DNA of 64,000 nucleotides from a virus. The stretch is taken from the IMG/VR virus record IMGVR_UViG_3300036851_000360, positions 1 through 64,000 of that record; one strand, 5' to 3'. Below are positions 1 through 64,000 of the stretch, piece after piece. Every line of letters starts with the position of its first letter. Position 1 is the first letter of the stretch. Both the position numbers and the translations under genes were made by a program. The notes under the pieces were generated by a model. That model was not told where the DNA came from, made no database searches, and saw only the letters and a program-made list of their open reading frames with translations.

Positions 1-60
1 AGCACCACGCCATGCGTGCTGATCTTGCCTTCTTTTCCGACTACTGGGAGTGATGCCGAA

Positions 61-417
61 ATGGCGAAGCTGCCTGCGCCGACCAAACTGGGGCCGAAGG
101 CCCGCAAGGTCTGGACAGAGATCACCGGCGTCTACGACCTGCGCACCGACGAGCTGCTCGTGCTCGAGGATTGCTGCCGCGAGATTGACATTGTGGAGCG
201 GCTCGAGGAGGAGTTCCGTGACGCCCCGACGATGGTGAAGGGGTCGATGGGGCAGCTGGTGGCGTCGCCGATGCTGCAGGAGTTGCGCCAACATCGCGCC
301 GTCGTGGCCCGTCTGTTGAAGCAGCTGAACCTGCCGGACGAGGACGGCCGCCAGGGGCAGAGCACGTCGGATTTGGCGCGCAAGGCCGCGAACGCGCGCT
401 GGAGCCGTGGCGCGTAG
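61..417 (+). CDS. terminase small subunit (P27-like)
   Basis: Probable small terminase subunit, which binds phage DNA and recruits the large subunit for packaging. The 118-residue, charged, mostly helical protein lies directly upstream of the large terminase, overlapping it by 11 nt, which is the usual order. The N-terminal pattern KLGPKARKVWTEI followed by an acidic helix and a Cys-Cys pair fits the P27 small-terminase family. ATG 61 is preferred over an in-frame start at 16 because GGGAG lies 10 nt upstream and the residues before it look non-coding. Role is inferred from position and gestalt. Confidence 0.75.
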   Translation: MAKLPAPTKLGPKARKVWTEITGVYDLRTDELLVLEDCCREIDIVERLEEEFRDAPTMVKGSMGQLVASPMLQELRQHRAVVARLLKQLNLPDEDGRQGQSTSDLARKAANARWSRGA

Positions 418-2158
418 CCGCCTCGCGCGGAGCGATGACTTTGACGAGCTCGCCGAGATCGAGGCCTGGTACCGCCACGAACTGGCTCAGCCGGCGGCGC
501 TACCGGAGCTGGCGTGGGAGCCAGTGCGGATCGGCCCTACGTGGCAGATCGAGAACGGCCGCTGGGTGCTGCCTGAGCACACACTCGGCTGGGGCGTGCT
601 GGCCTGGCACGGTCGGTGGTTGCAGCAGTCGCGGGGGATCCCGTGGCGCCACACCCTCGAACAGGCGCGGTTCATCCTGTGGTGGTACGCCGTCCAGCCA
701 GACGGCCGTTTCGTCTACCGGGATGGCGTGTTCCAGCGCCTCAAGGGGCACGGCAAGGACCCGATCGGCGCCTGCTTGAGTCTCGGCGAGATGCTCGGCC
801 CCGTTCGCGTTGTCGACTGGGTGCGGGGCCAGCCGGTGGGCGGGGACGTCGAGGCAGCGTGGGTGCAGACCGCAGCTGTGTCGCTCGAGCAGACGAAGAA
901 CACGATGCGCCTGCTGCCGGGCCTGGTAACGGCTGAGGCGCGGCTGAAGTTCGGGCTGCAGCCGGGTAAGGAGCAGGCGTACGCGCTCGGGGATCAGCGG
1001 TTCATGCAGGCGGTGACGTCGTCGCCGTCCACGCTTGAGGGTGCGCGGTCGACGTTTGTGCTGATGAACGAGACCCACCACTGGTTGGAGAACAACCAGG
1101 GCCATGAGATGGCCGCGGTGATCGAGCGAAACAGCACGAAGTCCGCTGGTGGCGCTGCTCGCACGTTGCGGATCACGAACGCGTTTGAGCCCGGCGAGGA
1201 TTCGGTCGCGGAGATGGACCGCGAGTTGTGGGAGAAGGTCCAGTCCGGTGAGGCCGTGGACGTCGGCCTGCTGTACGACTCGCTGGAAGCACCGCCTGAG
1301 GCTCCACTGACTGCTGAGGCCGCACCGTCGGTGGTGGAGGCGATCCGCGGGGATTCGGTGTGGCTGGACACGACGAGCATCGTCAAGTCGATCCTGGACA
1401 TCCGGAATCCGCCGTCCCGTTCGAGGCGGTTCTGGTACAACCAGATCGTCGCCGCCGAGGACGCGTGGGCGGATCCGCTGCAGTGGGACGCGTTGGCTGC
1501 GGCGGGCCAGTTGGTGTTGCCGAACGAGCCGATCGTGGCGTTCTTCGACGGCTCCAAGTCGGACGACACCACGGGCCTGGTGGGCTGCAGGCTGTCCGAT
1601 GGGCATGTGTTCGTGATCGACGCGTGGGCGAAACCGGCGGGTGAGCGGGGCAAGGGCTGGGTCGTGCCGCGGGCGTCGGTCGATGAGGCTGTGACGGCGA
1701 TGTTCGACGCCTACAAGGTGGTCGCGTTCTTCGCGGACCCGTCGGACACCCGTGATGACACGGGTGAGCGGTTCTGGGAGCCGCTGGTCGACGATTGGCA
1801 TCAGCGGTATGGGCCGCAGTTGAAGTTGTGGTCGGTGCAGTCGGGGGATCGCCGGCACGCGATCGCCTGGGATATGCGCTCGGTTGAGCGGCAGAAGTTG
1901 TTCACGGAGGCTGCGGAGCGGTTCAGCGCGGAGATGGCGGCCCGGCTGTTTACCCATGATGGGGATCTGCGGCTCCGGCAGCACGTACGGAACGCCCGCC
2001 GCAGGCCGAACAAGTACGGCGTATCGCTGGGCAAGGAGCATCGTGAATCGGCCCGCAAGGTCGACTTGGCGGTGTGCGCGGTGGGCGCTCGGATGCTGCG
2101 CCGGCTGGTGCAGAACAAGGACACGTCGACGAAGCAGCGCTCCGGTCGTGTCTGGTGA
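407..2158 (+). CDS. terminase large subunit
   Basis: ATPase-nuclease motor that cuts concatemeric DNA and pumps it into the procapsid. The 583-residue length is typical. A deviant Walker A (KGHGKDP, about residues 113-119) and a Walker B-type strand with catalytic acid (FVLMNETHHW, about 217-226) mark the ATPase half. The C-terminal RNase H-like nuclease begins with the acidic strand IVAFFDGSKSDDTTG near residue 375 and continues with VAFFADPSD. The GTG start overlaps the small subunit, suggesting translational coupling. The fold assignment is secure; the packaging type (cos or pac) is not visible. Confidence 0.93.
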   Translation: MARSRLARSDDFDELAEIEAWYRHELAQPAALPELAWEPVRIGPTWQIENGRWVLPEHTLGWGVLAWHGRWLQQSRGIPWRHTLEQARFILWWYAVQPDGRFVYRDGVFQRLKGHGKDPIGACLSLGEMLGPVRVVDWVRGQPVGGDVEAAWVQTAAVSLEQTKNTMRLLPGLVTAEARLKFGLQPGKEQAYALGDQRFMQAVTSSPSTLEGARSTFVLMNETHHWLENNQGHEMAAVIERNSTKSAGGAARTLRITNAFEPGEDSVAEMDRELWEKVQSGEAVDVGLLYDSLEAPPEAPLTAEAAPSVVEAIRGDSVWLDTTSIVKSILDIRNPPSRSRRFWYNQIVAAEDAWADPLQWDALAAAGQLVLPNEPIVAFFDGSKSDDTTGLVGCRLSDGHVFVIDAWAKPAGERGKGWVVPRASVDEAVTAMFDAYKVVAFFADPSDTRDDTGERFWEPLVDDWHQRYGPQLKLWSVQSGDRRHAIAWDMRSVERQKLFTEAAERFSAEMAARLFTHDGDLRLRQHVRNARRRPNKYGVSLGKEHRESARKVDLAVCAVGARMLRRLVQNKDTSTKQRSGRVW

Positions 2159-2365
2159 CTACGAGTTCGCCCGGGCTACGGCCTCGGCCTCGGCGGGGAA
2201 CGCCTGGATGTACAGCCTCGTGATGTAGATCCGTCGCTCGGTTCGCCGGCGTCGGATCCACGCCCACTGCGGGAGTACTGCGAGCTGGGCTTGCCAGTAG
2301 TTGAACCGACTCTGCCAGAACCTGACCACAGCTTCGTCGTCCACGCCCGAATCGTAGGAGAGCAC
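2159..2365 (-). CDS. small antisense hypothetical protein
   Basis: A 68-residue ORF on the strand opposite the packaging/head operon, filling the gap between the large terminase and the next gene. It is rich in Trp, Arg and Tyr (SRFNYWQAQLAVLPQWAW), has strong G/C third positions, and its stop abuts the terminase stop. The GTG start has no clear Shine-Dalgarno, and its 5' end lies 2 nt from the next plus-strand start. No family recognised. It may be a moron-type gene expressed in the lysogen, or a spurious ORF. Confidence 0.45.
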   Translation of the reverse strand: MLSYDSGVDDEAVVRFWQSRFNYWQAQLAVLPQWAWIRRRRTERRIYITRLYIQAFPAEAEAVARANS

Positions 2366-2367
2366 CT

Positions 2368-2697
2368 ATGGCTGCGCTGACCGCCACCACCCTCACTCAC
2401 ACGGCGGCTGTGTCATGGCCGGCGTCGCCCGGCGTTGCAGCCGCGGCGGCGAACGGGGACACGATCCCGAACGGCGGCGAAACGATCCTGGTCATGAACA
2501 ACACAGCTGGGGCGTCGGCGACGGTGACGGTCCGGACGACGGTGAACGTGGATGGGTTGACGGCGCCGGTGCGGACGTTCACGGTGCCTGCGAACACGAT
2601 CCAGCTGGTGAAGCTGGGTCCGGTGTCGGTGTACGGGTCGTCGACGCGGGTGGATTGTTCGGCGACCTCGGTGCAGCTCGCCGCGTACGCGCTCTGA
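2368..2697 (+). CDS. putative virion decoration/structural protein
   Basis: A 109-residue, Ala/Thr/Val-rich protein predicted to be all beta, with no signal peptide or membrane segment. A good AGGAG lies 7 nt before ATG 2368. The strand-turn pattern (ATVTVRTTVNV, VRTFTVPANTIQLVKLGPVSVYG) resembles small beta-sandwich head decoration or fiber proteins, and the place between terminase and portal fits a virion component. Its C-terminal pattern partly resembles that of the next gene, so the two may be paralogues. Function is inferred. Confidence 0.6.
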   Translation: MAALTATTLTHTAAVSWPASPGVAAAAANGDTIPNGGETILVMNNTAGASATVTVRTTVNVDGLTAPVRTFTVPANTIQLVKLGPVSVYGSSTRVDCSATSVQLAAYAL

Positions 2698-2730
2698 CCT
2701 GCCGTTACCTGCCCGGGAGGAGGGTGAGAC

Positions 2731-3042
2731 GTGGCTGTGCATGTGGTCGCGGATAACCAGGTTGGTGTGCACAACTTGGCGTTGGCGGCGGGCACCGTGG
2801 AGGTCGTCCAGTTCGGTCAGGACGCCGACCAGGTCGAGGTCATCCAGATTTCCGGTGCTGACCCGGTGTATTTCACTACGGACGACTCAACCCCCAGTGT
2901 GCCGTCGGCGGGTGCGCCGTCGGCGTGCTACAGCACTCTGGCGCCGCTGCTTCCGGTGCTGCTGGATCCGCGGACGTGGCGGGCCACCAGTATCCGGCTG
3001 ATCTGCGCTTCGGCGGCGGTCGTGTCGGTTGTGCGTGCGTGA
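2731..3042 (+). CDS. putative small structural protein
   Basis: A 103-residue beta-rich protein (TVEVVQFGQDADQVEVIQIS ... VYFTTDD) with a GGAGG about 10 nt before GTG 2731. It overlaps the portal start by 1 nt (TGATG), so the two are probably translationally coupled. Similar beta-sandwich character to the preceding gene suggests a minor head component. No family recognised with certainty. Confidence 0.6.
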   Translation: MAVHVVADNQVGVHNLALAAGTVEVVQFGQDADQVEVIQISGADPVYFTTDDSTPSVPSAGAPSACYSTLAPLLPVLLDPRTWRATSIRLICASAAVVSVVRA

Positions 3043-4490
3043 TGCTGACCCCTGAGGGTGCGCGTGCCCTGGTCAAGGACGAACTGTTCAAGGGCTGGGA
3101 GAAGGAGCGCGAGCACCTCGACCGGATCGACAAGTGGTTCCGGTGGGAGCAGGAACGTGTCCAGTTGCCGCGGAAGGCGACGTTGGAGCACAAGCAGCTT
3201 GCGGAGTTGGCGAAGGTTCCGTGGCTGTCGTTGATTGTGACGGCGTGCGCGCAGGCCTTGTATGTGGACGGTTACCGGTCGGAGCTGGACCAGACCGATG
3301 AGGACGAGGCCGACGGTGAGGCGTCGGCGATGTCGCGGCCGTGGCGGGCATGGCTGGCGAACGGCATGGACCGCCGCCAGACCGCGGTGCACCGGGCTGC
3401 GCTGGGCTACGGCTACTCCTTCGTGAAGGTGTTGCCGGGTGAGGACCCGCTTTCGGGGCGGGACATGTCCGTCATCCGCGGTGTCTCCCCGCGGAAGATG
3501 TACGCGTTGTGGGAGGACGCCGCGGAGGACGACTGGCCGCGGTACACGCTGCAGGTGGTCGAGTCGACCCGCAACGGCAAGCACCTGGTGAAGGTGCTCG
3601 ATGACACGGCGGAGCACACGCTCGAGGTGGACGACCACGGCGACAAGGTCACCTACCTGGGTGTGCCGCGCGTGCACGATGCGGGGGTGTGCCCGGTGGT
3701 GCGGTACGCCAACATGCTGGATCTGGAGGGGCGCAGCCCTGGCGAGATCGAGCCGCATATCCCGAACGCGGCCCGGATCAACAAGACTGCCTACGACCGG
3801 CTGTTGGTGCAGCACTTCAACTCGTGGAAGGTCCGCACGATCGCCGGCCTGCAGGAACCGGAAGCTGGCGACGACTCGGCGCTGACGAAGCTGCAGCTGC
3901 GGCAGGACGACATCTTGATCGCCGAGGACGCGGACACCAAGTTCGGCACCTTGGACGAGACCACCCTCGATGGGTTCATATCTGCTCACCGCGCTGATGT
4001 GGAGACCCTGGCCGCGGTGTCGCAAACCCCGACCCACGAGCTGACCGGGCAGATGGCCAACCTCTCCGCGGAAGCTTTGGCCGCCGCGCGGGCGAGCCTC
4101 AACCAAAAGGTGACGGAGCGGCAGAAGTCCTTTGGCGCCTCGCACTCGCAGGTGCTGCGCCTCGCTGCGGCGTTGGAGAACGACGAGACCTATGCCACGG
4201 ACCCGACCGGTCGGGTGACCTGGCAGGACATGGAGATTCGTTCCATGTCCCAGGCCGCCGACGCGCTGGGGAAGCTCGCGGAGATGTTGGGGGTGCCCCC
4301 AACAGCGCTCTGGGCGATGATCCCGGGCGTCGAGAAGACCGACGTTACCGAATGGATCAAGCTCGCCGAGCAGGGCGACCCGATCTCGAAGATGCAGCAG
4401 CAGCTTGAGCGGCAGCGCATCACCACCGAGGCCAAGGCCCGCGCTGCCGCTCAACCGGCGCGGCCAGCGAGCAATGGCGTCAACGCCTGA
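3042..4490 (+). CDS. portal protein
   Basis: Dodecameric portal at the DNA-entry vertex. The 482-residue protein follows the terminase and precedes a MuF-like gene, as usual. It shows the SPP1 gp6/actinophage portal pattern: N-terminal helical clip region, a central stem segment (INKTAYDRLLVQHFNSWK), and a C-terminal crown with SQTPTHELTGQMANLSAEAL followed by long helices. ATG 3042 overlaps the upstream stop. A longer in-frame ORF from 2925 is rejected because it would overlap the preceding gene by over 100 nt. Confidence 0.92.
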   Translation: MLTPEGARALVKDELFKGWEKEREHLDRIDKWFRWEQERVQLPRKATLEHKQLAELAKVPWLSLIVTACAQALYVDGYRSELDQTDEDEADGEASAMSRPWRAWLANGMDRRQTAVHRAALGYGYSFVKVLPGEDPLSGRDMSVIRGVSPRKMYALWEDAAEDDWPRYTLQVVESTRNGKHLVKVLDDTAEHTLEVDDHGDKVTYLGVPRVHDAGVCPVVRYANMLDLEGRSPGEIEPHIPNAARINKTAYDRLLVQHFNSWKVRTIAGLQEPEAGDDSALTKLQLRQDDILIAEDADTKFGTLDETTLDGFISAHRADVETLAAVSQTPTHELTGQMANLSAEALAAARASLNQKVTERQKSFGASHSQVLRLAAALENDETYATDPTGRVTWQDMEIRSMSQAADALGKLAEMLGVPPTALWAMIPGVEKTDVTEWIKLAEQGDPISKMQQQLERQRITTEAKARAAAQPARPASNGVNA

Positions 4491-5451
4491 GGGCCGCCGC
4501 CTCACCGAGGAACACCGGCTCGCGCAGCAGCAGGTACGGGACGGGTTCCTCGCCGAGTTCATCGCCTTGTGGGTACTGCTGGACTCGGCCCGGCTGGACG
4601 AAACCGGACCTGGTTGGATCCGCGCGGTGACGCGGGCGGTTCAGGTGTTCCGGCTGCGGTCGGCTGAGGTGGCGACTCGTTACTACTGGGACTTCCGCGC
4701 AGCCGAGGCCCCCGCGCCGCCTGCGCGGCCACGCCTGGAATTGTCACCGGAACGGGCAACCCGGCCGGAGACTCCGCCACCCCCGTCTGCACCCAACACG
4801 GGGCGACCCCCTCGGCGTCGCCCGGATGGATCTCAGTCGCGGCGGGCTGCACCGGATGTGATCCCGTCTCCGCGCCGGTCTGAGGTGCGGTTCGAGTTTG
4901 ACGAGTCGCTGTTCCGTCCAGATGAGCGTCGCACCCGGATCGAGATCCCGGACATCGACTGGACGCCGCGGGACCGGGCGACCGAGGTGTCGCTGATCGT
5001 GACCGGGCCGGTGGGGCAGAAGTCGAAGCGGTCCCGCGGGAAGTCCGAGACGGTGGCGCGGGACGAGTCGTTCGTGGAAGCCGCAGGCGCAGCGTCGCGG
5101 CAGGTGCTCACCGGTGGCCGGCAGAGCCTGCTGACGCTGCTCGACGACGATCCGCAGGTGCGCGGCTGGATCCGGGTCACCGACGGAGATCCGTGTGCGT
5201 TCTGCGCGATGCTCGCCTCCCGCGGCCCGGTGTTCAAGTCGCAGGAGTCGGCCGGGTTCTCCGCGCACGACCACTGCGCCTGCACCGCCGAGCCCGTCTA
5301 TTACAACGACGCACCCTGGCCTGGTCGGGCGGCGGAGTTCCGTCGGCTGTGGCGTGAGCACATTGAGGGCCGATTCTCGGGTGCGGACGCACGCCGGGAG
5401 TGGCGGCGGTTGTACGAGCGGCTGCAGCGCGAGGCCCGGCAGATCGCCTAG
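4474..5451 (+). CDS. MuF-like minor capsid / head morphogenesis protein
   Basis: A 325-residue protein overlapping the portal end by 17 nt. An N-terminal helical portal-associated part is followed by a Pro/Arg-rich linker (about residues 80-140) and a C-terminal domain with the Cys/His arrangement DPCAFCAML ... HDHCACTAEPVY, seen in MuF-type minor head proteins. Such proteins enter the head with the DNA or help portal assembly. No toxin domain is fused to the end. The start is ATG 4474 rather than 4405, which would lie deep inside the portal gene. Confidence 0.8.
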   Translation: MASTPEGRRLTEEHRLAQQQVRDGFLAEFIALWVLLDSARLDETGPGWIRAVTRAVQVFRLRSAEVATRYYWDFRAAEAPAPPARPRLELSPERATRPETPPPPSAPNTGRPPRRRPDGSQSRRAAPDVIPSPRRSEVRFEFDESLFRPDERRTRIEIPDIDWTPRDRATEVSLIVTGPVGQKSKRSRGKSETVARDESFVEAAGAASRQVLTGGRQSLLTLLDDDPQVRGWIRVTDGDPCAFCAMLASRGPVFKSQESAGFSAHDHCACTAEPVYYNDAPWPGRAAEFRRLWREHIEGRFSGADARREWRRLYERLQREARQIA

Positions 5452-5711
5452 TCGGCTGGCGCTCCAGGGGCGTGACCGAACTCCTCGTGATACCGGCGCA
5501 GCCAGGCGGCGTAGTCCTTGGCGTACTGCGCGGTCTCGCGTTCGTAGCGCTCTTGCTCGTGCCGGTTGAACCGCGCGGTGTCTAGCGAGATCAGGATCCA
5601 GACGGGGATCCACAGGCCGACGGTGATCAGGATCAGGATCACGTGCAGGCCCGCGAGGTCTGGGCGCTGACGTGGCGGCAGGGGTCGGGTCGGCGGCGGC
5701 CCCATCGGCAT
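5448..5711 (-). CDS. small single-pass membrane protein, antisense to head operon
   Basis: An 87-residue protein on the opposite strand, filling the gap between the MuF-like gene and the scaffold. A Pro-rich N-terminus is followed by one hydrophobic segment (LAGLHVILILITVGLWIPVW, about residues 19-38) and a charged amphipathic tail rich in Arg, Glu and Tyr. ATG 5711 has GGGGA 9 nt upstream. Its end overlaps the MuF-like gene's end by 4 nt. Isolated, oppositely oriented membrane genes in late operons are often expressed from the prophage (superinfection exclusion or surface change), but that role is only inferred here. Confidence 0.6.
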   Translation of the reverse strand: MPMGPPPTRPLPPRQRPDLAGLHVILILITVGLWIPVWILISLDTARFNRHEQERYERETAQYAKDYAAWLRRYHEEFGHAPGAPAD

Positions 5712-5840
5712 GGTCACGTCCCCAGCGTCGCCCGAATCTGACTGATCGTTACCTGACTTCCGCCTGACGCAGGTGGATCTAGCGCTTCGGCGTAAGGCCG
5801 TGGGGCTGTTCGTAGTACCCGCAATGGGAAGGACGCCGTA

Positions 5841-6416
5841 ATGGCTGACGAGCACGACCAGAGCGACAACGAGTTAGACGGCATCAGGGACGACGAGGCG
5901 AAGCAGCTGCTCGCCGCCGCCGACGCACCGCCCGACCAGCCCGAGAAGCCCGATGTGGTGGACAAGGACTGGCAGGCCGAAGCCGAGAAGTGGCGCGGTT
6001 TGTCTCGCAAGAACGAGAAGTCGTTCAAGGACACCGCCGCGAAGCTCAAGCAATACGAGGACGCGAACAAGACAGAGTTGCAGCGCCTGCAAGAGGAACG
6101 CGACTCTGGCATGACCCGCGCCGAGAAGGCCGAGGCTGCGCTGAAGCGGCGGGAACTCGCCGAACAGTTCGCCCCCGAGCACGCCACGGTCGCACAGATT
6201 AAGGCTGTCGCGAAGCGGCTGTCCGGCGCGGACGACGACGAGCTCGAGGCGGACGCGAAGGAACTGTTCGAGCTCATCGCACCGGAACCGAAGGCGGCCC
6301 CGAAGGTCGCCGGTGCCCGGCCGAAGGAACGCCTGAAGGGCGGCTCTGAACCGGATGAAGCGCCCGAGGTCACGGACCCACGGAAGCTCGCGGACCTGAT
6401 CCCACGGCGCCGTTAA
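5841..6416 (+). CDS. capsid scaffolding protein
   Basis: Internal scaffold that templates coat assembly and then leaves the head. The 191-residue, highly acidic and basic protein has a long coiled coil (about residues 42-110), rich in Lys, Glu and Ala, and a basic C-terminal tail ending LIPRRR, the usual coat-binding end. It sits immediately before the coat gene. GGAAGGA precedes ATG 5841. Confidence 0.85.
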   Translation: MADEHDQSDNELDGIRDDEAKQLLAAADAPPDQPEKPDVVDKDWQAEAEKWRGLSRKNEKSFKDTAAKLKQYEDANKTELQRLQEERDSGMTRAEKAEAALKRRELAEQFAPEHATVAQIKAVAKRLSGADDDELEADAKELFELIAPEPKAAPKVAGARPKERLKGGSEPDEAPEVTDPRKLADLIPRRR

Positions 6417-6481
6417 CTAACCCCCGCTCGGCCAGCCACAGAGGCCGGTAGCGGTTCATCAACGCTCCCCAGGAGGTTTCT

Positions 6482-7696
6482 GTGGCTTCAACATTCATTA
6501 AGGCGGAGAAGATCGCCGCGCAGGCTCTCGGCCTTCTGGAGCGGGAGATCATCATCCCGGCTCTGGTGTGGCGCGACGCCGGCGGCAGCTTCCAGGGCGC
6601 GGCCGGTGACACCATCACGATCCGGGTGCCAGCCCGCACCCAGGCCCGCACCCGCCCGCTGCGCGGGACCCGCCCGACCACCTCCGAGGGTGCGGGCATC
6701 ATCACGATGGACGAGCTGACCGAGACCTCGGTCGACGTCACGCTCGACACCGCGGTCTACTCGGCGGTGCCGATCACCGATGAGGAGCTGTCGCTCGACA
6801 TCTCCGACTTCGGCGCGCAGATCGCGGAGCCGCAGGTTCGGGCGGTCGCCGAGGGCATCGAGAACGCGGTGGTCGCGGAGATGACCGGCGCGACCTATGC
6901 GACCACGCTCACCCTGGACACCTCGCAGCCGTACAAGACGGTCGTCGACGCCCGGGTGGCGTTGAACAAGGCGAACGTTCCGATGTCGGAGCGGGTGCTG
7001 GTGGTCGGCGCGGACCTTGAGGGGATCTTCCTGAAGTCCGACGAGCTGCACCAGGCGGACAAGGCTGGTACCGACTCGGCGCTGCGTGACGCCACCATCG
7101 GGTCGCTGGCCGGGTTCAACCGGGTCGTCGTGTCCAACGCGCTCCCTGCGAATGTGGGGTTCGCGTTCCACCGCACCGCGTACGTGCTCGGTATGCGTTC
7201 CCCGCTGGTGCCGGACGGCGCCACCTACGGTGCGTCGCGTAACGCGTTCGGTCTCGCTATGCGGTGGATCCGTGACTACGACTTCCGCAACGTGCAGGAC
7301 CGGTCGCTGTTCGACACCTACATCGGAACGAACGTGGTTGCGGACGGCGCCGACGAGGTCCAGACGGTGACGATCACCGGCACCCCGACGGGTGGCACGT
7401 TCACCCTGACCTGGAGTGGGCAGACCACCGCGGCGATCGCCTACAACGCCACTGCGGCGGCGGTGCAGTCGGCGCTGCTGGCGCTGTCGAACATGCCGGA
7501 GTCGTATGTGTCCGTGACCGGTGGTCCTGGCCCTGGCACTCCGTATTCGGTGCGGTTCGCCGACGGCGCCAACGTCGCCCAGATGACTGCCTCGGGTGCC
7601 GGCCTCACCGGCGGTACGAGCCCCGCCGTGGCGGTCGCGACCGCCACGGGTGGCGGGTCGGCGACGCTGGTCCGCGCGGTCAAGATCACGGTCTGA
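6482..7696 (+). CDS. major capsid protein with C-terminal Ig-like domain
   Basis: Main coat protein, HK97 fold of the P22-coat-like actinophage type. Residues 1-290 carry the coat domain, including an N-arm (MASTFIKAEKIAAQALGLLE) and an E-loop region (TQARTRPLRGTRPTT). Residues about 293-400 form an added domain (VQTVTITGTPTGGTFTLTWS ... AAVQSALLAL) of a type found as a repeated beta-sandwich appendage on actinophage virion proteins, probably displayed on the capsid surface. GTG 6482 follows a perfect AGGAGG by 5 nt, consistent with very high expression. Confidence 0.9.
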   Translation: MASTFIKAEKIAAQALGLLEREIIIPALVWRDAGGSFQGAAGDTITIRVPARTQARTRPLRGTRPTTSEGAGIITMDELTETSVDVTLDTAVYSAVPITDEELSLDISDFGAQIAEPQVRAVAEGIENAVVAEMTGATYATTLTLDTSQPYKTVVDARVALNKANVPMSERVLVVGADLEGIFLKSDELHQADKAGTDSALRDATIGSLAGFNRVVVSNALPANVGFAFHRTAYVLGMRSPLVPDGATYGASRNAFGLAMRWIRDYDFRNVQDRSLFDTYIGTNVVADGADEVQTVTITGTPTGGTFTLTWSGQTTAAIAYNATAAAVQSALLALSNMPESYVSVTGGPGPGTPYSVRFADGANVAQMTASGAGLTGGTSPAVAVATATGGGSATLVRAVKITV

Positions 7697-7699
7697 CCG

Positions 7700-8149
7700 G
7701 TGCTCCCGCTCGCGACGATCCCCGAACTCGAGGCGCGTCTCGGGCGGGTACTCACCGGGGCCGAGCTCGACCGGGCCAACGGATTGCTCGACGACGCCTC
7801 CGCCCTGGTGCGGGACGTTGCGGGCAAGACCTGGATCGACCCCGGCACCGGGCTTCTGGAGCCGGTGCCGGGGTCGATCCGATGGGTGGTGTTGCGGGCC
7901 GCCGAGCGTGCCATCCGGAACCCGCAAGGGTTCTCCTCGGAGTCGGCCGGTGACTACTCGTATCAGCGCACCGGGGTCGAACCCGGGGTGTACCTCACCG
8001 AAGGTGAGGAGAAGGCCATCCGGAAGGCCATCGGCAAGACCGGGTTGTGGACGCAGCCGGTGACCCGCGGCGACGAGTACCTGCACACCGTGTGGGGTGA
8101 GGACCAGTTCGGGGCTGAGCTGTTCCCGCTCGACGTCTACCGAGACTGA
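7700..8149 (+). CDS. head-tail connector (adaptor) protein
   Basis: A 149-residue protein in the position of the gp6/gp15-type adaptor ring that sits under the portal. The helical N-terminus (ATIPELEARLGRVLTGAELD), conserved Trp (KTWIDP) and a middle helix with bulky residues fit this family. It starts 3 nt after the coat gene at a GTG without a strong ribosome site, so it probably depends on coupling. Assignment rests on order and gestalt. Confidence 0.75.
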   Translation: MLPLATIPELEARLGRVLTGAELDRANGLLDDASALVRDVAGKTWIDPGTGLLEPVPGSIRWVVLRAAERAIRNPQGFSSESAGDYSYQRTGVEPGVYLTEGEEKAIRKAIGKTGLWTQPVTRGDEYLHTVWGEDQFGAELFPLDVYRD

Positions 8150-8163
8150 ACGGGGGGTCGGCC

Positions 8164-8508
8164 GTGCTGCTTGATCATGGCCCGCACACCGTGCAGATCT
8201 GGATGGAAGAGGAGATCACCGACTCCCGCGGCAACGTCGTCCGCCGACCTGTTGCGGATCCGGTGACCGTGACCGGATGTCTGGTGCATCCAGTGGCTTC
8301 CACCCGGGGTGCGTTCAGCGCGATCGATGTCCGGCAGGGCCAGCGTGTCGACGCCTCGTGGCGGCTGATGGCCCGCGACGCACCGCTCGGCTGGTGGTCG
8401 AAGGTCGAGTTCGACGGCAAGACGATGACAGTGCTGGGTGGGCCGCTCGTCTACACCATGTCCGACGGCACCCGGCACGTGTCCGCGACCCTGCAAGAGG
8501 AGCGCTGA
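8164..8508 (+). CDS. head-tail stopper protein
   Basis: A 114-residue beta-rich protein (HTVQIWMEEEITDSRGNVVR ... VEFDGKTMTVLGG) matching the small beta-barrel stopper (SPP1 gp16-like) that closes the DNA channel after packaging. Its place between adaptor and tail-terminator genes supports this. GTG start at 8164. Confidence 0.7.
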   Translation: MLLDHGPHTVQIWMEEEITDSRGNVVRRPVADPVTVTGCLVHPVASTRGAFSAIDVRQGQRVDASWRLMARDAPLGWWSKVEFDGKTMTVLGGPLVYTMSDGTRHVSATLQEER

Positions 8509-8509
8509 C

Positions 8510-8800
8510 ATGGCCATCGTCTATGCCTTCGCCACCGACGAGTACTTCGCGAAGCTGCCGGGTGTGCGGGGCGAGATCCGCAGCACCGCAAACGCTGGCG
8601 CGGGGCGGGCTGAGGCGATCCTGGCCGCGCACCGCGCCGAGGGGCACTCCCAGATCACCGTTACCCACGGCGGTCTCGACTACTTCGTCAGCCTGGACGA
8701 CACCCGCGGGGATCACGCCGCGGCAGCGATCGAGTATGGCCGTCGTGGTGGCAGGTCCGGGCGCACCGCCGGGATTCACGCGCTGCGGGGCGCGTTCTGA
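8510..8800 (+). CDS. neck protein (DUF5403-like)
   Basis: A 96-residue protein at the position of the HK97 gp10-like neck component. The opening MAIVYAFATDEYFAKLPGV and the following Ala/Arg helix resemble the actinophage DUF5403 group, known mainly from head-tail joining modules. ATG 8510 follows the stopper stop closely, with GAGGAGC upstream. The last base overlaps the next start. An in-frame start at 8438 is rejected because it lies within the stopper gene. Confidence 0.65.
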   Translation: MAIVYAFATDEYFAKLPGVRGEIRSTANAGAGRAEAILAAHRAEGHSQITVTHGGLDYFVSLDDTRGDHAAAAIEYGRRGGRSGRTAGIHALRGAF

Positions 8801-9228
8801 TGCCCCGTTTCGCTGTCGACTACCTCGACGTTCTCACCACTCTGCTGCGCGCTGAGCTGCCCGGGGTGAAGGTGATGACTCGGATCCCGGACCACATCAC
8901 CGAGCACCTACCGCTGGTTGTGATCCGCCGCGTGGGTGGTGATTCCCCAGCTCCGGAGTTCTTCGACCAGCCGTGGATCAACGTGCAGTGCTGGTGTGAA
9001 GACGACCGGGCCTCCGGCGTTGATGCCTTTCGACTCGCCGCGAACCTCGCCGACGACGTGCGCCGCGTGCTGTGGACGGCGTACCGCACCCAGCAAGTGA
9101 TCCACGGCTTGGGGTGGATCGGCTGGATCCGGGAAACCTCTGGGCCGCAAGAGGTCTCCGACCCTGACCTCGTGTTCTTGGGTCGCTACTCGGCCACGTA
9201 CGAGCTGCGCATCCGTTCCGCGGCCTGA
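8800..9228 (+). CDS. tail terminator protein
   Basis: A 142-residue protein in the place of the tail terminator, which caps the tail tube and docks it to the head. N-terminal helix (YLDVLTTLLRAELPGVKV), central strand LPLVVIRRVGG and the D-x-D helix region (SGVDAFRLAANLADDVRRVL) fit this family's alpha/beta fold. It lies directly before the major tail protein. Confidence 0.75.
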   Translation: MPRFAVDYLDVLTTLLRAELPGVKVMTRIPDHITEHLPLVVIRRVGGDSPAPEFFDQPWINVQCWCEDDRASGVDAFRLAANLADDVRRVLWTAYRTQQVIHGLGWIGWIRETSGPQEVSDPDLVFLGRYSATYELRIRSAA

Positions 9229-9300
9229 TCGCTTCCCCTGTTCCACGTCTCCGCTCCCCGGGGCGTGGCCCTTGTCATGCCCTGCTGAAAGGACGCCATT

Positions 9301-9843
9301 GTGGCACTCAACGATAGCGCGGTGATCATCCCGGGGACGGGTCAGATGTACATCGCCCCATCTGAGACCGCGCAGCCAGCCAGTCTCACTGCCCCCGCGG
9401 CGCCGTGGGTGAACCTGGGACACACGTCCCGCGAGGACGGTTTGACGATCACCCGTGACGGCGGGGACTCCGAGGTCATCGGGACTTGGCAGAACCCGTC
9501 CCTCCGGGAGCGCCGCGACCCCACCACGTTCGCGATCACTGCGTTCCTTCACCAGGTCGACAACGATGTGCTCGAGCTGTACTTCGGCCCGGGTGACGTC
9601 GCCACCGCGGACGAGTTCGGTGTCACCTCCGCGATCGCGACTGTGGAGAAGGCGCTGTACGTGCGGATCATCGACGGCACCAACGAGGTCGGCCTGTACG
9701 TGCCGAAGGTGTCGATCTCTTCGGAGGACGACGTCGAGATCGATGTCGAGGGGTTCCTCGCCTTCCCGGTCAGGATGACGGTCCTGCAGGCCACCGGCTC
9801 CAACCTGATGACGTTCCTCGGCCCCGAGCTCGGCGCCGCCTGA
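9301..9843 (+). CDS. major tail tube protein
   Basis: A 180-residue protein that should form the stacked hexameric tail tube. It is beta-rich, with the order-specific location between terminator and tail chaperones, and a characteristic N-terminal stretch (IPGTGQMYIAPSETA) as in other actinophage tube proteins. GAAAGGA lies about 8 nt before GTG 9301. The 72-nt gap before it shows no other gene. Confidence 0.8.
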   Translation: MALNDSAVIIPGTGQMYIAPSETAQPASLTAPAAPWVNLGHTSREDGLTITRDGGDSEVIGTWQNPSLRERRDPTTFAITAFLHQVDNDVLELYFGPGDVATADEFGVTSAIATVEKALYVRIIDGTNEVGLYVPKVSISSEDDVEIDVEGFLAFPVRMTVLQATGSNLMTFLGPELGAA

Positions 9844-9924
9844 TCGATCGGCGGGCGGCCCACCCCGAACCGGGTCGCCTGCCGATCTCCTCATGTCCAC
9901 GGTTCGGGAGATGGTTCGGGAGAC

Positions 9925-10350
9925 ATGACCACCAGCAAGGACGATCCCTCAGTCGTCGACCAGTTGGCCGACGACGCAGCCGCCCCCACCGAGTACCCGC
10001 CCGGTGTTCCCGAGTTGAAGACGATGCTGGCGATCCAGCCCCGGTCCCGCCGGGCCGCGTTCAAGCGGAAGTACGCCGAGGTCGCCGGGAACATGACCAA
10101 GGCGCGCGAGCTCGAAGCCGCCACCAAGAAGATCAAGAATGCGGATGAGCGGCAGGTTGCGCAGCTGAACCTTTGGGCCGAGATCGACGAGCTCAACCAG
10201 CTCATCGTCGACGCCCTGAAGATCGCCGCCGTCGATGAGGCGAAGTTCGATGCCTGGGCCGACGAGGTGTCCGACGAAGACCTGTCCGCCACGTTCGCCG
10301 TCTACCAGCAGCGAGCCCAGCCGGGGGAAGCGCCCAGCTCGACGAGCTGA
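9925..10350 (+). CDS. tail assembly chaperone, upstream ORF (lambda G equivalent)
   Basis: A 141-residue helical, charged protein with the features of the first tail-assembly chaperone, which coats the tape measure before tube polymerisation. It lies between the tube and tape-measure genes. Near its 3' end is the slip site GGGGGAA at 10323-10329; a -1 shift there opens the frame that runs to 10706, giving a longer G-T type fusion in a minority of translations. The unshifted product ends at 10350. Confidence 0.8.
   Translation: MTTSKDDPSVVDQLADDAAAPTEYPPGVPELKTMLAIQPRSRRAAFKRKYAEVAGNMTKARELEAATKKIKNADERQVAQLNLWAEIDELNQLIVDALKIAAVDEAKFDAWADEVSDEDLSATFAVYQQRAQPGEAPSSTS
10323..10329 (+). promoter_or_regulatory. 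programmed -1 frameshift slippery site
   Basis: The heptamer GGGGGAA, read G GGG GAA in the upstream frame, allows both tRNAs to re-pair one base back. The -1 frame is open from here to 10706 and the zero frame ends 21 nt later at 10350, the arrangement expected for tail-chaperone frameshifting. Confidence 0.7.
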
Positions 10351-10706
10351 TCGAGGAGCACGGGCGCGCCCTGCTGTACGACCTACAAGTCATCGGGGTG
10401 GACCTCCGGGACCTGTGGCGGCCGAACAGCAGGGTAACGCCCCGGTACGTGCTCTGGCTCGTCGGGCAGCTCCCCCAGGAGTCCGCGTTCGCTGCCTCGG
10501 CGCGCGGCGGCGCGGAGTTCCGTTCCTGGACACCGCCGCTCTACCTCCTCGCCGCGGTCGTGAACCTTCTCAACGCCGCGAACCGGCAGCGCGCCGGCAA
10601 GCGGACGCGTGAGCCGCTGGTGAAGCCGCCGACGGCGAAGTCGAAGCCGCGCGTGGTGACCGTCGCTCAGCTCGCTGCCCGACAGAGGGCGGCAGCCAAC
10701 AACTGA
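10329..10706 (+). CDS. tail assembly chaperone, frameshift extension (lambda T equivalent)
   Basis: Downstream -1 frame of the tail chaperone pair, probably translated only as a fusion to the gene at 9925 (about 260 residues in all). The new frame continues without a stop from the slip site with QLDELIEEHGRALLYDLQVI then GVDLRDLWRP, the typical helix of T-type domains, and ends in a basic tail. A GTG at 10398 lies too deep in the conserved helix to be the real start. The fusion would link the chaperone coat to tube subunits during tail assembly. Confidence 0.75.
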   Translation, partial: SAQLDELIEEHGRALLYDLQVIGVDLRDLWRPNSRVTPRYVLWLVGQLPQESAFAASARGGAEFRSWTPPLYLLAAVVNLLNAANRQRAGKRTREPLVKPPTAKSKPRVVTVAQLAARQRAAANN

Positions 10707-10729
10707 ACGCCCCACCGGGAGGTGCCTAC

Positions 10730-13700
10730 GTGACATCTCCCGGTGGGCGCGAGGTCGGCCGCGTCAGTATTCGCGTGCTGCCGGACACGGCCGGATTCCG
10801 GCAGCGCCTGCAGCGTGCCCTCGACGCAGCTGAGTCCGGGCTCGAGGTCGAGATCCCTGTCGAGTTCGACGTCGACCCAAACGAGCTCAAGGCCAAGCTT
10901 GCGGCGATCCAGGCGAGAGTGACGGTCCCAGTCGACCTGGAGCCGGACATCCCGAAGCTGCGCGCCCAGCTCGCAGCGCTGGACAACTCGCGGATCACGA
11001 TCCCAGTCGAGCTTGAGCTGCGCGACACGGCGCGGCTCAACGCTGTTCTTGCGAGGCTGAACAACCGGGCGATCCGGATCAACGTCCGGCTCAACGGCGT
11101 GAGCCAGGCGATCGCCCGCCTCACCGCGTTGGACGCGATCGTGCGTCGGCTCGACGGCCGCAACATCAGCATCAACATCGACGTCGACGCGGGAGCCGCG
11201 ATCGCGCAGATTGCCGCGATCGAGGCTGCGCTGGTCGGGGTGCGCGCGTCGCTGGGATCCGTCGGTACGTCGGGCAGTCAGTCCTTCAGCCGCATGGGCA
11301 GCGCCATCACGGCCGCCGTTGCTGCGGCGCTGCTGCTGCCGCCGATCGCCGCCGCCATCGCGGTGGCCGGGGCTGGGATCACCGCCGCCTGGGGCGCGAT
11401 CTCTACCGCGATCGTTGCGATCCCGCCCGCGATCTTGCTGCTGGCTGGCCCGATCGCGGCGGTGATAGCCGGCCTCGACGGGATCAAGGCCGCCGCGAAG
11501 ACGATCAAGCCCGAGTTCGACGCGATGCAGAAGGCGGTATCCGCCACCTTCGAGCAACGCATGATCCCGATCTTCGAGCGGCTGACGAAGACCTTCCCGC
11601 AGCTGACCAACGGGATGAAGGGGACAGCGATCTCGCTGTCCGACATCGCACTGCGGCTGACCGAAATGGTCACCTCAGCCGAGGGACTGACCCGGATCGA
11701 CCTAGTCTTCGCCAACATCAACCGGACGCTGGGCGACCTGTCGCCCGGCATCTCCGCGCTCGTCGACTCGTTCTTGATCCTCGGCTCCCAGGCTTCGATC
11801 TTCGACGTGCTCTCCGGCACGATCAACACGTTCGCCCAATCGTTCCGGCAGATGGTCATCGACGTCAGCGGCGAGGGCGGCGTCCTCGACGCGGCGATGC
11901 GCGGGCTGCAGGGCACGCTGGAGGGACTGGCCCGCGGCTTCGTCGACCTCGTGCGCAACGGCCTGGAGGTCTTCGCGGCCGCCGCGCCGGGCGTGAACGC
12001 GCTGATCGAGGAGATGACCGGCTTCTTCAACCGGTTCGACTGGACCTCGCTCGGGGCGTCGGTCGGCGGGGTGTTCCAGGGCCTCGCGGACGCCATCGCG
12101 GGCGTGCCGACGCAGACGATTCGGGACATCGAGACCGCGTTCGCCGACCTGTCGGCGGTGTTCCAGTCGACCGACTTCCAGGCCGACATTCAGGCCATGA
12201 TCGGCGCTATCCCTGAGGCCATCGGCCTGGTCAGGGACCTGACCGCAGCGTTCGGCGACGTTGGCGCGGGGGTGGCGACCGCGCTCGAAGCCTACGGCCG
12301 GGTCAAGGAGGCCATCGGTCAGGTCGATGAGGCGATCCAGACTGCGCTCCCCGGCTTCGACCTGTTCGGCACGATCATCCGCAACATCCCCGGCGTGAAC
12401 CTGGGGCCGCTCATCGGCGATCTGGCCGCCGGCTACAACGAGGTCACCGGCACCGTCGAGGAAGGCAGCACGAAGGCCGGCGACGCCGCCGCGAAGGGCA
12501 TGACCGACCTCGGCGCGAGGGCCGCGCTTGAGGGTGAGCGGGGCATGTCGCAGGTGCCGGGTGCCACAAAGGCCGGCCTGAAGGGCGTCGCACCCGCCGT
12601 CACGGAGGGGCTGACCCCGGCCGCGCAGGCGCTCGTCACCGCGTTCTCCCAGATGCCGCCGGTCGTGCAGGAGGGATTCGCCAGCCTCGCCCCGGCTGCG
12701 GCAGCAGGCATGGCCGTGCTGTCCGCCGCCATCACCGACGGCGGCGCCGACATGCAGGCGTCGCTCTCATCGAGCTTCGGCATCCTGGCCACCACCGCCA
12801 CCGACGGCATGACCACGATCTCGACCGCGATCACCGGTGGCGCGCCCCAGTGGAGCCTGGCCGTCGGCACGGCGATGCAGCAGGTCCAGCTGGTGTTCAA
12901 CACGTCGTTCAGTCAGATGGCCACCATCGCCGAGCAGGGCATGATCGGCGTGCAGACGGCGATGACGTCGGGGACGGCTGGCTGGTCGCTCGCGATCGGC
13001 CTCGCCATGCAAGCCGTGATGCTGGTGTTCACCACCTCGTTCTCGCAGTTCGCCACCATCGCCGAGCAGGGCATGATCGGCGTCCAGACGGCGATGACCA
13101 CCGGAACCGCGGGCTGGAGCCTGGCCGTCGGCCTCGCGATGCAGGCCGTGATGCTTGTACTCACCACCTCGTTCAGCCAGTTCGGGGTGATCGCCGAGCA
13201 GGGCATGATCGGCGTGCAGACCGCGATGACAGCCGGCACCGCAGGCTGGTCGCTAGCGGTCGGCGTCGCCATGCAGGGCGTCATGCTCGTGCTGACCACG
13301 AGCTTCTCGCAGATGGCGACGATCGCCACCGCAGGCATGCTCACGGTCCAGACCGCGATCACAGCCGGTGTCGCGCTCTGGGCCACCGCCTTGGCCACCG
13401 GGATGCTGCAACTGCACACCGTTGTGTCCAACGGCTTCCTGCAGATGGCTGCTATTGCCACCAACGGGATGGCGCTGTTCGCCGCGGCGATCAACATCGG
13501 GTTCGCCGGAGTCATCGCATCGGTCAACGCCGGCATGCTGCTGATCGTCGCCGCGGTGACCGTGGGGTTCGCGCAGATCGTCGCGGCCGTCACCGCTGGC
13601 ATGGCGCAGGTCGCGGCGGCGCTGCAACTGAACTGGGCAGCGGCGATCGCCGCCACCACGGCCGCGATGGCGCAGATGACCTCCGCCGTGCAGGTCGGCA

Positions 13701-14359
13701 TGCAGCAGATCACCACCGCCACCCAGCAGGGCATGCAGCAGGCCACTACTGCTGTCCAGCAGGGCATGCAGCAGATGGTGTCGGCGATCACGACCGGGAT
13801 GAACCAGGCCGTGTCCATTGTGCAGTCGGCGATCTCGAGGATGGTGTCCGCGCTCAACTCGGCCGTCGGCCAGTTCCGCGCCGCCGGCGCCAACATGGGT
13901 CAGGCCTTGGCCGATGGCCTCAACTCGAAGGCCGGGGCAGTCGAGGCGGCCGCCCGCCGACTCGCCAACGCCGCCGCAGCAGCGATGCGCGCGGCAGCGC
14001 AGATCCGCTCACCAAGCCGGATCAGCACCTACTTGGGCGAGATGTGGGGCGCGGGCTTCGTAGGCGGGCTCGACAACTCGGTCTCGGATGTTGAGCGGTC
14101 GGCCCGGGCTCTGGCCGACGCAGTCGTCGACGGTGTCTCCGGTGTGCAAGACGTCCTGGCGGGTGACGCGTGGGCGGCGGACTTCAACGCGAAGGTGAAC
14201 GCCCAGCTCGCCCAGCATGACACCACAGGCACGTCGGGCCAGACCGCGGGGAAGCAGATCGTCATCCAGACGACGATCAACAATCCGCAGGCTGAGCGGG
14301 GCAGCGACTCGATAGCACAGGTGCACCGGCGCCAGGCTGCGATGGGGATATTCGGATGA
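10730..14359 (+). CDS. tail tape measure protein
   Basis: The 1209-residue tape measure sets tail length; at roughly 0.15 nm per residue a tail near 180 nm is expected. A soluble N-terminal part of short repeating strands (VEIPVEFDVD, VTVPVDLEPD, ITIPVELELR) leads to a hydrophobic stretch (about residues 190-255: AAVAAALLLPPIAAAIAVAG and onward) that may act on the host membrane during DNA entry. Residues about 680-950 are tandem 44-residue repeats. The GTG start follows GGGAGG by 8 nt. No lytic domain is evident. Confidence 0.92.
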   Translation: MTSPGGREVGRVSIRVLPDTAGFRQRLQRALDAAESGLEVEIPVEFDVDPNELKAKLAAIQARVTVPVDLEPDIPKLRAQLAALDNSRITIPVELELRDTARLNAVLARLNNRAIRINVRLNGVSQAIARLTALDAIVRRLDGRNISINIDVDAGAAIAQIAAIEAALVGVRASLGSVGTSGSQSFSRMGSAITAAVAAALLLPPIAAAIAVAGAGITAAWGAISTAIVAIPPAILLLAGPIAAVIAGLDGIKAAAKTIKPEFDAMQKAVSATFEQRMIPIFERLTKTFPQLTNGMKGTAISLSDIALRLTEMVTSAEGLTRIDLVFANINRTLGDLSPGISALVDSFLILGSQASIFDVLSGTINTFAQSFRQMVIDVSGEGGVLDAAMRGLQGTLEGLARGFVDLVRNGLEVFAAAAPGVNALIEEMTGFFNRFDWTSLGASVGGVFQGLADAIAGVPTQTIRDIETAFADLSAVFQSTDFQADIQAMIGAIPEAIGLVRDLTAAFGDVGAGVATALEAYGRVKEAIGQVDEAIQTALPGFDLFGTIIRNIPGVNLGPLIGDLAAGYNEVTGTVEEGSTKAGDAAAKGMTDLGARAALEGERGMSQVPGATKAGLKGVAPAVTEGLTPAAQALVTAFSQMPPVVQEGFASLAPAAAAGMAVLSAAITDGGADMQASLSSSFGILATTATDGMTTISTAITGGAPQWSLAVGTAMQQVQLVFNTSFSQMATIAEQGMIGVQTAMTSGTAGWSLAIGLAMQAVMLVFTTSFSQFATIAEQGMIGVQTAMTTGTAGWSLAVGLAMQAVMLVLTTSFSQFGVIAEQGMIGVQTAMTAGTAGWSLAVGVAMQGVMLVLTTSFSQMATIATAGMLTVQTAITAGVALWATALATGMLQLHTVVSNGFLQMAAIATNGMALFAAAINIGFAGVIASVNAGMLLIVAAVTVGFAQIVAAVTAGMAQVAAALQLNWAAAIAATTAAMAQMTSAVQVGMQQITTATQQGMQQATTAVQQGMQQMVSAITTGMNQAVSIVQSAISRMVSALNSAVGQFRAAGANMGQALADGLNSKAGAVEAAARRLANAAAAAMRAAAQIRSPSRISTYLGEMWGAGFVGGLDNSVSDVERSARALADAVVDGVSGVQDVLAGDAWAADFNAKVNAQLAQHDTTGTSGQTAGKQIVIQTTINNPQAERGSDSIAQVHRRQAAMGIFG
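12776..13576 (+). repeat. tandem 132-bp repeats in tape measure gene
   Basis: In-phase 132-bp (44-codon) units begin at 12917, 13049, 13181 and 13313, with diverged units before (12776) and after (13445). Each encodes a version of ATIAEQGMIGVQTAMT ... AGWSLAVGLAMQAVMLV. Whole-unit gain or loss would change tail length in fixed steps. Confidence 0.85.
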
Positions 14360-15252
14360 CCAGCCCGCTGTACCCGCCGTTCTATCCGCCCGCCTACCCG
14401 GCCATACCGGCAGCTCCTCCGGTCCCGGAGGAGCTGCTGGTCAACGGGGTGAGCCTCGGCTCGTACTGCTACATGACCACCGACGTTTCCAGCCTCCTTG
14501 GTGTACCAGCCCGCCGAGGCGACGACGGCGTGGTGCCGGGCCGGCACGGGCGGATTCGCACGCCACAGAAGAAGTTCGATGTCGGCGAAGTCGTGCTGCC
14601 GCTGTGGGTGGTCGGTTGCCGTCCCGACGGGACGATCCCATCGACGGGGCGGATGGAACGGGAATTCTTCCGCCGCCGCGACGAGCTCCTCCGCCTGTTC
14701 TACGCCGATGACGTGACGTTGCAGTTCCGCCGCGCTGACGGGGTCGTGCTGTCCACGCGCGTCGAGGTCATTGACGTCATGGACTTCACCCGGCGTCGGG
14801 CGGAGCCGCTGGCGAAGGTGTCGGTGGCGCTTCGGCTCGCGGACGCGTTCTGGACCGAGGCCATCGACGTGGCGCAGACCATCACTGGAACCACCGGCAC
14901 GACGGTCGAGCTGACAGCATTTCAGGGCTCCACGGCGCCAATTGCGGATGCTCGGATCACGTTCACCGGCCCGGTGTCGAACCCGCGGCTCGCGGTCGGC
15001 CAGCGGTGGGTGCAATTCAACGGCGTGATCGTGGCTAGCCGGGAACTGGTGCTCGAGTGCGGGCACTGGCGGGCGTCGTCCGGGGCCGGGGCGGCGTGGT
15101 CGCCCGATCGGCGGCAGGTGTTCCGCGAGCCAGGTCCCGCGTGGCTGGAGATCCCGCCATCACCGGAGCCGCTGAACGTGGTCTTCACGCACACCGGGGG
15201 CGGCTCGGCGACGGCCGAGATCTCCGGCAACCGCAAGTTTCTGACGGCGTGA
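14356..15252 (+). CDS. distal tail protein (Dit-like)
   Basis: A 298-residue protein coupled to the tape measure by an ATGA overlap. The Pro/Tyr-rich N-terminus, a beta-sandwich region and the galectin-like C-terminal half (ADARITFTGPVSNPRL) fit distal tail proteins that join the tube to the tip. The motif RRDELLRLFYADDVTLQFRR is typical of actinophage minor tail proteins at this place. Confidence 0.75.
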   Translation: MTSPLYPPFYPPAYPAIPAAPPVPEELLVNGVSLGSYCYMTTDVSSLLGVPARRGDDGVVPGRHGRIRTPQKKFDVGEVVLPLWVVGCRPDGTIPSTGRMEREFFRRRDELLRLFYADDVTLQFRRADGVVLSTRVEVIDVMDFTRRRAEPLAKVSVALRLADAFWTEAIDVAQTITGTTGTTVELTAFQGSTAPIADARITFTGPVSNPRLAVGQRWVQFNGVIVASRELVLECGHWRASSGAGAAWSPDRRQVFREPGPAWLEIPPSPEPLNVVFTHTGGGSATAEISGNRKFLTA

Positions 15253-15262
15253 TGAGGGGCCG

Positions 15263-15697
15263 ATGAGCAATCTGTATGACAAGGCCCGCGAGGGTTTCGT
15301 CTCCGGCGAGATCGTTTGGAAGGACGGCGGGTCGGTCGTCAAGGCTCTGCTCGTCAGGGGCTATGCGTTCAGCGTCGCGCACAAGTTCGTGTCCGAGATG
15401 ATCGGCGCTGGCGGCACGATCGTCGCCAGCGACACCCTGAACTCGCTGACCAACACCAATGGGGTGTGCGACGCCGCGGACGCGGTATGGGAGGCGACGC
15501 CGGAGGGCACGGCGATCCCGCACATCATCCTCATCCAGGCCTCGGCGGTCACCGGTGGTGCGGATCTGCCGGCCTCACAGCAGCGGCTGATCGCGTGTAT
15601 CGACCGCGGTTCCGGGGTGACGCTCTCGATCACCCCGAACGGACAGAACATCACCGGCTCCTGGTCGCCAGGCGCGGACCGCATCTTCCGATTCTGA
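15263..15697 (+). CDS. minor tail protein
   Basis: A 144-residue protein opening MSNLYDKAREGFVSGEIVW, a pattern common in small actinophage tail proteins encoded next to fiber genes. Mixed alpha/beta, no signal peptide, GGGG before the ATG. It probably belongs to the tail tip; exact role unknown. Confidence 0.6.
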   Translation: MSNLYDKAREGFVSGEIVWKDGGSVVKALLVRGYAFSVAHKFVSEMIGAGGTIVASDTLNSLTNTNGVCDAADAVWEATPEGTAIPHIILIQASAVTGGADLPASQQRLIACIDRGSGVTLSITPNGQNITGSWSPGADRIFRF

Positions 15698-15707
15698 AGG
15701 GGAGAAC

Positions 15708-16997
15708 GTGGTCAACAGGTACTCGCCGCGGACGCCGGCCTGGGTGGACGGGCCGCAAGGGTTGGTGTTCGCGGCCGACGCGAACCGCTGGGAGCAGGGC
15801 ATCGAGGCGCTCGACAACGCCCTCGACGCCGCCGAGGGTCGGCTGGACGCGCTGCAGGCCGCGCTCGGAGGCATCACCGCCACCGGTGTCCCGGTAGTCA
15901 CTACCGCCACTCGCGGCACGCCCACCAAGGGCCGGATCGTCTTCGACGACGACCTGGATCAGTACATCGGCGGGACCGGGACTGCATGGATCGAACTCAG
16001 CGTCGGCGAGGAGGTCCCCGGCCCCGGTTCCGGGACCGCACCGACCGGGCTGACCGCGGTCACCCAGCCGGACAACTCGATCGTCGTGAGCTGGAACCCG
16101 GTGGTGGGTGCGACCCACTACAAGCTGTACGAGATCCGCTCCCCGGGCGGCGTCTCGGGCGCGGACAACATCACCACGACCTCGACCACGCGCACCCCTA
16201 GCTCGATGGGCAACTACGAGTACTGGGTGACCGCCTTTGTCGGCGGCGTGGAGTCGGCGCAGTCCAACCACGGGCTCTGCGTGCTGCCCTACAGCACCGG
16301 CGGCGGCGGTGGAGGTGGTTCCGGCAGCACGCCGGCGCAGCTGCTCGCGCTCGGATCGACCGGCGGCAAGTGGAACCTAGGTGTCGGTTACCCGTCCGGG
16401 CACGTCGACATCGCACCGTCCACGTTGGAGGGCGGCTGGACGGAAGCCCCGTACTTCTACGTCAATGAGGCCGGGACCAAGGTCCACTTCCAGGTCCCGA
16501 TGAACGGCGGGCGCACGAGCTCCAATACGAAATATCCCCGGTGCGAGCTGCGCGAGTACATCGGTAGCTCCAAGGCGGCGTGGTCCGGGTCGTCCGGAAC
16601 GCATGTGATGTCCGGGCGGACCACCGTCCTGCACATGGAGTCCGGCAAGCCGGAGATGGTCGTCGCGCAGATGCACGACGGGTCGGATGACACCCTGCAG
16701 ATCCGGGTCGAGGGCACGACGTGGCGCGCGTCGATCAACGGCACCGAGCACTCCACCACGCTGGGCACGTTCTCGACGGGCACCGAGGTGGCGTGGGAGA
16801 TCCGGGTGGTCAACGGCACACTCACGATCAAGATCAACGGCACCACGAAGATCACAACCAACCCAGGATACGGCTCAGGGCAGTACTTCAAGGTGGGCTG
16901 CTACGCACAGCAGAACAACACCTCCGATGGCGGCGGCAACCCCGACAACGGGTACGCGTCCTGCGAACTGCGGGACCTCGTAGTTACGCACAGCTGA
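15708..16997 (+). CDS. tail protein with FN3 and PL7 alginate-lyase-like domain
   Basis: A 429-residue virion-associated depolymerase candidate. Residues 1-55 look like a tail-attachment coiled segment; about 104-190 form a fibronectin type III-like domain; a Gly/Ser linker (202-212) leads to a PL7 alginate-lyase fold (about 215-429). PL7 signatures are visible: YPRCELREY, VVAQMHD (the Q-x-H site) and YFKVGCYAQQN. It would cut uronic-acid polymers in the host coat. GGGGAGAAC precedes GTG 15708. The end overlaps the next gene (TGATG). Confidence 0.8.
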   Translation: MVNRYSPRTPAWVDGPQGLVFAADANRWEQGIEALDNALDAAEGRLDALQAALGGITATGVPVVTTATRGTPTKGRIVFDDDLDQYIGGTGTAWIELSVGEEVPGPGSGTAPTGLTAVTQPDNSIVVSWNPVVGATHYKLYEIRSPGGVSGADNITTTSTTRTPSSMGNYEYWVTAFVGGVESAQSNHGLCVLPYSTGGGGGGGSGSTPAQLLALGSTGGKWNLGVGYPSGHVDIAPSTLEGGWTEAPYFYVNEAGTKVHFQVPMNGGRTSSNTKYPRCELREYIGSSKAAWSGSSGTHVMSGRTTVLHMESGKPEMVVAQMHDGSDDTLQIRVEGTTWRASINGTEHSTTLGTFSTGTEVAWEIRVVNGTLTIKINGTTKITTNPGYGSGQYFKVGCYAQQNNTSDGGGNPDNGYASCELRDLVVTHS

Positions 16998-19900
16998 TGG
17001 CGACGATCTATGTCTCCACGACCGGAAGCGACGGCAACGCGGGCACGACGCCGGGCTCACCCAAGCTGACCCTCGGCGGTGGGCTGGCCGCCGCGAGCGC
17101 CGGGGACACGGTGCAGGTCGCGTCCGGCACCTATAGCGGCAACTTCATCACCAGCAAGGGCGGATCGTCGGGGAACTTCATCACGATTCGCTCCGAGGTG
17201 AAGCACGGTGCGAAGATCAGTGGCAACGACGGCACCTCGAACGAGTCCGCGGTCGAGATCAACCACGCCTACATCCGCGTCCAGGATTTCGAGATTACCG
17301 GCACGGCCGGGTCGGGCCTCCGGAACGGTGTGATCGTCAACGCGGACAACGTCGAGGTCATCGGCAACCACATCCACACCACCTGCCAGTTTTTGACCGA
17401 AGGGACTTCTTGGCAGGGCGGCGCCGGGATCGACTTCTGGGGCGCGTCGCGGACGAACGTCTTGGTCGACGGCAACCGCATCCACCACATCGGGGCGCCG
17501 GGTAGCACCCAGCAACTGGTGCACGGCCTGTACCCAGCACAGCCGGCGACGAACTGCCGCATCGTCAACAACGTGGTCTACGACTGCGAGGACTACGGCA
17601 TCCAGCCGTACCCGGAGGACGAGGCCACCGGCTGGAAGATCGTCAACAACACGGTGGTCGCGTGTGGGCGCGGCATCCGCACCGGCGACAACACAATCGT
17701 CCGCAACAACATCAGCTACAACAACAAGGCGAACAACTTCGACGTCCGCGGCTCCGGCAGCACCCTGTCGAACAACATCTCGGGCGGCTCCGGCTCATCC
17801 AGCATGTCCGGGGTCACCGTCGCCAACCCGCTGTTCACCAACTACTCGGCCCGGGACCTGACTTTGGCTGCGGGGAGCCCCGCCCTGGACGCGGGCACCG
17901 CCACCGACGCCCCGGCCACCGACGTCGCCGCCACCGCCCGTCCGCAGGGGTCTGCGGTGGATGCTGGTGCCTACGAGAAGCCAGCCGCCGTCGGAGGCGG
18001 GACAGGCGCGCCGTACACGCTCGCGTTCCCCGACGGGACGCCCTACCCGACGATCCCGGCCGGTACGACCGTGGTCAATGTGTCGACGTCGTCGGCCTTG
18101 TCCTCGGCGTTGTCGTCGGCGACCGCCGGGCAGCGGATCGTGCTCGCGGACGGGTCGTACTCGGGCGCGTTCTCGATGTCCGGGCGGGCAGGCACGGCGG
18201 CGGCCGGGATCTCGGTTGAAGCGGCCAACGTCGGCGGTGCGACGTTCGCGACCGGATCGACGTTCCGGGTCACGAACTGCTCGTACGTGACGATCTCGGG
18301 TCTGATGTTCAACTGGCAGGGCGAAGGCGAGACCTTTCAATTCCGTGGCACGTCACACCACTGTCGGCTCACCCGCTCCACGTTCGGCCCGACCACGCAC
18401 GCCGAGTCGTCCGGTGTGCAGACCTGGGTTTTCATCGGGGACGACTGCTACCACATCCGGATTGATCACAACGAGATCCGGAACAAGGGAACGAGCGGCA
18501 ACGGCGTCCGGGTGTACGGCTCGTTCGCGAAGGTCGACGCCGGCCAGGGCTCGAGCGCCGGTTGCCGGTGGGTGCGCATCGACCACAACATCTTCCGGTC
18601 GATCAAGCCTGAGGTGGGCAACGACAAGGAACCGGTGCGCTACGGCGTGTCCACGATGTCGCGGACGATCAGCAACGGCGTCATCGAGCGGAACCGCTTC
18701 GAGGACTGCATCTGTGAACCTGAGGTCATCTCGGTGAAGATGGGCGGCATCCGGACCACCGGTAACACCATCTACCGGTGCGCGGGTGGGCCGGTGATCC
18801 GTCACGGCACCAACTCGGTCATGAGCGATAACTACGTGGTGGACCGGGTTGACACCTTCGGCACCACCATCGGCTCCGGCGGCATCCGGTTCTACGACGC
18901 GGATCACGAGGTTGCCTACAACTACATTGACGGTGTCTTTGGCGGGAACTTCCAAGGCCCGCTGCTGCTGGACACCGGCGACGCCGAGGGCTCGAGCACG
19001 AACCTGTCCGGGCACTGGCGGGTCATCGGCGCCGACGTGCAGCGGAACGTGATCGTCGACTGCCCCGAGGGCATCCGGATCGGCGATAACTATTCGTCGG
19101 TGCCACGGGACTGCCGGATCCAACACAATCTCGTGGTCGATGCCGACTCCGGCGCCGCCATCACCCAGCGGGTCGCTCCGTCTAACACGGTGCTGGACGG
19201 AACGAACGTCTACTACGCCACCACGACCGCGGCGGGGATGACCCAAGACGCGGACACGATCTGGCGCAAGCCGGGATTCGGACCCCGGCTGACCTACCTG
19301 GAGCAGGCCGACGTCGGCCCGGCCGGGGACCTCGGGGACACCGACGGAACCGGTGTTGAGGCGGGCGGTATCGCCGCCGACCCGGCCGACATCCTGAACA
19401 TCGGGGCCGACGAGGGCCAGAACCATTTCCAGCTGCAGTACGCCCTCGACGGCAGCACCGGCAACGACATCACCATCACACAGTTCGACGACGTCGCTGC
19501 CGGGTTCACCGCCGACCCGTACTTCAAGGTCGTCACGAACCTCGATGGCGCACCTGCGGTGCAGTTCCGGGTGCGGGCGGACGCGGCCACTACGACAGGT
19601 TCGTCGACACCGCGCTCGGAGCTACGGGAGACCCGCGCCGACGGCACCGAGATGGCGTTCGACGCCATGCACGGCGACCATTCGCTGCGCACTCGGGTCC
19701 GGATCACCCACCTGCCAGCGGGTGACCCCGAGGTCGTCGTGGCGCAACTGCACAACGGCGTCACCGGGGACCGGATCGCGATCCGCACACAGCTGGTGTC
19801 CAGCCAGATCAAGTTGCTGTGCCGGATCAACGGCACCCAGGTGGATCCCCGGTTCGACGAGTCCTACGCGGTGGGCGACGAATTCGAGGTCTTCGTCAAG

Positions 19901-20986
19901 GTGCTGGACGGTGGGCTTGTCGAGGTCTACTACAACGGCGTCACCGAGCCCACGGTCACCGGCCAGCTGGCCGCGAGCGGAGCGGGCGCCTCCTGGTACT
20001 GGAAGCTGGGGGCATACGCGCAGTTCGACGAGACCACCACGTCGGCCACCGAGTACGTGTCGGTCGAGCACCGCGACCTGCAAGTCACCCATGGCGGCGG
20101 CCGGGTGGACGCAGGCGCGGACGCGCAGGTGATCACGGGGCAGGCATTCACTCGGCTGGCGCAGGAGCTCGGTCTCACCGGGGTCACGGCCCGCCGTTGG
20201 ACGATCGTGTCTCGGCCGCTGCCGCCCGACCCGGAACCCGACCCGGGTCCGGGCGACCCGGGGGACATGACGATCGCCGCGGTCCGGCACGGCTGGGGCA
20301 CTCCGCACGCGTTGTCCGACGAGTTCGACTACACCGGCCCGCCGAACTCGACGAAGTGGAAGCTGCCCGGCGCGGACTGGGCCGGGCACAACGGCAACGG
20401 TCGTCGCCGCCCGGAACGGCAGACCGTCGCCGACGGGAAGTTCGTCATGACCGGGCTGCAGAACGGCGACACGGGGTGGTGTCAACATCGGCTGGACGTG
20501 CAGTACGGCCGCTGGGAGGCGCGGGTTCGGAGCTTCGCCGGGGCCCCGTCCGCGGGCGAACCGGACTCCACGTCGAACGGCAACGACTATCACCCGCTGC
20601 TGCTGCTGTGGCCGCAAAGCAACTCCCGTCAAACCGATGGCGAATATGACTGGATGGAAAACGGGGCGCCAGGCGAAAACACGCTTGAGGCGTTCATCCA
20701 CTACCCGCATCCAGGCACGAGCGTGGTTCAGCAGGAGCACTTCGAGCGGCCCAACAGCAGCCTGAGCCAGTTCCACAACATCGCCATGGAGTGGACCTCT
20801 CAGCACATCAAGGGCTTCTTCGACGGCGTGGAGTGGTTCTCCGTGAGCGGGGGTGCGAACAGCGTGCGACGCAACATCCAAACCATGCCCGCGGGTCACG
20901 CGGTGATACAGCTCGACGACTTCGACGGCACCAATCAGACGCCAGCAACGATCGAGCTCGAATGGTTCCGTTATTACAGTCTGTGA
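16997..20986 (+). CDS. multidomain tail depolymerase: beta-helix, PL6, PL7, GH16
   Basis: A 1329-residue tail protein with several carbohydrate-active folds in a row. Residues 1-330: right-handed beta-helix (DUF1565/pectate-lyase type). About 350-640: second beta-helix with PL6 chondroitinase-B-like signatures (VISVKMGG with the Lys, PVIRHG with the Arg). About 805-1031: PL7 domain (TPRSELRET, VVAQLHN, YWKLGAYAQFD). About 1034-1074: first half of a PKD/Ig-like domain. About 1095-1329: GH16 domain with the catalytic E-x-D-x-x-E (GEYDWMENG). The stop TGA at 20984 is followed in the same frame by the next ORF, which begins with the missing half of the PKD-like domain. Codons at the GH16 end are less GC-rich than neighbours, suggesting recent acquisition. 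Confidence 0.8.
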   Translation: MATIYVSTTGSDGNAGTTPGSPKLTLGGGLAAASAGDTVQVASGTYSGNFITSKGGSSGNFITIRSEVKHGAKISGNDGTSNESAVEINHAYIRVQDFEITGTAGSGLRNGVIVNADNVEVIGNHIHTTCQFLTEGTSWQGGAGIDFWGASRTNVLVDGNRIHHIGAPGSTQQLVHGLYPAQPATNCRIVNNVVYDCEDYGIQPYPEDEATGWKIVNNTVVACGRGIRTGDNTIVRNNISYNNKANNFDVRGSGSTLSNNISGGSGSSSMSGVTVANPLFTNYSARDLTLAAGSPALDAGTATDAPATDVAATARPQGSAVDAGAYEKPAAVGGGTGAPYTLAFPDGTPYPTIPAGTTVVNVSTSSALSSALSSATAGQRIVLADGSYSGAFSMSGRAGTAAAGISVEAANVGGATFATGSTFRVTNCSYVTISGLMFNWQGEGETFQFRGTSHHCRLTRSTFGPTTHAESSGVQTWVFIGDDCYHIRIDHNEIRNKGTSGNGVRVYGSFAKVDAGQGSSAGCRWVRIDHNIFRSIKPEVGNDKEPVRYGVSTMSRTISNGVIERNRFEDCICEPEVISVKMGGIRTTGNTIYRCAGGPVIRHGTNSVMSDNYVVDRVDTFGTTIGSGGIRFYDADHEVAYNYIDGVFGGNFQGPLLLDTGDAEGSSTNLSGHWRVIGADVQRNVIVDCPEGIRIGDNYSSVPRDCRIQHNLVVDADSGAAITQRVAPSNTVLDGTNVYYATTTAAGMTQDADTIWRKPGFGPRLTYLEQADVGPAGDLGDTDGTGVEAGGIAADPADILNIGADEGQNHFQLQYALDGSTGNDITITQFDDVAAGFTADPYFKVVTNLDGAPAVQFRVRADAATTTGSSTPRSELRETRADGTEMAFDAMHGDHSLRTRVRITHLPAGDPEVVVAQLHNGVTGDRIAIRTQLVSSQIKLLCRINGTQVDPRFDESYAVGDEFEVFVKVLDGGLVEVYYNGVTEPTVTGQLAASGAGASWYWKLGAYAQFDETTTSATEYVSVEHRDLQVTHGGGRVDAGADAQVITGQAFTRLAQELGLTGVTARRWTIVSRPLPPDPEPDPGPGDPGDMTIAAVRHGWGTPHALSDEFDYTGPPNSTKWKLPGADWAGHNGNGRRRPERQTVADGKFVMTGLQNGDTGWCQHRLDVQYGRWEARVRSFAGAPSAGEPDSTSNGNDYHPLLLLWPQSNSRQTDGEYDWMENGAPGENTLEAFIHYPHPGTSVVQQEHFERPNSSLSQFHNIAMEWTSQHIKGFFDGVEWFSVSGGANSVRRNIQTMPAGHAVIQLDDFDGTNQTPATIELEWFRYYSL

Positions 20987-21019
20987 TTGGCGGGAGTCAA
21001 CGGCGATGAGGCAGCTGTT

Positions 21020-24000
21020 GTGACCGGCCCGATCGATAGCGACGCCGAACTCAACTGGGTCGCCCCGACCACCACCGGCACCTACGTCATCCGCTACGCG
21101 GTCGACGCGAACGAGGGCACGTTCAGCGACGACGTAGTCGTCACGGTGGTGGACGCCCCAACCGGCCCGCAGACGGTTCACCTGGACTCGATCCCATCCC
21201 GGGCGGCCATCGGCGAACCCACCATCGTCATCGACCAGCCGGCTGGCGCGACCCCGACCATGCTCGGCGTCAACACCGTCCTGGGCGAGACATTCTTCCT
21301 GGGCTACAACCCCCAAGTCCCGACCGGCCCGCAGACCGTCCACCTGGACTCGATCCCATCCCGGGCGATCGTCGGCGAGCCGACGGTCACGGTGCGCCCG
21401 GCGCCACTGCCGGTCGTCGTCAACCTGGACTCGATCCCGTCGCGGCTGCGGATCGGTGCCCCGTCGGTGACGGTTGGGAACGCCCCACCGGACCAGCCGA
21501 TCACCGACCTGACCCTCTCGCTGTTCGCGATCGACCCGGCCACCGGGTACGGGATCCCGCTCCCGGATTTCGAGTCCCTCACGCTGTCGCCGTTGCGGAA
21601 CTCCGGCGGCTCGATCAGCCTGGACTACCCGGAGGACGGCGAGAACTTCGCGGTCCTGCGAGCCGCGATCACCAACGGCCGCGACGTCGAGGTCGAGATC
21701 TGGGTGTCCGGCACCTCCCGCGGTGCCCTGCGCGGCTATCTACAGGAAGCCCAGGGCGACGACACGGCCGAGGACGGCGCGTGGACGTTCGCCGGCGGCT
21801 TCCTCGGGTTGCGCATGGACGAGGCGTGGATCCGCCCGCAGGAACAGGGCCCGCTCGTCCCCGATGACGACGACAACCCGGACAACGACCAGCACGCCAA
21901 CGAGAAGCGTGAACTGATCTTCAACGCGTCGACCGCGGGTACCGTGATGGCCACGGCCATGACCCAGGCCCACACCCGCAACGCACTGAGCGACATCGTC
22001 TGGGACTTCACCGCCACCCACGACTCCGACGGCACCCCCTGGCCACAGGTGATCACCACCCGGTTCAGCCCGGGCGCCAGCTACAAGCAGCTACTGGATC
22101 GGCTGGTCACCCTCGGACTCGCCGAGTGGGACGTGCAGTGGAGCGGCGCCCACCGGGTACTGAGGATGTGGGTGCCGGAGGGCCGGGGCACCGACCTGTC
22201 CGACGACGCGGTACCGGTGGTACTGCAGCACGGGCAGAACATCCTGGACGCCCCCCGACGCTGGTCGGTGCGCGAGGCCGGCACGACGGTGATGGTGGCC
22301 GGCGCGGACGGCCTCTACGACGAGGCATCGGACGCGACCGCGCTCACCCGCCGGGGTCGGCGGATCGAGCGGTTCGTGTCGGCGAACAACCTGGCCGACG
22401 CGGGCGCGGTCACCGCTTACGCGCTCAACCAGCTCCCACTGGTCACCACCGGGCTGCACGAGGTCACGCACGGGATCGGGTTCCTGTCCGGCTCGCCACG
22501 GCCGATCGTCACCTACGACGTCGGGGACTGGGTGCTGTCCGAGTCCGGGGACACCCAGGAACGGTTGCGGGTGGTGCAGTGGACGTTGACCGTCGACAAC
22601 GATGGGGGCCTGTCCGGGACGGTCACACTCAACGACACCGTCACCGACGCCCTGGTGCGGTTGCAGGCCCGCCTGGACGCCATCACCTCCGGTGAGACGG
22701 TCGTCGGCACGAGCGAGCCGTCGTCGGGGAACCTGTCGGACATCACCCCGCCCGCCGCGCCGGAGGGCCTGGTCGTCTCCTCGATCGCCTACCAGGACCC
22801 GGCGCACACCAACACCCTCGCGTCGGTCACGGTGGGCTGGCTGCCGGTCGTCACCAACGCCGACGGTTCGAACTACCCGCAAGTCCAGGCCGCGCGCTAC
22901 CTCCTGCTTCAGATGGAGGATCTGGAGAACAACCCGCCGGACCCCGACGATCCCGACGACGACAGGATGATCGACCAGGACACCTGGACCTGGGCGGACT
23001 GTCCCCAGGTGGTCCAGGACTACGCGGGGGTGCTGCGCCAGGAGTGGGTCGCTGACGGCAGCCCGGCGGGCGTGGAGACGTGGCTGCAGTCCTACGTCGC
23101 CGAGTTCTCCGCCACCCCGACGGCGACCGACGACGTGGCTGGCTACAAGGTGCGCTACGCCTACCTCGGCCTGGATCAGGTCGGCGGGATCCCGAGTTCG
23201 GACCCGTTCCCTGACGACGACCGGGTCTACTACGAGGCCACCCCGTCGAACGGCATCTCGGGCACGTCGTGGACGTTCGGCGGGGTCGAGGCCGGCGCGA
23301 ACCTGCGCATCGAGGTGCAGGCGTTCGACCGGTCCAGCAACCACGGGCCGTGGGCGTCGATCGGGCACGACACCGCCATCGACGACACCCCGCCGCCCCG
23401 CCCCGGACCGCCCGGGATCACGGCGTCGTTCCGCGGGGTGCACATCACCTGGGACGGGCTCGGCCAGATCGGCGAGCCGATGCCGATGGACTTCGACCAC
23501 GTCGAGGTGTGGATTAGCCAGTCTGCGGACTTCTCCACGGCAGCGTCCACGGCTGGGTTGGCTACCGCGTTCGACCCGTTGAACCCGAACCCGCAGCATG
23601 TCGGGGACCTGTTCGCGGCCGGGACTCATCCGGTGCAGGACATGCTGTACGAGGTCGGCTACTACGCGGCTCTGCGGGCGGTGGACCGGTCGGGGAACGT
23701 GTCGCTGATGTCGGCGGCCGGCGGGCCAGCCACGGCGGAGAAGCTGTTCTCCGACGACCTGCGCGATCAGATCATCAACGACTCCTCGATGATCGCCGCG
23801 CAGACCATCGGCACGTTGCATGTTGTCGACGGTGCGATCATCACCGCGAAGATCGCCGATCTTGCGGTGAACAACGCGAAGATCGCCGACCTCGAGGTGG
23901 GCAAACTCCGCTCCGGGACGATGATCGCGCAAGTCACGATCGCCGGGAAGTTCCGCACCCACGAGTCCGACGCCGCGAACCGGGTCGAGTTCGACGCCGC

Positions 24001-24904
24001 AGGGCTGCGGCTCTACCGCGGCTCGACCGTCGTTGGGTCGTGGAACGTCACCGACGGATCCATGCTGATCACGGGAACGTGGCGCACCGGGCTGACCGGG
24101 GAACGCGCCGAGGGCCACCCGGACGGCTCGGTCCGCTGGTACCCCCAGTCCGGGTCTAACTACTCCCAGATAGCGAACTTCGGCAACGACGTCGTGTGGC
24201 GCGGCCCTCTCGACACAGCCGGCCGCTCCGGGCGGATCAATGTCAACGCCCTTGGTGTCGGGTTGAACTTCTCCGCCGAGTCGGAGATCCCCAGCAACCT
24301 CCGCGCAGAGATCGCCGTGTTCGACCGCCGGGCCCGCATCACCAGCCCATTCGCAGCGTTCGAGGTGAACGGGAAGCTGGACAACCCCGCCGGCGGGCCA
24401 CGCCGGTTCCAGTTCTCCCAAACCTCCGCGTCCGGGACGACGCTGCCGTACTCATACCTGTCGTACATGGCCTCCTCCTCGTCAGGTCGGGGCGGGTTCT
24501 GGGGTAACGGCGCTGGCATCAAGATGGAGGCCGGTCAGGTTCTGGTCACCGGCGACGAGCTCGACGGGTTCGGCGTCATCAAGGCGAACGAGTTCGCGGT
24601 CGCCTCCAGCGCGCAGATCAAACGCGACATCGTGGACGTCGACGACGAGGCGGTTCCGCTTGACCCGGAGCAGGTGTTCCGTGACGCCCCGGCGGTGCAG
24701 TTCAACTACGTCGACGACGCCCCCGATGTGCCGCCGCGGCTGGGTGTGCTCGCCGAGCAGATGCCGGAACTGATGCGACACGTCGGCCCTGACGGCAAGG
24801 GCGGTGTGGTCCTGTCAGTTGGGGTGACGAGCCAGCTCGCCCTCCAACACGCGGCGCTCCGCCGCATCATCGCCCGCCTGGACGCCCTGGAAGGAAGCCT
24901 GTGA
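21020..24904 (+). CDS. tail hub / minor tail protein with C-terminal S74-type chaperone
   Basis: A roughly 1294-residue tip protein. It begins with half an Ig/PKD-like domain, then three LDSIPSR repeats (from 21181, 21342 and 21424), then the actinophage central hub region (LTLSLFAIDPATGYGIPLPD ... LTLSPLRNSGGSISLDYP), FN3-like domains, a trimerising fiber part and a C-terminal S74 intramolecular chaperone (AQIKRDIVDVDDEA ... LGVLAEQMPEL). Such chaperones guide trimer folding and are then released by self-cleavage. GTG 21020 with GAGG 8 nt upstream is chosen; the frame is open back to the stop at 20986, with a TTG at 20987 that lacks a ribosome site. Confidence 0.8.
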   Translation: MTGPIDSDAELNWVAPTTTGTYVIRYAVDANEGTFSDDVVVTVVDAPTGPQTVHLDSIPSRAAIGEPTIVIDQPAGATPTMLGVNTVLGETFFLGYNPQVPTGPQTVHLDSIPSRAIVGEPTVTVRPAPLPVVVNLDSIPSRLRIGAPSVTVGNAPPDQPITDLTLSLFAIDPATGYGIPLPDFESLTLSPLRNSGGSISLDYPEDGENFAVLRAAITNGRDVEVEIWVSGTSRGALRGYLQEAQGDDTAEDGAWTFAGGFLGLRMDEAWIRPQEQGPLVPDDDDNPDNDQHANEKRELIFNASTAGTVMATAMTQAHTRNALSDIVWDFTATHDSDGTPWPQVITTRFSPGASYKQLLDRLVTLGLAEWDVQWSGAHRVLRMWVPEGRGTDLSDDAVPVVLQHGQNILDAPRRWSVREAGTTVMVAGADGLYDEASDATALTRRGRRIERFVSANNLADAGAVTAYALNQLPLVTTGLHEVTHGIGFLSGSPRPIVTYDVGDWVLSESGDTQERLRVVQWTLTVDNDGGLSGTVTLNDTVTDALVRLQARLDAITSGETVVGTSEPSSGNLSDITPPAAPEGLVVSSIAYQDPAHTNTLASVTVGWLPVVTNADGSNYPQVQAARYLLLQMEDLENNPPDPDDPDDDRMIDQDTWTWADCPQVVQDYAGVLRQEWVADGSPAGVETWLQSYVAEFSATPTATDDVAGYKVRYAYLGLDQVGGIPSSDPFPDDDRVYYEATPSNGISGTSWTFGGVEAGANLRIEVQAFDRSSNHGPWASIGHDTAIDDTPPPRPGPPGITASFRGVHITWDGLGQIGEPMPMDFDHVEVWISQSADFSTAASTAGLATAFDPLNPNPQHVGDLFAAGTHPVQDMLYEVGYYAALRAVDRSGNVSLMSAAGGPATAEKLFSDDLRDQIINDSSMIAAQTIGTLHVVDGAIITAKIADLAVNNAKIADLEVGKLRSGTMIAQVTIAGKFRTHESDAANRVEFDAAGLRLYRGSTVVGSWNVTDGSMLITGTWRTGLTGERAEGHPDGSVRWYPQSGSNYSQIANFGNDVVWRGPLDTAGRSGRINVNALGVGLNFSAESEIPSNLRAEIAVFDRRARITSPFAAFEVNGKLDNPAGGPRRFQFSQTSASGTTLPYSYLSYMASSSSGRGGFWGNGAGIKMEAGQVLVTGDELDGFGVIKANEFAVASSAQIKRDIVDVDDEAVPLDPEQVFRDAPAVQFNYVDDAPDVPPRLGVLAEQMPELMRHVGPDGKGGVVLSVGVTSQLALQHAALRRIIARLDALEGSL
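21161..21480 (+). repeat. three LDSIPSR-coding repeats
   Basis: Near-identical segments begin at 21181, 21342 and 21424, the first two preceded by the same accggcccgcagac stretch. Each encodes a short beta unit (V-x-LDSIPSR ... IG-x-P-x-V). This is a repeat type seen in actinophage tip proteins, probably an extended stalk. Confidence 0.7.
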
Positions 24905-25053
24905 CACACGGCCCAGAGATCAACGTGTCTGAGGTCATCGCCGAGCTCGACCCGCTCGGGAAGGCGTTGTTCGACGCCGCCTTGGAACGGGTGCGGGTGC
25001 GGCGTCTGCAGGAGCGGATCGCTGAGCTTGAGCAGCAGCAGGAAGGGGTCTGA
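24901..25053 (+). CDS. small tail-region helical protein
   Basis: A 50-residue ORF starting at GTG 24901 with a GTGA overlap with the hub gene and ending 2 nt before the next gene. The product (VSEVIAELDPLGKALFDAAL, then a coiled coil ending RLQERIAELEQQQ) resembles short coiled-coil proteins found between hub and fiber genes in actinophages. It may be an assembly factor or tip subunit. Confidence 0.75.
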   Translation: MTHGPEINVSEVIAELDPLGKALFDAALERVRVRRLQERIAELEQQQEGV

Positions 25054-25055
25054 AC

Positions 25056-27230
25056 GTGCCGACTTCGTTCCCCACGTTCGTTGACACCCCGGAAGGGGAA
25101 GAGCCGGAGCCGGGCACCCCAGACGCCGACGCCGCCTACCTGAACAGCGTCAACGTCGCGATCAACACGCTCGAGAACACGCTGCCCGGCAAGGTCGACG
25201 CTGGCACTCTCGCCACGGTAGCCAGCTCCGGCGCCTACACCGACCTGATCGGTTCACCGTTCATCCCGACCGCGCCGAGCCACATCGGCGCGCAGCCGGC
25301 CGGCACCTACGTGGTGCCCGGCGATCTGGCGGCGTACGCCCCGGTCGCACACACCCACGCCGCGCCGAACAAGGTCCCCGTGGGCAGCATCAACGCCACC
25401 GGCACCCCCACTGCCTCGACGTTCCTGCGTGGTGACGGCACCTGGTCGCCGCCCCCACCGGACATCAGCGGCGGGATCAGCGGCGCGGTTGGCGACGGAG
25501 TCGTCGACGACACCGTCGCGATCAATGCTGCGCTCACGGCCGCCCGCACCGGTGGTGGCGGTCTGGTGAAAGGCGCCCCCGGCAGCACCTACCTGATCAA
25601 CGCGCCGTTGGTCATCGGGTCGAACACCGTGCTGGATATGACCGGCTGCCGGGTGGTGCTCGACCCGGCGGTGACCCAGTCCAACATGCTGAACAACCGT
25701 GCGGTCTCCACGTCGAACCGCACGGTCACCGACGGCGCGATCGCCGCCGCCGCGAACATCCTGGTGTCCGCTGCGGCCGCTTGGACGTCGGCCGACATCG
25801 GCCGCAGCGTGCACATCCCCGGCGCTGGCTGGGAGCTGCACGGCGGGGACGAGACCCCGGTCTGCGCCACGATCCTCTCAGTGTCGGGCACGGACGCCGA
25901 GCTGGACACCGTTGCCGGTACGACCGTTGTCGGCGCCACGGTGACCATCTACAACCGCGACGAGAACATCTTGGTGACCGGCGGTACCTGGGACGCGGGG
26001 GCCAACGAAGGCGGCGCCGACAACACCGGGCGACACATCCTGCGATTCCGCCGCATCGACGACCTGACGGTGCGGGACCTTCGGGTCGAGTGCACCGGCG
26101 GGAAGTACGCGATCACCCCCGGCGACTGCAACCGCGTGAAGATCACCGACTGCTCGTTCGACACCAGCTCCGACGGCATCCACTTCCACGGCCCGGCACG
26201 TGGCATCACGATCCGCGGGATCACCGGCGTCATGGGCGACGACTCGGTCGCGATCGGCACCGACGACATCCCGCAATATCAGGACGTCGCCGGGCCCATC
26301 AGCGAAGTGGTCATTGAAGACGTCGACTGCGTCACCGACATCAACATCGTGAAGATCTACACCCGGATCGGGATCGACCTGAACAACATCACGATCCGCA
26401 ACATCCGCGGGCGGAGCCTCGGCGAGTTCACCGGCATCACCCTTGTCGACGGGACCATGGACAACATCCTGGTCGACGGCGTGAACATCACCGGCCCGGC
26501 GGGCGGCATCTTCCGCTCGGTGATGCTGGCCTGCTCGAGCTCGAAGGCCACCGTCCGCAACGTCGTGTCTAGCGGCGGGTTCCTGTGCCAGGTCGTCACC
26601 GGGTTCACCGTCGACTCCCTGCTCGTGCAGGGCGCGGTGCACAGCTCACCCACCAGTGGCGATCACATGGTCGTCATCGATGGTTCCGTCGGCCACCTGT
26701 CGGTCTCCGACTTCTCCTGCACGCTCCCCGCCAGTGCGTCTCTCGTCCGCATGACCAACGGGGCCAGCATCGGCGCCGCCTACATCTCCGACGGTGTCCT
26801 CACCGGCGTCACCCACGGCTCGTTCCTCGACGCGCAGGTGTCATCCGGCACCCTCGGGCGGGCCGTGCTCCGCGGGCTCCGGGGCAGCAGCATTGCGTTT
26901 GGGTTCGCCACCAGCATCTCCGGGGAGGTGAACCTGTCGGACGTCGACCTGTCCGCAGCGATCGGACTGGTGTACGTGGCGGGCGGCAACCTAGTGATCC
27001 GCAACGGGCAGGGCATCACCGGAACGGCTACAGCCAGCTTCCGCGATGCCGGCACTCTCGCTGTCCGGGCCCCCGACTTCCCCATCGATCTCGACCTGGC
27101 CAACAGCCGATCCGCCGGCGACCGGGCCTTCAACGTCGACGCTGGCCTGTCCTGCGGTGTCGGCCCGGTGGTGTTCAACGGGACCGCCTGGGTGAACGTC
27201 GCCTCCGGCGCCACGTACACGCCGGCCTGA
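25056..27230 (+). CDS. tail fiber with GH28-like pectin-lyase-fold domain
   Basis: A 724-residue fiber. The N-terminal part has the tail-fiber signature TFLRGDGTWSPPP (about residues 124-136), a trimer neck. From about residue 145 a right-handed beta-helix starts with GDGVVDDTVAINAALTAA, the common pectate-lyase superfamily entry. Coils carry GH28-like elements: TSSDGIHFHG and MGDDSVAIGT (Asp-Asp) and VKIYT. The catalytic set is not complete enough to assert hydrolysis, so it may bind rather than cut. GGAAGGGG precedes GTG 25056. Confidence 0.75.
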   Translation: MPTSFPTFVDTPEGEEPEPGTPDADAAYLNSVNVAINTLENTLPGKVDAGTLATVASSGAYTDLIGSPFIPTAPSHIGAQPAGTYVVPGDLAAYAPVAHTHAAPNKVPVGSINATGTPTASTFLRGDGTWSPPPPDISGGISGAVGDGVVDDTVAINAALTAARTGGGGLVKGAPGSTYLINAPLVIGSNTVLDMTGCRVVLDPAVTQSNMLNNRAVSTSNRTVTDGAIAAAANILVSAAAAWTSADIGRSVHIPGAGWELHGGDETPVCATILSVSGTDAELDTVAGTTVVGATVTIYNRDENILVTGGTWDAGANEGGADNTGRHILRFRRIDDLTVRDLRVECTGGKYAITPGDCNRVKITDCSFDTSSDGIHFHGPARGITIRGITGVMGDDSVAIGTDDIPQYQDVAGPISEVVIEDVDCVTDINIVKIYTRIGIDLNNITIRNIRGRSLGEFTGITLVDGTMDNILVDGVNITGPAGGIFRSVMLACSSSKATVRNVVSSGGFLCQVVTGFTVDSLLVQGAVHSSPTSGDHMVVIDGSVGHLSVSDFSCTLPASASLVRMTNGASIGAAYISDGVLTGVTHGSFLDAQVSSGTLGRAVLRGLRGSSIAFGFATSISGEVNLSDVDLSAAIGLVYVAGGNLVIRNGQGITGTATASFRDAGTLAVRAPDFPIDLDLANSRSAGDRAFNVDAGLSCGVGPVVFNGTAWVNVASGATYTPA

Positions 27231-27255
27231 CGCACACGCAAGCAGGGGAGCCCCG

Positions 27256-27966
27256 ATGGCTATTCGGTTCGACGCAGCCGGAGATCGCGTCTACATCGCC
27301 ACCACGCTGCCAAACCCCGCAACGACGGGGTTGACGATCCTCGGGTGGTGGCGGGTACGGGTCGACCGCGACGACTACTCGGCCTACTACCGGACCTCCG
27401 CGGCCGGGACGTCGATCCACACCGTTGAAACCACCTCCACCGGGCTTGGGGTGAACATCTTCACCCCGTCCGGGGAGATCACCGACACCTACATCAACGC
27501 GGTCGACGAGTGGGTGGGGATCGCGGTCGTCGACAACGGGTCCGGCACGGTCACCCAGTACGTCCGCCCGGATGGGGGTGCGACCACGTCGAACAGCGGC
27601 GCGATCGCCTCCGGCACACCTGACCTGTTGTGTGTCGGCGGCCGGTCACAGTCCGACGCCACGGAGTGGTTCAACGGCGCTGCTACGCACGTCCGCGTGT
27701 TCGCCGACGCGCTCACCCAGGCCGAGATCGAGGACGAGTGGGCGTCGGCGAACCCGGTGCTGACAGCGTGGGCGGACTACCCGTTTCAGTCCGACATCCA
27801 GGACGCCTCAGGGAACGGCCGGCACCTCACCGCCGTGTCCGGCACGCCAGCGTTCGAACCGGGGCCGCTACCGGCCGACTCGACCACGGCGACCAGGTCG
27901 CGGGTTCTGACGCATGCCCGTCCACGTCTCGTCCGCGGTCGGACCCGCGCTGGCCGCAGACCATAG
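27256..27966 (+). CDS. LamG/concanavalin A-like tail-associated protein
   Basis: A 236-residue protein with a single concanavalin A-like (LamG) domain: AIRFDAAGDRVYIA, LTILGWWRVRVDRDDYSAY, then WFNGAATHVRVFADALTQAE near the end of the domain. These domains bind glycans or peptides. The C-terminal 35 residues are Arg-rich and low-complexity. It continues the tail-tip operon and may be an accessory receptor-binding protein. GGGGAG lies 6 nt before the ATG. Confidence 0.7.
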   Translation: MAIRFDAAGDRVYIATTLPNPATTGLTILGWWRVRVDRDDYSAYYRTSAAGTSIHTVETTSTGLGVNIFTPSGEITDTYINAVDEWVGIAVVDNGSGTVTQYVRPDGGATTSNSGAIASGTPDLLCVGGRSQSDATEWFNGAATHVRVFADALTQAEIEDEWASANPVLTAWADYPFQSDIQDASGNGRHLTAVSGTPAFEPGPLPADSTTATRSRVLTHARPRLVRGRTRAGRRP

Positions 27967-27991
27967 CAACCCCGATCGGAGGCCCGGCCGG

Positions 27992-28330
27992 GTGGACGCG
28001 GTCCTGACCACGCTCATCGGGGCAGCCCCACAACTCGGTGTCGGCGGCATCCTCCTCACCCTGCTGGCGTTGTTGATGCGCCGGGAGTCGCAGGACCGGG
28101 CTGACTACCGCACCCAGATCGCGGAGCTGTCGTCCCGGCACGCCGACGAGTTGAGGCGGATCAACGAGTCGCACGATGCGGAACTCGCCGAACTGCGTGT
28201 GGAGATCAAAGGTTTGCGGGTGCAGCTCGACGAGGTCAACCGGAAACTCGACGAGGAACGTGGCCTGAGGCGGGCAGCGGAGGACTCCATGCGACCCCGG
28301 CACCGGCGCACCCCAGGCGACACCCCATGA
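27992..28330 (+). CDS. membrane-anchored coiled-coil protein
   Basis: A 112-residue protein with one hydrophobic segment (about residues 12-28, [15 protein letters not shown]) followed by a long charged coiled coil ([10 protein letters not shown] ... [13 protein letters not shown]). GTG 27992 with GGAGG 9 nt upstream is preferred to ATG 27914, which would overlap the previous gene by 53 nt. It may be a holin-like or spanin-like accessory or an anchored virion protein; the sequence alone does not decide. Confidence 0.65.
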
Positions 28331-29022
28331 ACCGGGCCCGGCACCGGCTGCAACTGTGGACCCGGAACCGGATGGTGATGCTCGCCGTCGCCGCCACGGC
28401 GGTGCTGTTCATCGTCGCCGCGTCAGTGTGGGCCCAGCTCGGGCAGCAGGCCGCGCAGCAGCAGACCGGGGTAGTGGAACAGCAGCGCGACCAGGCGACC
28501 GAGCAACGAGACGACGCCGCCGCGCAGGCCGTGTCCCTCGCCGAGCAGATCAAGGCGGCGTGCGGGGACGGGTCCCTGTCAGGGGCAGTGTGTGAGCAGG
28601 CGGAGCAAGTCGCTGCAACACCCGTCCCTGGACCGGTTGGACCCCAAGGCGTCCCCGGGGCGTCTGGGCAACCCGGGACAGCCGGCGAGCCCGGCGCGGC
28701 TGGACCTGCTGGACCGACCGGGACGGCTGGCGACCCGGGGGCTACTGGCCCTGCCGGGCCCGCCGGCACGGATGGCCGGGATGGTGTGGACGGCGCGGAT
28801 GGTGTCGACGGGCAGGATGGCGAGCCTGGTCCAGCTGGCCCGGCAGGTCCACAAGGACCGACTGGCGAGCCTGGAGAGGACGGCCAGGACGGCGACGACG
28901 GGCCCCAAGGCCCACCCGGTGAGCCGCCAGCCTCCTACACGATGACCATCCTTGGGATCACGTACACGTGCACCCGCACCGGCGGGGACAACACCTCGCC
29001 CACATACACCTGCTCGACCTGA
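28327..29022 (+). CDS. collagen-like membrane-anchored protein
   Basis: A 231-residue protein: basic N-terminus, transmembrane helix (about residues 16-36, [20 protein letters not shown]), coiled-coil stalk (38-80), then about 100 residues of Gly-X-Y collagen repeats (from [20 protein letters not shown] to PQGPPGEPP) and a short Cys-containing C-terminal cap (YTCTRTGG). Coupled by ATGA to the upstream gene. Collagen repeats are known in phage fibers, but an N-terminal anchor suggests it may instead be shown on the infected cell surface. Confidence 0.75.
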
Positions 29023-29067
29023 GCAGCTCTGATCCTTGCAGTTCAACGTCACCTTCTGGGAGACACC

Positions 29068-29766
29068 TTGAAGAAGATCGTCGTACCCGCTGCTGCCCTC
29101 GCGCTGTCTCTTATGACAGTTGGCGCGGGCCTGGCGCAGGCGGCGGAGCCGGCCAACTGCGCCGACGCCATAACCGCTCTCCAGCGCGCCGACTCGGACC
29201 ACCGCGCTGCTGTCGCCGCGGACGACAAGGCCGCCGCGGCGGAGAAGGCCGTCGACGACCTCGAGCGGGCAGAGGATCGGCTCGCGGACGCCGAGCGGGA
29301 TCTGGCGGCTGCGCGGGACACGCTCACGCGGGCCAAGGACCGTCTCGCCGATCTGAAGAAGCCCGGCGATGGCCCTGACGACAACACCACTCAGGAGCCG
29401 GGTGAGACCATCGGGAGCGAGCAGCAGATCGCCGACGCGCAGTCCGCTGTCGACGCCGCGGAGGACAAGGTCGATGACCTCACCGTCGTGCGCAACGACC
29501 GCCTGGAGGAGCGCAACGACGCTGTCGATCTGGAGAACGACGGCGACGCCGACGACCTGCAGGACGAGGCCGACAAGACCGACGCCGCCGCGCTGAAGAA
29601 GGCGGTCGACGAGGCGCGGGACGACTTCAACCGGATCTGCATCGACGAGGACGACCCCACCGACGACGTCACTACGACGCCCGCCACCCCGACGCCGGCG
29701 CCTGACGTGGACGTCACCGTCGTGACCCCCCGCGGGGGCGTGGCCACCGGCGGCGGTCCTGCGTGA
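29068..29766 (+). CDS. secreted coiled-coil protein with sortase-type C-terminal tail
   Basis: A 232-residue exported protein. A clear signal peptide (MKKIVVPAAALALSLMTVGA, cleavage after AQA) is followed by two long acidic coiled coils and a Thr/Pro linker. The C-terminus ends TPRGGVATGGGPA, which resembles the P-x-G-G-V-x-T-G tails of proteins encoded beside actinobacterial class E/F sortases. The next gene is a sortase overlapping by 4 nt. TTG 29068 has GGGAG 5 nt upstream. Inference: a surface protein processed by the phage sortase, altering the host wall. Confidence 0.7.
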   Translation: MKKIVVPAAALALSLMTVGAGLAQAAEPANCADAITALQRADSDHRAAVAADDKAAAAEKAVDDLERAEDRLADAERDLAAARDTLTRAKDRLADLKKPGDGPDDNTTQEPGETIGSEQQIADAQSAVDAAEDKVDDLTVVRNDRLEERNDAVDLENDGDADDLQDEADKTDAAALKKAVDEARDDFNRICIDEDDPTDDVTTTPATPTPAPDVDVTVVTPRGGVATGGGPA

Positions 29767-30410
29767 CCCAACGCCTCCTGTTCAGCGCGGCCCTCGGCGC
29801 CATTCTGGCCGGGGCCGCGCTGGTCGCCTGCACGACCACGGCCCAGGTGGTGGAGGATCTGCCGTCGGGTGGTGCGGCTGCAAGCTCGGTGCAGGCACCT
29901 GAGTTCGTTGAGGTTGCGGAGCCGACGGCGATCCGGATCCCGAAGATCGGGGCCAGTTCGGAGCTCGACGAGCTCGGGTTGAACGCCGACGGGTCCCTGC
30001 AGGTGCCGCCCGTTACGGATCCGTTGACCGCTGGCTACTACGCCGGCGCAAAGCCGGATGAGTCCGGGGACGAGGTCTTGCCTGGCGAGCTGGGCGCGGC
30101 GGTGGTCGCGGCTCATGTCGACGGCGTGATCAACGGGAAGAAGGGCCAGCCCGGGTTGTTCTTCCGGCTGCACCAGCTTGAGCCCGGCGACGAGATCTTC
30201 ATCGATCAGGCCGATGGCGGTCAGCTGCGGTTCCTCGTCGACCGCGTCGAAACCCACAGCAAGGACCGCTTCCCCTCCGACGCAGTCTATGGACCGACTG
30301 AGCGGCCAGAGCTGCGGCTCGTGACCTGCGGCGGATCGTTCTCGAGGACGTCAGGACATTACCTCTCCAACGTCATCGCGTTCGCGACCCTGGCGCCCGA
30401 GCAGCAGTGA
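29763..30410 (+). CDS. class F-like sortase
   Basis: A 215-residue transpeptidase candidate that would attach a secreted partner to the cell wall. The N-terminal signal ends in a lipobox-like LVAC (Cys23). The sortase domain shows IRIPKIGASSEL, catalytic His118 in AAHVDG and Cys189 in RLVTCGGSF. An Arg at 195 follows; the Arg that often lies just after the GHY motif is Leu here, so activity should not be assumed. It overlaps the upstream secreted protein (GTGA), its likely substrate. Sortases are uncommon in phage genomes. Confidence 0.82.
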   Translation: MTQRLLFSAALGAILAGAALVACTTTAQVVEDLPSGGAAASSVQAPEFVEVAEPTAIRIPKIGASSELDELGLNADGSLQVPPVTDPLTAGYYAGAKPDESGDEVLPGELGAAVVAAHVDGVINGKKGQPGLFFRLHQLEPGDEIFIDQADGGQLRFLVDRVETHSKDRFPSDAVYGPTERPELRLVTCGGSFSRTSGHYLSNVIAFATLAPEQQ

Positions 30411-31108
30411 TCGGTCGGTGCGCGTCCTGTCTGCACCGCCGTTCCGAGCACGACTACCCCCGCCCCAACGCTGGCTGCAGCCGATGCCTCTGTCCGATGT
30501 GGTTTGCGCCGATCTGGCTGCTCGGGTGGCGGGCGCTCAACCAGTGGCTCGCCGAGAAGGTGTGGAGGATCCCACGTGACCAGCCCGCACATTCCCGGCC
30601 GAGCCCAGCTAGCGCGGTGCCAGACGGAGGCGGCGTTCTGGCGGAACTACGCCGCCCTCGCCCGGTTCGCCCGGCCGGATCATCTGCCACCGCTGCGGAA
30701 CCAGAACCGCCGTCGTCTGTGGCCTCGCCCGCCGTGGCATCGGGCGTCCACACCGGCGGCGATTCCGCAGCAGCGGGCAGTCCCGCAAGGTTTGCCGCCG
30801 CGGTCCCGGATCGGGTTGCCGAGACGGTGAAGCAGTTCTGGGCCTGGCTGTTCCTGCCGCGCCGGGTCCTGTCGGCGATGGAGCGCGACATCGCCCGCGT
30901 GCAGTGGGCGCAGACCGAGACTCTGACCAGGTTGAAGGAGTTGAAGACGATGACCGTTGTGGTTGCCAAGCCGGGTGATCGCGGAGCGGCTCTGGCGGAA
31001 CTGTGGCAGGTGCGGGATCTCCTCGCCGAGAGTGACCCGGACCTCGCAGCCCGCCTCCACGCTGTCTATAACGCGCTCGTGGTCGCCCACCCGGGCGACG
31101 CGGGCTGA
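30407..31108 (+). CDS. Cys-rich N-terminus, helical C-terminus; possible mosaic frame
   Basis: A continuous 233-codon ORF coupled by GTGA to the sortase. Residues 1-60 hold a zinc-binding pattern (CASCLHRRSEHD ... CSRCLCPMW) and aromatic helix. Residues 140-233 form a charged helical region (AMERDIARVQWAQTETLTRL). Between them (about 30570-30810) third-position G/C falls sharply, and other frames look more gene-like. It may therefore be two genes read as one: a zinc protein at the 5' end and a separate gene starting near GTG 30827. Confidence 0.5.
   Translation: MIGRCASCLHRRSEHDYPRPNAGCSRCLCPMWFAPIWLLGWRALNQWLAEKVWRIPRDQPAHSRPSPASAVPDGGGVLAELRRPRPVRPAGSSATAAEPEPPSSVASPAVASGVHTGGDSAAAGSPARFAAAVPDRVAETVKQFWAWLFLPRRVLSAMERDIARVQWAQTETLTRLKELKTMTVVVAKPGDRGAALAELWQVRDLLAESDPDLAARLHAVYNALVVAHPGDAG
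30576..30830 (+). CDS. possible overlapping small gene, frame-disturbed
   Basis: An 84-codon ORF in another frame over the low-G/C-third-position stretch of the gene at 30407. It has an excellent GGAGG 7 nt before GTG 30576, and a convincing first part (TSPHIPGRAQLARC, TEAAFWRNYAALARFARP). After about 30680 its codons look poor while the third frame becomes gene-like with a CHRCGTRTA motif, suggesting a frameshift inside an original zinc-finger gene. Its stop overlaps a GTGA. Confidence 0.35.
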   Translation: MTSPHIPGRAQLARCQTEAAFWRNYAALARFARPDHLPPLRNQNRRRLWPRPPWHRASTPAAIPQQRAVPQGLPPRSRIGLPRR

Positions 31109-31110
31109 CC

Positions 31111-31152
31111 GGTGCCCCGCCCTTCTGTGCTCCCCATGGAGGGCGGGGCACC
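31111..31152 (+). terminator. strong hairpin, probable terminator
   Basis: A perfect 12-bp inverted repeat (GGTGCCCCGCCC at 31111-31122, its complement at 31141-31152) starts 3 nt after the stop at 31108, between two convergent genes. There is no T-run, so it may end transcription in both directions by a hairpin-dependent or Rho-assisted route. Confidence 0.65.
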
Positions 31153-31160
31153 ACCCCCCG

Positions 31161-31466
31161 CTACTGCGCAACGGGGATCCGCGGGCGCCACTCGCCCAGC
31201 ATCCGCCGCCCGATCATCCGCTTGACGGAAACCCACTGGCGGCCGTCGACGGGGCAGGTCCACAGCGTGCCGGATCGCAGGTCTGCTGGGTCTCCTTCAG
31301 GCTGGCATGTATGTGCCTCAGTGGACGGAGCCGCATCCTCGACCTGCGCCGTCAACCACTCGTGGGCGTCCTCAAGCGACTCGAAGTCGTGTCGCTCGAC
31401 GTAGGTGTCCTTGTTGGTGTCGCGGTAGATCTCGATCGTCACTCGGTACTCGCGAGTCTGCTCCAC
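31161..31466 (-). CDS. small hypothetical protein, opposite strand
   Basis: A 101-residue protein convergent with the exported-protein cluster. The N-terminal half is a mixed strand-helix domain (REYRVTIEIYRDTNKDTYVE, then SLEDAHEWLTAQVEDAA); the C-terminal half contains HTCQPEG ... WTCPVDG, a possible zinc site, and a basic helix. GTG 31466 has AGGA 7 nt upstream. No family recognised. Isolated opposite-strand placement before the lysis genes suggests its own promoter and possibly prophage-stage expression. Confidence 0.6.
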   Translation of the reverse strand: MEQTREYRVTIEIYRDTNKDTYVERHDFESLEDAHEWLTAQVEDAAPSTEAHTCQPEGDPADLRSGTLWTCPVDGRQWVSVKRMIGRRMLGEWRPRIPVAQ

Positions 31467-31499
31467 ACGCAGTTCCTACCAGCTGGTCAAGGAGGATGG

Positions 31500-31739
31500 A
31501 TGGGCGACTGGTATCTCGGCAACGACAACCGCTGGCACTACGACAAGAACGCACCCAGCCCGGGCCAGCAGCCAGCGGTGACGATGATGCACCCCGTCGT
31601 CCATCCCACACCGCCCGCCGAGCCTGTCTTCGCCGGCGACGTCGGGGACTGGGTCGACCCCAACGCCCCCGACCCCACCCCCGACGAGATCGCCGACCCG
31701 GAACACTCCGACTACGTCGACCCCTGGTTCGGGCCGTGA
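31500..31739 (+). CDS. small acidic protein before endolysin
   Basis: A 79-residue Pro/Asp-rich protein (MGDWYLGNDNRWHYDKN ... DPNAPDPTPDEIADPE). AAGGAGG lies just before ATG 31500, and the stop overlaps the endolysin start (GTGA), so expression is tied to lysis. It has no membrane segment or signal. Function unknown; the aromatic start resembles short surface-associated domains with paired Trp. A longer in-frame ORF back to 30957 overlaps two other genes and is rejected. Confidence 0.65.
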   Translation: MGDWYLGNDNRWHYDKNAPSPGQQPAVTMMHPVVHPTPPAEPVFAGDVGDWVDPNAPDPTPDEIADPEHSDYVDPWFGP

Positions 31740-32467
31740 CCCTGCTGCGGACGTACGAGCCCGCGAGGACCTGCACCGGCGGGCCCGAGCCGGGGGCGAA
31801 GGCGTTGATGGCGTGGTTTCTCGGCGCGTTCGGGTCGCAGGGCGGGAAGAACCTCGGCATCTACAACTGCCGGTCCGTCCGCGGTGGGTCCACCACGAGC
31901 TTGCACGGCGAGGGCCGGGCTTGCGACCTCGGTATCAACCCGCACGGCGCCCCCTACGGAACCCTCCTCGCCGAACGACTGCGGCTCAGCTCGGGCGAGC
32001 TCGGCATCCAGTGCCTCATCTGGAACCGGCGCATCTGGTCCGGCTCCTACCCCGATGCGGGCTGGAGGCACTACTCCGGCACCAACGCCCACGTTGAGCA
32101 TATTCACTTGGAGCTCTCAAGGGTGGCCGCGCGGAGCCTCACGCCAGCGCAGATTCAGCGAGTCCTGTCACCCGCCTCGCCCACCGCACGAGCGCCGTTG
32201 CCTCAGCCTGCGCCCCGCCCGCCAGTTCGGAAGGACGAACAGGTGTACATCAAGCACCAGCCCGACCCGACCAAGCCGGACATCTGGACCGCCCTGCTCG
32301 TGGGCCCGTTCTTCATCGGGCTGAACGCGAACGAGGCCCGTTCCGCAGACGGTGAGATCCAGCGGGGCGCGACCTGCCAGTGGGTGGAACGCGCGACGTG
32401 GGACGACCTGGACCGCCGCAGCATGGCCATCGCCCGCATTACCCCGAACACCCCCGGAGCGCAGTGA
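31736..32467 (+). CDS. endolysin, M15/LAS-type peptidase
   Basis: A 243-residue peptidoglycan hydrolase. The catalytic domain (residues 1-130) has the LAS metallopeptidase signature: STTSLHGEGRACD gives zinc ligands His57 and Asp64, and VEHIHLEL gives His124, as in M15 D,D-carboxypeptidase and ARV-1 VanY-like lysins. A Pro-rich linker (150-165) leads to a C-terminal domain (about 168-243) of unknown type, perhaps wall-binding. No signal peptide, so release should depend on the holin gene downstream. Coupled to the upstream gene by GTGA. Confidence 0.82.
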   Translation: MTLLRTYEPARTCTGGPEPGAKALMAWFLGAFGSQGGKNLGIYNCRSVRGGSTTSLHGEGRACDLGINPHGAPYGTLLAERLRLSSGELGIQCLIWNRRIWSGSYPDAGWRHYSGTNAHVEHIHLELSRVAARSLTPAQIQRVLSPASPTARAPLPQPAPRPPVRKDEQVYIKHQPDPTKPDIWTALLVGPFFIGLNANEARSADGEIQRGATCQWVERATWDDLDRRSMAIARITPNTPGAQ

Positions 32468-32520
32468 TCATGGGGGAGCACAGCCTGGTCAACGACCGGG
32501 ACGACACAACCGGAGGAACC

Positions 32521-32859
32521 GTGAATGTGCTTGGACGCGAGCCCGCGCAGTGGATCGGACTCCTGTCCGCCGCTGTCGCCCTGTTCTCTTCGCTCATCTT
32601 CCCGCTCGACGTCGGGCAGCAGGGCGCCGTGATCGCCGTCGCCACTGCCGGGTTCGGAATTGCGGGCGCGTTGGCGGTGTCGGCGGAGAAGGCTGCGCCG
32701 TTGGTCGCTGGCCTGGTGCAGTCGGTGATCGCCTTGGCGCTTGCCTTCGGGTTGCAGCTTCCCCCGGAGGTCCAGGGATCGATCATGGCGTTCGTTGCCG
32801 CAGGAGTGGCGTTCTACCTTCGCACTCAGGTCACCGCACCAGTACCCGCAGACGCCTAA
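32521..32859 (+). CDS. holin
   Basis: A 112-residue membrane protein with three to four hydrophobic segments (IGLLSAAVALFSSLIF; GAVIAVATAGFGIAGALAV; VAGLVQSVIALALAFGL; GSIMAFVAAGVAFYL) and the opening NVLGREPAQW common among actinophage holins. It would open the membrane to let the endolysin out. GTG 32521 follows GGAGG by 4 nt and is preferred; an in-frame ATG at 32470 would add 17 residues. Placed directly after the endolysin and before a terminator. Confidence 0.8.
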   Translation: MNVLGREPAQWIGLLSAAVALFSSLIFPLDVGQQGAVIAVATAGFGIAGALAVSAEKAAPLVAGLVQSVIALALAFGLQLPPEVQGSIMAFVAAGVAFYLRTQVTAPVPADA

Positions 32860-32905
32860 CCCCCCGAGCTCGCCCGGCGGGATCCCCGTCACGCCGGGCA
32901 GACGG

Positions 32906-32945
32906 AGAGCGGCCCCTTGCCTACGTGGGCAGGGGGCCGCTCTTT
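32906..32945 (+). terminator. terminator closing the late operon
   Basis: A 16-bp stem with one G-U pair (arms 32906-32921 and 32928-32943, core GAGCGGCCCC / GGGGCCGCTC) with a 6-nt loop, followed by TTTC. It separates the rightward late genes from the leftward block that ends at 32960, and could work in both directions. Confidence 0.85.
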
Positions 32946-32959
32946 CGTGCGTTCAGAGG

Positions 32960-33370
32960 TCAGCGGTGGCGCCGTTCCAGGACTTCGCGTGCACGAGCGT
33001 GGTCCGCTGTGGTCAGCGGTGTTGGCGCGGCGACCGCTGCGTGGATGCGCTCGTACCAGCCGTCCAGGATCAGACCGACCGGCACCTCTTCCCAGTCGAT
33101 CGGGCCGACCAAGCGGGTCAGGCCCGCGATGCGGGACACCACGTTCTCGCAGTTGATCGACCAGTTGCCGTTCAAGGCGTGCTGCCGAGCGTCTCGCAAG
33201 TCGGACCAGGCCAACTTGAGCAGCCAACGGAGCGCCGAGTCGGGCGTGGCGTACTCCTCGTCCACCTGGCTAGCCGCCTCGTCGATGTACTCCAGCGGGT
33301 CGCGTTCCCGCCACCGTTCCCTGAGGTCGGCTGCGGTCAGCTCCACGTACTCGGTCACGGTGCTCCTCAC
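32960..33370 (-). CDS. hypothetical protein at end of leftward block
   Basis: A 136-residue, Trp/Asp/Arg-rich helical protein (TAADLRERWRERDPLEYIDE ... SDLRDARQHALNGNWSINCE). It ends 15 nt from the terminator and its start overlaps the previous leftward gene by 4 nt. The pattern resembles hypothetical proteins carried by actinobacterial plasmids and phages, but no function is known. Confidence 0.7.
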   Translation of the reverse strand: MRSTVTEYVELTAADLRERWRERDPLEYIDEAASQVDEEYATPDSALRWLLKLAWSDLRDARQHALNGNWSINCENVVSRIAGLTRLVGPIDWEEVPVGLILDGWYERIHAAVAAPTPLTTADHARAREVLERRHR

Positions 33371-33639
33371 CAGTCGAAGTACTCGTCGTAGTCGCCTTCA
33401 CCGGCTGTCGGCGATTTCCCCTCGAACGACCGGACGTGACCGGGCCAGTAGTAGGGCGCTGCCGCGGTGCGCTCACCGTTCGGGCTGAGGATGTCCCGCA
33501 GCTCGACGCACCACTCGACCGGGATCACCTCGTCGTGCAGATCCTGCCCGAGGTGCTCGGACAGCAGCCATTGGATGTCGTCGGGCTGCAGCATGCCAAG
33601 ATCGGCGGCGAGATCAGGAGCGGTCATACCCTCAGCCAT
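33367..33639 (-). CDS. hypothetical acidic protein
   Basis: A 90-residue acidic protein (APDLAADLGMLQPDDIQWLL ... EGDYDEYFDW). ATG 33639 has GGAGGGAGAAG upstream and overlaps the preceding leftward gene by 8 nt. No motif recognised; the strongly acidic C-terminus could mimic nucleic acid, but this is speculative. Confidence 0.65.
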   Translation of the reverse strand: MAEGMTAPDLAADLGMLQPDDIQWLLSEHLGQDLHDEVIPVEWCVELRDILSPNGERTAAAPYYWPGHVRSFEGKSPTAGEGDYDEYFDW

Positions 33640-33898
33640 GGGGCTTCTCCCTCCGGAAACGTCGGGCGCCGTCCTCGCGCACCGTGCCATCCCAGTAGTA
33701 GGTGACAGCGTCGTAGAGCACCGCCTTGGATGCCTCGGTCAGTCCGAGGCCGGGTTGGGAGTCGTAGTCCTTCACCGCGACCCGGCGGCCCTCGGGGATC
33801 TCGAGGCGGCCGTAGCGTAGTTGGTCCGCGCTCACTTTGAACTCGCGACCGTCGTACGGCCCCCCGATGACCACGGCAAGGACCACTTCGTCAGCCAC
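33632..33898 (-). CDS. hypothetical protein
   Basis: An 88-residue protein beginning MADEVVLAVVIGGPYDGREF, a pattern common to many short actinophage and plasmid proteins (strand, GGPxDGxE turn, strand). It overlaps both neighbours and is part of a leftward four-gene unit. Function unknown. Confidence 0.7.
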   Translation of the reverse strand: MADEVVLAVVIGGPYDGREFKVSADQLRYGRLEIPEGRRVAVKDYDSQPGLGLTEASKAVLYDAVTYYWDGTVREDGARRFRREKPHG

Positions 33899-34322
33899 GG
33901 TTCACCTCCGTGTCCGGCGCCCACTCGGCCCTGTACGAGCCGTGACCAGCGTAGGGGAGAGCGAGCAGGCGCAGGGTCGGGCATGGCCACTCTAGGTAGC
34001 TGTCCCACGGCACCGGCGCGTGATCACAGAGTGTGCAAGTCCACCGGTACGGCGGACCACCCTCGACCCCACGCGGCTTGTGTAAGTCGATGATCCGCCG
34101 TTTCGCCTGTACCTCCGCGAGAACCCGCGCCGGATCCCACAGGGCGATGTGCCGAGCGTCCCGCTTCCGGTCGGCGACGTGGACGAGCTCGTCGTCAGGC
34201 CACCGGCAAACGTCTTCCTCCTCGGAGAGCCACCTCTGCCCCTCGTAGTGCGCGTCCTGCGCCACCTGCTCGTCCTCGTCGACCCGTTCCTTGAGGAAGG
34301 CCTCGAGCTCGTCACTCACCAA
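33891..34322 (-). CDS. DUF6221-like protein
   Basis: A 143-residue protein with the arrangement of the actinobacterial DUF6221 group: acidic N-terminal helix (DELEAFLKERVDEDEQVA), central VADRKRDARHIALWDPARVL then EVQAKRRIIDLH, and a C-terminal region with Cys residues and LLALPYAGH. The family is common on actinobacterial mobile elements and phages; its biochemical role is unknown. First gene of the leftward unit that ends at 32960. Confidence 0.75.
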   Translation of the reverse strand: MVSDELEAFLKERVDEDEQVAQDAHYEGQRWLSEEEDVCRWPDDELVHVADRKRDARHIALWDPARVLAEVQAKRRIIDLHKPRGVEGGPPYRWTCTLCDHAPVPWDSYLEWPCPTLRLLALPYAGHGSYRAEWAPDTEVNRG

Positions 34323-34351
34323 CGATCTCCGTCCGCTCGTAGCCTGCGATA

Positions 34352-34537
34352 ATGCCGCACTTCCGCCCCTACCAGGTCATCCCCGGTCACCCCATCACCA
34401 TCACGATCACCGCCGTGGACGGTGGGCGGGCCGAGGTGGTCGGGACGGTAGCCAAGGTGACCGACGTCGCGAGCCCGTCCACTGTGCTGCGGATGGAAGT
34501 CGTCGACGCCCACGTTCGGCCGCTACCAGCGAAGTAG
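34352..34537 (+). CDS. small beta-rich hypothetical protein
   Basis: A 61-residue rightward ORF between two leftward genes: MPHFRPYQVIPGHPITITIT followed by alternating strands. Codons are strongly G/C at third positions. No good ribosome site is visible before ATG 34352. No family recognised. Confidence 0.45.
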   Translation: MPHFRPYQVIPGHPITITITAVDGGRAEVVGTVAKVTDVASPSTVLRMEVVDAHVRPLPAK

Positions 34538-34538
34538 G

Positions 34539-34748
34539 TCACCTCTTCGATCCTCCCAGCTTCTCCGCGGCCAGCGCCGCCGAGTACAGGGTGCACGGCG
34601 ACTTCACCTTCCCCGACGAGTCCCCGCCGCTCGGGCACTTCGGGCAGCGCCCATCCGCCCCCGGCTTGTGCTCGGTGAGGATCTTCCTCGTCGTGTCGTG
34701 CCTCAGAATGAACCGCACCAGGTCCCCCGACAGGTCCTGGGCGCTCAC
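34539..34748 (-). CDS. small zinc-binding hypothetical protein
   Basis: A 69-residue protein with HKPGADGRCPKCPSGG ... SPCTLYSAAL, a compact Cys/His site seen in many short actinobacterial plasmid and phage proteins. GTG 34748 with GAGG 5 nt upstream is chosen over longer in-frame starts, which would overlap the divergent promoter region of the gene at 34837. Confidence 0.6.
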   Translation of the reverse strand: MSAQDLSGDLVRFILRHDTTRKILTEHKPGADGRCPKCPSGGDSSGKVKSPCTLYSAALAAEKLGGSKR

Positions 34749-34836
34749 CCCACCCTCAACATGTAGTGCTGCATTCGTGTGCTCCCCACACTGGTTGTGT
34801 TGGTTCCTGTCATGGTCTGGCCGCATACTGCAAGCC

Positions 34837-35250
34837 ATGGCGGAGACAGCGCAGATACCTGCCTGGGTGGCGGTCACCCCCCGGGCGGTTGTCGACTGCC
34901 ACTGGATCGCCCACCAGGTAGCCGCCGAGGTCGGCAGGGCGTCCGTCCACGGTGAGGTGTGCTCGATCCTCGACTGGGTCACCACAGACCTCCCCGACGA
35001 GGCCGCTGTTCATGCGCGGGTGGTAGGCGACGACACCAGCACTCTCGCGTGGCTCCTCGGGTTCACCCCCGTCCCGCCGATCGAGCTGCCCCGACGCAAC
35101 CCCGACGGCACCGTCGTGACAGTCGAGCAGGTCACGGCTGAGCTGCTGGTCGGGAAGACGGGGATGCCGGAGCAGCGCATCGCCGCCGAGAACCAGGCCC
35201 ACCGCCAGGTCGCCCGGTGGCGGCGTCTCGCGTCCCTGGTGCCGCACTAG
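34837..35250 (+). CDS. hypothetical protein
   Basis: A 137-residue rightward gene set against the leftward transfer block, its end facing the gene at 35247. Globular alpha/beta composition (VDCHWIAHQVAAEVGRASVH ... LLGFTPVPPIELPRRNPDG). ATG 34837; the frame is open further upstream, but only the part from here looks coding. No family recognised; it probably has its own promoter in the 34749-34836 gap. Confidence 0.6.
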   Translation: MAETAQIPAWVAVTPRAVVDCHWIAHQVAAEVGRASVHGEVCSILDWVTTDLPDEAAVHARVVGDDTSTLAWLLGFTPVPPIELPRRNPDGTVVTVEQVTAELLVGKTGMPEQRIAAENQAHRQVARWRRLASLVPH

Positions 35251-35579
35251 CGCCTCACTCGTGCGGCACCAGCGTCTTCGGCGGGTGCAGGTGTCCACTC
35301 CGCCGGCCGCTGCTCCGGGATCCGCGGCAACCCCGGGAAGTCGCCTTCCCGCGATCTGGCCCACTCGTCCCGGTCCCCGTACGGCGGGTACCGCACCTTC
35401 TGCAGCTCCGTGTACTCGCCGGGCAGTTCGTGGGTGCGGTGGTACTGGCCGCCGGCGTAGTCGTCGTAGGACTGCATCCGGTCCGAGCGGAGCTCGAGTG
35501 CCAACCGGGCGGCGACGACGAGTTCATGGTCGTGGGGGAGCTGCGACAGCTTCAGCCCCAGGTCTGCGGCGTCACTCAT
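35247..35579 (-). CDS. hypothetical protein coupled to relaxase
   Basis: A 110-residue protein whose ATG overlaps the relaxase stop (ATGA), so it is translated with it. N-terminal helix (DAADLGLKLSQLPHDHELVV) then a Tyr/Arg-rich region (YDDYAGGQYHRTHELPGEYT) and a Pro-rich tail. It may be a transfer accessory. No family recognised. Confidence 0.65.
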   Translation of the reverse strand: MSDAADLGLKLSQLPHDHELVVAARLALELRSDRMQSYDDYAGGQYHRTHELPGEYTELQKVRYPPYGDRDEWARSREGDFPGLPRIPEQRPAEWTPAPAEDAGAARVRR

Positions 35580-38500
35580 GCCCGTTCCCTCACTCGTGCC
35601 TGCTCGTCTGCCATCTCGGGTGCGGCCAGCCACCGGGTTTGCCGTTCGGCCTCTTCCTCCGCCGCCCGCATCTCGTCGGCGCGGTCACGGTCGGTGCGCT
35701 CAAGGAGGGACTCGCGGGCTCGTCTCACCGAGTCCGCCACCGCATCCGCTGCCGGCACTTCCCGCCGGATGCGTGGGTCGTGTTCCGTCGGATCCGCGAT
35801 CGCAACGTCGCGGATGTCCGCCACAGCTGTCTCGAGGGGCTTCCGCGGCACGGGCAGTTCATGGACGTGCTCGCCGACGAGATCTTCCTCGTGGATCGGG
35901 CGGCGTTCATCGTCGGCGACCCGGTCGGCTTCCTCCGCCGCCAACCACTCCGCCATCGTGGTCCGATCCTCTGGGCGGGCCAGGTCAACTTCGCGGCGCG
36001 CCAACTCCGCCTTGGCACGCTCACCCGAATCACGGGTGCCGGCGGTGTGGAGGAACCACGCGGTCCGCTCCTTGTCTGCGACCTCAAGGTTGAGCTTCAA
36101 CTGTTCGAGCTGTGCCGCTTCCTGTTCAGCCTTGACTGCCGCCTCGAGGACCCCCCGCTTCTCGTCGCCTTCGAGGGTTTCGGCGTGCGCCCGCCACAAC
36201 CCGACCTGGTTTCGACGGTCCGCCAACTGCTCGGAGGTGGCCGCGAGTTCGTCCGCGACATAGCGGGGGGCCCACAGCTGTTCCCGTTCCCATGCCGCGG
36301 CCCGGGCGAGAAGCTGCCCGTCGGACTGCATCGCCTCCTCCGGCCCGACATCCGGCAGGCCGAGAGCGTCGTGGGCGGTCGCCCAGATCGCGCGCTTCTC
36401 CGCCAGCCCTGCGGCGGGGGCAGGGCCGAGCGGGTCATGCTCGTCCGTGTACTCGGCGCCCTCCCGGGACGCGGCTGCCCAACCGGCGCGGGACTCCCAC
36501 ACCGCCCGCCGTAGCGGATCCTCCGGGACCGGCCCCAGTGTCTCCATCGCCCAGGGTGGACGTTCCTCCGCCACCCTTGCGCCGAGCTCGTGACGCCGCT
36601 CATCAGCCTTGTCGGCTTGTTTCTCAAGCCAACCGCGCCACACGTCGCTCACCCCGGCGGGGATGAGGTCCCGGTAGGAGGTGATCCGCGGGATCTGTTT
36701 CCCGAGGGTGTTGCGGATGCGGGCGTGCAGCACCTGCGCTGCTCTCTCAGCGCCAGCCAGGGACTTCCCTTCCAGCGCGTCGCGGAGCACGCCCTCGGGG
36801 TTGTGGCCAGAAACCTCCGCGTTGCGGAGGAGTCGCTCCACAGCGCTCATCGCCTGGTCCGCGGCCAGCGCCTCACGTTGTTCAGGGGTGATGACGCCTT
36901 CCGCGGCGAGCCGATCCAGGCGGGTTGAGGTCGCGCCGGCGGTGGCCTCGTTGATCCCAACGAGTAGCCGGTCGACGTTGCGGAAGGTGGACTGCTCGTC
37001 CTCGATGGCCTGCTCGCGCTGGGCGATCGCCCCCCGTTCCTCCTCGGCGTTCTTGAATGAGTCCGCGAGGACAGCCTTTGCGGTGCGACCCTCGACCTCC
37101 TGCGCTTCCCCGACGGGCGCGTCGGAGGCCAGCTGCTTGGTGGTGACCCACGCTGTGTTCGACTCCCGGCCGCGTGTCATCCCCACGTAGGTGCCGGTGA
37201 GGTCGTGCCCGGTGTCGACGGTGCGGCCCTGTGCGGCGTGCAGGGTGGAGGCGTAGGCGAGGGACAGGTGCTTCTCGACGTAGCTGGCGCTCAGAGTTAG
37301 CGCGACCCCCTTGCTGGTCTCCACCCGCAGTGCCCCGTCGGCGAGGAAATGAGTCACCCGGTACGTCTGCCGGTTGATCAACGGGAGAGGGTTACGGCCG
37401 AGGCGCCAACTGTTCTTTCGTGCCTGCACAAGGTCGCCGATCCCGGCGATGTTGCCGTCTTTGCCGAGACGTACACCGCGTTCGGACACCTTCCCCAACC
37501 GGACGAGCTCGGCCCGGAGCTGGGCGTTCACCTGGGCGGCCTGGTCGTTGCTGCGGACCAACAGCAGGGACTTTTTCCCTGCGAGGGTGTCCGCCAGCCA
37601 CGCCTGCCCTGCCTTGTGCTCGGCCTGTTCGGTTGTGCCGCAGCCACGCAACCGGCCGTGCTTGTCGTACTCGTCGAGGGCTGCGACATTCCCTTCACGC
37701 CACAGCAGCGACGCCGTGCGTTCCCACTCCTCCTGGAACCGCCACACCTGCGTCAGCTCGTAGGACCGTGCCGTGCGACGGAGATCAGCGAACACCCCAC
37801 CGGCCTCGACTGAACGCATCTGCCGTGCGTCGCCGACTGGCAGGAGTTTCGCCCCAACCTCCTCGCACCGCTGCACCAGATCGGCCATGTCCCGGGTGGA
37901 TGCCATCCCCGCCTCGTCCACCACGACCAGGTCACCGGCTCGCAGTTGTAGGGAGTCGTCGTTCTCGACCGCGAGGCGCCACCGGTCGAAGTTGAACGAC
38001 TCCACCCCCTCTTCAGCCATGACGTCGGCGGCGTTCTGCGAGGCGGCCAGCCCGAACGTGCGGCGGCCATGTTCGGCCCACGCGCCCGCGATCAGCCCGA
38101 CAGTTGTCGACTTGCCAGTACCGGCGGCAGCGGAGATGGTTTCCACGTAGGCGCCGGAGGTGAGGACGCCGCAGATCGCGGCCTCCTTGTCCGCCCCCAA
38201 CGTCTCGTCCGCCGCCTCGTTGTAGCGGCGGATGAACGCATCCACCTGCGCCTGGCTCAGCTTCGCCGCCCCAGTCCTGACAGCTGCCTGCTCAGCGATC
38301 CGCTCCTCGGCGATCTGCCCGACTGTGGCGAACTGGGCGGAACCGGGACGCTGGAACGCGGACAGATCACCGGCCAACCGGAACTCGGCTGGCAGGCCGT
38401 CAACCGACTCTTTGGCGACAACGACCTTGGCTTCGGCGAGGGCCTTGTCGGCGAGCCGCTCCAACATCGCGGGGATGTCACCGGCGGGGACACCGAGGTT

Positions 38501-39799
38501 CGCGGGGAGCGCACCCGAGATCGCGAAGATCAGATCGGAGCGGGTCCACACGTGCTCGTTTTTCCCGACTTCCCACAACGCCGCCTTGATCACCTGAGAG
38601 GGGGAGACTTCATCCGCCCGCCCTTGCCCCTTCAGCGCGAGGACGTCGTGGGCGACCTGCTCCAACCCGCCCACCATCTTCGTGCGGGCCTCACGCTCCC
38701 ACCGGTCCAACCGCTGTTCCGCGGTCTCCCCGGTGTGCGACTTCCCCTTCCTCGTCAACAGGGTGGCGCGTTCGGCGATGTACTGCCGCTCCAACGGCGA
38801 CACGGACCGGCCGTGCTGCTCCTCGTACTCGCGGATCAACTGCTCCGTCTTCGCGGTGACCGCGTGGGACCGCTTCGAAAACAGGTCCATGAGCTGCTGC
38901 GGCACACCCGCGATCTCGCGGATGATCCCGTCCTTGCGGGCGTCGCGGGTCACAAACCGGACCCCCAACGTGCGGGCGAGCTCGGCCTCCATGACCCGCT
39001 CACCCACCGCGGCGGCAGCCCACTTGTGCAGCGTCAACGCCGCCCCGTCGACCCGGCCCCACTTCCCATCAGCGCGTTCGTGAACGTTCAGGATCGCCTG
39101 GTGCACATGCAGCTGTGGATCCCGCTCCCGGGAGTCGTGCTGCAGGAACTGGGCGACGATGAACCCCTTCTGCTCCATCCAGCGACCCGCACCGGAGGAG
39201 TGGTTCCCAACCCGGGCGTACGCGTTCGCCTCGAGGTAGTCGACACTTGCCGACGCGCCAGCCATCGCTGCGCCCTCAACCGCGCTGAGCATGGCCCGCC
39301 ACGATGCCGCCTCCTGATGACGTCCTGCACCAGCGGCGACGTTCATCGCCCGCTCGAAGGCGACCGCCAGGAGGGTCACGGACTTCGGGACCGAGAAGGT
39401 GGCATCCCAGAACGCCACCGCCTGCCGCGACTCCCGCTCCGCCGCAGCCTGAAGTTCGGCTCGCCGCTCCGGGCCCGCATCGGGCTCCTTCGCGAGCGCC
39501 TCTTTGTAAATCTCGTCCGGTGACCGGTAGCGGCGGTGGGCGGGAGCCAACGCCCGCGCCTCCGCCCACATCTCCCGGTGATGGGTGGCCTCGTCGCGAG
39601 GGTCGAGCAGACGGGCGTAGATCGCCTCCATCAGATCGGAGTTGACCTCGCCCGCCAGCCCGAGAGCCTGGGCGCCCCGCCCATGCCAGCCGCCGGGCGG
39701 TTCACCCGCGGCTACGGCACCCGTGTAGTAGCCCTCCCGCCCGGTCGACACCGGTCCGGTCAGGTACCCCACCGAGTAGCCCTTGGTCACCTTGAACAC
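35576..39799 (-). CDS. traA: MobF relaxase-helicase (TraA/TrwC type)
   Basis: A 1407-residue conjugative relaxase that would nick one strand at oriT, stay bound to the 5' end and unwind it for transfer. The N-terminal TrwC domain has candidate tyrosines (Tyr8, Tyr12, Tyr24, Tyr25), the DATFSVPKSVTLL motif (about 132-144) and a histidine triad (His221 and His231/His233 in DPQLHVHQAI). The C-terminal SF1 helicase has Walker A AAAGTGKS (about 557-564), Walker B LVVVDEA (about 624-630) and late motifs STLHAAQGRTVD and YVGMTRGRESNTAW. Full length and intact. GTG 39799. Linked to a coupling ATPase upstream. Such an enzyme is unexpected in a phage genome. Confidence 0.93.
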   Translation of the reverse strand: MFKVTKGYSVGYLTGPVSTGREGYYTGAVAAGEPPGGWHGRGAQALGLAGEVNSDLMEAIYARLLDPRDEATHHREMWAEARALAPAHRRYRSPDEIYKEALAKEPDAGPERRAELQAAAERESRQAVAFWDATFSVPKSVTLLAVAFERAMNVAAGAGRHQEAASWRAMLSAVEGAAMAGASASVDYLEANAYARVGNHSSGAGRWMEQKGFIVAQFLQHDSRERDPQLHVHQAILNVHERADGKWGRVDGAALTLHKWAAAAVGERVMEAELARTLGVRFVTRDARKDGIIREIAGVPQQLMDLFSKRSHAVTAKTEQLIREYEEQHGRSVSPLERQYIAERATLLTRKGKSHTGETAEQRLDRWEREARTKMVGGLEQVAHDVLALKGQGRADEVSPSQVIKAALWEVGKNEHVWTRSDLIFAISGALPANLGVPAGDIPAMLERLADKALAEAKVVVAKESVDGLPAEFRLAGDLSAFQRPGSAQFATVGQIAEERIAEQAAVRTGAAKLSQAQVDAFIRRYNEAADETLGADKEAAICGVLTSGAYVETISAAAGTGKSTTVGLIAGAWAEHGRRTFGLAASQNAADVMAEEGVESFNFDRWRLAVENDDSLQLRAGDLVVVDEAGMASTRDMADLVQRCEEVGAKLLPVGDARQMRSVEAGGVFADLRRTARSYELTQVWRFQEEWERTASLLWREGNVAALDEYDKHGRLRGCGTTEQAEHKAGQAWLADTLAGKKSLLLVRSNDQAAQVNAQLRAELVRLGKVSERGVRLGKDGNIAGIGDLVQARKNSWRLGRNPLPLINRQTYRVTHFLADGALRVETSKGVALTLSASYVEKHLSLAYASTLHAAQGRTVDTGHDLTGTYVGMTRGRESNTAWVTTKQLASDAPVGEAQEVEGRTAKAVLADSFKNAEEERGAIAQREQAIEDEQSTFRNVDRLLVGINEATAGATSTRLDRLAAEGVITPEQREALAADQAMSAVERLLRNAEVSGHNPEGVLRDALEGKSLAGAERAAQVLHARIRNTLGKQIPRITSYRDLIPAGVSDVWRGWLEKQADKADERRHELGARVAEERPPWAMETLGPVPEDPLRRAVWESRAGWAAASREGAEYTDEHDPLGPAPAAGLAEKRAIWATAHDALGLPDVGPEEAMQSDGQLLARAAAWEREQLWAPRYVADELAATSEQLADRRNQVGLWRAHAETLEGDEKRGVLEAAVKAEQEAAQLEQLKLNLEVADKERTAWFLHTAGTRDSGERAKAELARREVDLARPEDRTTMAEWLAAEEADRVADDERRPIHEEDLVGEHVHELPVPRKPLETAVADIRDVAIADPTEHDPRIRREVPAADAVADSVRRARESLLERTDRDRADEMRAAEEEAERQTRWLAAPEMADEQARVRERA

Positions 39800-39805
39800 T
39801 ACGGT

Positions 39806-40006
39806 TCAGCTCCGCACCCGCGCGTACTGCTGCAGCCGGGCGTTCGGGGTCGCGTCGAACGTCCACGACGCCGGCGTGAGCAGCTCGCACACGTTGGCGA
39901 TCGCCGCCCGGGCGGCCTGCCGCGCCATGTCGGTGCGGTAACCCATCGGGTGGGTTTGCGCCCCCCACGAGTTCGGCACCCCCCACCGCACGTATCCGTT
40001 GTCCAT
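39806..40006 (-). CDS. small hypothetical protein upstream of relaxase
   Basis: A 66-residue protein (MDNGYVRWGVPNSWGAQTHP ... ARQAARAAIANVCELL), ATGA-coupled to the gene before it and ending 6 nt before the relaxase start. Its position directly ahead of the relaxase suggests an accessory or regulator, but no DNA-binding motif is certain. Confidence 0.65.
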   Translation of the reverse strand: MDNGYVRWGVPNSWGAQTHPMGYRTDMARQAARAAIANVCELLTPASWTFDATPNARLQQYARVRS

Positions 40007-40266
40007 CAGCGGGCCCGCCCGTCGGTGTTGTCCGGGCAGGCGGGCAGCCAAGAGATGACCTGCTCGGCGGTCAGGCCGACCCGCTCAAGGGCAGCGAAAT
40101 CGGCAGCGTCAGGGGTCTCGACGAAGTCGCCATACACGGCATGCCGTTGGATTCGGCCCTTCGCGTCGCCTGCGTCCGCCCACGCCCAGTTGAGTTCCTG
40201 CTCGGCGATCCGCTCGGCCCGCTCCTCGGCGGTGAGTTCGTCGTCAGGGTGGAAGTTCTCGGTCAT
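40006..40266 (-). CDS. small acidic helical protein
   Basis: An 86-residue acidic protein (DDELTAEERAERIAEQELNW ... LERVGLTAEQVISWL). It overlaps both neighbours by ATGA junctions. Function unknown; length and position match small accessory genes of relaxase operons. Confidence 0.65.
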   Translation of the reverse strand: MTENFHPDDELTAEERAERIAEQELNWAWADAGDAKGRIQRHAVYGDFVETPDAADFAALERVGLTAEQVISWLPACPDNTDGRAR

Positions 40267-40523
40267 CGGGCCCGTCCTTCCTCGGCGGGCTGGCCGCGGT
40301 ACTCGATCCACGAGGCCGTGCCGTACGGGTTCTCCGTGATCCAGTTGGCGCTGGCGTTTGCCAGCGCGTCGTCACGGTCGGCGCCGCGGATCCCGTCGTC
40401 GTGGCTGGTGCCGTTCGGCCAGTGCACGGTCACGTCGTGCCAGGGCTGGCCCTGCTGGGCCTGCCGTTCGGCGTAGGCCGCCTCGATCTCGGCCGCGATC
40501 TGCGGATCGGTCAGGTCTGCCAT
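40263..40523 (-). CDS. small hypothetical protein, first gene of relaxase operon
   Basis: An 86-residue protein (MADLTDPQIAAEIEAAYAER ... RDDALANASANWITENPYG). GAAGGAAG precedes ATG 40523. It begins the unit 40523 to 35247 that contains the relaxase. No family recognised. Confidence 0.65.
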   Translation of the reverse strand: MADLTDPQIAAEIEAAYAERQAQQGQPWHDVTVHWPNGTSHDDGIRGADRDDALANASANWITENPYGTASWIEYRGQPAEEGRAR

Positions 40524-40559
40524 GTGGATCTTCCTTCCTGTGTCGTTCACACCGCTGGA

Positions 40560-40689
40560 TTGGCCAATGCATCGGTGTGGCTTCCTTCTTTGAGCTGTTA
40601 TGGGATCTTGGGGACGTGTGGTGATCTTGAGTAGATGGATCTTGTGAGGTGAGTGGATCTAGATAGATAGAGATCGGTTAGAGGTTGTT
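40560..40689. promoter_or_regulatory. AT-richer repeat region; candidate oriT or operator
   Basis: The gap between the coupling-protein operon and the relaxase operon is clearly richer in A/T than its surroundings. It holds GATCTTG at 40604, 40623 and 40638 and GATCTAG at 40656, spaced 15-19 bp, plus an inverted pair gatct/agatc at 40656-40675. Such repeats next to relaxase genes are typical of transfer origins or regulator sites. It must also contain the promoter of the relaxase operon. The exact nick site cannot be told from sequence. Confidence 0.4.
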
Positions 40690-41370
40690 CTATGGCCTGC
40701 GGAGCTTGAGTTCTCGGTGCTTGCGTGCGTCCTCGAGCTGCTCGTCGGTAGGCGCCGGCGGGAGGCCGGTGGTGCTCCACGCTTCGGCGACCGCATGGAT
40801 GTGGCCGGCAAGCGGCGCCGCGAGGGGCTCCTTAGCTGCCTGACCTGCTGGTTTGTGGTCCTGAAGGCTGCACGACCCGAGGTGTTTGCGGACCCGCTCG
40901 ACCAGGCGCGGCATGGACTGGTCGTGCCACATGCCCTGCGCTACCGGGTCGTCCTGCGACCCGTACGCCTTCGCGTGGTACCGGCGCAGCCACAGGAGCT
41001 CTTCGATCAGCCAGGGGTGCCAGGCCCAGCAGGAGGGCAGTTCGTTCCCGGGATACCGCAGGTAGACGGCGTTCAGCCACGTCTCGAGGTCGCGCAGACG
41101 CTCGTCAAGTTTCTCGGGGTCTTCACCGACCTGCAGTAGCCACGCCCGTCCGTCGTCCTTCCCTCCTGGCGCGAGGAGGGCGACGAGGCCTTCCTCGAGG
41201 TGCCGGAAGGCCTTCCACATCCCCCGGAGTTCGTCGTCCCACCCGCGTGCGTCGCCCAGTTCCTGCAGCCGGCGGGAGTGCCGGTCGAGCTCCCGCCCGA
41301 TCGTCTGGGCGTCGAGCGGCTGGGTGGGCTCCTCGGGTGGGGGTCCTGCGGGAGGGTCAGTGGGTGGCAT
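40690..41370 (-). CDS. hypothetical transfer-associated protein
   Basis: A 226-residue protein following the coupling ATPase, overlapping it by 14 nt. The Pro-rich N-terminus is followed by a helical domain (IGRELDRHSRRLQELGDARG) and a Trp-rich core (CWAWHPWLIEELLWLRRYHA) with features like the DUF4913-type proteins of actinobacterial conjugative elements. Role unknown; operon context suggests DNA transfer. Confidence 0.7.
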   Translation of the reverse strand: MPPTDPPAGPPPEEPTQPLDAQTIGRELDRHSRRLQELGDARGWDDELRGMWKAFRHLEEGLVALLAPGGKDDGRAWLLQVGEDPEKLDERLRDLETWLNAVYLRYPGNELPSCWAWHPWLIEELLWLRRYHAKAYGSQDDPVAQGMWHDQSMPRLVERVRKHLGSCSLQDHKPAGQAAKEPLAAPLAGHIHAVAEAWSTTGLPPAPTDEQLEDARKHRELKLRRP

Positions 41371-43201
41371 TGGTCAGCTCCCGGTCGGGTGCGGCACCCA
41401 CGGGTACAGGTGTCTGTGGGTGGGTGGGTGCTGGGAGGTCGATGGGTGCGGGTGCCGGGAGCGCAACGGGGTGGGTGACCAGGTGGGTGGGAGATGGCCG
41501 GGAGAACACCCGGCGGGCACCCACACCCACGAGGCGGGTGAGAACCGATGGGTGTCGCTTCCACACGGGGATGACCCGCCCGATCACGATGGGCATGTCG
41601 CCCGTGTAGACGATGGCCTTCCACTTCGGGAGGCTCGCCAGTTGTCCCACGGACAGCACAGGCGCTTTGCGCACGGACGTGGAGGTGATGTCGCCGTCGC
41701 CGTTGCGGGTGACGACGGTTTCGTCGCGGTCGCCGGCGAGGTCGGAGAAGGCCTTCAGGCCACCGACGGCTTTGTTGCCGCCGATGTACATGAGCACGTT
41801 GGAGTTGTTGATGAGCCGCTCGGCTCCGGCCTCGCCGTACTTCGCGATCATGTCGGCGTAGGACTGGAACACCGGCATCAGCTGGATGCCGGAGCCGCCG
41901 AAGTCTCCGGACCAGTCGGGCAGCGGGACGGGGCAGACCCGGGCGGCCTCGTCGAGCGGGAACCGGATCGGCGGGTCGAGCCGCCCCCGGCACGCCCCCT
42001 CAAACGACGGCAGCGCTGCGAGACGGCGGGCTTCGCGGGCGATATACCCGGTCAGCGCTTGCAGCAGCGGAGCAGTGTTCGCCTCATGCCTGCCCAACAA
42101 ATACACGGTGCCCTTGCCGCGGATCAGTTCGGCAACGTTGAACGGGGCGGCCCCCTTGGTGGAGGCGGCCGCCGCCGGCGAGTGGAGCCACTGCAGTGCG
42201 GGCAAGATCCCGGTGGTGATGCTCGAGCGGGTGGTCGGGTTCAGGCCGATGAACTGATCGACGGCGGGCCGGAACGACGGGACCGGGGACGCCTGGAGAA
42301 GTTCATGTACCTCATCGCCGATGTGGTCGGGATTCGCGACCCAGCGGAGGATGTCGTGGCAGTCCCGGGTGCCCTCGGACAGGCCGGCGGCGTGGAGGAA
42401 CGCGGCGAACACCCGCCGGGACTGGGCATCCCAGTCCGCCGAGTCTCCGCGTACACCCTCCCGCTCGGGGATCATGTCTGCGGCCCGGTCGATCGCCACC
42501 GTGGGGTCGTCGCACCCGTGGACGGGGTCGAAGCTGATCGTGGAGTCGACTTCACCCACCCAGGCCGGGTTGTACACCCAGATGGGACCCGTCTTCGCCC
42601 GCAGCTCCCGGGTCTGGTCGTAGAGGTCGGTGCGGGTGGAGGTGGTGACTACGGCCCCGGGGGCGTCGATGACGGGGGTTCCGAGGAGGGCGGTCTTGCC
42701 TCGGCGGGGGCCCGCGACGATGAGTACGACGTCTTCGGCCGAAGCCCACACCCGCATCCCGGCCGCCCGACACAGCAGCACACCCAGCTCCCGGGTGGGT
42801 GTGCGCCACCGCTTCACCCACCCGGCATCCCGTAGGTGCGGGCGGACAGCGCGGGCCTTGCGGTGCATCGCCCACCAGGAGGTGCCGCGGGCGACCTGTA
42901 AGGGGGTGGCGACGCCCGAGCGCCGGCGGGCCTTCTCGCCCCACCGGGTGACGGTGCGGGCCGTCCCGCCGCGCCACCACACCACCCCCGCCACGCAGGC
43001 GACGCCTGCAATGGTGAGGACACCGGCGAGGGTGAGAGCCCCATGGCTCATGTACAGCCACGCGGAGACGCCGACACCGCCGCCGATGCCGACCTTGCGG
43101 GAACTGCCGGCCAGACCGCGCTTGAGCTTGCGGATCCAGTCGCCCACGAAGATGGCGGCGGCCACACCTGCGGTGACGAGGACGACGAACTCGGCGGTCA
43201 C
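41357..43201 (-). CDS. type IV coupling protein (VirD4/TraG-like ATPase)
   Basis: A 614-residue inner-membrane ATPase that would bring the relaxase-DNA complex to the transfer channel. Two N-terminal membrane segments (about residues 2-21 and 44-75) precede the motor domain with Walker A AGPRRGKTALLG (164-170) and Walker B RFPLDEAARV (415-420), plus TGILPALQWL and NNSNVLMYIGG motifs usual in TraG/VirD4 proteins. It is not an FtsK/TraB-type translocase. The C-terminal 60 residues are Pro/Thr-rich. GTG 43201 overlaps the upstream stop (GTGA); the longer ORF to 43282 is rejected. Confidence 0.9.
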   Translation of the reverse strand: MTAEFVVLVTAGVAAAIFVGDWIRKLKRGLAGSSRKVGIGGGVGVSAWLYMSHGALTLAGVLTIAGVACVAGVVWWRGGTARTVTRWGEKARRRSGVATPLQVARGTSWWAMHRKARAVRPHLRDAGWVKRWRTPTRELGVLLCRAAGMRVWASAEDVVLIVAGPRRGKTALLGTPVIDAPGAVVTTSTRTDLYDQTRELRAKTGPIWVYNPAWVGEVDSTISFDPVHGCDDPTVAIDRAADMIPEREGVRGDSADWDAQSRRVFAAFLHAAGLSEGTRDCHDILRWVANPDHIGDEVHELLQASPVPSFRPAVDQFIGLNPTTRSSITTGILPALQWLHSPAAAASTKGAAPFNVAELIRGKGTVYLLGRHEANTAPLLQALTGYIAREARRLAALPSFEGACRGRLDPPIRFPLDEAARVCPVPLPDWSGDFGGSGIQLMPVFQSYADMIAKYGEAGAERLINNSNVLMYIGGNKAVGGLKAFSDLAGDRDETVVTRNGDGDITSTSVRKAPVLSVGQLASLPKWKAIVYTGDMPIVIGRVIPVWKRHPSVLTRLVGVGARRVFSRPSPTHLVTHPVALPAPAPIDLPAPTHPQTPVPVGAAPDRELTNATH

Positions 43202-43452
43202 GACCGCGCCCCTGCCCGCTGGCTGTAGGTGTGGCGCAACTCCAGGGACGTCCCGAACGCGCAGATGAGCGCGAAGATCCATGACTGCGGTGTCGCGTAG
43301 ACGAGGACCGCACCCAGCGCGAGCGTGGACGCCCCCATGAACCCGGCGCTGAGGGCGCCTGCCGGGATGCTGATCCAGCTACGGGTGGTCACCCGGGAGA
43401 TGACGGAGAGGCCGACCGACAGAGCGAAGTACGAGAGCAGAAGGCTGATCAT
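43198..43452 (-). CDS. small membrane protein in transfer operon
   Basis: An 84-residue protein with hydrophobic helices at about residues 2-20, 27-50 and 53-68 (LLLSYFALSVGLSVI; GALSAGFMGASTLALGAVL; SWIFALICAFGTSL) and a basic tail. Overlaps both neighbours by 4 nt. Possibly part of a membrane complex with the coupling protein. Confidence 0.7.
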   Translation of the reverse strand: MISLLLSYFALSVGLSVISRVTTRSWISIPAGALSAGFMGASTLALGAVLVYATPQSWIFALICAFGTSLELRHTYSQRAGARS

Positions 43453-44360
43453 GCGGGCTGGTGTCCGTTCACGGAGAGGCTCTTCACGAGCTGCTTGGCG
43501 GTGTGCTCGGTGACGCCGAGCTTCTTCTGGAGGACGACACGACCGGCACCACCGGCGATGAGTTCGCGGGCCTTGTCGAGGTCAATGTCCCGTGGGGGTG
43601 CGACCGGACCTCGTGACGAGGTCTCCTTGCCTCGCGACGAAGTACCATCCGGTGTCGTCGTAGCCCGGGGTGCGGTCTGCCAGCGCAGCGACAGGCCGTT
43701 GTCGTCGACCTGGGAGAGATCGGGAACGACGACGTCCTCAACCCGCTCGAGCGCGGGGACGTCGACCCGGCCAACGGTGTGAGCGTCCTGTCGCCGTGCC
43801 CGCTCGACCCGGTACGACTCCCATGCTTCACGCGGGTCGGTGATGCCCTGGTCGATGGACCAGCGGCGGGCACCCAACGTGCGCCACGGGAAGTGCCGCC
43901 ACCGCTCGGCCGAGAACAGGGCCCCGGTGTCGTCGAGGCGGCCTTCGACGCTCAGCTGAATGTGGTGGGCGCGGCGGGTGTGCAAGCCCCACAGCCAGGG
44001 GCTGGACAGGGAGAACAGGGCGAACATGACCGCTGCCGGGCTGGGTGCCCAGCCGGTGGAGAAGTGGCTGTAGTTGACGGCGGCGGCCACACCTGCGAGG
44101 AGGTAGGACCAGCGCCGATACTTGGCGGCGGTGGCGGTGTCCTTCCGTAGGAGGGCGTCGTGGGCGTGCCACTGCACGTACAGGGAGATGGATTCGAACG
44201 CCGCCGCAGCCCCGCCGGCGATGACCACTGTCAGCGGGAACCAGTCCTGTCGGAACGCGTCGAGCCCGAACTGGAACTGGCCGTAGACGGCGAAGCAGGT
44301 GACGAGGGAGATTGGGGCGACGGTCCGCCAGGTCACGTCGTCGCTACGGCTGGTGTCCAT
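43449..44360 (-). CDS. DUF2637-like membrane protein with C-terminal helix-turn-helix
   Basis: A 303-residue protein. The N-terminal half has about four membrane helices in the pattern of DUF2637/SpdB-type plasmid-spread proteins of actinobacterial conjugative elements (VAPISLVTCFAVYGQFQFGL; FPLTVVIAGGAAAAFESISL; SYLLAGVAAAVNYSHF; VMFALFSLSSPWLWGL). The C-terminal part, after a flexible linker, ends in a putative helix-turn-helix (ARELIAGGAGRVVLQKKLGV then TEHTAKQLVKSL). It may bind DNA at the membrane during transfer. Family match is by pattern. Confidence 0.75.
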   Translation of the reverse strand: MDTSRSDDVTWRTVAPISLVTCFAVYGQFQFGLDAFRQDWFPLTVVIAGGAAAAFESISLYVQWHAHDALLRKDTATAAKYRRWSYLLAGVAAAVNYSHFSTGWAPSPAAVMFALFSLSSPWLWGLHTRRAHHIQLSVEGRLDDTGALFSAERWRHFPWRTLGARRWSIDQGITDPREAWESYRVERARRQDAHTVGRVDVPALERVEDVVVPDLSQVDDNGLSLRWQTAPRATTTPDGTSSRGKETSSRGPVAPPRDIDLDKARELIAGGAGRVVLQKKLGVTEHTAKQLVKSLSVNGHQPA

Positions 44361-44653
44361 CAGGACCGGCCGTCCCTACCCCGGCCGACCCGCCGCGGGA
44401 TGATGAACGCCAGGTTGACCAGGGCGATCACGAACCCCAGCAGGCCCACGGTGAACACGAACTGGGCGGCCCCGGTGGTCAGCCACAGCTCGCGCATCGG
44501 AATGCCAACCACCACGGCGGCGACAGGTGCGCCGGGGAACAGCCACAGCCCGGACTCCTTGAAGTCGGAGTGCCGTGGGGGCAGGTCGAGCCGAGGCAGC
44601 GGCTGGGTGGGCTGCTCTGAGCGGGGGGCAGCCTCGTGGGCTGGGGCGCTCAT
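44360..44653 (-). CDS. small membrane protein in transfer operon
   Basis: A 97-residue protein with two hydrophobic segments (about residues 42-58 and 63-85: WLFPGAPVAAVVVGIP; AAQFVFTVGLLGFVIALVNL) after a soluble N-terminus, and a basic C-terminus. ATGA overlap with the next gene. A longer ORF to 45076 covers other genes and is rejected. Confidence 0.7.
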   Translation of the reverse strand: MSAPAHEAAPRSEQPTQPLPRLDLPPRHSDFKESGLWLFPGAPVAAVVVGIPMRELWLTTGAAQFVFTVGLLGFVIALVNLAFIIPRRVGRGRDGRS

Positions 44654-44868
44654 CGGGCCCACCCCTCGACCACGTCGGCGGCCTCGGCCTCCCACGTGGC
44701 GTCCAACCCGTCTCGGGCGAACTGCGAGAGGCCCCCGTCGTAGTGCCGCTCGACACCGCGCAGGATCTCCGTGTCGGACATCTCCAGGATGTCCTCGGGG
44801 TTTTCCTTCCAGCTGCAGTCGAGGACCCAGTCGCGGGCGGCCTGAACGAACTCGGGGTGGCTGCTCAT
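44650..44868 (-). CDS. small acidic protein
   Basis: A 72-residue acidic, Trp-containing helical protein (FVQAARDWVLDCSWKENPED ... GVERHYDGGLSQFARDGLDA). Overlaps both neighbours by 4 nt. The composition resembles short proteins common to actinobacterial mobile elements. Function unknown. Confidence 0.65.
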   Translation of the reverse strand: MSSHPEFVQAARDWVLDCSWKENPEDILEMSDTEILRGVERHYDGGLSQFARDGLDATWEAEAADVVEGWAR

Positions 44869-45164
44869 CGGGCCCGCCCCTCGGCGAACCGGCCGGTGGT
44901 GAACACGGCGGCCTGCGCGTCCCACGCCTGGTGGGGGTGTTCGACCTGGGCGTGTTCTCGGATCGTGGCCTGATTGCGCTGGCCTGCGATGGCCGCCAGG
45001 CGGTCGTAAAACTGGCTGAGGGTCGCGAAGTACGGGCGGCCGAGGTCGGCTCGGCTACGGTCGGCATGCCAGGCATCGCCGCGGGTGCCGAGGTCGCGCC
45101 ACAGGTCGGTGAGGGACCTGCTGTCCGGCGTGGTGCCGGTATCGGGTGGGCTGTCAGACTGCAC
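44865..45164 (-). CDS. hypothetical protein in transfer operon
   Basis: A 99-residue protein (SLTDLWRDLGTRGDAWHADR ... LSQFYDRLAAIAGQRNQATI). GTG 45164 with AGGAAGGA 8 nt upstream is chosen over in-frame 45242. A hairpin lies just upstream at 45200-45234. Function unknown. Confidence 0.6.
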   Translation of the reverse strand: MQSDSPPDTGTTPDSRSLTDLWRDLGTRGDAWHADRSRADLGRPYFATLSQFYDRLAAIAGQRNQATIREHAQVEHPHQAWDAQAAVFTTGRFAEGRAR

Positions 45165-45199
45165 GTGCCTGTTCCTTCCTGGGAGGTTGGTTCGGGTAG

Positions 45200-45234
45200 G
45201 GCCCCGGCGGGAGTTGCAGCTCCGTGCCGGGGCC
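45200..45234 (-). terminator. intra-operon hairpin, possible attenuator
   Basis: A strong stem-loop (GGCCCCGGC with GCCGGGGCC as outer arms, GGAG/CTCC inside) lies between the stop at 45239 and the ribosome site of the gene at 45164. With no T-run on the minus strand, it may lower rather than end transcription into the transfer operon. Confidence 0.5.
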
Positions 45235-45238
45235 GTCT

Positions 45239-45418
45239 TCACCGGGCGGCCGCATCCTCAGGTGCTGGTGCGACGGACTTCCAAATGCTGGCCAGCTGCT
45301 GGGCGTCACCCCGCTGATACGCGGCCTCCGCGGAGGCGAACAGTTCGTCCGCGCACGTGAACCGGTGCGACCCGGCAACCGCCTTGATCCGCGCGAGGAG
45401 GGTTTCGAGGTCGGTCAC
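45239..45418 (-). CDS. small helical protein
   Basis: A 59-residue ORF starting at GTG 45418, overlapping the upstream stop (GTGA). Product: MTDLETLLARIKAVAGSHRF then TCADELFASAEAAYQRGDAQ and a short C-terminus ending PEDAAAR. Codons fit the neighbours. Second gene of the leftward transfer operon; function unknown. Confidence 0.7.
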   Translation of the reverse strand: MTDLETLLARIKAVAGSHRFTCADELFASAEAAYQRGDAQQLASIWKSVAPAPEDAAAR

Positions 45419-45597
45419 CGGGTCACCGCCGTGGGGCGGGCCAGGAACACCGTCACGTCACCGCTGTTGCGGAGCTGCGTCAGCAACGTCAGCAGGCACA
45501 CCCAGCAGATCTGGCCGGCGCCGACCTCGTCGACGGTTGGGATGAGGGCACGGTCCCGGCCGGCACGTTTACCGCAGGTGGAGCAGGTGTTCGCCAT
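45415..45597 (-). CDS. small zinc-ribbon protein, first gene of transfer operon
   Basis: A 60-residue protein with two CxxC pairs (NTCSTCGKRAG and QICWVCLLTLL), a zinc-ribbon pattern. GGAG precedes ATG 45597. It starts the leftward unit that carries the coupling protein, divergent from the HTH-NUDIX gene. Could be a regulator or adaptor. Confidence 0.7.
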   Translation of the reverse strand: MANTCSTCGKRAGRDRALIPTVDEVGAGQICWVCLLTLLTQLRNSGDVTVFLARPTAVTR

Positions 45598-45704
45598 GCC
45601 AGGTCTCCTCACTGGGTCAACCGATCGTGTTGCCTACCCTCCCAGATCTGTGCAATCTTTGCAAGGTGTTCGTCCTCTGTGTGGTGTGTGGGAGGGTTGG
45701 GTGG
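45598..45704. promoter_or_regulatory. divergent promoter region with TGCAA dyad
   Basis: The gap between the leftward transfer operon and the rightward HTH-NUDIX gene contains the dyad-like tgcaatctttgcaagg near 45650-45665, a plausible operator for the MerR-like domain of the NUDIX protein. Core promoter elements are not clear. Confidence 0.4.
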
Positions 45705-46307
45705 ATGACAGATCCACGCCAACTACTCAGCAGCGTCCAGGCCGGCAAAGAGCTAGGCCTAGCTGCGAGCACGCTGTGGCGCTGGCACCACAGCGGGAAA
45801 ATTCGAGCCGACTTCGTGACACCCGGCAAGCACCTGCGCTGGGACGTCGACCGGCTCAGGCGCTTCCTCGCCAACCCCGACATGGAGGAACTGAACGTGC
45901 CCGAGCCGGCCTCGAACCCAGAGCACCCGTCTGTCGTCGCCGCGATCGTCACCTCACATCTCGGCGTCCTCGCGGGACGGCGCAACGACGGCAGGCCGCC
46001 ATGGACGTTCATCGCCGGCGAGATCGAACCTGGCGAGTCGCAGATAGACGCCGCCGTGCGAGAGGTTAAAGAGGAAACGGGGCTGCTTGTCCGGGCCGGG
46101 CATCACGAGATCGGCCGACGGGTGCACCCGAAGACCCGCCGCACGATGATCTACCTGGCGTGCACCCCGACGCATGGCACCGACGTGTTCGTCGGCGACG
46201 AGGACGAGCTCGCCGAGGTGCGGTGGCTGTCGCTCGAGGAGGCGGACGAGCTGCTGCCGGGGATGTTCGAGCCGGTCCGCGAGCACCTCGGCCGGGTCAT
46301 CTCCTGA
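45705..46307 (+). CDS. HTH-NUDIX protein, Pif-like
   Basis: A 200-residue two-domain protein. Residues 1-55 form an excisionase/MerR-type helix-turn-helix (LLSSVQAGKELGLAASTLWR). Residues about 75-200 form a NUDIX hydrolase with an intact box at 105-127 (GEIEPGESQIDAAV then REVKEETGL). In the integrative element pSAM2, the NUDIX protein Pif blocks incoming transfer between cells that already carry the element. The same fusion beside transfer genes here suggests an immunity or transfer-control role. GGGAGGG precedes ATG 45705. The substrate is unknown. Confidence 0.85.
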   Translation: MTDPRQLLSSVQAGKELGLAASTLWRWHHSGKIRADFVTPGKHLRWDVDRLRRFLANPDMEELNVPEPASNPEHPSVVAAIVTSHLGVLAGRRNDGRPPWTFIAGEIEPGESQIDAAVREVKEETGLLVRAGHHEIGRRVHPKTRRTMIYLACTPTHGTDVFVGDEDELAEVRWLSLEEADELLPGMFEPVREHLGRVIS

Positions 46308-46354
46308 CCGGACCGCAGGCTGTCATACGACTGTCCAAGTTGACTAAGCGCAGG

Positions 46355-46543
46355 TCAGCCGCGCGGGTGTCGCGATCCCTGCCGTAGGTGCACCGGCTCG
46401 GCGATGGAACAGCCGATCGGTTCGTGTGCGTACTTCGGCAGCTCGGCATGTAGCCAGCCGACGTTCTCCAGCCACTCGATGGGGCGCCGGCAGTTGGCGC
46501 AGGCGTAGGGCGGCCCGTCGCAATCCGGACACGGCTGCATCAT
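46355..46543 (-). CDS. small zinc-finger protein
   Basis: A 62-residue protein with CPDC ... CANC at residues 5-18 and a following aromatic segment (IEWLENVGWLHAELPKYAHE). Leftward, convergent with the HTH-NUDIX gene. ATG 46543. Probably zinc-binding; function unknown. Confidence 0.65.
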   Translation of the reverse strand: MMQPCPDCDGPPYACANCRRPIEWLENVGWLHAELPKYAHEPIGCSIAEPVHLRQGSRHPRG

Positions 46544-46559
46544 TTGGAATCTCGATCCT

Positions 46560-46580
46560 TCACATGAGGCTGGTCAGGCG
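46560..46580. repeat. direct repeat copy 1 (matches 47178-47198)
   Basis: The stretch TCACATGAGGCTG(G)TCAGG here recurs at 47178 with one mismatch in the shared part. In the second copy it is the extreme 3' end of a tyrosine recombinase remnant. The two copies bracket about 620 bp containing two small genes. Confidence 0.6.
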
Positions 46581-46751
46581 TTATCGGACATCCGTGCTCG
46601 CGTCGCGGCCGACCTCGCGCTCCAGGGCGCGAGTGACGAGCGCGAGCACGGTCTCACCGTTCGCCGCCGCGGCGGCCCGCACGCGATTGACCAGGTCGCG
46701 GTGCAGCCGCCAGGTCACGGCCCGTTTGTCGGGGTGCGGTCGGTTGGCCAT
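46581..46751 (-). CDS. ribbon-helix-helix regulator
   Basis: A 56-residue protein with the Arc/CopG-like pattern: basic strand (KRAVTWRLHRDLVNRVRAAA) followed by two helices (NGETVLALVTRALEREVG). Likely a dimeric DNA-binding regulator. ATG 46751, TAA at 46581. The upstream GAGGAG lies 5 nt before the start. Targets unknown; the nearby inverted repeat at 47127-47174 is one candidate. Confidence 0.75.
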   Translation of the reverse strand: MANRPHPDKRAVTWRLHRDLVNRVRAAAAANGETVLALVTRALEREVGRDASTDVR

Positions 46752-46808
46752 GGATTACTCCTCGGGGGACGAGGCGGACCCCACCAGAGTGGGGTCCGCC
46801 TCTTGCGG

Positions 46809-47033
46809 TCAGAGCACCGTGACCCGGTGCCCGCGGGCGAGGGTGCGAACCTCGCTCGAATCCAGGGCGTAGTCCACGAACCGCACGCCCTGGCGGACGG
46901 CCGTGACCTCCAGGCCGACCGGCTGAAAGCCGTTGCGCGTGCGGCGGTACTCGCGCACCACCATGCCCTCCAGTAGGTCCTCAACCGCCACGTCGGCGGT
47001 CGGGTTGGCGACCTGCGGGTCGAGAGCGAACAT
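46809..47033 (-). CDS. small hypothetical protein
   Basis: A 74-residue mixed alpha/beta protein (VAVEDLLEGMVVREYRRTRN ... GVRFVDYALDSSEVRTLARG). GAGGAGGGG precedes ATG 47033. It forms a likely two-gene leftward unit with the RHH regulator. A longer ORF to 47174 runs through the inverted-repeat region and is rejected. Confidence 0.65.
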   Translation of the reverse strand: MFALDPQVANPTADVAVEDLLEGMVVREYRRTRNGFQPVGLEVTAVRQGVRFVDYALDSSEVRTLARGHRVTVL

Positions 47034-47126
47034 GGCCCCTCCTCGGGGTCCGGGCGGCCCCCGGCTGGGGCCGCACTGGGCGGGTGTCCGTCTCGATGAG
47101 AGAAACATATCCGCCCAGGTAGGGCG

Positions 47127-47174
47127 GTGGCAAGCTACCCGCTGCAAGTTCACTCGGTTGGGGTAGCAAGCCAC
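47127..47174. repeat. 14-bp inverted repeat, candidate operator
   Basis: GTGGCAAGCTACCC (47127-47140) and GGGTAGCAAGCCAC (47161-47174) form an inverted repeat with only the two central bases of each arm unpaired, separated by 20 bp. It lies in the 144-bp gap upstream of the leftward gene at 47033, beside the tyrosine recombinase remnant. Candidate operator or recombinase accessory site. Confidence 0.6.
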
Positions 47175-47177
47175 CCG

Positions 47178-47399
47178 TCACATGAGGCTGATCAGGGCAT
47201 TGGTGAGCGCGTTGCCGGCCTTGTCCGCGCGTGCGCGCCGGGCTCGGTCGTACCGGAGCGTGGTCGACAGGTACCGGTGGCCGAGCTGCATCTGTACGTC
47301 TCCGACGGACGCGCCGGTGTCGAGCATCAGCGTGGCGCAGGTGTGGCGGAGCCCGTGCATGGTGCGGAAGTCCTGACCCGCGAGCCGTGAACTTGCTGG
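47178..47399 (-). pseudogene. tyrosine recombinase C-terminal remnant
   Basis: The last 60-73 codons of a phage-type tyrosine integrase: AGQDFRTMHGLRHTCATLML then GASVGDVQMQLGHRYLSTTL. The catalytic box (R and H of HGLRHT, H of LGH, Tyr of TLRYDRA) is present, but the rest of the catalytic domain and the N-terminus are missing. A stop at 47400-47402 closes the frame and the serine integrase gene region begins just beyond. It is a decayed earlier integration system. Confidence 0.85.
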
Positions 47400-47420
47400 T
47401 CAGGGCGCTATAAGGTTCAC
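47387..47420. other. candidate attP next to serine integrase
   Basis: Serine integrase attachment sites are usually short imperfect inverted repeats directly beside the integrase gene. Here GTGAACTT and AAGGTTCAC pair across about 17 bp, 48 nt before the integrase start and at the break point of the tyrosine recombinase remnant. Length and place fit; there is no direct proof. Confidence 0.3.
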
Positions 47421-47467
47421 ATGGTACTAGCGAAACCCGAGCTCGCAGATGGACTACTATCCCCCAT

Positions 47468-48955
47468 GTGTCCGACTCGTACAGGCCGAGGCCGCGCGCA
47501 GGGCAGTACCTGCGCGTCAGCCTGGACCGCTCCGGCCGTGCCCGGTCCGTCGACGAACAGCAAGTTGACAACGAGCGGGCCGCCGGCGAGCACGGATGGG
47601 AGATCGTCGCCAACTACGCCGACCCCAACCGGTCCGCAAGCCGATACGCAACGAAGCTGCGGGAGAACTACCTGCGCCTGCTCGAGGACATCCGCAAGCG
47701 CGAGCTTGACGTCCTGATCATTTGGGAGCCGTCGCGCGGATCCCGCAAGGTGTCGGAGTGGGTGGAGCTCATCGAGGTCGCCGAGACAGCGGCGGTCAAG
47801 TTCCACGTCACGTCCCACGGACGTACCTACGACCCTGCGAGGCCACGTGACCGGCGCTCTCTCCTCGAGGATGCTGTCGACTCTGAGTATGAGTCGGGGA
47901 AGAACTCGGAGAGGGTGAAACGCTCGACCGCTGCCTCGGCCGAGGCAGGCCGCCCGTTCGGGTCGATCCCCTTTGGGTACCGGCGGGAGTACGAGGCTGG
48001 GTCGACCAGCCCGACCGCACAGGTCCCCGACCCTGAGACAGCCCCTGTCGTCCAGGAGATTGTCGCCCGCATCCTGGCGGGCGACCCGCTGCACCGGATC
48101 GCGATGGATTTGAACCGACGGGGTGTGTTGACACCGCAGATGGTCCGCGACCGCCGTCTCGGGCGTGAGGGTGTGCGCCGGGGTGGCTGGAACAACCCGA
48201 AGATTCGGAAGTTGTTGTCGTCGCCGACGATGGCGGGGTGGCGGGTTCATCAGGGCGAGGTGTTCGGCCCGGCGATGTGGAAGCCGCTCGTCGCTCCGGC
48301 GGACCACGCGGCCGCGCTGGCGATCATCAACGATCCGAGCCGGCGGACGCAGCGGGGGACGGAGCCGAAGTTCCTGCTGTCGGGGATCGCGGAGTGTGGG
48401 GTGTGCGGCGGCTGGTTGCGCCGCTTTCCCAACCGTGGGCACCAGTCGTACGGCTGCGCGGGACGGAACAACCAGAACGACGGACATGTGGTGCGCCGCG
48501 CGGAGCATCTCGACGCGATGGTGGTGAAACGTGTCGTGGAGCGTCTGCGGGACCCGGGCCTGGCGGAGGGGCTGGCGCGGCGGAGAGCAGCGGCGGATGA
48601 GTCCGCTGCGGAGGCGGCGCGGGAGCTGGCGGCTCTGCACAGGCAGCTCGCCGACTACGAGGTGAAGGCGCAGCAGGGCGGCGTGTTGGCGGCCTCGTTC
48701 GAGCGGGTCGCGCTGGGAATCGCTCAGCAGATCGAGGCCGCGCGGGCGCGTCTGGTGACGTCGGCGGTTGTCCCAGCGGGCGTACTGGATTTGGCCGGCC
48801 CGGATGCCGCCGTACGGTGGGCGGCCATCCAGGACGACATTGTGAAGCAGCGTCTCATTGTGCGTTCGCTCGTGCAGGTGATTGTGCATCGGTCGAATGC
48901 GCCGCGTGGGTCGCGGGTGTTTGACGAGTCGTCGGTCGAGATCGTGGATCGTTAG
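47468..48955 (+). CDS. int: large serine integrase
   Basis: A 495-residue serine recombinase that joins phage and host attachment sites. The catalytic domain has Ser18 in QYLRVSLDRSG with SVDEQQ downstream and the conserved Arg-rich EPSRGSRK. The recombinase domain (about 160-290) is followed by a zinc ribbon (CGVCGGWL ... YGCAG) and a coiled coil (about 375-430) that normally controls direction. GTG 47468. Intact and probably active; it replaces the broken tyrosine recombinase next door. No obvious recombination directionality factor is recognised. Confidence 0.93.
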   Translation: MSDSYRPRPRAGQYLRVSLDRSGRARSVDEQQVDNERAAGEHGWEIVANYADPNRSASRYATKLRENYLRLLEDIRKRELDVLIIWEPSRGSRKVSEWVELIEVAETAAVKFHVTSHGRTYDPARPRDRRSLLEDAVDSEYESGKNSERVKRSTAASAEAGRPFGSIPFGYRREYEAGSTSPTAQVPDPETAPVVQEIVARILAGDPLHRIAMDLNRRGVLTPQMVRDRRLGREGVRRGGWNNPKIRKLLSSPTMAGWRVHQGEVFGPAMWKPLVAPADHAAALAIINDPSRRTQRGTEPKFLLSGIAECGVCGGWLRRFPNRGHQSYGCAGRNNQNDGHVVRRAEHLDAMVVKRVVERLRDPGLAEGLARRRAAADESAAEAARELAALHRQLADYEVKAQQGGVLAASFERVALGIAQQIEAARARLVTSAVVPAGVLDLAGPDAAVRWAAIQDDIVKQRLIVRSLVQVIVHRSNAPRGSRVFDESSVEIVDR

Positions 48956-49251
48956 AGGTCGCTGGGGAGCGGTGGTACGAGTACGAGGCGCCGTTCGTGG
49001 CGGGCGGCGGGTGTTGCTGCCGGCCCGCAGAGCAGGAGGTTGAGGAACTGGCCGAGCTGCCAGGCCTGGTTGAGCGGGTGCGCGTTTTTGCGGATGTAGA
49101 CGGTGCGGGTGTAGTCGTTCAGTTCGCCGAGGATCTCGTCGGACATCTCGACGTACTGGACGGTGACCCCGATGCTGCGGAGCACTTCGACGAGGTCGAG
49201 CATCTCGTTCAGGTGCTGGCGTGGATCTGGCTGCGCTGCCGCAACACCCAT
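48952..49251 (-). CDS. degenerate ImmA/IrrE-like protein
   Basis: A 99-residue protein (YTRTVYIRKNAHPLNQAWQL, then GQFLNLLLCG) resembling short actinophage proteins with part of the ImmA/IrrE layout. The metallopeptidase HExxH is absent, LGQFL standing in its place, so it is unlikely to be a protease. ATG 49251 with AAGG 8 nt upstream. Convergent with the integrase, between it and the repressor; in other phages such genes accompany the repressor. Confidence 0.6.
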   Translation of the reverse strand: MGVAAAQPDPRQHLNEMLDLVEVLRSIGVTVQYVEMSDEILGELNDYTRTVYIRKNAHPLNQAWQLGQFLNLLLCGPAATPAARHERRLVLVPPLPSDL

Positions 49252-49365
49252 CGGGAGACCTTCTTTCACTCGCCTGGCTGTGTGGTGGGAGGGCCGTCCG
49301 GGGTCTGGGGTCAGCCTGTCGGGTCGGCACGTGCCGACCCTTCTTCGGCCATGCGGACGTGCACG

Positions 49366-49818
49366 TTACTCAGTTCCGCCACCGTCGGCGACCCTTCGAT
49401 CACTGCTGGTTGGTGGGGTGTGGGGTTCTTCGATGGGTGCATCCTCGGTGTACCAGCGGAAGTAGCCGGTTTGTCCGGGGTGGATGGGTTCGTCGGCTTC
49501 TCGTCGGGAGGCTAGGCGGCGGGCTAGTTCGGCGACGAGTTCGAGGTCGTGGGCTTCGCCGAGCCTAGGCCCGAGGTCGGCGGGGGCGATGTCGGGTGTG
49601 GGCTCGGCTGTTTCGACTGTTTTGGCTGGTTCGTCGGTGAGGGAGTCGTGGAGGTACTCCTCGAGCCGTTCGATGTTGGGGGAGCGGTGGACCTGGCCGC
49701 GCTCGATGCGGGCGACGGTCTTGGGGTCGATTTGGAGGATCTCGGCGAGTTCGCGGCGGCTGAGTCGCCGGCGTTCGCGTGCTCGTCGGAGGTGTTCGCC
49801 TCTGATGGTGTCGTTCAC
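49366..49818 (-). CDS. XRE-family immunity repressor
   Basis: A 150-residue protein with an N-terminal helix-turn-helix (LRRARERRRLSRRELAEILQ then IDPKTVARIERGQ) and an acidic C-terminal half (HDLELVAELARRLASRREAD) without a recognisable S24 peptidase. Divergent from a Cro-like gene, so it is the likely lysogeny repressor. GTG 49818 is preferred over ATG 49881 because an 18-bp sequence shared with the early promoters lies just upstream (49832-49849) and would otherwise be coding. Not an autocleaving repressor by sequence. Confidence 0.82.
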   Translation of the reverse strand: MNDTIRGEHLRRARERRRLSRRELAEILQIDPKTVARIERGQVHRSPNIERLEEYLHDSLTDEPAKTVETAEPTPDIAPADLGPRLGEAHDLELVAELARRLASRREADEPIHPGQTGYFRWYTEDAPIEEPHTPPTSSDRRVADGGGTE

Positions 49819-49831
49819 GGCCCCGGAGTCT

Positions 49832-49859
49832 AGGGCACAATAGGACACACGCGGTGTCC
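49832..49859. promoter_or_regulatory. operator O1 of the immunity region
   Basis: Contains agggcacaataggacaca (49832-49849), identical to the sequence at the early promoter, followed by an inverted GTGTCC that makes a GGACAC/GTGTCC dyad at 49843-49859. It sits directly upstream of the repressor start, so it probably mediates autoregulation. No TTGACG is found 17 bp before the CACAAT here. Confidence 0.65.
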
Positions 49860-49963
49860 CTACCAGGTTGTTTTCAGACATGCCTAGGCTCCCCGTCTGT
49901 CCCCGTCACAGCTCTGAGAGTGACTGATCAGGGCAGAAAAGGCCAGTCCTAGCAATGACAGCA

Positions 49964-50000
49964 TTGACGGGCGGGACACGTAAGGGCACAATAGGACACA
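49964..50000 (+). promoter_or_regulatory. early promoter PR with operator O2, leaderless start
   Basis: TTGACG (49964-49969), 17-bp spacer, CACAAT (49987-49992), then 7 nt to ATG 50000. The transcript would begin at or next to the ATG, a leaderless message. Two GGACAC half-sites 20 bp apart (49974 and 49994) flank the -10 box, one inside the spacer and one over the start, so a bound repressor would block the promoter. Confidence 0.75.
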
Positions 50001-50263
50001 TGTACAGCCGACTGATCGACGCCGAGGCGTTCCTCGCCCGCTGCGCCGCGGCCGACTTGACCCTGAAGGAGCTCGCCGAGCGGAGCCTTCTCTCCGAAAG
50101 CATGGTCAAGAAGGTCTGCTACGGCCGCCGGCAACTCGCCGACCACGCCGCCCACCGGGTCGCGAAGGTCCTCGGGTGTCATCCCAACGACTTCTCCGTC
50201 CCCAAGCCGGTCGACCGCCCGCCAGCGCCGAACCCTGACCTGTCCGACTGCGAAGCGGCATGA
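50000..50263 (+). CDS. Cro-like helix-turn-helix protein
   Basis: An 87-residue XRE-type DNA-binding protein (DLTLKELAERSLLSESMVKK, then VCYGRRQLADHAAHRVAKVL). First gene of the rightward early operon, divergent from the repressor. ATG 50000 abuts the promoter; the longer ORF from 49955 is rejected because it would start inside the promoter. Likely the lytic-side regulator of the switch. Confidence 0.8.
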   Translation: MYSRLIDAEAFLARCAAADLTLKELAERSLLSESMVKKVCYGRRQLADHAAHRVAKVLGCHPNDFSVPKPVDRPPAPNPDLSDCEAA

Positions 50264-50418
50264 CCTACGACGAGGCCCTCGCCATCCTCGGCCCCGAGCT
50301 GGTTGCCCGCATGAACGAGCGCCTCGGCCCGCCCGCTCCGCTGTCCGAGGAGCAGATCACGCTGCTCGTCGGCATCCTCGGCGACCTCCCAGACGAACCG
50401 TCTGCCACCGCCGCCTGA
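50260..50418 (+). CDS. small early protein
   Basis: A 52-residue ORF coupled by ATGA to the Cro-like gene: MTYDEALAILGPELVARMNE ... LSEEQITLLVGILGDLPDEP. Helical and acidic. Codon use matches the neighbours. No function known. Confidence 0.7.
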   Translation: MTYDEALAILGPELVARMNERLGPPAPLSEEQITLLVGILGDLPDEPSATAA

Positions 50419-50436
50419 ACCCCGCAACACGACGCA

Positions 50437-50464
50437 GCCCCCCACCGCCGTAACGGTGGAGGGC
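50437..50464 (+). terminator. hairpin after first early genes
   Basis: Stem-loop GCCC-CCACCG / CGGTGG-GGGC with loop ccgtaa, 18 nt after the stop at 50418. No T-run follows. It may act as a weak terminator or processing site between the switch genes and the next early unit. Confidence 0.45.
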
Positions 50465-50497
50465 TAGTCGAACGACCACAAAGGAAGGCTGCCCCAA

Positions 50498-50683
50498 GTG
50501 ATCGTCGATCCCACGATACCTGCCCGACCGGATGATCAGGCTGGCCGGCATCGAGTTCGCCGTGGCGCCACGTGCCCCGACACGGGTCGCATCGTCGGTA
50601 AGACGTTGCCCCAGTTCAGGGCGAAGGCGATCATCCGCCGCAACGAGGGCGACCTTGAGCCGCGCACCCGGCGGGCACGATGA
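50498..50683 (+). CDS. small basic early protein
   Basis: A 61-residue Arg-rich protein (RHRVRRGATCPDTGRIVGKT ... KAIIRRNEGDLEPRTRRAR). GGAAGG lies before GTG 50498 and the stop overlaps the next ATG. Possibly nucleic-acid binding; no family recognised. Confidence 0.6.
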   Translation: MIVDPTIPARPDDQAGRHRVRRGATCPDTGRIVGKTLPQFRAKAIIRRNEGDLEPRTRRAR

Positions 50684-50886
50684 GCGGCGCGGGCCACAGC
50701 GCATGCGCTGACTACGTCCGCCGCTTCTTCGACGAGCAGGGCATCGAGGTGACCATCGCGACCGTCCCACCACTGGTCGCCGGGACGTACACCGAGCCAG
50801 GCATGACCTGCCCTCACGGCACGACCTACTGGTTCGAGCCGACTGGTGACCAGATCGCGGCGTGGGCTCGGGACGGTGTCGCATGA
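50680..50886 (+). CDS. small early protein
   Basis: A 68-residue protein (SACADYVRRFFDEQGIEVTI ... YTEPGMTCPHGTTYWFEPTG) with a CPHGTTYWFEPT pattern common to short actinophage proteins. ATGA junctions on both sides. Function unknown. Confidence 0.65.
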   Translation: MSGAGHSACADYVRRFFDEQGIEVTIATVPPLVAGTYTEPGMTCPHGTTYWFEPTGDQIAAWARDGVA

Positions 50887-51068
50887 GGGCTGGCGGCTGC
50901 TATGTCGAGACGTTCGTCGAGGACGACGGCGGATGGGGCTGGCAGTGCTTCGACTGCGAGACCGAAGGTGCCGGGTTCGCCAACCTCGGGGCAGCTGAGG
51001 CGGCTGGTGAGCACCACCGCGTCGAGGTCGCCACCCAGGAGCTCATCGAGGAGGGGGAACTGCCGTGA
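50883..51068 (+). CDS. small early Cys-containing protein
   Basis: A 61-residue protein (MRAGGCYVETFVEDDGGWGW then QCFDCETEGAGF) with a CFDC pair, possibly zinc-binding. Overlaps its neighbours by 4 nt. Function unknown. Confidence 0.65.
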   Translation: MRAGGCYVETFVEDDGGWGWQCFDCETEGAGFANLGAAEAAGEHHRVEVATQELIEEGELP

Positions 51069-51361
51069 CCACCAAACGCCGCAACGCGCCGATGCCTGCC
51101 CGGCGGATGCGTGAGGCCGTCACTCTGGCTGCTGAGCTGGAGTTGCGTGTGGAGAACCAGCGTCTATGGGAGCAGTTCGTGGCGTCGACCGCCGACGTGG
51201 ACTGGCTGCGTGAGGAGCGCGACGAGTGGCGTGCTGCCGCGCACGAGGCTGAGGGTGATGTGGCGGCGCTCCGTCAGATCCTTTCGGTGCAGAGCGACAC
51301 GATCGCTGCCCTGCGCGAGCAGCTCGGCACGGCGCACGAGGACGGAGGGCGAGACCGATGA
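51065..51361 (+). CDS. coiled-coil early protein
   Basis: A 98-residue protein, basic at the N-terminus (TTKRRNAPMPARRMREAVTL) and then a continuous coiled coil to the end. Start and stop overlap the neighbouring genes. Function unknown. Confidence 0.65.
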   Translation: MTTKRRNAPMPARRMREAVTLAAELELRVENQRLWEQFVASTADVDWLREERDEWRAAAHEAEGDVAALRQILSVQSDTIAALREQLGTAHEDGGRDR

Positions 51362-51537
51362 GCGACGAGACTTCAGTCATCTACCACGTCATCTCGTACG
51401 CCGACTGGGCGAACCTGGGGTGGACGGACTGCTGTCACCGCCTGGTGGCCGAGCTTCCGAAGGACGACGTGTGCGTGCCGCCGGGGGACCGCGAGCCGGG
51501 TGCGATGCGCTGCGACGGAGGGCGAGACCGATGAGCG
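51341..51537 (+). repeat. 24-bp direct repeats at gene junctions
   Basis: Identical 24-bp sequences at 51341-51364 and 51514-51537 (beginning GACGGAGGGCGAGACC) each span the last codons of one gene and the ATGAGC start of the next. Their distance equals one small gene, so that gene could be gained or lost cleanly by recombination. Confidence 0.8.
51358..51534 (+). CDS. small early protein between direct repeats
   Basis: A 58-residue ORF (MSDETSVIYHVISYADWANL ... CCHRLVAELPKDDVCVPPGD) with several Cys residues. It lies exactly between the two 24-bp repeats and overlaps the neighbouring genes by 4 nt. Function unknown; its cassette-like boundaries are notable. Confidence 0.65.
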   Translation: MSDETSVIYHVISYADWANLGWTDCCHRLVAELPKDDVCVPPGDREPGAMRCDGGRDR

Positions 51538-51824
51538 TGCACCGACCCGAGGTGGTCGCCCAGTGCATCGCACAGGTGCGGGCCTGGCAGGGCAGTTCGA
51601 ACGAGGGGCTGGCACCGACCCGGACGCAGTGCGGCGTGCTCGCCGACGAGGTCGAGCGGCAGCGCGCCCCGATCGACTGGCCGCCCCGGTTCCGCGCCGC
51701 CGCGGACGCAGCCAGGGCAGCGGGCTACGTGGACGCCGCCGAGCACTTCCGCGCGCTATCCAACAACGTGGCACTGGACGTGGTCGAGGCCATCGGGCGC
51801 GCGCTGCGCGGAGAGACGTCGTGA
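51531..51824 (+). CDS. small helical early protein
   Basis: A 97-residue helical protein (SVHRPEVVAQCIAQVRAWQG ... AAAADAARAAGY type helix near residue 65, AEHFRALSNNVALDVVEAIG at the end). Overlaps its neighbours by 4 nt. No family recognised. Confidence 0.65.
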   Translation: MSVHRPEVVAQCIAQVRAWQGSSNEGLAPTRTQCGVLADEVERQRAPIDWPPRFRAAADAARAAGYVDAAEHFRALSNNVALDVVEAIGRALRGETS

Positions 51825-52006
51825 CCGCCGTCGCTGTCCTTGCCGCCGCTGCGCTGGCTGTGGCTGGCCCGGATCTGGTGACGATCGCGGGGGTGCTGCG
51901 CGGACGGGTTGGTCATCGGGTGCCGCGTGTGGGGTGGCTGGTCGGTGTCGTTGTCGCCACTCACACCGCTCTGGTTGTTGCGGGTCTGTCGAGGGGGATG
52001 TCGTGA
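51821..52006 (+). CDS. small membrane protein, early region
   Basis: A 61-residue protein with two hydrophobic segments (AVAVLAAAALAVAGPDLVTI and VGWLVGVVVATHTALVVAGL). GTGA overlap with the previous gene and TGATG with the next membrane gene. May act on the host membrane early in infection, for example in exclusion. Confidence 0.65.
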   Translation: MTAVAVLAAAALAVAGPDLVTIAGVLRGRVGHRVPRVGWLVGVVVATHTALVVAGLSRGMS

Positions 52007-52176
52007 TGGACATGTTGTGGGCGGTTTACGGGTTCGGTTGGGTGCCGTGGGTGTTGGTCGCCTGGGTTGCGGTGGCTGTGGTGGTGGGCCTGGTTGTGGG
52101 GCGGATTGTGCGCCGGCGGGACAAGCAGGTGCCGCCGACGGTGCCTCCGTCTTCGGGGGCCGGCGGGCTGCCGTGA
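52006..52176 (+). CDS. small single-pass membrane protein, early region
   Basis: A 56-residue protein with one membrane helix (WVPWVLVAWVAVAVVVGLVV), a basic stop-transfer (RIVRRRDK) and a Pro/Ser tail. Overlaps the previous small membrane gene by 1 nt, suggesting a pair. Last gene before a terminator. Confidence 0.65.
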   Translation: MDMLWAVYGFGWVPWVLVAWVAVAVVVGLVVGRIVRRRDKQVPPTVPPSSGAGGLP

Positions 52177-52200
52177 CGGGGCTGTAGCTGGGACGATGGG

Positions 52201-52242
52201 GCGCCGGGCAACCTTGAGGGGTGGCCCGGCGTCTTCTTTGTT
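52201..52242 (+). terminator. intrinsic terminator of early operon 1
   Basis: Stem GCGCCGGGC (52201-52209) with GCCCGGCG (52224-52231), extended inward by ACC/GGT, followed by TCTTCTTTGTT. It ends the rightward operon just before the second early promoter. Confidence 0.8.
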
Positions 52243-52269
52243 GGGTGTCTTAGTCTGTCCCTTCCACCC

Positions 52270-52306
52270 TTGACGGGTAGGACACTTTAGGGCACAATGG
52301 GACACA
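52270..52306 (+). promoter_or_regulatory. second early promoter with operator O3, leaderless start
   Basis: Same architecture as the promoter at 49964: TTGACG (52270-52275), 17-bp spacer, CACAAT (52293-52298), 7 nt, ATG 52306. GGACAC half-sites start at 52280 and 52300, again 20 bp apart. The 18-bp core differs from the other two copies at one base. The matching design implies control by the same repressor. Confidence 0.75.
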
Positions 52307-52611
52307 TGGCTGCCCCACTACCCAGCACCACCCCGGAGCCCCAGCTCCGCCCCCCTGAGATCCCCGCCCCTGCCCCGCTGTGCGCGATGTGGCAGGGCCG
52401 CTGCGGTAACCCCGCCCACCTCATCGTCCACACCACGAAGCGAATCGGATCCCACGACGAGCCCATGTCGTGGCTGGTGTGCGACGCCACCCCCTGCTGG
52501 GACGCCGCACGCCGACACGCCGAGACGTACGGGCTCCGGTACGTGGACTCCCGCCGGATCACTCCCGCCGACATCGAAGCCATCACGAGGCGCGAGGCGG
52601 TGGCGGCATGA
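52306..52611 (+). CDS. first gene of early operon 2
   Basis: A 101-residue protein: Pro-rich N-terminus, then CAMWQGRCGNPAHLIVHTTK ... WLVCDATPCWDAARRHAETY with four Cys and several His, probably zinc-binding. Start ATG 52306 is leaderless by analogy with the gene at 50000; ATG 52297 would overlap the -10 box. Function unknown. Confidence 0.65.
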   Translation: MAAPLPSTTPEPQLRPPEIPAPAPLCAMWQGRCGNPAHLIVHTTKRIGSHDEPMSWLVCDATPCWDAARRHAETYGLRYVDSRRITPADIEAITRREAVAA

Positions 52612-53087
52612 ACACCACTGCACTTCCGGGTCGAACCGACGAGCTACTCGACGCGCAGACCACCGCCATCGCCTTCATCCGCGAGCACGGCCTCTACGCC
52701 GACAGCATCGACCTTCGCCTGGGTTCCACCACCGCCCGCCGGTGGAACCGGGAGACGCAGGACTTCGACCGTCCCTGCATGCCAATCAGGGCCACGGTCT
52801 GCATGTTCCGCCACCCGGAGGAGTTCCTCCGCTGGGCTGATGCGCTCCCGCCCGCGGACGTCCTCGTCAAGCGCCGCGACGGGGACACCTGCCTGAATCT
52901 GTACAGCGACCACGCCAACATCACCTGGGAGATCGCGTCGGGCATCAGCCGCCCTGAGACGGGGCCGCATCTGCCGGGGATCCCTGCGCCGTGGACGCGC
53001 AACCGGCGCCGTGCACTCACCGATCACGGCCGGATCTCCGCCGAACAGCTCCGCACCGTCCTGGCGACGCTGGGTGGTGCGTCATGA
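52608..53087 (+). CDS. hypothetical early protein
   Basis: A 159-residue globular protein (AQTTAIAFIREHGLYADSID, then LRLGSTTARRWNRETQDF ... VLVKRRDGDTCLNLYSDHAN). Coupled to the previous gene by ATGA. No catalytic motif recognised. Confidence 0.65.
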   Translation: MNTTALPGRTDELLDAQTTAIAFIREHGLYADSIDLRLGSTTARRWNRETQDFDRPCMPIRATVCMFRHPEEFLRWADALPPADVLVKRRDGDTCLNLYSDHANITWEIASGISRPETGPHLPGIPAPWTRNRRRALTDHGRISAEQLRTVLATLGGAS

Positions 53088-53275
53088 CCACCTATCTGAT
53101 TGACCAGCGCGTGCAGGTGTTCATGCCCGACGTCCAGCGCCTCGTCCCCGGCCTCGTCCTGTCGGCCACCACCAGCTGTGTGCGGGTCTCGCTCGATGAC
53201 CGCATGGCTGTGGTGTCGGCGGACCCGGCTGACCACTTCCGCATCCACCCCATCGAGGCGGTGACCCATGCCTGA
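53084..53275 (+). CDS. small beta-rich early protein
   Basis: A 63-residue protein with an SH3-like strand pattern (TTYLIDQRVQVFMPDVQRLV, then PGLVLSATTSCVRVSLDD). Overlaps the neighbours. Function unknown. Confidence 0.65.
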   Translation: MTTYLIDQRVQVFMPDVQRLVPGLVLSATTSCVRVSLDDRMAVVSADPADHFRIHPIEAVTHA

Positions 53276-53540
53276 CAACGACCTCGCCCGCGCCGTGGAG
53301 TGGGCCGAGCGTGCCGGCCAGCTCCGGTACTTCGTCCAAGAGCTCGTCGCCCTCGCCCGGCTCCACAACGCCCCCACCGGGTTCGTGGCGGAACAGGTCG
53401 CGCAACTCGCCGCCCAGGCCGAGCGGACCGAAGGGCTCGGTCTCGACGAGGAGGCGATCGCCCGGTCGGCAGAGACCCGGCAGCTCGCCGCCGACCTACA
53501 CCGGTCCCGCCGTCCGCGAAAGGGGCGCCGTGATGCCTGA
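53268..53540 (+). CDS. small helical early protein
   Basis: A 90-residue helical protein (ARAVEWAERAGQLRYFVQEL ... QVAQLAAQAERTEGLGLDEE) with a basic tail. Overlaps both neighbours by 8 nt. Function unknown. Confidence 0.65.
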   Translation: MPDNDLARAVEWAERAGQLRYFVQELVALARLHNAPTGFVAEQVAQLAAQAERTEGLGLDEEAIARSAETRQLAADLHRSRRPRKGRRDA

Positions 53541-53739
53541 GCGTCCCTGTCTCTGCTCAGGCGGTTTCACGTGCACACAGCACTTCACCGCCCAGGCCCG
53601 CCGACTGATGGCCGACAACAAGCTGGACGCGTTGGCGAAGGACTTCGTCGGCATCGATGACGACCAGTGGTGCGTCCTCGTCTACCTCCACGTCCAGGAC
53701 GACCTGGACCTCCTCCTGTTCGAGGGCGGCGCGTCGTGA
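53533..53739 (+). CDS. small Cys-containing early protein
   Basis: A 68-residue protein beginning MPERPCLCSGGFTCTQHFTA, a compact Cys/His motif, followed by an acidic alpha/beta part (DDDQWCVLVYLHVQDDLDLL). Overlaps the neighbours. Function unknown. Confidence 0.65.
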   Translation: MPERPCLCSGGFTCTQHFTAQARRLMADNKLDALAKDFVGIDDDQWCVLVYLHVQDDLDLLLFEGGAS

Positions 53740-53960
53740 AACCGATCCGCCATCCGGTCCAGACCACGTTCGTGGTGGGGCTCGAGCACTGGGTTGTCGT
53801 CCAACGCAACACCAAAGGCGGCTGGCGGGTCGTGGAGATCGCCGAACACGCCAGTCACATCGATTCCACCCATGTGTGGCGCCGCGACGCCGAAGTCGTC
53901 GCTGCCGCCATCGCGGTCGTCCGCAGTTTCAACACCCTCACCGCCGAGGACCACCGATGA
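53736..53960 (+). CDS. small early protein
   Basis: A 74-residue alpha/beta protein (TTFVVGLEHWVVVQRNTKGG ... RRDAEVVAAAIAVVRSFNTL). GTGA and ATGA couplings. Function unknown. Confidence 0.65.
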   Translation: MKPIRHPVQTTFVVGLEHWVVVQRNTKGGWRVVEIAEHASHIDSTHVWRRDAEVVAAAIAVVRSFNTLTAEDHR

Positions 53961-54229
53961 CCAACGCCAGCAGCGCTCTGCCGCACATCAACCTCGAGCT
54001 CGACGCTTACAAGCACCCCCACTTCGACGAATGGTGCTACGGCGAGGACCGCGGCCCATGGCAGGGCGGCTACCCGGTTGTCGCACAGCCCCGCTTCGAG
54101 GACGCCGGCCGGGTGTTCCAGGCGGCCGTCGACATCAAGTACCTCCGTCTTGAGCGCGACCAGCTACCCGAGTTCATCGCCTGGCTGACCGCCGTCTACC
54201 ACGCCACCAGCGAGGAGACCGGGTCGTGA
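53957..54229 (+). CDS. small early protein
   Basis: A 90-residue protein rich in aromatics and acidic residues (YKHPHFDEWCYGEDRGPWQG ... RLERDQLPEFIAWLTAVYHA). Overlaps neighbours by 4 nt. Function unknown. Confidence 0.65.
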   Translation: MTNASSALPHINLELDAYKHPHFDEWCYGEDRGPWQGGYPVVAQPRFEDAGRVFQAAVDIKYLRLERDQLPEFIAWLTAVYHATSEETGS

Positions 54230-54384
54230 CCAACACCAACAGCGTCAGCTCGGACGACGCGTTCATCGACGGCATCGCCGCCATGCCCGCCTCAGACCAG
54301 CGCGGCGCCCTCATCGACGTCGTCCTCGACACCGCCACCTGGCAGATCGCCCAGCCGTCCGATGTGGACGGGAGGGCCCGGTGA
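54226..54384 (+). CDS. small acidic early protein
   Basis: A 52-residue ORF starting at GTG 54226 (MTNTNSVSSDDAFIDGIAAM ... LIDVVLDTATWQIAQPSDVD). GTGA overlap at both ends. Codon use fits the operon. Function unknown. Confidence 0.65.
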   Translation: MTNTNSVSSDDAFIDGIAAMPASDQRGALIDVVLDTATWQIAQPSDVDGRAR

Positions 54385-54548
54385 ACGGCTACCTCGACGA
54401 GGACTTGCCCCGCGATCAGCACTCGCTGGCGTGCCCCATCTGGCAGTCGGACGACCCCGCCGACGAATGCGACTGCGGCGCTGGTGACTTCCAGGTCGGC
54501 GTGCAGCAGAAGCTCGAGCGGTTCGAGTCGTACGAGGGGGTGCGGTGA
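54381..54548 (+). CDS. small Cys-containing early protein
   Basis: A 55-residue ORF (MNGYLDEDLPRDQHSLACPI ... DDPADECDCGAGDFQVGVQQ) with CP and CDCG elements, possibly zinc-binding. GTGA overlap with the previous gene. Function unknown. Confidence 0.65.
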   Translation: MNGYLDEDLPRDQHSLACPIWQSDDPADECDCGAGDFQVGVQQKLERFESYEGVR

Positions 54549-54599
54549 CGGGCGAACACAGCGGACCTGCCCAACGACTCCGACTGCCTCCAGGCCCAT

Positions 54600-55064
54600 A
54601 TGTCCGACGCCTCGTGCCACTGCTCGCGCGCCGACTGGCTGGACGAGATGGTGCCCCGAGCGCGGGCCCGTACCGAGCTGCTCACCCACCTTGAGCGGTG
54701 GGCACGGGAGCGGGAGATCTTCGAGACCGGCGACCTGGAGCGGGCGTGCCGGGTCAACGTGCCCATGCCGACCGAGCCGCACCAAATCGCCTGGGAGATA
54801 TCGCCTCATCTGCGGGAATACCTGCGGATGGGCGGGAACATGGCCCAGTCGATCGTGCGCCAGACCTACCAGCAGATGGCGGTACGCGCGATCAACATGC
54901 GCAAGGAGTGCGCAGTCCGGCTCGCCGCGCTTGAGGCGGCGAAGCCGAAGGCTGCCCCCGAACCGGAACCCGCACCGCGACCGGCTGGTCTGGCCGAGCA
55001 GCTCGCCATGGCCATACCGGCCGGCGGTGTCGTCACCCTTCAGACGGCGGGGGAGCGGCTGTGA
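54600..55064 (+). CDS. hypothetical helical early protein
   Basis: A 154-residue protein: short Cys/His N-terminus (SDASCHCSRADWLDEMV), a helical middle with LLTHLERWAREREIFETGDL and MAQSIVRQTYQQMAVRAINM, then a Pro/Ala linker and short C-terminal segment. The frame is open upstream to 54549 and looks coding there, but no start codon is available before ATG 54600, so the 5' end may have been disturbed. Function unknown. Confidence 0.65.
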   Translation: MSDASCHCSRADWLDEMVPRARARTELLTHLERWAREREIFETGDLERACRVNVPMPTEPHQIAWEISPHLREYLRMGGNMAQSIVRQTYQQMAVRAINMRKECAVRLAALEAAKPKAAPEPEPAPRPAGLAEQLAMAIPAGGVVTLQTAGERL

Positions 55065-55098
55065 TGAGTGGGCCTGACCCCGAACACCGGGGGCTGTG

Positions 55099-55488
55099 AT
55101 GTCCGACTGCTGCGGTGGGTGCGGTTCGTCGATGGTCCCCCGATCGTCAGGGGAATCCCGCGTCGACACACACGAGGGCCGCGGCCTGTGCCCTCCCTGC
55201 TACCGCCAAGCCCACTACACGGGCCGGTTGGACGAGTACCCGCGGCGGAGCTGGTCCCGGGAAGACGTGATGTCCGAGTGGGATCTGCTCCGGTCGGAGG
55301 GCTACACGCGTCGCGTCGCCGCTGACCGGTTGGGCATGAGGTGGGAGACGTTCGACCGCGCCTACTGGCGGGCCAGGGCAGCGGGTGATCCGCGGGCGGT
55401 GCCGGAGCAGGTGGCCAGCGACGCCGGCATCTGGACCATCCCCCCGACCCTGCGGCCACACGATCACACCATCGGGAGGGTGAAGTGA
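55099..55488 (+). CDS. zinc-finger/HTH-like early protein
   Basis: A 129-residue protein with an N-terminal Cys cluster (MSDCCGGCGSSM) and CPPCYR further on, a zinc-finger layout, and a C-terminal helix-turn-helix-like region (LRSEGYTRRVAADRLGMRWE then TFDRAYWRARAAG). It overlaps the WhiB gene by 4 nt. Probably a DNA-binding regulator. GTG 55096 and ATG 55099 are both possible starts. Confidence 0.7.
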   Translation: MSDCCGGCGSSMVPRSSGESRVDTHEGRGLCPPCYRQAHYTGRLDEYPRRSWSREDVMSEWDLLRSEGYTRRVAADRLGMRWETFDRAYWRARAAGDPRAVPEQVASDAGIWTIPPTLRPHDHTIGRVK

Positions 55489-55769
55489 ACTGGCGATCAC
55501 AGGCGGCGTGTCTCGACGCCGACCCGGAGTTGTTCGCCGAGCAGAACAGCCACTCGACCGCCGACTGGACGCAGCTTCAGCGCACAGCGGATACGTACTG
55601 CCGTTTCTGCCCTTCCCTCCTTGAGTGCCGAGCTGAGGGGGACGCGAACCAGGAACGCGGCATCTGGGGCGGCCGATACCGCCGTGAACGGCACGGCAAG
55701 GTCAAGATGCGCACCCTCGTGGTCGTCGACACCCGCAAGCCGCGTATGCCGGCGAGGGCAGCGTCATGA
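55485..55769 (+). CDS. WhiB-family iron-sulfur regulator
   Basis: A 94-residue WhiB-like protein, a family limited to actinobacteria and their phages. Four Fe-S cysteines are present: Cys9 (QAACLDADPELF), the CxxC pair Cys39/Cys42 (YCRFC) and Cys48, followed by the GIWGG turn (59-63) and a basic C-terminus. Phage WhiB proteins can interfere with host WhiB partners of sigma factors. Coupled by overlap to a LuxR-type regulator. Confidence 0.9.
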   Translation: MNWRSQAACLDADPELFAEQNSHSTADWTQLQRTADTYCRFCPSLLECRAEGDANQERGIWGGRYRRERHGKVKMRTLVVVDTRKPRMPARAAS

Positions 55770-55984
55770 ACCTCAGCCCCCGCGAATGGGACGTCCTCGT
55801 CGGCACAGCAGAGGGACTCACCGACGAAGAGATCGGCGCCCGCCTCTACATCACAGCCGGCACGGTGAAGATGTACGCCCGCCTACTGCGGGCCCGGCTC
55901 GGCGCCCGCAACCGCGCCCACGCCGTATCGATCGCCTACCAGCGGGGGCTGCTGGCCACCTCGTTCGAAGAGGTGGCGGCGTGA
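55766..55984 (+). CDS. LuxR-type HTH regulator, DNA-binding domain only
   Basis: A 72-residue protein that is just a GerE/LuxR helix-turn-helix: LSPREWDVLVGTAEGLTDEE, then IGARLYITAGTVKMYARLLR. There is no receiver or ligand domain. ATGA overlap with the WhiB gene suggests the two act together on transcription. Length fits phage stand-alone LuxR-HTH proteins. Confidence 0.8.
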   Translation: MNLSPREWDVLVGTAEGLTDEEIGARLYITAGTVKMYARLLRARLGARNRAHAVSIAYQRGLLATSFEEVAA

Positions 55985-55988
55985 CCTC

Positions 55989-56171
55989 CTACGCCTCCGG
56001 GTCGACGCGCTTCGGGAGCCGAGCTCCGGGCTCGCGCAGCAGCCAAGCGATGACCTCGTTCAGCACCGCCGAGCGGTTCCGCTCGCCGTATGCCGTGCCG
56101 AACTTCTCCCACCGCTCCTTGTCGACGCGGAGGGACCGCACCGGGGTGTGGTCGGGGTTCGGGGACGGCAC
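55989..56171 (-). CDS. ribbon-helix-helix regulator
   Basis: A leftward RHH-type protein (VRSLRVDKERWEKFGTAYGE, then RNRSAVLNEVIAWLL), 60 residues from GTG 56171. The frame is open to a TTG at 56222, which would include one of the GTGTCCATAC repeats; the shorter start leaves that repeat upstream as an operator. It ends 5 nt from the LuxR gene, convergent. Probably a repressor of itself and of the rightward replication operon. Confidence 0.65.
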   Translation of the reverse strand: MPSPNPDHTPVRSLRVDKERWEKFGTAYGERNRSAVLNEVIAWLLREPGARLPKRVDPEA

Positions 56172-56189
56172 GGCGTCGAGCGTAGGTGC

Positions 56190-56302
56190 GTGTCCATACG
56201 CAGCACAAACGTTGTCGCCCAACCGGGCCTCCTCGCGTCCCTACAAGTGGACCACGGGGCCGCTTTGCGTGTCCATACAAGCCTGCGATATCGTGTCCAT
56301 AC
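56190..56302. promoter_or_regulatory. GTGTCCATAC repeat operators and divergent promoter
   Basis: Three exact copies of GTGTCCATAC (56190, 56269, 56293) and a diverged copy (gcgtccctacaag near 56236) lie between the leftward RHH gene and the rightward recombination operon. A promoter-like pair TTGCGT (56265) and GATATC (56287) overlaps two of the copies. The repeats share GTGTCC with the immunity operators. Confidence 0.65.
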
Positions 56303-56333
56303 ACGAACATCCGTTTACCTGTGGGGAAGCCGC

Positions 56334-56654
56334 ATGACCCAGCCGAACGCGATACCCATCGACGACCTCGCAACCTGGGTCGCCGCCTACCGCGAAGCGT
56401 GTCGTAACCGTGATCAATGGGGCGAAGTCGCCGACCGCGCCAAACAGCAGATCACCCAGCAACTCGAGCGCAACGCCGCCGACATCGGCACCGTCGACGG
56501 CCGCCCCGCGGTGAAGTGGACGGCCGTCACCACCCTCCGCCTCGACACCAAGGCACTCAAGGAGAAAGACCCCGAGCTCGCCGAGCGGTACACCGTCGAG
56601 ACCACGAGCCGCCGCTTCACCGTCCTCGACACCGGTGAGCCCGGGGCCGCGTGA
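56334..56654 (+). CDS. recombination-associated phage protein
   Basis: A 106-residue protein with an N-terminal helix (LATWVAAYREACRNRDQWGE) and the C-terminal pattern VDGRPAVKWTAVTTLRLDTK ... YTVETTSRRFTV, also seen at the end of, or next to, YqaJ/RecB-type phage nucleases. It starts the operon with the RecB-like nuclease. ATG 56334 is chosen; upstream sequence is the operator region. Confidence 0.7.
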   Translation: MTQPNAIPIDDLATWVAAYREACRNRDQWGEVADRAKQQITQQLERNAADIGTVDGRPAVKWTAVTTLRLDTKALKEKDPELAERYTVETTSRRFTVLDTGEPGAA

Positions 56655-56749
56655 TGTGCACCTGCCGCGACCCCCTCGACCCGTGCGCACACTGCCAACG
56701 GCGGATCGACGACGCCGAGCACGCCCGCGAATACGGGCGTGACGTCTGA
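56654..56749 (+). CDS. tiny Cys-rich protein
   Basis: A 31-residue ORF (MCTCRDPLDPCAHCQRRIDD and 11 more residues) with C-x-C ... CAHC, a mini zinc-binding pattern. It is fitted exactly between two genes with TGATG overlaps at both ends, supporting reality despite its size. Confidence 0.5.
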   Translation: MCTCRDPLDPCAHCQRRIDDAEHAREYGRDV

Positions 56750-57531
56750 TGCAGCTGTCCGCGTTCGTGCCCCCGCAGCCCGACGGGCACCCCATCGCCG
56801 CCGCGCTTCGTCAAGCTGTTCTCGACCAGTCCAACCTGGCCCCGCGCAGCCTGCAGCGGGCGCTCGGCCCATCCGAGTACGGCGAACCCTGTTCCCGGCG
56901 CCTCGCCTACCGGCTCATGGATGAACCGAAGACAAACACGGACTCCGACCCGTGGGCCAGCATCGTCGGCACCGCCACCCACGCCTGGCTTGCTGACGCG
57001 CTCCTCGCCGACAACGAGCGTTCCGGAGAACTGCGGTGGCTTGTCGAACGTCGCCTCGAGGTCCGCCCCGGGCTCGAAGGGTCCTGCGACGCCTACGACG
57101 TTCGCCGACACGCCGTTGTCGACCACAAGGTCGTCGGCCCCAGCAAGCTACGCGAGTACAAGATCTCCGGCCCATCGGAGCAGTACCGCAAACAGGTCCA
57201 CATCTACGGGAAGGGCTACCGGCGCCTCGGCCTACCCGTCCGTGAAGTTGCGATCGCGTTCTACCCCCGAGCAGGGCAACTGTCCGGGATGCACGTGTGG
57301 TCCGAACCGTTCAACGAGGCCATCGCCGACGAAACCATCGCCCGCGTCGACACCGTGCTGCAGCTCGTCGTCGAGATGGACGTCGAACACCACCCCGAGC
57401 ACTACAAAGCGATCCCACGCCAGCCCGGCCGGAACTGCCTCTACTGCCCGTGGATGCGCCCGGGCCCCGACACCGGCCGCGCATGCCCCGGTGACACCCA
57501 ACTCCCCGCGGCCCCTCCGGCCGTGGCCTGA
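56749..57531 (+). CDS. RecB/Cas4-like PD-(D/E)XK exonuclease
   Basis: A 260-residue nuclease probably acting in phage recombination. The core has an early helix with YGEPCSRRLAYRL, GTATHAWLADALL, the active site LEGSCDAYD ... AVVDHKVVG (Asp and Asp-x-Lys), a QVHIYGKGYRRLG helix and a C-terminal CLYCPW/ACPG cysteine set, as in Cas4/AddB-type iron-sulfur nucleases. Followed by a putative single-strand binding protein. Function by family. Confidence 0.85.
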   Translation: MQLSAFVPPQPDGHPIAAALRQAVLDQSNLAPRSLQRALGPSEYGEPCSRRLAYRLMDEPKTNTDSDPWASIVGTATHAWLADALLADNERSGELRWLVERRLEVRPGLEGSCDAYDVRRHAVVDHKVVGPSKLREYKISGPSEQYRKQVHIYGKGYRRLGLPVREVAIAFYPRAGQLSGMHVWSEPFNEAIADETIARVDTVLQLVVEMDVEHHPEHYKAIPRQPGRNCLYCPWMRPGPDTGRACPGDTQLPAAPPAVA

Positions 57532-57556
57532 GAAACCCGAAACAGGAGACAGGAAC

Positions 57557-58183
57557 ATGGAACTCGGCACCTTCGCGCCCCGCCCCCGTGAAGAGATGGT
57601 CGGCGACCAGCTGCAGGCAAAGGAAGCCATCGGCAAGACGCTCGTCGTGTTCGTCCGCGAACACAAGACCGGCATCAAGACCAAGTTCAACCAGGACCCC
57701 AAGGAGAAGGGCTACAAGCCCGACGGCGGGGACGGAGTCATCGTCGACGTCGCCGACGTCAACACCAACGAGGTATGGATCGACGTGTTGTGGCTCAACG
57801 GGGCTGTGGTGGACAACCTCGCCCCGTACGTCGGGCAGGCCGTCCCCATTGAGCTGGTGTGGACGCCCAGCCAGAAGGGCGGCAACCCGTTCATCGGTGT
57901 TGCAGCCCTCGAGGGTCTCCGACTGCAGACGGCGCAGCAGTGGGCCGCAGCGAACCCCACCCGGTTCGACACCGAGCGGGCGCAGCGTAAGGCTACCGTC
58001 GACGCACACGTCGCACCTGCGGCCGCCGCGCCAGCCCCGCTGCTGACGGTTCCGGTTGCCCCCGCGGCCGCACCCCCGGCCCCTGCTGCACCGGCTCCGG
58101 CTGCGGCGCTCAACCCGAACGACCCAGCAGTCGCGCAGCTCCTCGCACAGCTCCAGGCACAGCAGACGACAGCCGCCTCCTAG
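57557..58183 (+). CDS. putative OB-fold ssDNA-binding protein
   Basis: A 208-residue protein with a beta-barrel-like N-terminal domain (VVFVREHKTGIKTKF ... DVADVNTNEVWIDVLWLNGA ... YVGQAVPIELVWTP) and a long Ala/Pro-rich C-terminal tail. This layout and the position after a recombination nuclease suit a single-strand binding or recombination mediator protein. AACAGGAGACAGGAAC precedes ATG 57557. Assignment by gestalt. Confidence 0.6.
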   Translation: MELGTFAPRPREEMVGDQLQAKEAIGKTLVVFVREHKTGIKTKFNQDPKEKGYKPDGGDGVIVDVADVNTNEVWIDVLWLNGAVVDNLAPYVGQAVPIELVWTPSQKGGNPFIGVAALEGLRLQTAQQWAAANPTRFDTERAQRKATVDAHVAPAAAAPAPLLTVPVAPAAAPPAPAAPAPAAALNPNDPAVAQLLAQLQAQQTTAAS

Positions 58184-58185
58184 AA

Positions 58186-58248
58186 CGACGGGCGGTGAGC
58201 CTGCCGCCTCGGCTGCACAAGTCGAGGCGGCGGACTGAACGCCCGTCG
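58186..58248. promoter_or_regulatory. nested double hairpin
   Basis: Outer arms CGACGGGCG (58186-58194) and CGCCCGTCG (58240-58248) enclose inner arms CCGCCTCG (58204-58211) and CGAGGCGG (58223-58230). It fills most of the 105-bp gap after the stop at 58183. No T-run follows, so it is more likely a structured RNA, processing site or protein-binding cruciform than a simple terminator. Confidence 0.7.
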
Positions 58249-58288
58249 CTCCCCAAGCACACACGGGCAGGAACGGAAGAGGTGACCC

Positions 58289-58879
58289 ATGACGCCGAGG
58301 AAGTCCGGCATCCCCACTGAGTATTCCGGGACCACGTTCCGGTCCCGTCTCGAGGCCCGGTGGGCCCGATTTTTCGACGGCATCGGCTGGAACTGGGAGT
58401 ACGAACCGTTCGACGCGGACGGCTACATTCCCGATTTCCTCATCCTCGGCCGCTCCTCTCTCCTCATCGAGATCAAGCCCTACGGCGACCTGAGGATGCT
58501 TGTCGAGGAGGCTGATCGGGTCCGGCCCCTCGTTGGGCTCGGCTGGTCCGGGCACTTCGCGGTGTTCGGTGTCAACCCACTCCTCGACCTGAACGGCTCG
58601 ATGGGGCGTCCTGGACCAGGGGTCTATGTGACCGGCGGATCCGACTGGGGATCACCCGCAAGCGAGTCCGCGCTCGGTTGGACCGACTGTGGCTATGTCA
58701 CGAACTACGGCAGCCACGGGCAGGAATGCGGTGCCATGTCCGTGTTCCACCAGACGGACAGCTACCAGGCGATCCCATGCGGCCACGCAGATGGGGACCA
58801 CCACCTCGGCGAACCTCAACTCAGCTACATCAACACCATCTGGACCGCCGGACGCGACGCGACGAAGTGGTCGGCGTGA
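58289..58879 (+). CDS. PD-(D/E)XK endonuclease
   Basis: A 196-residue nuclease with a TnsA/VSR-like core: FRSRLEARWARFFDGIGWNW, then YIPDFLIL ... LLIEIKPYG (Asp, then Glu-x-Lys). The C-terminal half has Cys/His residues (GHGQEC-like stretch, CGHADGDHH) that may bind metal. It overlaps the primase-helicase start (GTGA). Probably a DNA-end or flap nuclease in replication or recombination. Confidence 0.8.
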   Translation: MTPRKSGIPTEYSGTTFRSRLEARWARFFDGIGWNWEYEPFDADGYIPDFLILGRSSLLIEIKPYGDLRMLVEEADRVRPLVGLGWSGHFAVFGVNPLLDLNGSMGRPGPGVYVTGGSDWGSPASESALGWTDCGYVTNYGSHGQECGAMSVFHQTDSYQAIPCGHADGDHHLGEPQLSYINTIWTAGRDATKWSA

Positions 58880-61416
58880 CGAGCGCAGACACCACCTACG
58901 ACGGGGCCCTCGCCTGGTGGGACGCGGGCTGCAGCGTCGTCCGCGTCGCCCTCGACGGCACCAAGCGCCCCGACGGCGTCTGGAAGCAGTACCAGCGCGA
59001 ACGCGCCGACCGCGACACCATCCACCGATGGTTCACCGCCGGCCACTCCGGCGTCGGCATCGTCTGCGGCGCCGTGTCCGGCAACCTCGAAATGCTTGAG
59101 CTCGAGGGCCGCGCCATCACCGAGGGCGTCCTGCAGCAGATGGTCGCCGCGTGTGACCAGCTCGGCGTCGGCGACCTGTGGCGCACCCTCACCACCACCT
59201 GCGCAGAAGCCAGCCCCTCCGGCGGCCTCCACGTCTTCTACCGCGTCCCCGACGGCGTCGCCGGCAACACCAAGCTCGCGCAACGCCTCGCCCACGACGA
59301 CGAGTACACCGCCGAGGAACACGAACTCGCAGCCAAGGGCAAGACCATCGTCCGCGGCCTCATCGAAACCCGCGGCGAAGGCGGCTTCGTCGTCGTCGCC
59401 CCCAGCCACAGCACCGTCCACCCCACCGGCAAGCCCTACACCTTCATCGCCGGCAACCCCGCCACGATCCCCACCATCACCGGGGAACAGCGCGACCTCC
59501 TGCACATCGCCGCCCGAACCTGCGACCAGCTCCCGGCACCCGCAGCCATCCCCGAACCCGTCATCCTCGAGCAGCGCCGCACCGACGGAGGCACCAGCCC
59601 CGGCGACGACTACAACACCCGCGGCTCCTGGGCCGAACTGCTCACCGAACACGGATGGACCCGAGTGTGGGGCGACCACACCCGCACCTACTGGCGCCGC
59701 CCCGGCAAGAACTTCGGCATCTCCGCCGTCACCGGCGGCACCGAAGGTGACTACTTCTACTCCTGGACAACCTCCAGCGTGCTCCCCGCCGAAGAGGCCA
59801 TGTCGAAGTGGCGGGTGTACGCCGTCCTCGAACACGCAGGCGACTTCCACGCCGCAGCCAAGACACTCAAGAGCCGCGGCTACGGGCAGGCCCCACCGCC
59901 GCCCACCCGGCCCGTACTCACCACCGTCCCCATGGGCAGCAGCACCCACACCAACGGCAGCAGCGCCCTCGCCCCGCAGGTTGCAGAACAGGCCTCAAAT
60001 AATATTCCGGCCGACGCCACCCTCGAACGTTCCGACGACGGCAACGCCCTCGCCCTCGTCGACCAGTACGGCACCCGCATCCGGTACTGCCCCGAACGCG
60101 GCCGCTGGCTGCACTGGACCGGGAACCGGTGGGAATGGTGCCCCTCCGGCGGCGGTGTCGTCCGTGAGTACGCCAAGCACATCGCCCGCAGCCTCCCCGA
60201 CGACGACAACGCGGCGATGAAGCACAAGCAGCGCAGCCTCGGCGCCATAGGCACCACGGCCATGCTCATCCAGGCCGCCACCGACCAACGTGTCGTCGTC
60301 GCACTCGACGAGCTCGATGCCCGCCCCTACGAGCTCAACACCCCCGTCGGGATCGTCGACCTTCGCACCGGCGACACCAGCCCTGCCGACCCCACCCACC
60401 TGCACACCCGCATCACTAAAGCCGCACCCGACGCGGACGCAGACCCCAGCAGGTGGCTCACCTTCCTCGCAGACACCTTCGAAGGCCACCAAGAGCTGCC
60501 CGCCTACATGCAGCGCCTCGTCGGCTACTCCGTCACCGGTGTCGTCCGCGACCACGTGCTGCCGTTCCTGTTCGGCGCCGGCGCCAACGGCAAGGGCGTG
60601 TTCCTCGAGACCATGCGTGCCGTCCTCGGCGACTACGCCACGACCGCGCCGTCCGGGTTCCTGATGGCGAAAAACTACGCCGGCCACGAAACCGAGATCG
60701 CCCGTCTCGCCGGAGCGCGCATGGTCGTCTGCTCCGAAATCAACGAAGGCGACCGGTTCGACGAAGCCAAGGTCAAGCAGCTCACCGGCGGAGACGCGCT
60801 GACCGCACGGTTCATGCGGCAAGACCACTTCACGTTCACCCCGACCCACAAGCTGTGGCTGATGGGCAACCACCAGCCCTCCGTCACCTCCGGCGGCCAC
60901 TCGTTCTGGCGGCGGCTGCGGATCGTGCCATTCGTCAACACTGTGCCCGAGGAGAAGCGGGTCGACGACCTGCAGGGAATCCTCGCCACCCAGCACGGCG
61001 GCGCCATCCTGCACTGGATCGTCACCGGCGCTGCGGCCTACTTCACCGACGGTCTCCAGGAACCCGAGTCGGTGCGCGCCGCAACCGAGGAATACGCCAA
61101 CGAGCAGGACACGGTGGCTCGGTTCGTCGCGGACCGATGCCACCTCGGGCCCCGCGAACATCTGCGGATGAAGGTCGGGACCTTGCGGGCGGCCTACGAG
61201 GCATGGTGCTCCGACGAGGGCGACCCAGCGGTGAAACCACGCACGTTCGGCCTGACCCTGCGCACCCGGTTCGGAGTGGAGGCGACCCGGACGAATCGGG
61301 ACCGCTTCTACACCGGCATCGCCCTGCTCGCGGAGCGTGACGAAGAGGAGGGTGACCGGCCCGACGATGCGTCACCCGCACCTGAGAGGCGGGACCTGGC
61401 GTGGGGCCTCGGGTGA
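58876..61416 (+). CDS. bifunctional primase-polymerase / SF3 helicase
   Basis: The 846-residue replication protein. The N-terminal prim-pol domain (about 1-190) shows GVGIVCGAVSGNLEMLELEG, where the usual Asp-x-Asp is Glu-x-Glu, and SPSGGLHVFYR. The C-terminal half is a D5_N/P4-type superfamily 3 helicase with Walker A FGAGANGKGVF (about 564-574), MVVCSEINEG, and KLWLMGNHQP sensor. Together these prime and unwind DNA at an origin, probably the repeat region just downstream. GTG 58876 overlaps the nuclease stop. Likely sufficient, with host polymerase, for phage or plasmid-like replication. Confidence 0.9.
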   Translation: MTSADTTYDGALAWWDAGCSVVRVALDGTKRPDGVWKQYQRERADRDTIHRWFTAGHSGVGIVCGAVSGNLEMLELEGRAITEGVLQQMVAACDQLGVGDLWRTLTTTCAEASPSGGLHVFYRVPDGVAGNTKLAQRLAHDDEYTAEEHELAAKGKTIVRGLIETRGEGGFVVVAPSHSTVHPTGKPYTFIAGNPATIPTITGEQRDLLHIAARTCDQLPAPAAIPEPVILEQRRTDGGTSPGDDYNTRGSWAELLTEHGWTRVWGDHTRTYWRRPGKNFGISAVTGGTEGDYFYSWTTSSVLPAEEAMSKWRVYAVLEHAGDFHAAAKTLKSRGYGQAPPPPTRPVLTTVPMGSSTHTNGSSALAPQVAEQASNNIPADATLERSDDGNALALVDQYGTRIRYCPERGRWLHWTGNRWEWCPSGGGVVREYAKHIARSLPDDDNAAMKHKQRSLGAIGTTAMLIQAATDQRVVVALDELDARPYELNTPVGIVDLRTGDTSPADPTHLHTRITKAAPDADADPSRWLTFLADTFEGHQELPAYMQRLVGYSVTGVVRDHVLPFLFGAGANGKGVFLETMRAVLGDYATTAPSGFLMAKNYAGHETEIARLAGARMVVCSEINEGDRFDEAKVKQLTGGDALTARFMRQDHFTFTPTHKLWLMGNHQPSVTSGGHSFWRRLRIVPFVNTVPEEKRVDDLQGILATQHGGAILHWIVTGAAAYFTDGLQEPESVRAATEEYANEQDTVARFVADRCHLGPREHLRMKVGTLRAAYEAWCSDEGDPAVKPRTFGLTLRTRFGVEATRTNRDRFYTGIALLAERDEEEGDRPDDASPAPERRDLAWGLG

Positions 61417-61433
61417 CGGATCAGGCGCTTCAA

Positions 61434-61714
61434 TGCGTCACCCCTCGGGGTGACAGAGGTGACGCATCGTTTCAAGATCACGCCGTCGCTTCATGGAGTG
61501 ATCTACGAATCATCCGTCACCAGCGTCATCGAACAGACTGCCCACAGGCCCGGGTGACGCAAGTGACGCAACTTCTGACTTATCAGAGCCGTAGGAATTT
61601 CGGTGACACAGGTGACGCATCGTTTCAAGATCACCCCTCGCGCATGCGCGCAAGGACCCTGATAAGGGAAGTTGCGTCACCTGTGTCACCCCGTCACCGA
61701 GACGAGGTGACACA
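61434..61714. other. candidate replication origin (iteron-like repeats)
   Basis: GTGACGCA or its complement occurs at 61434, 61459, 61554, 61563, 61612 and 61673, and GTGACACA at 61603, 61682 and 61707. A 33-bp direct repeat with one mismatch lies at 61449-61481 and 61602-61634. A larger inverted repeat pairs 61553-61586 with 61659-61690. Between its arms lie a locally A/T-richer stretch and the palindrome CGCGCATGCGCG. It contains no gene and directly follows the primase-helicase, the usual origin position. Confidence 0.75.
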
Positions 61715-61716
61715 CA

Positions 61717-62169
61717 GTGGTCGCTAACTCGCGACACCTCGTCACCACCACCCCACGACGAACCACCTGCCACCGATGCAAACGCATCGTCCTCGAAGGC
61801 ACCGAGATGGGCGCCCCCTACTGCGTCGACGCCATCCCCCTCAACCTCCCCGGCGAACTCGATGCGCGCCTCAACGGCCGCAACACCTACCGAATCCTCG
61901 CCGGCCGGATCGCCCTCCGCGAACCCGACGACATCGCCGCCGACACCCGCAAAGGACGCCCCCCCGTCTGCGCCACACACAGCTGCGCGCCCATCAACCC
62001 GGCGCACATCGACCCCAACCACGTCGCCACCTTCGCCACCTTGATCGCCGAGACACCCAAACAGACACCAGACGAGACAAACGAGCAACACACCATGTTC
62101 GTCCTCAGCGGCGAGCTCCGCGGAACACGCCTCATCGCAGTCACCGACACCGACCGCCCACCCTTTTAA
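61717..62169 (+). CDS. Cys-containing hypothetical protein
   Basis: A 150-residue protein with an N-terminal zinc-like pair ([14 protein letters not shown]) and later CATHSC, then a Thr/Asp-rich stretch and a C-terminal strand region. GTG 61717 starts at the edge of the repeat region. Function unknown; the place suggests a link to replication. Confidence 0.65.
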
Positions 62170-62179
62170 GGAGAACCAG

Positions 62180-62416
62180 ATGCCCCGGCTCACGCCACGC
62201 CAGCACCGCATCCTCACCTACATCCGAGACCACACCCGCGAAGTCGGCTACCCGCCGACCGTCCGCGAGATCGGCGAGCACACGGGGCTGGCCTCCACCG
62301 CCTCCGTGCACCGGCATCTGCTCCGGCTTGAGGAGAAGGGGCTTCTGCGCCGAAGAGCAGCCGGACGTTCCCGTGCCGTCGTCCTCACCAGGCCCACCGC
62401 GCCTGAGGCGGCGTGA
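62180..62416 (+). CDS. LexA-type winged-helix protein, DNA-binding domain only
   Basis: A 78-residue protein equal to the LexA N-terminal domain: [20 protein letters not shown], then [20 protein letters not shown]. The S24 autoprotease/dimerisation domain is missing, so it cannot be cleaved by RecA. It may bind SOS boxes or a phage operator constitutively. AAGGAGAAC precedes ATG 62180. Confidence 0.85.
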
Positions 62417-62745
62417 CCGAACCTCAGCCGCTCGGCCGTCTCCTCCCCGGAGTGCTCGCCGACCTTGCCCGACGTCACGGCCACCACCCACCCACCACCC
62501 TCACAGACAGGACACCCATGACCGAGAAGATCCGCATCATCCCGGGGTGGACGCTCCAGGCCCGCTACGACGACGAGCGCCTGCTGCATGTCGAGCCGAG
62601 CCACAACCACGAGGTCTCCATCAAGATCGGCGATCAGGAGGCTGTGTTCGTTGACGGGCTCGACCTCCTCCGCGTCGTGTCGAAGGTCGTGCTTGAAGGG
62701 CTGTATGGGCCGTCGCCGACCGAGACCGATCGGGGTGCCGCGTGA
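62413..62745 (+). CDS. hypothetical protein
   Basis: A 110-residue ORF, GTGA-coupled to the LexA-like gene. Residues 1-35 ([19 protein letters not shown]) differ in character from the later alpha/beta part ([20 protein letters not shown] ... [20 protein letters not shown]). ATG 62518 with AGGAC upstream is an alternative start for the second part. Function unknown. Confidence 0.65.
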
Positions 62746-63083
62746 ACGCCGCCAACCCCATCGACGTCGACTCGCTACTCGCTTCGCTCGACCCAGCGCT
62801 GGCCGATTCGGGGGAGAACCAGTGGGGCAGCGCGAACCTCGAGAGCTGCGGCGAGTGCCCGTCCTGCGCGCCCGACCCGCTCTACGAGGCCGCGAACCTG
62901 CTGTTCCGGCACCGTCACAACCTCGCCCCCGACGTGCTTCGCACCCTCGCCAGCGTCTGGCAGTGCGGGTCGGCTTCCCGGTACGGCGAACCCCACGAAG
63001 AGTTCTGGGCCGACCAGGACGACTTCTACGCCGGCCACGACGTCGACGAGTGCGAGGCCGAGAACCAGGCAGGTGCCGCGTGA
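62742..63083 (+). CDS. acidic Cys-containing protein
   Basis: A 113-residue acidic protein with CGECPSCAPD near residue 36-45 and helices (DPLYEAANLLFRHRHNLAPD). GTGA couplings at both ends. Function unknown. Confidence 0.65.
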   Translation: MNAANPIDVDSLLASLDPALADSGENQWGSANLESCGECPSCAPDPLYEAANLLFRHRHNLAPDVLRTLASVWQCGSASRYGEPHEEFWADQDDFYAGHDVDECEAENQAGAA

Positions 63084-63292
63084 TCCGCTGCGCGCGCTGC
63101 AAGCGCTTCACGAGCAACAACGTCGCCCTCCGCGGATTCGACGCGATCAAATCCGCCCACGGTGACTGCAAACGCTGCGGGCCCAAAGTCCCCGTCGATT
63201 GGGAGCACTGGGAGGACTGGGGTTGGTCCGACGATGAGGAAGAGGCGTTCGCCGACCGGCTCATCGCAGCGATCGAGGCAGGTGCCGCGTGA
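63080..63292 (+). CDS. small zinc-binding protein
   Basis: A 70-residue protein with CARCKRFTSNN and CKRCG (zinc-ribbon-like) and an acidic C-terminus (WSDDEEEAFADRLIAAIEAG). Overlaps neighbours by 4 nt. Function unknown. Confidence 0.7.
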   Translation: MIRCARCKRFTSNNVALRGFDAIKSAHGDCKRCGPKVPVDWEHWEDWGWSDDEEEAFADRLIAAIEAGAA

Positions 63293-63495
63293 ACGCCCTC
63301 GACCGCGCCCAAACCTACGCCGCGATCTTCCTCCAGGCCGGTGACCGCTGGCGCAACTACGTGCCCGTCGACGCAACCGTCACCGGCGACACCGTCCACC
63401 TCCAAGGCATCCGCATGGAACGCGGCAACAACGGGTGGCGGCTCGAAACCAACGACGAGGCGTGGATCGTCCGCGCGAAGGAGACGGCAGCGTGA
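63289..63495 (+). CDS. small hypothetical protein
   Basis: A 68-residue beta-rich protein (NALDRAQTYAAIFLQAGDRW ... ATVTGDTVHLQGIRMERGNN). GTGA overlap at both ends. Function unknown. Confidence 0.65.
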   Translation: MNALDRAQTYAAIFLQAGDRWRNYVPVDATVTGDTVHLQGIRMERGNNGWRLETNDEAWIVRAKETAA

Positions 63496-63893
63496 CCGCC
63501 ACAACAGCCACCTACGTTGAGTACGAGCTCCCGGGCGTGTTCGTCGCCGAGCAGGACCGCCGACCCGTCTCCAGCCGGGATCCACGAAAGGCAGCCGAGA
63601 CTGCGCCGCGACAGGCGTTCGCGTTCACCTTCTACGACGTCGTAGTCGCCACCGCCTACGTCGACGACGAGGAGGTCACCACAACCAGCCGGAGCCGGAG
63701 CCGCAGCGGCCGCTATTTCATCGACGGCGAGCAGTTCGACGCCGCTGGAGTCGAGGCGCTCCCGGGGGACCACCACATCTTGCTCGCGAACATGCGCGGC
63801 AACGGGTGGGAGCACGTCGTCCGCTGCCGGACCGGAAACTTCCAGCCGATGCAGCCGGGTGACGAGATTGTCTCGACTGGTGGTGCCGCGTGA
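63492..63893 (+). CDS. hypothetical protein
   Basis: A 133-residue beta-rich protein (TYVEYELPGVFVAEQDRRPV ... FAFTFYDVVVATAYVDDEEV) with a Ser/Arg patch (TTSRSRSRSGRYF). GTG 63492 is chosen over 63435, which lies within the previous gene. Function unknown. Confidence 0.65.
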   Translation: MTATTATYVEYELPGVFVAEQDRRPVSSRDPRKAAETAPRQAFAFTFYDVVVATAYVDDEEVTTTSRSRSRSGRYFIDGEQFDAAGVEALPGDHHILLANMRGNGWEHVVRCRTGNFQPMQPGDEIVSTGGAA

Positions 63894-64000
63894 CCGCCCG
63901 GATCTGCTGGTGGTGCGGTCAACTCGACGACCTGCGGCCACACCCCCGCACCGGCGCCCCGCAGCGCTGTCCCTGCAACGCGAACACCGTCACCCCGTTC
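63890..64000 (+). CDS. zinc-ribbon protein, cut by window end
   Basis: The first 37 codons of a gene starting at GTG 63890 (GTGA overlap): TARICWWCGQLDDLRPHPRT then GAPQRCPCNAN, a CxxC ... CxC zinc-binding pattern. The rest lies beyond the window. Confidence 0.6.
   Translation, partial: MTARICWWCGQLDDLRPHPRTGAPQRCPCNANTVTPF

Follow-up and report, generated by a model that had tools for sequence, protein, structure and literature searches.

Phages and conjugative elements are commonly viewed as distinct routes of gene movement. The closest functional precedent for an element using both is the Streptomyces plasmid-phage pZL12 (NC_013420), which is reported to undergo both conjugative transfer and a lytic phage cycle (Zhong et al., 2010, cited in PMC4487206 and PMC3583192); an actinobacterial element that conjugates and forms virions is thus not new as an idea. 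Unlike the phage described here, pZL12 is an autonomous plasmid with ParA/ParB, is annotated with FtsK/SpoIIIE-like and Tra3-like proteins, and has no match to a MOBF relaxase. T4SS-type integrative and conjugative elements (ICEs) of Actinobacteria are recognized by a VirB4-like AAA_10 gene besides genes for an integrase, a coupling protein (T4CP) and TrwC (criteria of PMC3218068). Mycobacterium phage Adler (KF981876), labelled a phage, also has a putative relaxase and a VirD4-like protein, but its relaxase is 24% identical over 41%, and it carries FtsK, EccD, PPE and ParA genes and no annotated terminase or capsid. Adler is probably a plasmid of ESX type submitted under a phage label and was therefore rejected as a precedent. 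In the open-access literature, no report was found of a phage with both a MOBF relaxase and a coupling protein.

The window analyzed here (the whole stretch of 64,000 nt) covers the greater part of a 72-kb tailed-phage record in IMG/VR and belongs to a real phage. Pfam and PHROG searches identified TerS, TerL (407–2158, plus strand; PHROG 3e-71), portal (3042–4490, plus; SPP1_portal 4e-43), P22-like coat (6482–7696, plus; Pfam 1e-14), major tail and tape measure (10730–14359, plus; PHROG 8e-94) proteins, bearing out an earlier sequence-only reading as a tailed-phage genome. Together with lysis and integrase genes, these complete the set of a temperate tailed phage, and a Prim-Pol/D5 replication protein is also encoded (Pfam). 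Rep and Par proteins, the marks of a phage-plasmid, were absent among the scanned proteins, which included part of the small ORFs, and a serine integrase is present. The mobilization block had been placed between a holin terminator and the serine integrase. Both neighboring genes were recovered, namely the holin on the left (32464–32859, plus; PHROG 1e-21) and a large serine integrase of 495 aa (47468–48955, plus; Resolvase, Recombinase and Zn_ribbon_recom), but scanning with a consensus revealed no intrinsic terminator immediately 3' of the holin. The block occurs in the same location in three further IMG/VR phage contigs (four in total, G000–G003). Divergent from it lies an HTH-NUDIX fusion gene (45705–46307, plus; NUDIX 4e-19, N-terminal HTH_17), a candidate regulator that is 70% identical in G001.

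The largest gene of the block encodes a MOBF (TrwC-type) relaxase-helicase of 1407 aa (35576–39799, minus). Its N-terminal part matches Pfam TrwC (8.5e-47; 160 bits, cut-off 25) and NCBIfam MobF (140 bits, cut-off 100), and the fused SF1 helicase matches AAA_30 (6e-50), with little or no variation at the GKS, DE and R residues. The sequence features of a MOBF relaxase are present: the catalytic N-terminal tyrosines (Tyr12, Tyr24/25), the acidic residue (Asp132) and the three-histidine metal site (His221/231/233) are conserved, like the helicase residues, in 32 relatives from phages, integrative and mobilizable elements (IMEs) and plasmids, in line with the earlier description of HUH residues and intact helicase motifs. 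The protein resembles R388 TrwC and F TraI in its HUH fold residues and relaxase-helicase architecture, and its profile matches their structures; it is distant from both, however, and the oriT sequence is not the same. The copies in the three other contigs are 63–88% identical (88, 67 and 63–64%).

Upstream, a VirD4-type coupling protein is encoded (41357–43201, minus; 614 aa, or 641 aa if translation begins at an upstream ATG). As previously read from the sequence, it has two N-terminal transmembrane helices and both Walker motifs, although Walker A is the variant AGPRRGKT (GGPRxGKT in relatives); Walker B is LDEA. Matches to TraG-D_C (1.9e-20) and T4SS-DNA_transf (2.2e-14), each exceeding the Pfam cut-off, complete the VirD4-type signature. 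Relatives in G001 and G002 are 55–61% identical. With dN/dS of 0.13–0.31 for the relaxase and 0.38–0.51 for the coupling protein, both resemble the structural genes (0.22–0.66), and the relaxase is under purifying selection.

Two further proteins accompany the coupling protein. A helical protein of 226 aa (40690–41370, minus) always adjoins it, with 31–67% identity in phages and Pseudonocardia elements; it has no Pfam or PHROG match, and its predicted structure (pLDDT 80, pTM 0.50) has no PDB match at E<=0.001. It is a candidate relaxosome or coupling accessory factor. The second, of 303 aa (43449–44360, minus), had been described as a DUF2637-like membrane protein. The relationship stands: its C-terminal HTH-like segment is 56% identical over 43 aa to a Pfam-positive DUF2637 protein of a P. 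parietis element, and its counterparts in G001 and G002 align with that protein over nearly their full length (41–43%). The 303-aa protein itself does not match DUF2637 in Pfam.

Between the 226-aa gene and the relaxase lies a candidate oriT, which the sequence-only reading had not picked out (40524–40689, 166 bp, minus). The homologous gap is present in all four phages and contains the lowest-GC 160-bp stretch of the record (0.488 vs 0.681); it ranks lowest in three of the phages and second-lowest in the remaining one. Its putative core, CACACCGATGCATTGGCCAATCC (40557–40579, minus), occurs once in the window against 0.01 matches expected by chance and forms a hairpin with the 3' arm CGGTGTG (to 40548), the predicted DNA fold having a 7-bp outer stem (z -2.3). 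G000 and G001 both give a clear hairpin, G002 a weak one and G003 none. Next to the hairpin are four AGATC direct repeats (40604–40660, minus), candidate accessory-protein sites. The core was also found upstream of mobF in the other phages, in Pseudonocardia elements and IMEs, and in Streptomyces plasmids, scoring 25–41 bits in plasmids and IMEs vs null maxima of 10–19. The phage sites differ from the element and plasmid consensus by indels of 1–2 nt; an ungapped matrix therefore detected no core site in G000–G002, and only the gapped pattern found them. No published oriT for actinobacterial MOBF plasmids and integrative elements was found in the open-access literature searched, and the conserved cis-site may serve as an oriT signature for these elements. 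In a viral contig collection, the matches listed for a loose form of the pattern lay on scattered contigs, and chance matches are expected for a pattern this permissive at that collection size.

The four phage contigs share the order of tail genes, lysis genes and block with relaxase, and the coupling protein is present in all three that are long enough to reach that position. In G001, the head module is of HK97 type, unrelated to the P22-like head of the phage studied here; thus, the block was retained across head-module exchange. The relaxase is missing from the related prophage G110 (portal about 60%, coat 76%); phages of that type can therefore do without the module. Cultured hosts yielded no integrated copy that included the block, and a Pseudonocardia search with a tail protein as query matched only a shared domain and no prophages. 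The phage relaxases are monophyletic (100/100) and nested among those of Pseudonocardiales integrative elements; judged by this ancestry, the host is probably a member of Pseudonocardiales, and the best reading is that the phage lineage captured the module once and then kept it.

The closest arrangements are found in such elements, for example at about 5.92 Mb in P. parietis DSM 45256, where a tyrosine integrase is encoded and no VirB4 lies nearby. The gene order there is the same: DUF2637 protein, coupling protein, a protein of ~210 aa, oriT-like site, MOBF relaxase and convergent gene. The element differs in having its own Prim-Pol/DUF3987 genes and no virion or other phage genes, whereas the phages carry the module within a complete tailed-phage genome. 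Streptomyces plasmids from S. tendae (35 kb, NZ_CP043961) and GD-15H (46 kb, NZ_CP149448) likewise combine mobF, VirD4-type, ~205-aa and DUF2637 genes with the same core site upstream of mobF and no VirB4; they are autonomous, share ~35% relaxase identity and have the relaxase in opposite orientation. The phage has the integrase, the relaxase and, by sequence, the candidate oriT of an IME and lacks VirB4, but it also encodes complete head, tail and lysis genes; it would therefore be IME-like in working but is filed as a phage. In agreement with the earlier reading, no VirB4-like AAA_10 protein was detected at E<=1 in G000–G003, which sets them apart from T4SS-type ICEs, and no FtsK/SpoIIIE-type translocase (PF01580; TraB) of AICE/TraB-type dsDNA transfer was matched in these four.

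The best explanation, to which we assign a probability of about 0.68, is that a temperate tailed-phage lineage acquired once and kept an IME mobilization module consisting of a MOBF relaxase-helicase, its own VirD4-type coupling protein, a DUF2637-type membrane protein, the ~220-aa accessory protein and the candidate oriT. The serine integrase would excise the prophage to a circular form, the relaxase would nick within the candidate oriT and unwind and pilot one strand, and the coupling protein would dock the complex to a type IV secretion channel of a co-resident conjugative element. The phage would then have two exits, as virions after lytic induction and by mobilization from living lysogens. 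The sequence-only reading had proposed such a phage with a built-in mobilization module and a borrowed channel; this hedged proposal is supported by same-place relatives, purifying selection, the candidate oriT and the occurrence of the module in Pseudonocardiales integrative elements and actinobacterial plasmids, which mostly lack VirB4 too (nine of 11 complete related plasmids).

The relaxase, coupling protein, DUF2637 membrane protein and ~220-aa protein could constitute an unrecognized VirB4-independent ssDNA conjugation machine of Actinobacteria, making the phage self-conjugative. Complete Streptomyces plasmids of 33–46 kb share the gene set in whole records free of VirB4 and TraB/FtsK, VirB4 is absent from the neighborhood in P. 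parietis, and the membrane protein and ~220-aa protein co-occur with the coupling protein. In two related Nocardiopsis plasmids, however, a VirD4-type gene adjoins mobF and VirB4 is encoded, so that relatives can work with a T4SS. We know of no VirB4-free VirD4-type conjugation and consider such a machine unlikely. Recruitment of the relaxase-helicase to replicate or recombine phage DNA by rolling-circle initiation, with conjugation no longer its role, is likewise unlikely. Relaxases are related to rolling-circle initiators, and the best PHROG match of this one is labelled "Dda-like helicase"; yet the phage already encodes a Prim-Pol/D5 protein, the coupling protein, unnecessary for replication, is likewise intact and conserved, plasmids and IMEs have the cis-site too, and the block is oriented opposite to the lytic genes.

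The position of the block on the lysogeny side, near integrase and repressor, would also suit a role in shielding the lysogen or the prophage from other mobile elements, competition for the T4SS coupling site (fertility inhibition) being one example. Such a decoy has no need of an intact helicase, catalytic Tyr and His residues or an oriT, making this role quite improbable. An assembly chimera or a recent, decaying plasmid insertion, the two ways in which the earlier claim might have failed, is least credible and is refuted at the sequence level: the arrangement recurs in four contigs, including the related phages with relaxase and coupling protein at the same position, the genes are intact with low dN/dS, and the block shows an even GC content except at the candidate oriT. 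No evidence in favor of either was found.

If the helper-dependent reading is true, integrating tailed phages with relaxase, coupling protein and oriT would show that both routes of gene movement are open to one virus, and viruses of this family may also pass between cells like mobilizable plasmids. Conjugative entry could in principle evade surface-receptor resistance and pass on the prophage without donor death. Were the phage self-conjugative, it would be a virus able to spread in two complete ways, each independent of the other, as virions and by conjugation.

The remainder of the block is richer than the approximately ten small genes first described, with 16 minus-strand ORFs besides the relaxase and coupling protein, and it is not entirely on the minus strand: a convergent 137-aa gene (34837–35250, plus) is kept in all four phages and has a weak counterpart (29–41%) at the same position in Pseudonocardia elements. 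Kept in G001 and G002 are a 110-aa protein immediately following the relaxase (35247–35579, minus), a 66-aa protein immediately preceding it (39806–40006, minus) and a 97-aa membrane protein (44360–44653, minus). An 84-aa hydrophobic protein (43198–43452, minus) overlaps the coupling-protein start by 4 nt, and two small ORFs between the candidate oriT and the relaxase (40006–40523, minus) occupy a variable, non-conserved slot. Toward the holin lie a conserved DUF6221 protein (33891–34319, minus; Pfam 5e-29) and a 90-aa protein (33367–33639, minus) with 76% identity in two other phages. Small block proteins share C-terminal arginine tails (-GRAR/-GWAR); these were considered as T4SS export signals and are not claimed as such, since most arise from a stereotyped sequence at gene junctions that overlaps the start codon of the following gene.

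A MOBF relaxase together with a VirD4-type coupling protein in an integrating tailed phage appears to be an undescribed combination in the literature searched, with a predicted function in transfer. Among the annotated phages of INPHARED, the only relaxase match was a weak one to Mycobacterium phage Adler and the coupling protein had no match, and no description of a phage with both proteins was found in the open-access literature. The Adler records (KF981876 / KC960489; loci L045-L047) were deposited as phages and have FtsK, EccD, PPE, relaxase, VirD4-like and ParA proteins annotated, with no annotated terminase or capsid; Adler is probably an ESX-type conjugative plasmid. The Streptomyces plasmid-phage pZL12, for which conjugation and a lytic phage cycle have been reported (Zhong et al. 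2010, cited in PMC4487206 and PMC3583192), differs in being a plasmid, with annotated FtsK-like and Tra3-like proteins, and not a MOBF-carrying phage that integrates.

The phage record (G000; 72,180 bp in IMG/VR, the window covering 1-64000) is a tailed phage encoding TerS, TerL, an SPP1-type portal, a P22-like coat, tail tube, tape measure and holin, as well as its own Prim-Pol/D5 protein. Its end adjoins its terminase start when the gene order is aligned to that of a second IMG/VR contig, G002, and the record is therefore close to a complete circular map. The relaxase (35576-39799, minus strand) has TrwC and AAA_30 matches and exceeds the NCBIfam MobF cut-off; conservation of the Tyr, Asp, three-His and helicase residues extends to 32 phage, element and plasmid relatives. 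The coupling protein (41357-43201, minus strand) exceeds two Pfam cut-offs and has two N-terminal hydrophobic helices. The sequence-only reading, which took both genes to be intact, is thus borne out.

The search for related phages that this reading had proposed returned three further IMG/VR contigs, ruling out, at the level of sequence, an assembly artefact or unique case. Relative to G000, the relaxase and coupling protein stand at 88% and 59-61% in G001 (69 kb) and at 67% and 54-55% in G002 (55 kb); G003 (41 kb) has a relaxase at 63% and stops before the coupling protein. In all four contigs, tail and lysis genes are followed by the opposite-strand block. Most head and tail genes of G000 and G002 agree at ~65-87%; agreement is poorer for TerL and the tape measure (37-44%). 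In G001 the head set (terminase, portal, protease, capsid) is HK97-type and unrelated, but the tail-fibre, lysis and block regions are shared, so the block stayed with the lineage through head-module exchange. The relaxase and coupling protein are under purifying selection (Nei-Gojobori dN/dS 0.13-0.31 and 0.38-0.51, respectively), with values within the structural-gene range of the same phages. No such relaxase occurs in G110, a Pseudonocardiaceae prophage related to these phages (portal ~60%, coat 76%), which marks the block as accessory within the phage group.

Upstream of the relaxase operon, a non-coding candidate oriT (40524-40689) contains the lowest-GC 160-bp stretch of G000 (GC 0.488 vs 0.681). 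Its counterpart ranks lowest for GC in G002 and, for G003, in the part that bears the relaxase (L016); in G001 it ranks second lowest. The region contains AGATC direct repeats and, in G000 and G001, a hairpin with 7-bp outer arms (CACACCG/CGGTGTG). The window has a single copy of the gapped core CACACC-N3/4-GCAT-N3/8-ATCC (0.01 expected), as does each other phage; most Pseudonocardia elements and several Streptomyces plasmids also have it upstream of mobF, on the same strand as the relaxase. A matrix trained only on Pseudonocardiales element sites scored the site ahead of mobF in Streptomyces and Nocardiopsis plasmids at 25-41 bits, compared with maxima of 10-19 bits in shuffled genomes. The phage cores differ from the element consensus by indels of 1-2 nt, so this ungapped matrix misses them in three phages; the gapped pattern finds them there. 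As the short site is kept across relaxases only ~35% identical, at variable distance from the gene, an origin of transfer seems a better explanation for it than a promoter. In actinobacterial plasmids and Pseudonocardiales elements (L022-L042, L043, L082, L084, L086, L087, L089, L090), the general form of the site upstream of mobF is CACACC-NNN-GCATCACGATCCGATGG, a candidate family-wide MOBF oriT signature.

As the sequence-only reading had noted for the window, no VirB4-type ATPase was found, and this holds for all four phages, which also have no detectable FtsK/TraB translocase. VirB4 is likewise absent from 9 of 11 complete plasmids with related relaxases. The block is therefore either the IME-like half of a conjugation system or a machine with no need of VirB4; the latter is less likely, two Nocardiopsis plasmids with related relaxases having VirB4. 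G000 shares with integrative and mobilisable elements (IMEs) an integrase, a relaxase, a candidate oriT and the lack of VirB4, but, being a phage, it is not classed among them. It falls outside the T4SS-ICEs of Actinobacteria (criteria of PMC3218068) for want of VirB4 and outside the AICEs for want of TraB.

The sequences show intact genes at a conserved position and under purifying selection, a candidate oriT in common and no channel ATPase. In the transfer predicted for the IME-like half, the prophage would be excised by its serine integrase (tyrosine integrase in G001), the relaxase would nick at the candidate oriT, then unwind and pilot one strand, and the coupling protein would dock the complex to a helper channel; re-circularisation and integration would follow in the recipient. 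Its orientation, opposite to that of the lytic genes, and its place next to the integrase and repressor suggest that the block is expressed in the lysogen. The relaxase might instead serve phage DNA replication, but this is less likely because the phage already encodes a Prim-Pol/D5 protein and such a role would leave the coupling protein unpreserved.

The closest relatives among genome contigs are from Pseudonocardia and other Pseudonocardiales, which carry the same cassette with its genes likewise arranged (DUF2637-type membrane protein, coupling protein, ~210-aa protein, relaxase), accompanied in several cases by a convergent small gene. The P. parietis cassette, at 5.92 Mb of a contig of 7.27 Mb, has tyrosine integrase, Prim-Pol and DUF3987 genes alongside; no phage-type genes were found among the genes scanned, and the genome's sole AAA_10 match lies 5.2 Mb from it. 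When 32 relaxases are placed on a tree, those of the four phages form one clade (100/100) nested among Pseudonocardiales elements, which implies a single acquisition by phages, probably from such an element, and suggests a Pseudonocardiales host.

Small genes near the candidate oriT share the junction GGCCCGRTGA, which overlaps the next start codon and encodes C-termini -G[RW]AR (minus strand; window 40263, 44650 and 44865; G002 48951, 49196 and 49492). The genes between these junctions vary from phage to phage, as if swapped in and out. Divergent from the block is an HTH-NUDIX fusion (45705-46307, plus strand; 70% conserved in G001); in Pseudonocardia elements, short HTH-like relatives sit close to the cassette. 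A C-terminal tyrosine integrase remnant next to the intact serine integrase of G000 (47178-47399, minus strand; PF00589, 1.7e-9) looks like a fossil of integrase replacement; the tyrosine integrase that G001 encodes near its block is intact. A plus-strand tail protein (16997-20986, scanned from 16721) with chondroitinase-B-like and alginate-lyase-like domains is likely a capsule- or polysaccharide-degrading tail component. The tail/lysis region also encodes a sortase-domain protein (29763-30410, plus strand; Pfam 2e-16), with ~60% relatives in G001 and G002.

Follow-up and report, generated by a model that had tools for sequence, protein, structure and literature searches.

The sites at positions 49832 to 52308 of the window, by which we mean the 64,000-nt stretch of DNA that was analysed, probably belong to the region that governs immunity and the choice between lysis and lysogeny in a temperate actinophage. 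Judging from the sequence, a repressor (Rep), a divergently encoded Cro-like protein or both would read arrays of short half-sites and thereby control cro, a second early operon and rep itself. This is a known kind of immunity switch, of which the less usual part is an operator made of direct repeats and set out as tandem sites. Most studied phage repressors bind palindromes. Here nine half-sites are distributed over two near-identical promoters and a site at rep, which would make a compact system for clean testing of operator geometry, and a single repressor could switch off two blocks of early genes while also monitoring the gene that encodes it.

Half-site arrays and early promoters

The 18-mer AGGGCACAATAGGACACA occurs exactly at 49832 and 49983 and with one mismatch at 52289. 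The original prediction of these three copies was borne out by a search of the window that tolerated up to three mismatches, which returned three matches, against none in 100 shuffles; likewise, a search of all 72,180 bases of the record for the 14-base core of the 18-mer, with at most one mismatch, gave three matches, and a backwards control gave none. The smallest repeat unit is a GGRCAC half-site with a 10-bp period, and in each site three of them follow one another at roughly one turn of the helix. In the two promoters, P-cro (half-sites at 49974, 49984 and 49994) and P3 (52280, 52290 and 52300), the three copies run head to tail. At site 1 (O-rep; 49833..49859, plus strand), GGGCAC at 49833 and GGACAC at 49843 form a direct pair, and a further GGACAC at 49854, 11 bp on, is inverted; the inverted pair (49843/49854) is confined to this site. 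GGACAC had been predicted to recur exactly 20 bp apart in both promoters, which is correct but incomplete, as a GGGCAC lies exactly midway and the element is hence a triple with a 10-bp period. Taken singly, GGRCAC is present 66 times per strand across the whole record, and same-strand pairs exactly 10 bp apart number five, every one of them inside the three sites. The search for further copies or stoperator-like sites that had been suggested was extended to all 72,180 bases and disclosed none beyond the three: GGRCAC-N4-GGRCAC with one mismatch allowed gave two extra pairs in the whole record versus three for the backwards control, and pairs no commoner than the control do not point to stoperators.

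The second and third copies of the 18-mer sit within promoters of the predicted form, TTGACG, 17 bp and CACAAT with an ATG 7 nt further on. P-cro with its operator O-cro occupies 49964..50002 of the plus strand (TTGACG 49964-49969, CACAAT 49987-49992, ATG at 50000), and P3 with O3 occupies 52270..52308 of the same strand (TTGACG 52270-52275, CACAAT 52293-52298, ATG at 52306). They are the only sigma-70-like sites in the 3.4 kb from 49300 to 52700, where 0.2 would be expected from shuffles. CACAAT is a poor -10 box; together with the -35 box it matches the consensus at 9 of 12 positions. From the -35 box to the ATG, the two promoters are identical at 34 of 39 bases, and all five differences fall among the nine positions outside the -35 box, the half-sites, the -10 box and the ATG (probability under random placement 2.2e-4, for constrained classes that were named after the sequence was seen). 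Such identity might be taken to mean that P3 is a recent promoter duplication devoid of regulatory meaning, with the 18-mers as its trace. We regard this as improbable, because the identity stops sharply at the -35 box and the ATG (the 60-base flanks agree at 14/60 positions upstream and 24/60 downstream) and the differences spare both the half-sites and the promoter elements. P-cro and P3 look, rather, as if they had been kept alike by function and were not the leftover of a longer duplication.

The prediction of two near-identical early promoters with leaderless geometry is likewise supported at the level of sequence, and three further temperate phages have the same spacing at switch genes, as discussed below. 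If a leaderless gene is taken as one with a -10 box 6-8 nt before its ATG or GTG and no Shine-Dalgarno sequence, the distance is 7 nt for both CACAAT boxes and 8 nt for TAGACT, the candidate -10 box of rep; a partial Shine-Dalgarno sequence is seen at cro only, where an AGGA 3 nt before the ATG could be a weak one, and no match precedes the ATG of P3. The cro and P3 messages would have the A of the ATG as their first nucleotide. This AGGA, along with the position of the last half-site, which directly adjoins the ATG in both cro and P3, could also be read as a sign that the repeats are translation start signals similar to the Start Associated Sequences of Cluster K, with the promoters lying elsewhere. 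That reading is very unlikely, given that the copy at 49832 has no plus-strand gene start, that only two genes carry the repeat, one of them (P3) with no Shine-Dalgarno match, and that the -35 box is conserved as well. As operators, on the other hand, the head-to-tail half-sites of P-cro and P3 would extend from about -26 to -1, over the spacer, the -10 box and the start point, so that a regulator bound there would keep RNA polymerase out and shut both cro and the second early operon.

Rep, Cro and the probable reader of the arrays

The divergent XRE repressor and Cro-like genes that had been proposed to flank the first two sites are indeed XRE-type by their HTH_3 matches. The rep gene (49366..49818, minus strand), which is divergent from cro and adjoins a serine integrase gene, encodes a protein with an HTH_3 E value of 1.7e-9. 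Its longest reading frame begins at ATG 49881 and gives 171 aa, in which the HTH comprises residues 31-76; the 150 residues reported previously correspond to a start at GTG 49818, shortly before the HTH, and this is the start codon that we chose. The Cro-like protein (50000..50263, plus strand; 87 aa; E 3.9e-6) is predicted to be leaderless. Thus, the features of a CI/Cro-type switch are present: divergent genes for an HTH repressor and a Cro-like protein, with repeated operators that overlap early promoters.

Along the minus strand, the order of elements is site 1, TAGACT (49827..49832), 8 nt and GTG 49818. No -35 consensus lies upstream of TAGACT at 17 or 18 bp (the hexamer at 17 bp is ACCGCG). 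We rejected site 1 as an early promoter, as it stands just upstream of this likely leaderless rep start. It probably serves as operator for a leaderless promoter of rep, in which it would span roughly -15 to -41 on the minus strand, a reading that we prefer because a start at ATG 49881 would place site 1 inside rep. Since this promoter has no -35 box, a protein bound at site 1 could either repress rep or help it, which would provide for autoregulation of one sign or the other. In lambda, CI at PRM helps the transcription of its own gene, and the second alternative would be of that type.

The inverted pair, being present at site 1 alone, also suggests a division of labour, in which only Cro or an Apl-like early protein would bind the direct repeats, whereas Rep would use the inverted pair at 49843/49854 and repress in some other way. 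A precedent exists in the Apl protein of phage 186, which recognises direct repeats spaced by one helix turn within its switch region and requires three neighbouring operators, as outlined in PMC7498355. We nevertheless consider this unlikely: the matches of the Cro-like protein are to HTH families of the XRE type, and site 1 and P-cro carry the 18-mer in identical form, which speaks for a single reader of both. A more far-reaching model has an XRE regulator that assembles cooperatively, in head-to-tail order, on a short array of three direct half-sites one helix turn apart, covers the whole promoter, from the spacer up to the start codon, and binds the mixed array at site 1 as well; this seems possible, with rather less than an even chance of being right. 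If true, a single protein would read sites of both kinds, asymmetric and symmetric, and because the message is leaderless, the operator could extend as far as the start codon. Palindromes are the usual preference of XRE dimers. This preference, the palindromes in the comparison operators, the annotated switch starts of other phages that lack leaderless geometry (0/6, see below), the poor CACAAT, the AGGA at cro, the terminator scan that listed no terminator and the lack of detected relatives of Rep, Cro and the P3 protein are among the points that speak against the main model.

Within the viral contigs and phages searched, Rep, Cro and the P3 protein had no detected relatives, nor had Rep and Cro in the plasmids searched; therefore, the sites could not be footprinted through relatives. 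Single-sequence structure models were poor (mean pLDDT 57 and 53), and a phmmer search of the PDB gave three weak HTH matches, none of them named P2 C. Because no homologous phage protein with a known site was found for either Rep or Cro, a host regulator might be imagined to read the arrays in place of a phage protein. This too has only a slight chance of being correct, as the sites coincide with the switch genes of the phage and are absent from the rest of the record. A phage-encoded reader, Rep and/or Cro, thus remains our preferred candidate.

The second early operon and candidate leaderless starts in other phages

Two hairpins were noted on the plus strand downstream of P-cro. The first (50430..50470; z -5.39), inside the first early operon, is strong and has no T-tract. 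The second (52199..52234; -28.8 kcal/mol, z -3.3) is terminator-like, is followed by TCTTCTTT and separates the first early operon from P3; a simple terminator scan listed no terminator and thus did not pick up this hairpin. If transcription ends there, P3 would restart it past the hairpin and feed the replication genes, and hence would need an operator of its own. The second early operon opens with the P3 protein (52306..52611, plus strand; 101 aa; no family match), and the early genes further downstream include those for a WhiB-like protein (55485-55769) and a primase-helicase (58678-61416), which would account for the need of another regulated promoter.

The primase-helicase matches 21 IMG/VR loci and 1,019 phage records, the best being Arthrobacter phage Eileen (52% identity); alignments that cover 88% of the query give 52% identity for the primase of Eileen and 51% for that of RootBeer, also an Arthrobacter phage. 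The window has in common with both phages the order integrase, rep (minus strand), cro (plus strand), Cas4 and primase; in Eileen and RootBeer, an excise gene lies between cro and Cas4. No relatives of the integrase were detected in viral contigs. From the kin of the primase, the WhiB-like gene and a G+C content of 68%, we infer that the host is an actinobacterium.

An exact leaderless-promoter pattern (TTGAC, 16-18 bp, [TC]ANNNT, 5-9 nt and the start of an ORF of at least 40 codons) matched once in the 21 related loci, in L047, besides the two instances in the window. By a looser reading, divergent XRE pairs were examined among the XRE matches in the IMG/VR records L036 and L042, in L052 (Eileen) and in L053, the last of which was dropped as a near copy of L052; the stretches of DrManhattan and phiMiGM15, with no annotated repressor, were dropped as well. 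Six phages other than that of the window were counted (L042, L036, Eileen, Ximenita, Mufasa and GMA4), with RootBeer left out of the start counts as a near copy. TANNNT stands 6-8 nt before 5 of the 12 starts at rep and cro positions, and before 0.47% of 30,797 background ATG/GTG triplets; the count is tilted toward the leaderless result, because the start codons of L042, L036 and Eileen rep (an ATG that lies 9 nt downstream of the annotated GTG) were chosen by us, that of Eileen cro being as annotated. The five positive starts are cro and rep of L042, cro of L036, and cro and rep of Eileen. Among the seven without TANNNT are the rep start of L036 and all six annotated switch starts of Ximenita, Mufasa and GMA4, including GMA4 orf33, which has a full Shine-Dalgarno sequence. 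Leaderless switch genes thus seem to recur, though not everywhere, among temperate actinophages, and this matters for the annotation of start codons, as in Eileen rep. In mycobacteria, leaderless starts are ordinary, a 5'-terminal ATG or GTG being both necessary and sufficient there (PMC4633059), and leaderlessness alone is therefore not new; a leaderless phage transcript has been predicted for Adephagia gene 90 (PMC11373665).

Comparison with known operators

Among the closest parallels, Eileen, L036 and L042 share with the window a divergent XRE pair, a cro start 6-7 nt after the -10 box and an operator within the promoter. They differ in the operator itself, in that all four comparison operators inspected contain palindromes. 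Those in Eileen, L036 and L042 are AGTCNNNNGACT, which occurs twice in Eileen; TTGCATGCATGCAA, which in L042 lies over the -10 box and start of cro, with a near copy over the same elements of rep; and CGTTGGGTC-N6-GACCCAACG. In L036, the palindrome has 9-bp arms and spans the -10 box and the GTG. In contrast, the best dyads in P-cro and P3 are weak and unlike each other (6 and 7 of 9), which makes the direct-repeat geometry the distinctive point of the window. A triple half-site precedes an ATG in one stretch of the viral contigs and an ATG or GTG in 18 stretches of the genome contigs; none of these 19 has TTGAC at the position it takes in P-cro, and several are simple tandem repeats. With the -35 box included, the pattern has no match in the viral contigs.

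Phage operators described as head to tail or spaced by a helical turn did not turn up in the literature searched, the coverage of which was partial enough for this to say little. The repressor C of phage P2 is one case of direct-repeat binding, and its paper names, as of that date, only three other such binders with structures (PMC4752584). In its Pe operator, two 8-bp direct repeats, 22 bp apart centre to centre, flank the -10 box of the early promoter. Similarly, the outer GGACAC pair flanks CACAAT at a distance of 20 bp, or about two turns, and both systems involve HTH repressors of temperate phages; unlike P2, the window has a third half-site midway, and the array is also present at a second operon and at rep. 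With 186 Apl, the window shares direct repeats of the switch region at one-turn spacing and three adjacent sites (outlined in PMC7498355). Apl is an excisionase, whereas the Cro-like protein has HTH_3/XRE matches and none to an excisionase family, and we rejected an Apl-type excisionase as its identity.

Asymmetric sites read in one direction are also known from the stoperators of Cluster A mycobacteriophages, where over twenty 13-mers are scattered (PMC9283540); with three sites in 72,180 bases and no scattered copies, a system of this type was rejected. The Start Associated Sequences of Cluster K resemble the arrays in that a repeat lies directly upstream of start codons, but they have a Shine-Dalgarno core and accompany many genes (as outlined in PMC3203893), whereas two genes with full promoters are concerned here; we did not adopt this identity, as there are two starts only and no Shine-Dalgarno match at P3. 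There is also a likeness to the CI and Cro switch of lambda (outlined in PMC4557955). Divergent repressor and Cro genes, tripartite sites and sites at two early promoters, here about 2.3 kb apart, are common to both. The window departs from lambda in having both early promoters in the same direction, half-sites in direct repeat and early genes that are predicted to be leaderless.

Repeats at a candidate replication origin

The pentamer GTGAC/GTCAC is densely repeated directly after the stop codon of the primase-helicase gene (window positions 61417-61770), with 13 occurrences in 350 nt versus 1.2 expected. When the count was extended to 19 other loci, seven of them (L032, L034, L035, L041, L042, L043, and L050) likewise had at least five occurrences. 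The cluster in the window is a candidate replication origin.

Relaxase and coupling-protein genes

Within the phage record, the minus strand of the window encodes a 1407-aa TrwC-type (MobF) relaxase-helicase (35576-39799) and a TraG/TraD-type coupling protein (41357-43282). No TrwC match was recovered in any of the 20 records searched, namely, 19 with related primases and the IMG/VR record L011. These genes may reflect a phage carrying a mobilization module, a joining of distinct elements, or a misassembly.

Repeats and predicted promoters at gene starts

An exact 24-nt repeat (51341-51364 and 51514-51537), covering a purine-rich stretch and the ATG, is seen at two gene starts in the window; it has the look of either a start-associated repeat or the product of duplication on a local scale. 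In L011 (1194-1280), which shows no apparent kinship, three GGACAC copies with 10-bp spacing lie upstream of an ATG, with two further copies close by, possibly representing an independent use of such an array.

Comparison locus L047 displays, at position 2960, a promoter of the TTGACG-17-TATCGT type 7 nt before an ATG, with a palindrome in its spacer. The rep of Arthrobacter phage Eileen (L052, 4799-4810) may have its true start at an ATG located 9 nt downstream of the GTG given in the annotation. In the IMG/VR record L042 (625-640 and 798-811), rep and cro each have a matching palindrome over their -10/start region, and both genes look leaderless. The L042 pair presents a mirror-image version of the arrangement in the window.

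Follow-up and report, generated by a model that had tools for sequence, protein, structure and literature searches.

A probable iteron-type replication origin 3' of a prim-pol/SF3 helicase gene in a tailed phage, and its counterparts in related phages

Introduction

What is the function of a dense cluster of short repeats that lies directly 3' of a gene for a prim-pol/SF3 helicase in a tailed-phage genome, and which protein would read it? A sequence-only reading of this DNA had proposed an iteron-type replication origin at 61434-61714 and had taken its design as plasmid-like, supporting replication as a circular episome and fitting the conjugation genes. Iterons 3' of a self-loading SF3 helicase are already known. 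The Rep protein of SaPIs and PICIs uses its C-terminal domain to bind iterons directly 3' of its own gene, and pri-rep-ori segments are able to replicate when cloned (PMC7581432; PMC6092414); SaPI origins have been described as recruiting two head-to-head hexamers, like SV40 T antigen (PMC9894130). Here, we examine the anatomy of the repeat cluster, its conservation among relatives of the helicase, and the relationship between the repeats and the protein encoded upstream.

Results

The window, i.e., the whole stretch of DNA analysed, comprises positions 1 to 64,000 of an IMG/VR record of 72,180 bases, which has no end repeats and encodes a tailed-phage gene set including the terminase large subunit, portal, major head protein, and tape measure. 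A serine integrase is encoded at 47468-48955, while a search of the record, which at 72 kb may be incomplete, returned no AAA_31 or ParB_N match for ParA or ParB. In this tailed temperate phage, a reverse-strand block carries genes for a TrwC (MobF-type) relaxase-helicase (35576-39799) and a TraG/TraD-like coupling protein (41357-43201); an unsystematic look at the other genes noticed none for type IV secretion.

The presumed initiator, a prim-pol/SF3 (D5_N) helicase of 846 residues, is encoded on the plus strand at 58876-61416 (the gene caller preferred a start at 58867), with Pfam Prim-Pol (PF09250), D5_N, and DUF5906 domains and matches to PHROG primases. As had been read from the sequence, this gene ends just before the repeats, its stop codon ending at 61416, 17 nt before 61434. 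The gene that follows the repeats (61717-62169, plus strand) belongs to phrog_10480 and encodes a CxxC motif near the N-terminus; its product is possibly an accessory replication protein. Genes of this type often occupy the same place in relatives: tblastn located 17 loci, and in most of them the gene starts 210-320 nt past the helicase stop.

The DNA between the two genes is A/T-richer than its surroundings, as had been claimed for part of it: the GC content of 61417-61716 is 57%, a value equaled or undercut in only 0.24% of 300-nt windows. A 108-amino-acid open reading frame (61401-61727) spans the locus, and BLASTP aligned its translation to the counterpart in the nearest relative with 55% identity. 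However, substitutions relative to that relative are distributed evenly over the codon positions (0.30/0.31/0.31), and the GC3 of this frame is 0.53, compared to 0.88 and 0.82 in the flanking genes. Because the substitutions are codon-blind and GC3 is low, a protein-coding reading was rejected, and the 55% identity reflects conserved DNA repeats. The region 61434-61714 is therefore non-coding, in agreement with the description of a region without genes.

The octamer GTGACRCA occurs 12 times in the 64 kb, with 10 copies within 61368-61714 and exactly nine, the number first counted, within 61434-61714. When variants are included, the count is 16 GTGAC sites; this array starts at about 61351, still within the helicase gene, and ends at about 61746, within the gene that follows. 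Thus, the location originally given holds, but the extent of about 280 bp does not, since the array runs into both genes. The density of GTGAC/GTCAC peaks here at 13 per 330 nt, with a next best value of 6 in the window. The best canonical 7-mer has 9 copies in 350 nt at the locus, compared to a maximum of 7 copies in 200 simulated 64-kb sequences and a maximum of 7 elsewhere in the window, the latter stemming from a GGGTG-rich stretch. The array exceeds chance. The GGGTG-rich stretch itself (41360-41524) is of low complexity, ranks next to the array among the repeat clusters of the window, and occupies the 3' end of the gene for the coupling protein.

From left to right, the array begins with iteron GGTGACGCAT on the minus strand inside the helicase reading frame (61367-61376), GGTGACGGAT on the plus strand overlapping the helicase stop codon (61412-61421), and a further GGTGACGCAT on the minus strand (61433-61442), all three of them identical in the nearest relative. 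These are followed on the plus strand by the left tandem pair GGTGACAGA GGTGACGCA (61449-61467; 9-bp spacing, two differences in the relative) and the first copy of a non-iteron word, TTTCAAGATCAC (61470-61481), and on the minus strand by GGTGACGGAT (61512-61521), the latter two being kept in the relative. A large inverted repeat then extends over 61552-61691, with arms at 61552-61586 and 61657-61691. The outer tandem pair GGTGACGCA AGTGACGCA stands at 61553-61571 on the plus strand with 9-bp spacing and is followed by ACTTCTGACTTATCA; this whole word is kept in the relative. The inner tandem pair GGTGACACA GGTGACGCA (61602-61620, plus strand, 9-bp spacing) faces an alternating purine-pyrimidine (RY) core, CGCGCATGCGCGCA, at 61639-61652, with the second copy of TTTCAAGATCAC (61623-61634, plus strand) between them; from the other side, the core is faced by the right tandem pair, inverted, which reads GGTGACACA GGTGACGCA on the minus strand (61672-61690). 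The facing pairs enclose a loop whose centre is 0.5 nt away from the core's, and the interval 61620-61672, centred on CGCGCATGCGCGCA, has 57% GC compared to 68% for the genome. To the right are a variant iteron GGTGACGGGG on the minus strand (61689-61698), GGTGACACAC on the plus strand just before the next gene (61706-61715), and a variant GGTGACGAGG on the minus strand inside that gene (61737-61746), which is kept in the relative.

Tandem pairs thus start 9 bases apart at 61449/61458, 61553/61562, and 61602/61611 on the plus strand and at 61672/61681 on the minus strand. The left and right modules are linked by a direct repeat (61449-61484 and 61602-61637), which had been reported as 33 bp; the repeat is real, although it measures 36 nt at 94% identity. 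Within the inverted repeat, which had been correctly described as surrounding a palindrome (located inside CGCGCATGCGCGCA), 61602-61619 and 61673-61690 form a perfect inverted repeat of 18 bases, 100% complementary, across a 53-base interval; a second inverted repeat pairs 61552-61575 with 61668-61691 at 92%, and 61552-61586 likewise has a minus-strand match within this region. The single strand of the locus folds far better than shuffled sequences (z = -5.8), and no Rfam family matched at the locus. A search for sigma-70-like promoters and terminators found none at the locus, although actinobacterial promoters may be missed by it.

The nearest relative is a prophage in Pseudonocardia asaccharolytica (L029/L109), whose helicase is 77% identical and whose array can be aligned with that of the window. 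The blocks kept between them are the iterons, the two TTTCAAGATCAC copies, ACTTCTGACTTATCA, and the alternating core. TTTCAAGATCAC has only two copies in the window, each after an iteron pair, and AAGATCA is moderately enriched among relatives (15 loci compared to 4.6 expected); a second factor may therefore bind at TTTCAAGATCAC, and we speculate that its two copies are candidate sites for a second protein.

Relatives of the helicase were gathered from viral contigs, bacterial genomes, and phage records, and 107 dereplicated loci were kept. Many of them have facing repeats directly 3' of the helicase gene, with letters that differ between phages (CAGTGAC, ATGACGC, AGTGCCCG, GTGGCGC, TGACGG, TGACAAA, and others); the arms are mostly tandem repeats, most commonly spaced by 9 bases. 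Arms with a score of at least 12 that enclose an RY tract of at least 12 were found in 49 of the 107 loci and in none of 1,203 background windows, although the loci, being related, are not independent trials; the other 58 loci lack the feature by this strict definition. RY runs of at least 18 occur in 44/107 loci but in 0/5,417 background windows, and none is present in 90 kb of other non-coding DNA of the same loci. The centre of the tract follows that of the loop with a standard deviation of 5.9 nt, compared to a random expectation of 13 (the offset is -0.5 nt in the present window). Clustering at 70% helicase identity gave 64 clusters, 32 of them with the arms-plus-core feature, and the hosts concerned span several orders of Actinomycetota and of Pseudomonadota. 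The same origin type is present at prophage-like loci in long chromosomal contigs and in lytically isolated Arthrobacter phages; a cultured phage of Arthrobacter globiformis, Karkharias, shows this anatomy 3' of its gene 58.

The plan is not uniform among relatives. Several, in a mycobacteriophage group, have iterons without the RY core. In three relatives from low-GC hosts, besides the Lacticaseibacillus phage compared below, the DNA 3' of the gene is AT-rich, and clear iterons may or may not be present in it. No comparable array was found 3' of the gene in BPP-1, Vash, Crewmate, Armstrong, phiSASD1, or a Streptomyces plasmid, and relatives of the Streptomyces-plasmid type likewise lack an array; in BPP-1, only an inverted pair of 9 bp enclosing a loop of 52 nt was seen after the gene. 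In TM4-like mycobacteriophages, TGGACGGATTGGACAGAT forms facing arms without an alternating core. These arms, which in Mycobacterium phage ZoeJ are at 3280-3510 (L196), stand inside the next annotated gene or just past the start of it and are likely an origin; the excerpt of the cluster K paper that deals with TM4-like phages names no origin.

The alternation of the core, rather than its palindromy, is the conserved feature. Tracts scored 9.16 for palindromy compared to 8.72 for shuffled alternating tracts, with 29 of 57 loci above; a cruciform or palindrome was thus rejected as the conserved element, since its palindromy is not beyond what alternation yields. The palindrome that was first emphasised looks like a by-product. 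Base composition was likewise rejected as the cause of the tracts, because their GC content correlates weakly with that of the genome (r = 0.2), tracts being present in 54% GC genomes too, and because they are absent from other non-coding DNA. The core has a strand polarity: CA steps exceed TG steps on the helicase-sense strand in 41 loci compared to 9 with the opposite bias, an excess whose p value is optimistic because the loci are related. A GTG priming site in the core, as for pRN1 ORF904, was also considered; the tract in the window contains neither GTG nor CAC, and GTG priming is therefore no general rule. Elsewhere in the window, a 15-nt alternating tract, CACGTACACGTGCAC (28959-28973), lies inside a coding block near 28.3-29.0 kb, with no iterons seen around it.

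We compared iteron letters with the helicase sequences, using automatic iteron calls whose orientation is ambiguous. Iteron identity tracks the C-terminal winged helix, not the motor core: in partial Mantel tests, the association of iterons with the winged helix given the core was r = 0.197 (0/2,000 permutations), while that with the core given the winged helix was r = 0.000. In a scan along the protein, the association peaks at residues 790-816, a segment that in the structure model covers the wing and the last part of the third helix. All seven loci with GTGGC iterons (L022, L041, L044, L045, L054, L116, and L126; C-terminus plus downstream 400 nt) encode a KGx[KR]G wing, which is found at none of the other loci. 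Iteron and wing change together about four times on the tree, which gives four pairs and a sign test p of 0.125, a test unable to reach significance with so few changes. The GTGGC iteron and KGx[KR]G wing are thus a candidate DNA-recognition code. A second rule, pairing AGTG[AC]C iterons with an SNG wing, was dropped, as it was mostly confined to one clade and independent pairs gave no support.

In the AlphaFold model, the C-terminal winged helix, the presumed origin-binding domain, covers residues 746-818 (61111-61329, plus strand), with a helix at 788-799 and the wing at 802-817. When compared by VIA-align, the predicted domain resembles the origin-binding domain of P4 (1ka8; Z 8.3, rmsd 2.3, 75 aligned residues, 24% identity), although RFX DNA-binding domains outrank 1ka8 and Foldseek alone gave no match for this domain at E ≤ 0.001; a fold match of this kind is by itself no demonstration of function. 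RFX reads DNA largely via its wing, which would fit the association of wing and iterons. The whole-protein model (pTM only 0.48) resembles the D5-like helicases ASFV PrimPol and MPXV E5, and E5 has also been solved as a head-to-head double hexamer.

Discussion

The analysis establishes the repeats and their conservation among relatives, in a position exclusive to them, as well as the centred core, the lack of coding in the region, and a statistical association of the iterons with the C-terminal domain. On this basis, the region 61367-61746 is probably where DNA replication of the phage starts and where the prim-pol/SF3 helicase from the gene immediately upstream binds, a reading to which we give a probability of about 0.82. 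The iteron-type origin of the sequence-only reading is supported by the anatomy in relatives, the co-variation of iterons with the C-terminal domain, and the fold of that domain. In the mechanism that we propose, the C-terminal winged helix would read the 9-bp-spaced iterons with the core GGTGACRCA, and the facing pairs at 61602-61620 and 61672-61690 would set two hexamers head to head; the placement of two rings follows the analogy with SaPI/PICI, SV40 T antigen, and MPXV E5. Further sites may be offered by the outer pair (61553-61571) and by a second, partly degenerate left module (61433-61521). The duplex would first be distorted or opened at the core (61639-61652), upon which the prim-pol domain would prime. 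On comparison of these sequences, the alternating tract in GC-rich genomes may replace AT-rich DNA in its role, perhaps via easy torsional distortion. More tentatively, and with less than even odds in our estimation, the RY tract could be a torsion-driven switch (B-to-Z or equivalent) between opposed hexamers, with the wing code allowing every phage to evolve a private iteron and, with it, a replicon identity of its own.

Several other explanations of the array were weighed. An operator array, at which the helicase itself or a different phage regulator would bind to repress either the helicase operon or the gene after it while the origin lies elsewhere, would suit sites that sit between two co-directional genes and enter both coding ends, and initiators of iteron plasmids often autoregulate through their iterons. 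Nevertheless, we consider it unlikely, because an operator has no need for facing arrays or a centred RY tract, yet those are conserved, because the array lies 3' of the helicase gene and not at its promoter, and because the locus yielded no sigma-70-like promoter or terminator in a search that may miss actinobacterial ones. A stem-loop origin like that of pRN1 or BPP-1, in which an extruded hairpin rather than the iteron sequence is recognised, would account for the folding of the strand noted above, and for proteins with AEP, SF3, and winged-helix domains, assembly at a stem-loop located 3' of the encoding gene has been proposed (PMC4234260). Against this, the arms are built of tandem iterons that change in sequence together with the winged helix, iteron copies are found outside the stem too, and the RY tracts are no more palindromic than shuffled ones, which together make hairpin recognition quite improbable.

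The conjugation genes invite two further readings. The array might be the maintenance origin of a low-copy circular episomal, conjugating prophage, as iterons and the genes for the MobF-type relaxase-helicase and TraG/TraD-like coupling protein would suggest, but the serine integrase, the failure to find ParA/ParB, and the chromosomal setting of related loci argue against it. Moreover, TrwC was found in only 1 of 20 searched records, namely the present one, and is absent in the 19 others with related helicases; the origin is therefore not associated with conjugation genes, contrary to the fit originally proposed. A plasmid-type origin is thus very unlikely, and the earlier view of a plasmid-like circular episome is not borne out, although an episomal plasmid state of the phage is conceivable. 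That the repeats are the transfer origin (oriT) of the relaxase is hardly credible: inverted repeats are common at oriTs and a TrwC relaxase is indeed encoded, but its gene lies 22 kb off in an oppositely oriented block, relatives without TrwC show the same anatomy, and the iterons track the helicase C-terminal domain. An origin for phage replication is the best reading because of the integrase, the lack of ParA/ParB matches, the chromosomal and lytic-phage relatives, and the absence of the relaxase elsewhere, and it would serve lytic or induced replication, not plasmid maintenance. GC skew, the check that had been suggested for the origin, has no sign change at the locus and is negative on both sides, and this check therefore gives no support.

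The closest known counterparts are the origins of PICIs and SaPIs, such as SaPIbov1 and EcCICFT073. As in these elements, the array is immediately 3' of the initiator gene and has two iteron sets in opposite orientation; their initiator binds by its C-terminal domain, and the primase is sometimes fused to it (PMC6092414; PMC7581432). Unlike the array described here, with its alternating CG/CA tract in a 57% GC interval, their iteron sets always flank an AT-rich region, and they are helper-dependent satellites, whereas the present record is a full tailed phage with terminase, portal, capsid, and tape measure genes. P4 alpha is likewise a multifunctional primase-helicase whose C-terminal winged helix binds origin repeats, in keeping with the match to 1ka8, but its primase is of the Toprim type (PMC4234260) and not an AEP prim-pol (PF09250). 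pRN1 ORF904 and BPP-1 share the combination of AEP, SF3, and winged helix in one protein, and an essential cis element no more than about 170 bp beyond the 3' end of the gene; in pRN1, this is a 100-bp stem-loop without iterons (PMC4234260), whereas here a stem is possible but iterons are present. Cch2 of SCCmec, a D5_N-type helicase with a putative origin, has an isolated C-terminal domain that binds downstream direct repeats, but there are only three 5-nt iterons, and the primase is a separate protein (PMC7581432). Extrachromosomal mycobacterial prophages carry parABS in place of an integration cassette (PMC7157519); in contrast to such prophages and to RepA-type plasmids, the present record has a serine integrase and no parABS was found in it. 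Lacticaseibacillus phage R24.1 (OP869849), a low-GC Firmicutes phage with the same iteron family (L190, 3145-3400), has GTGACGGATG iterons in facing arrays within a 263-nt gap after its primase-helicase gene, but its core is AT-rich (AGTTAAAAAGTATATATAG...) rather than a CG/CA tract.

Our searches of open-licence PMC papers turned up no account of such an origin in actinophages. As far as this literature search reaches, the occurrence of this origin type across ordinary tailed phages with GC-rich hosts is new, as are the alternating tract in place of an AT-rich centre and the link between wing and iterons. With these findings, the putative origin of a wide range of actinobacterial and proteobacterial phages can be defined at the sequence level, and most of an origin plan that had been described as peculiar to phage satellites (PMC6092414) is shared by these ordinary tailed phages. 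The findings also provide a testable rule relating the helicase wing to the iteron letters, and they raise the physical question of whether alternating purine-pyrimidine DNA can substitute for an AT-rich melting zone in GC-rich genomes.

One further observation concerns the major head protein of the phage (6482-7696, plus strand). Residues 1-237 match head families, while residues from about 285 to 397 match tail-protein families; this second match region is perhaps a shared decoration (Ig-like) domain.
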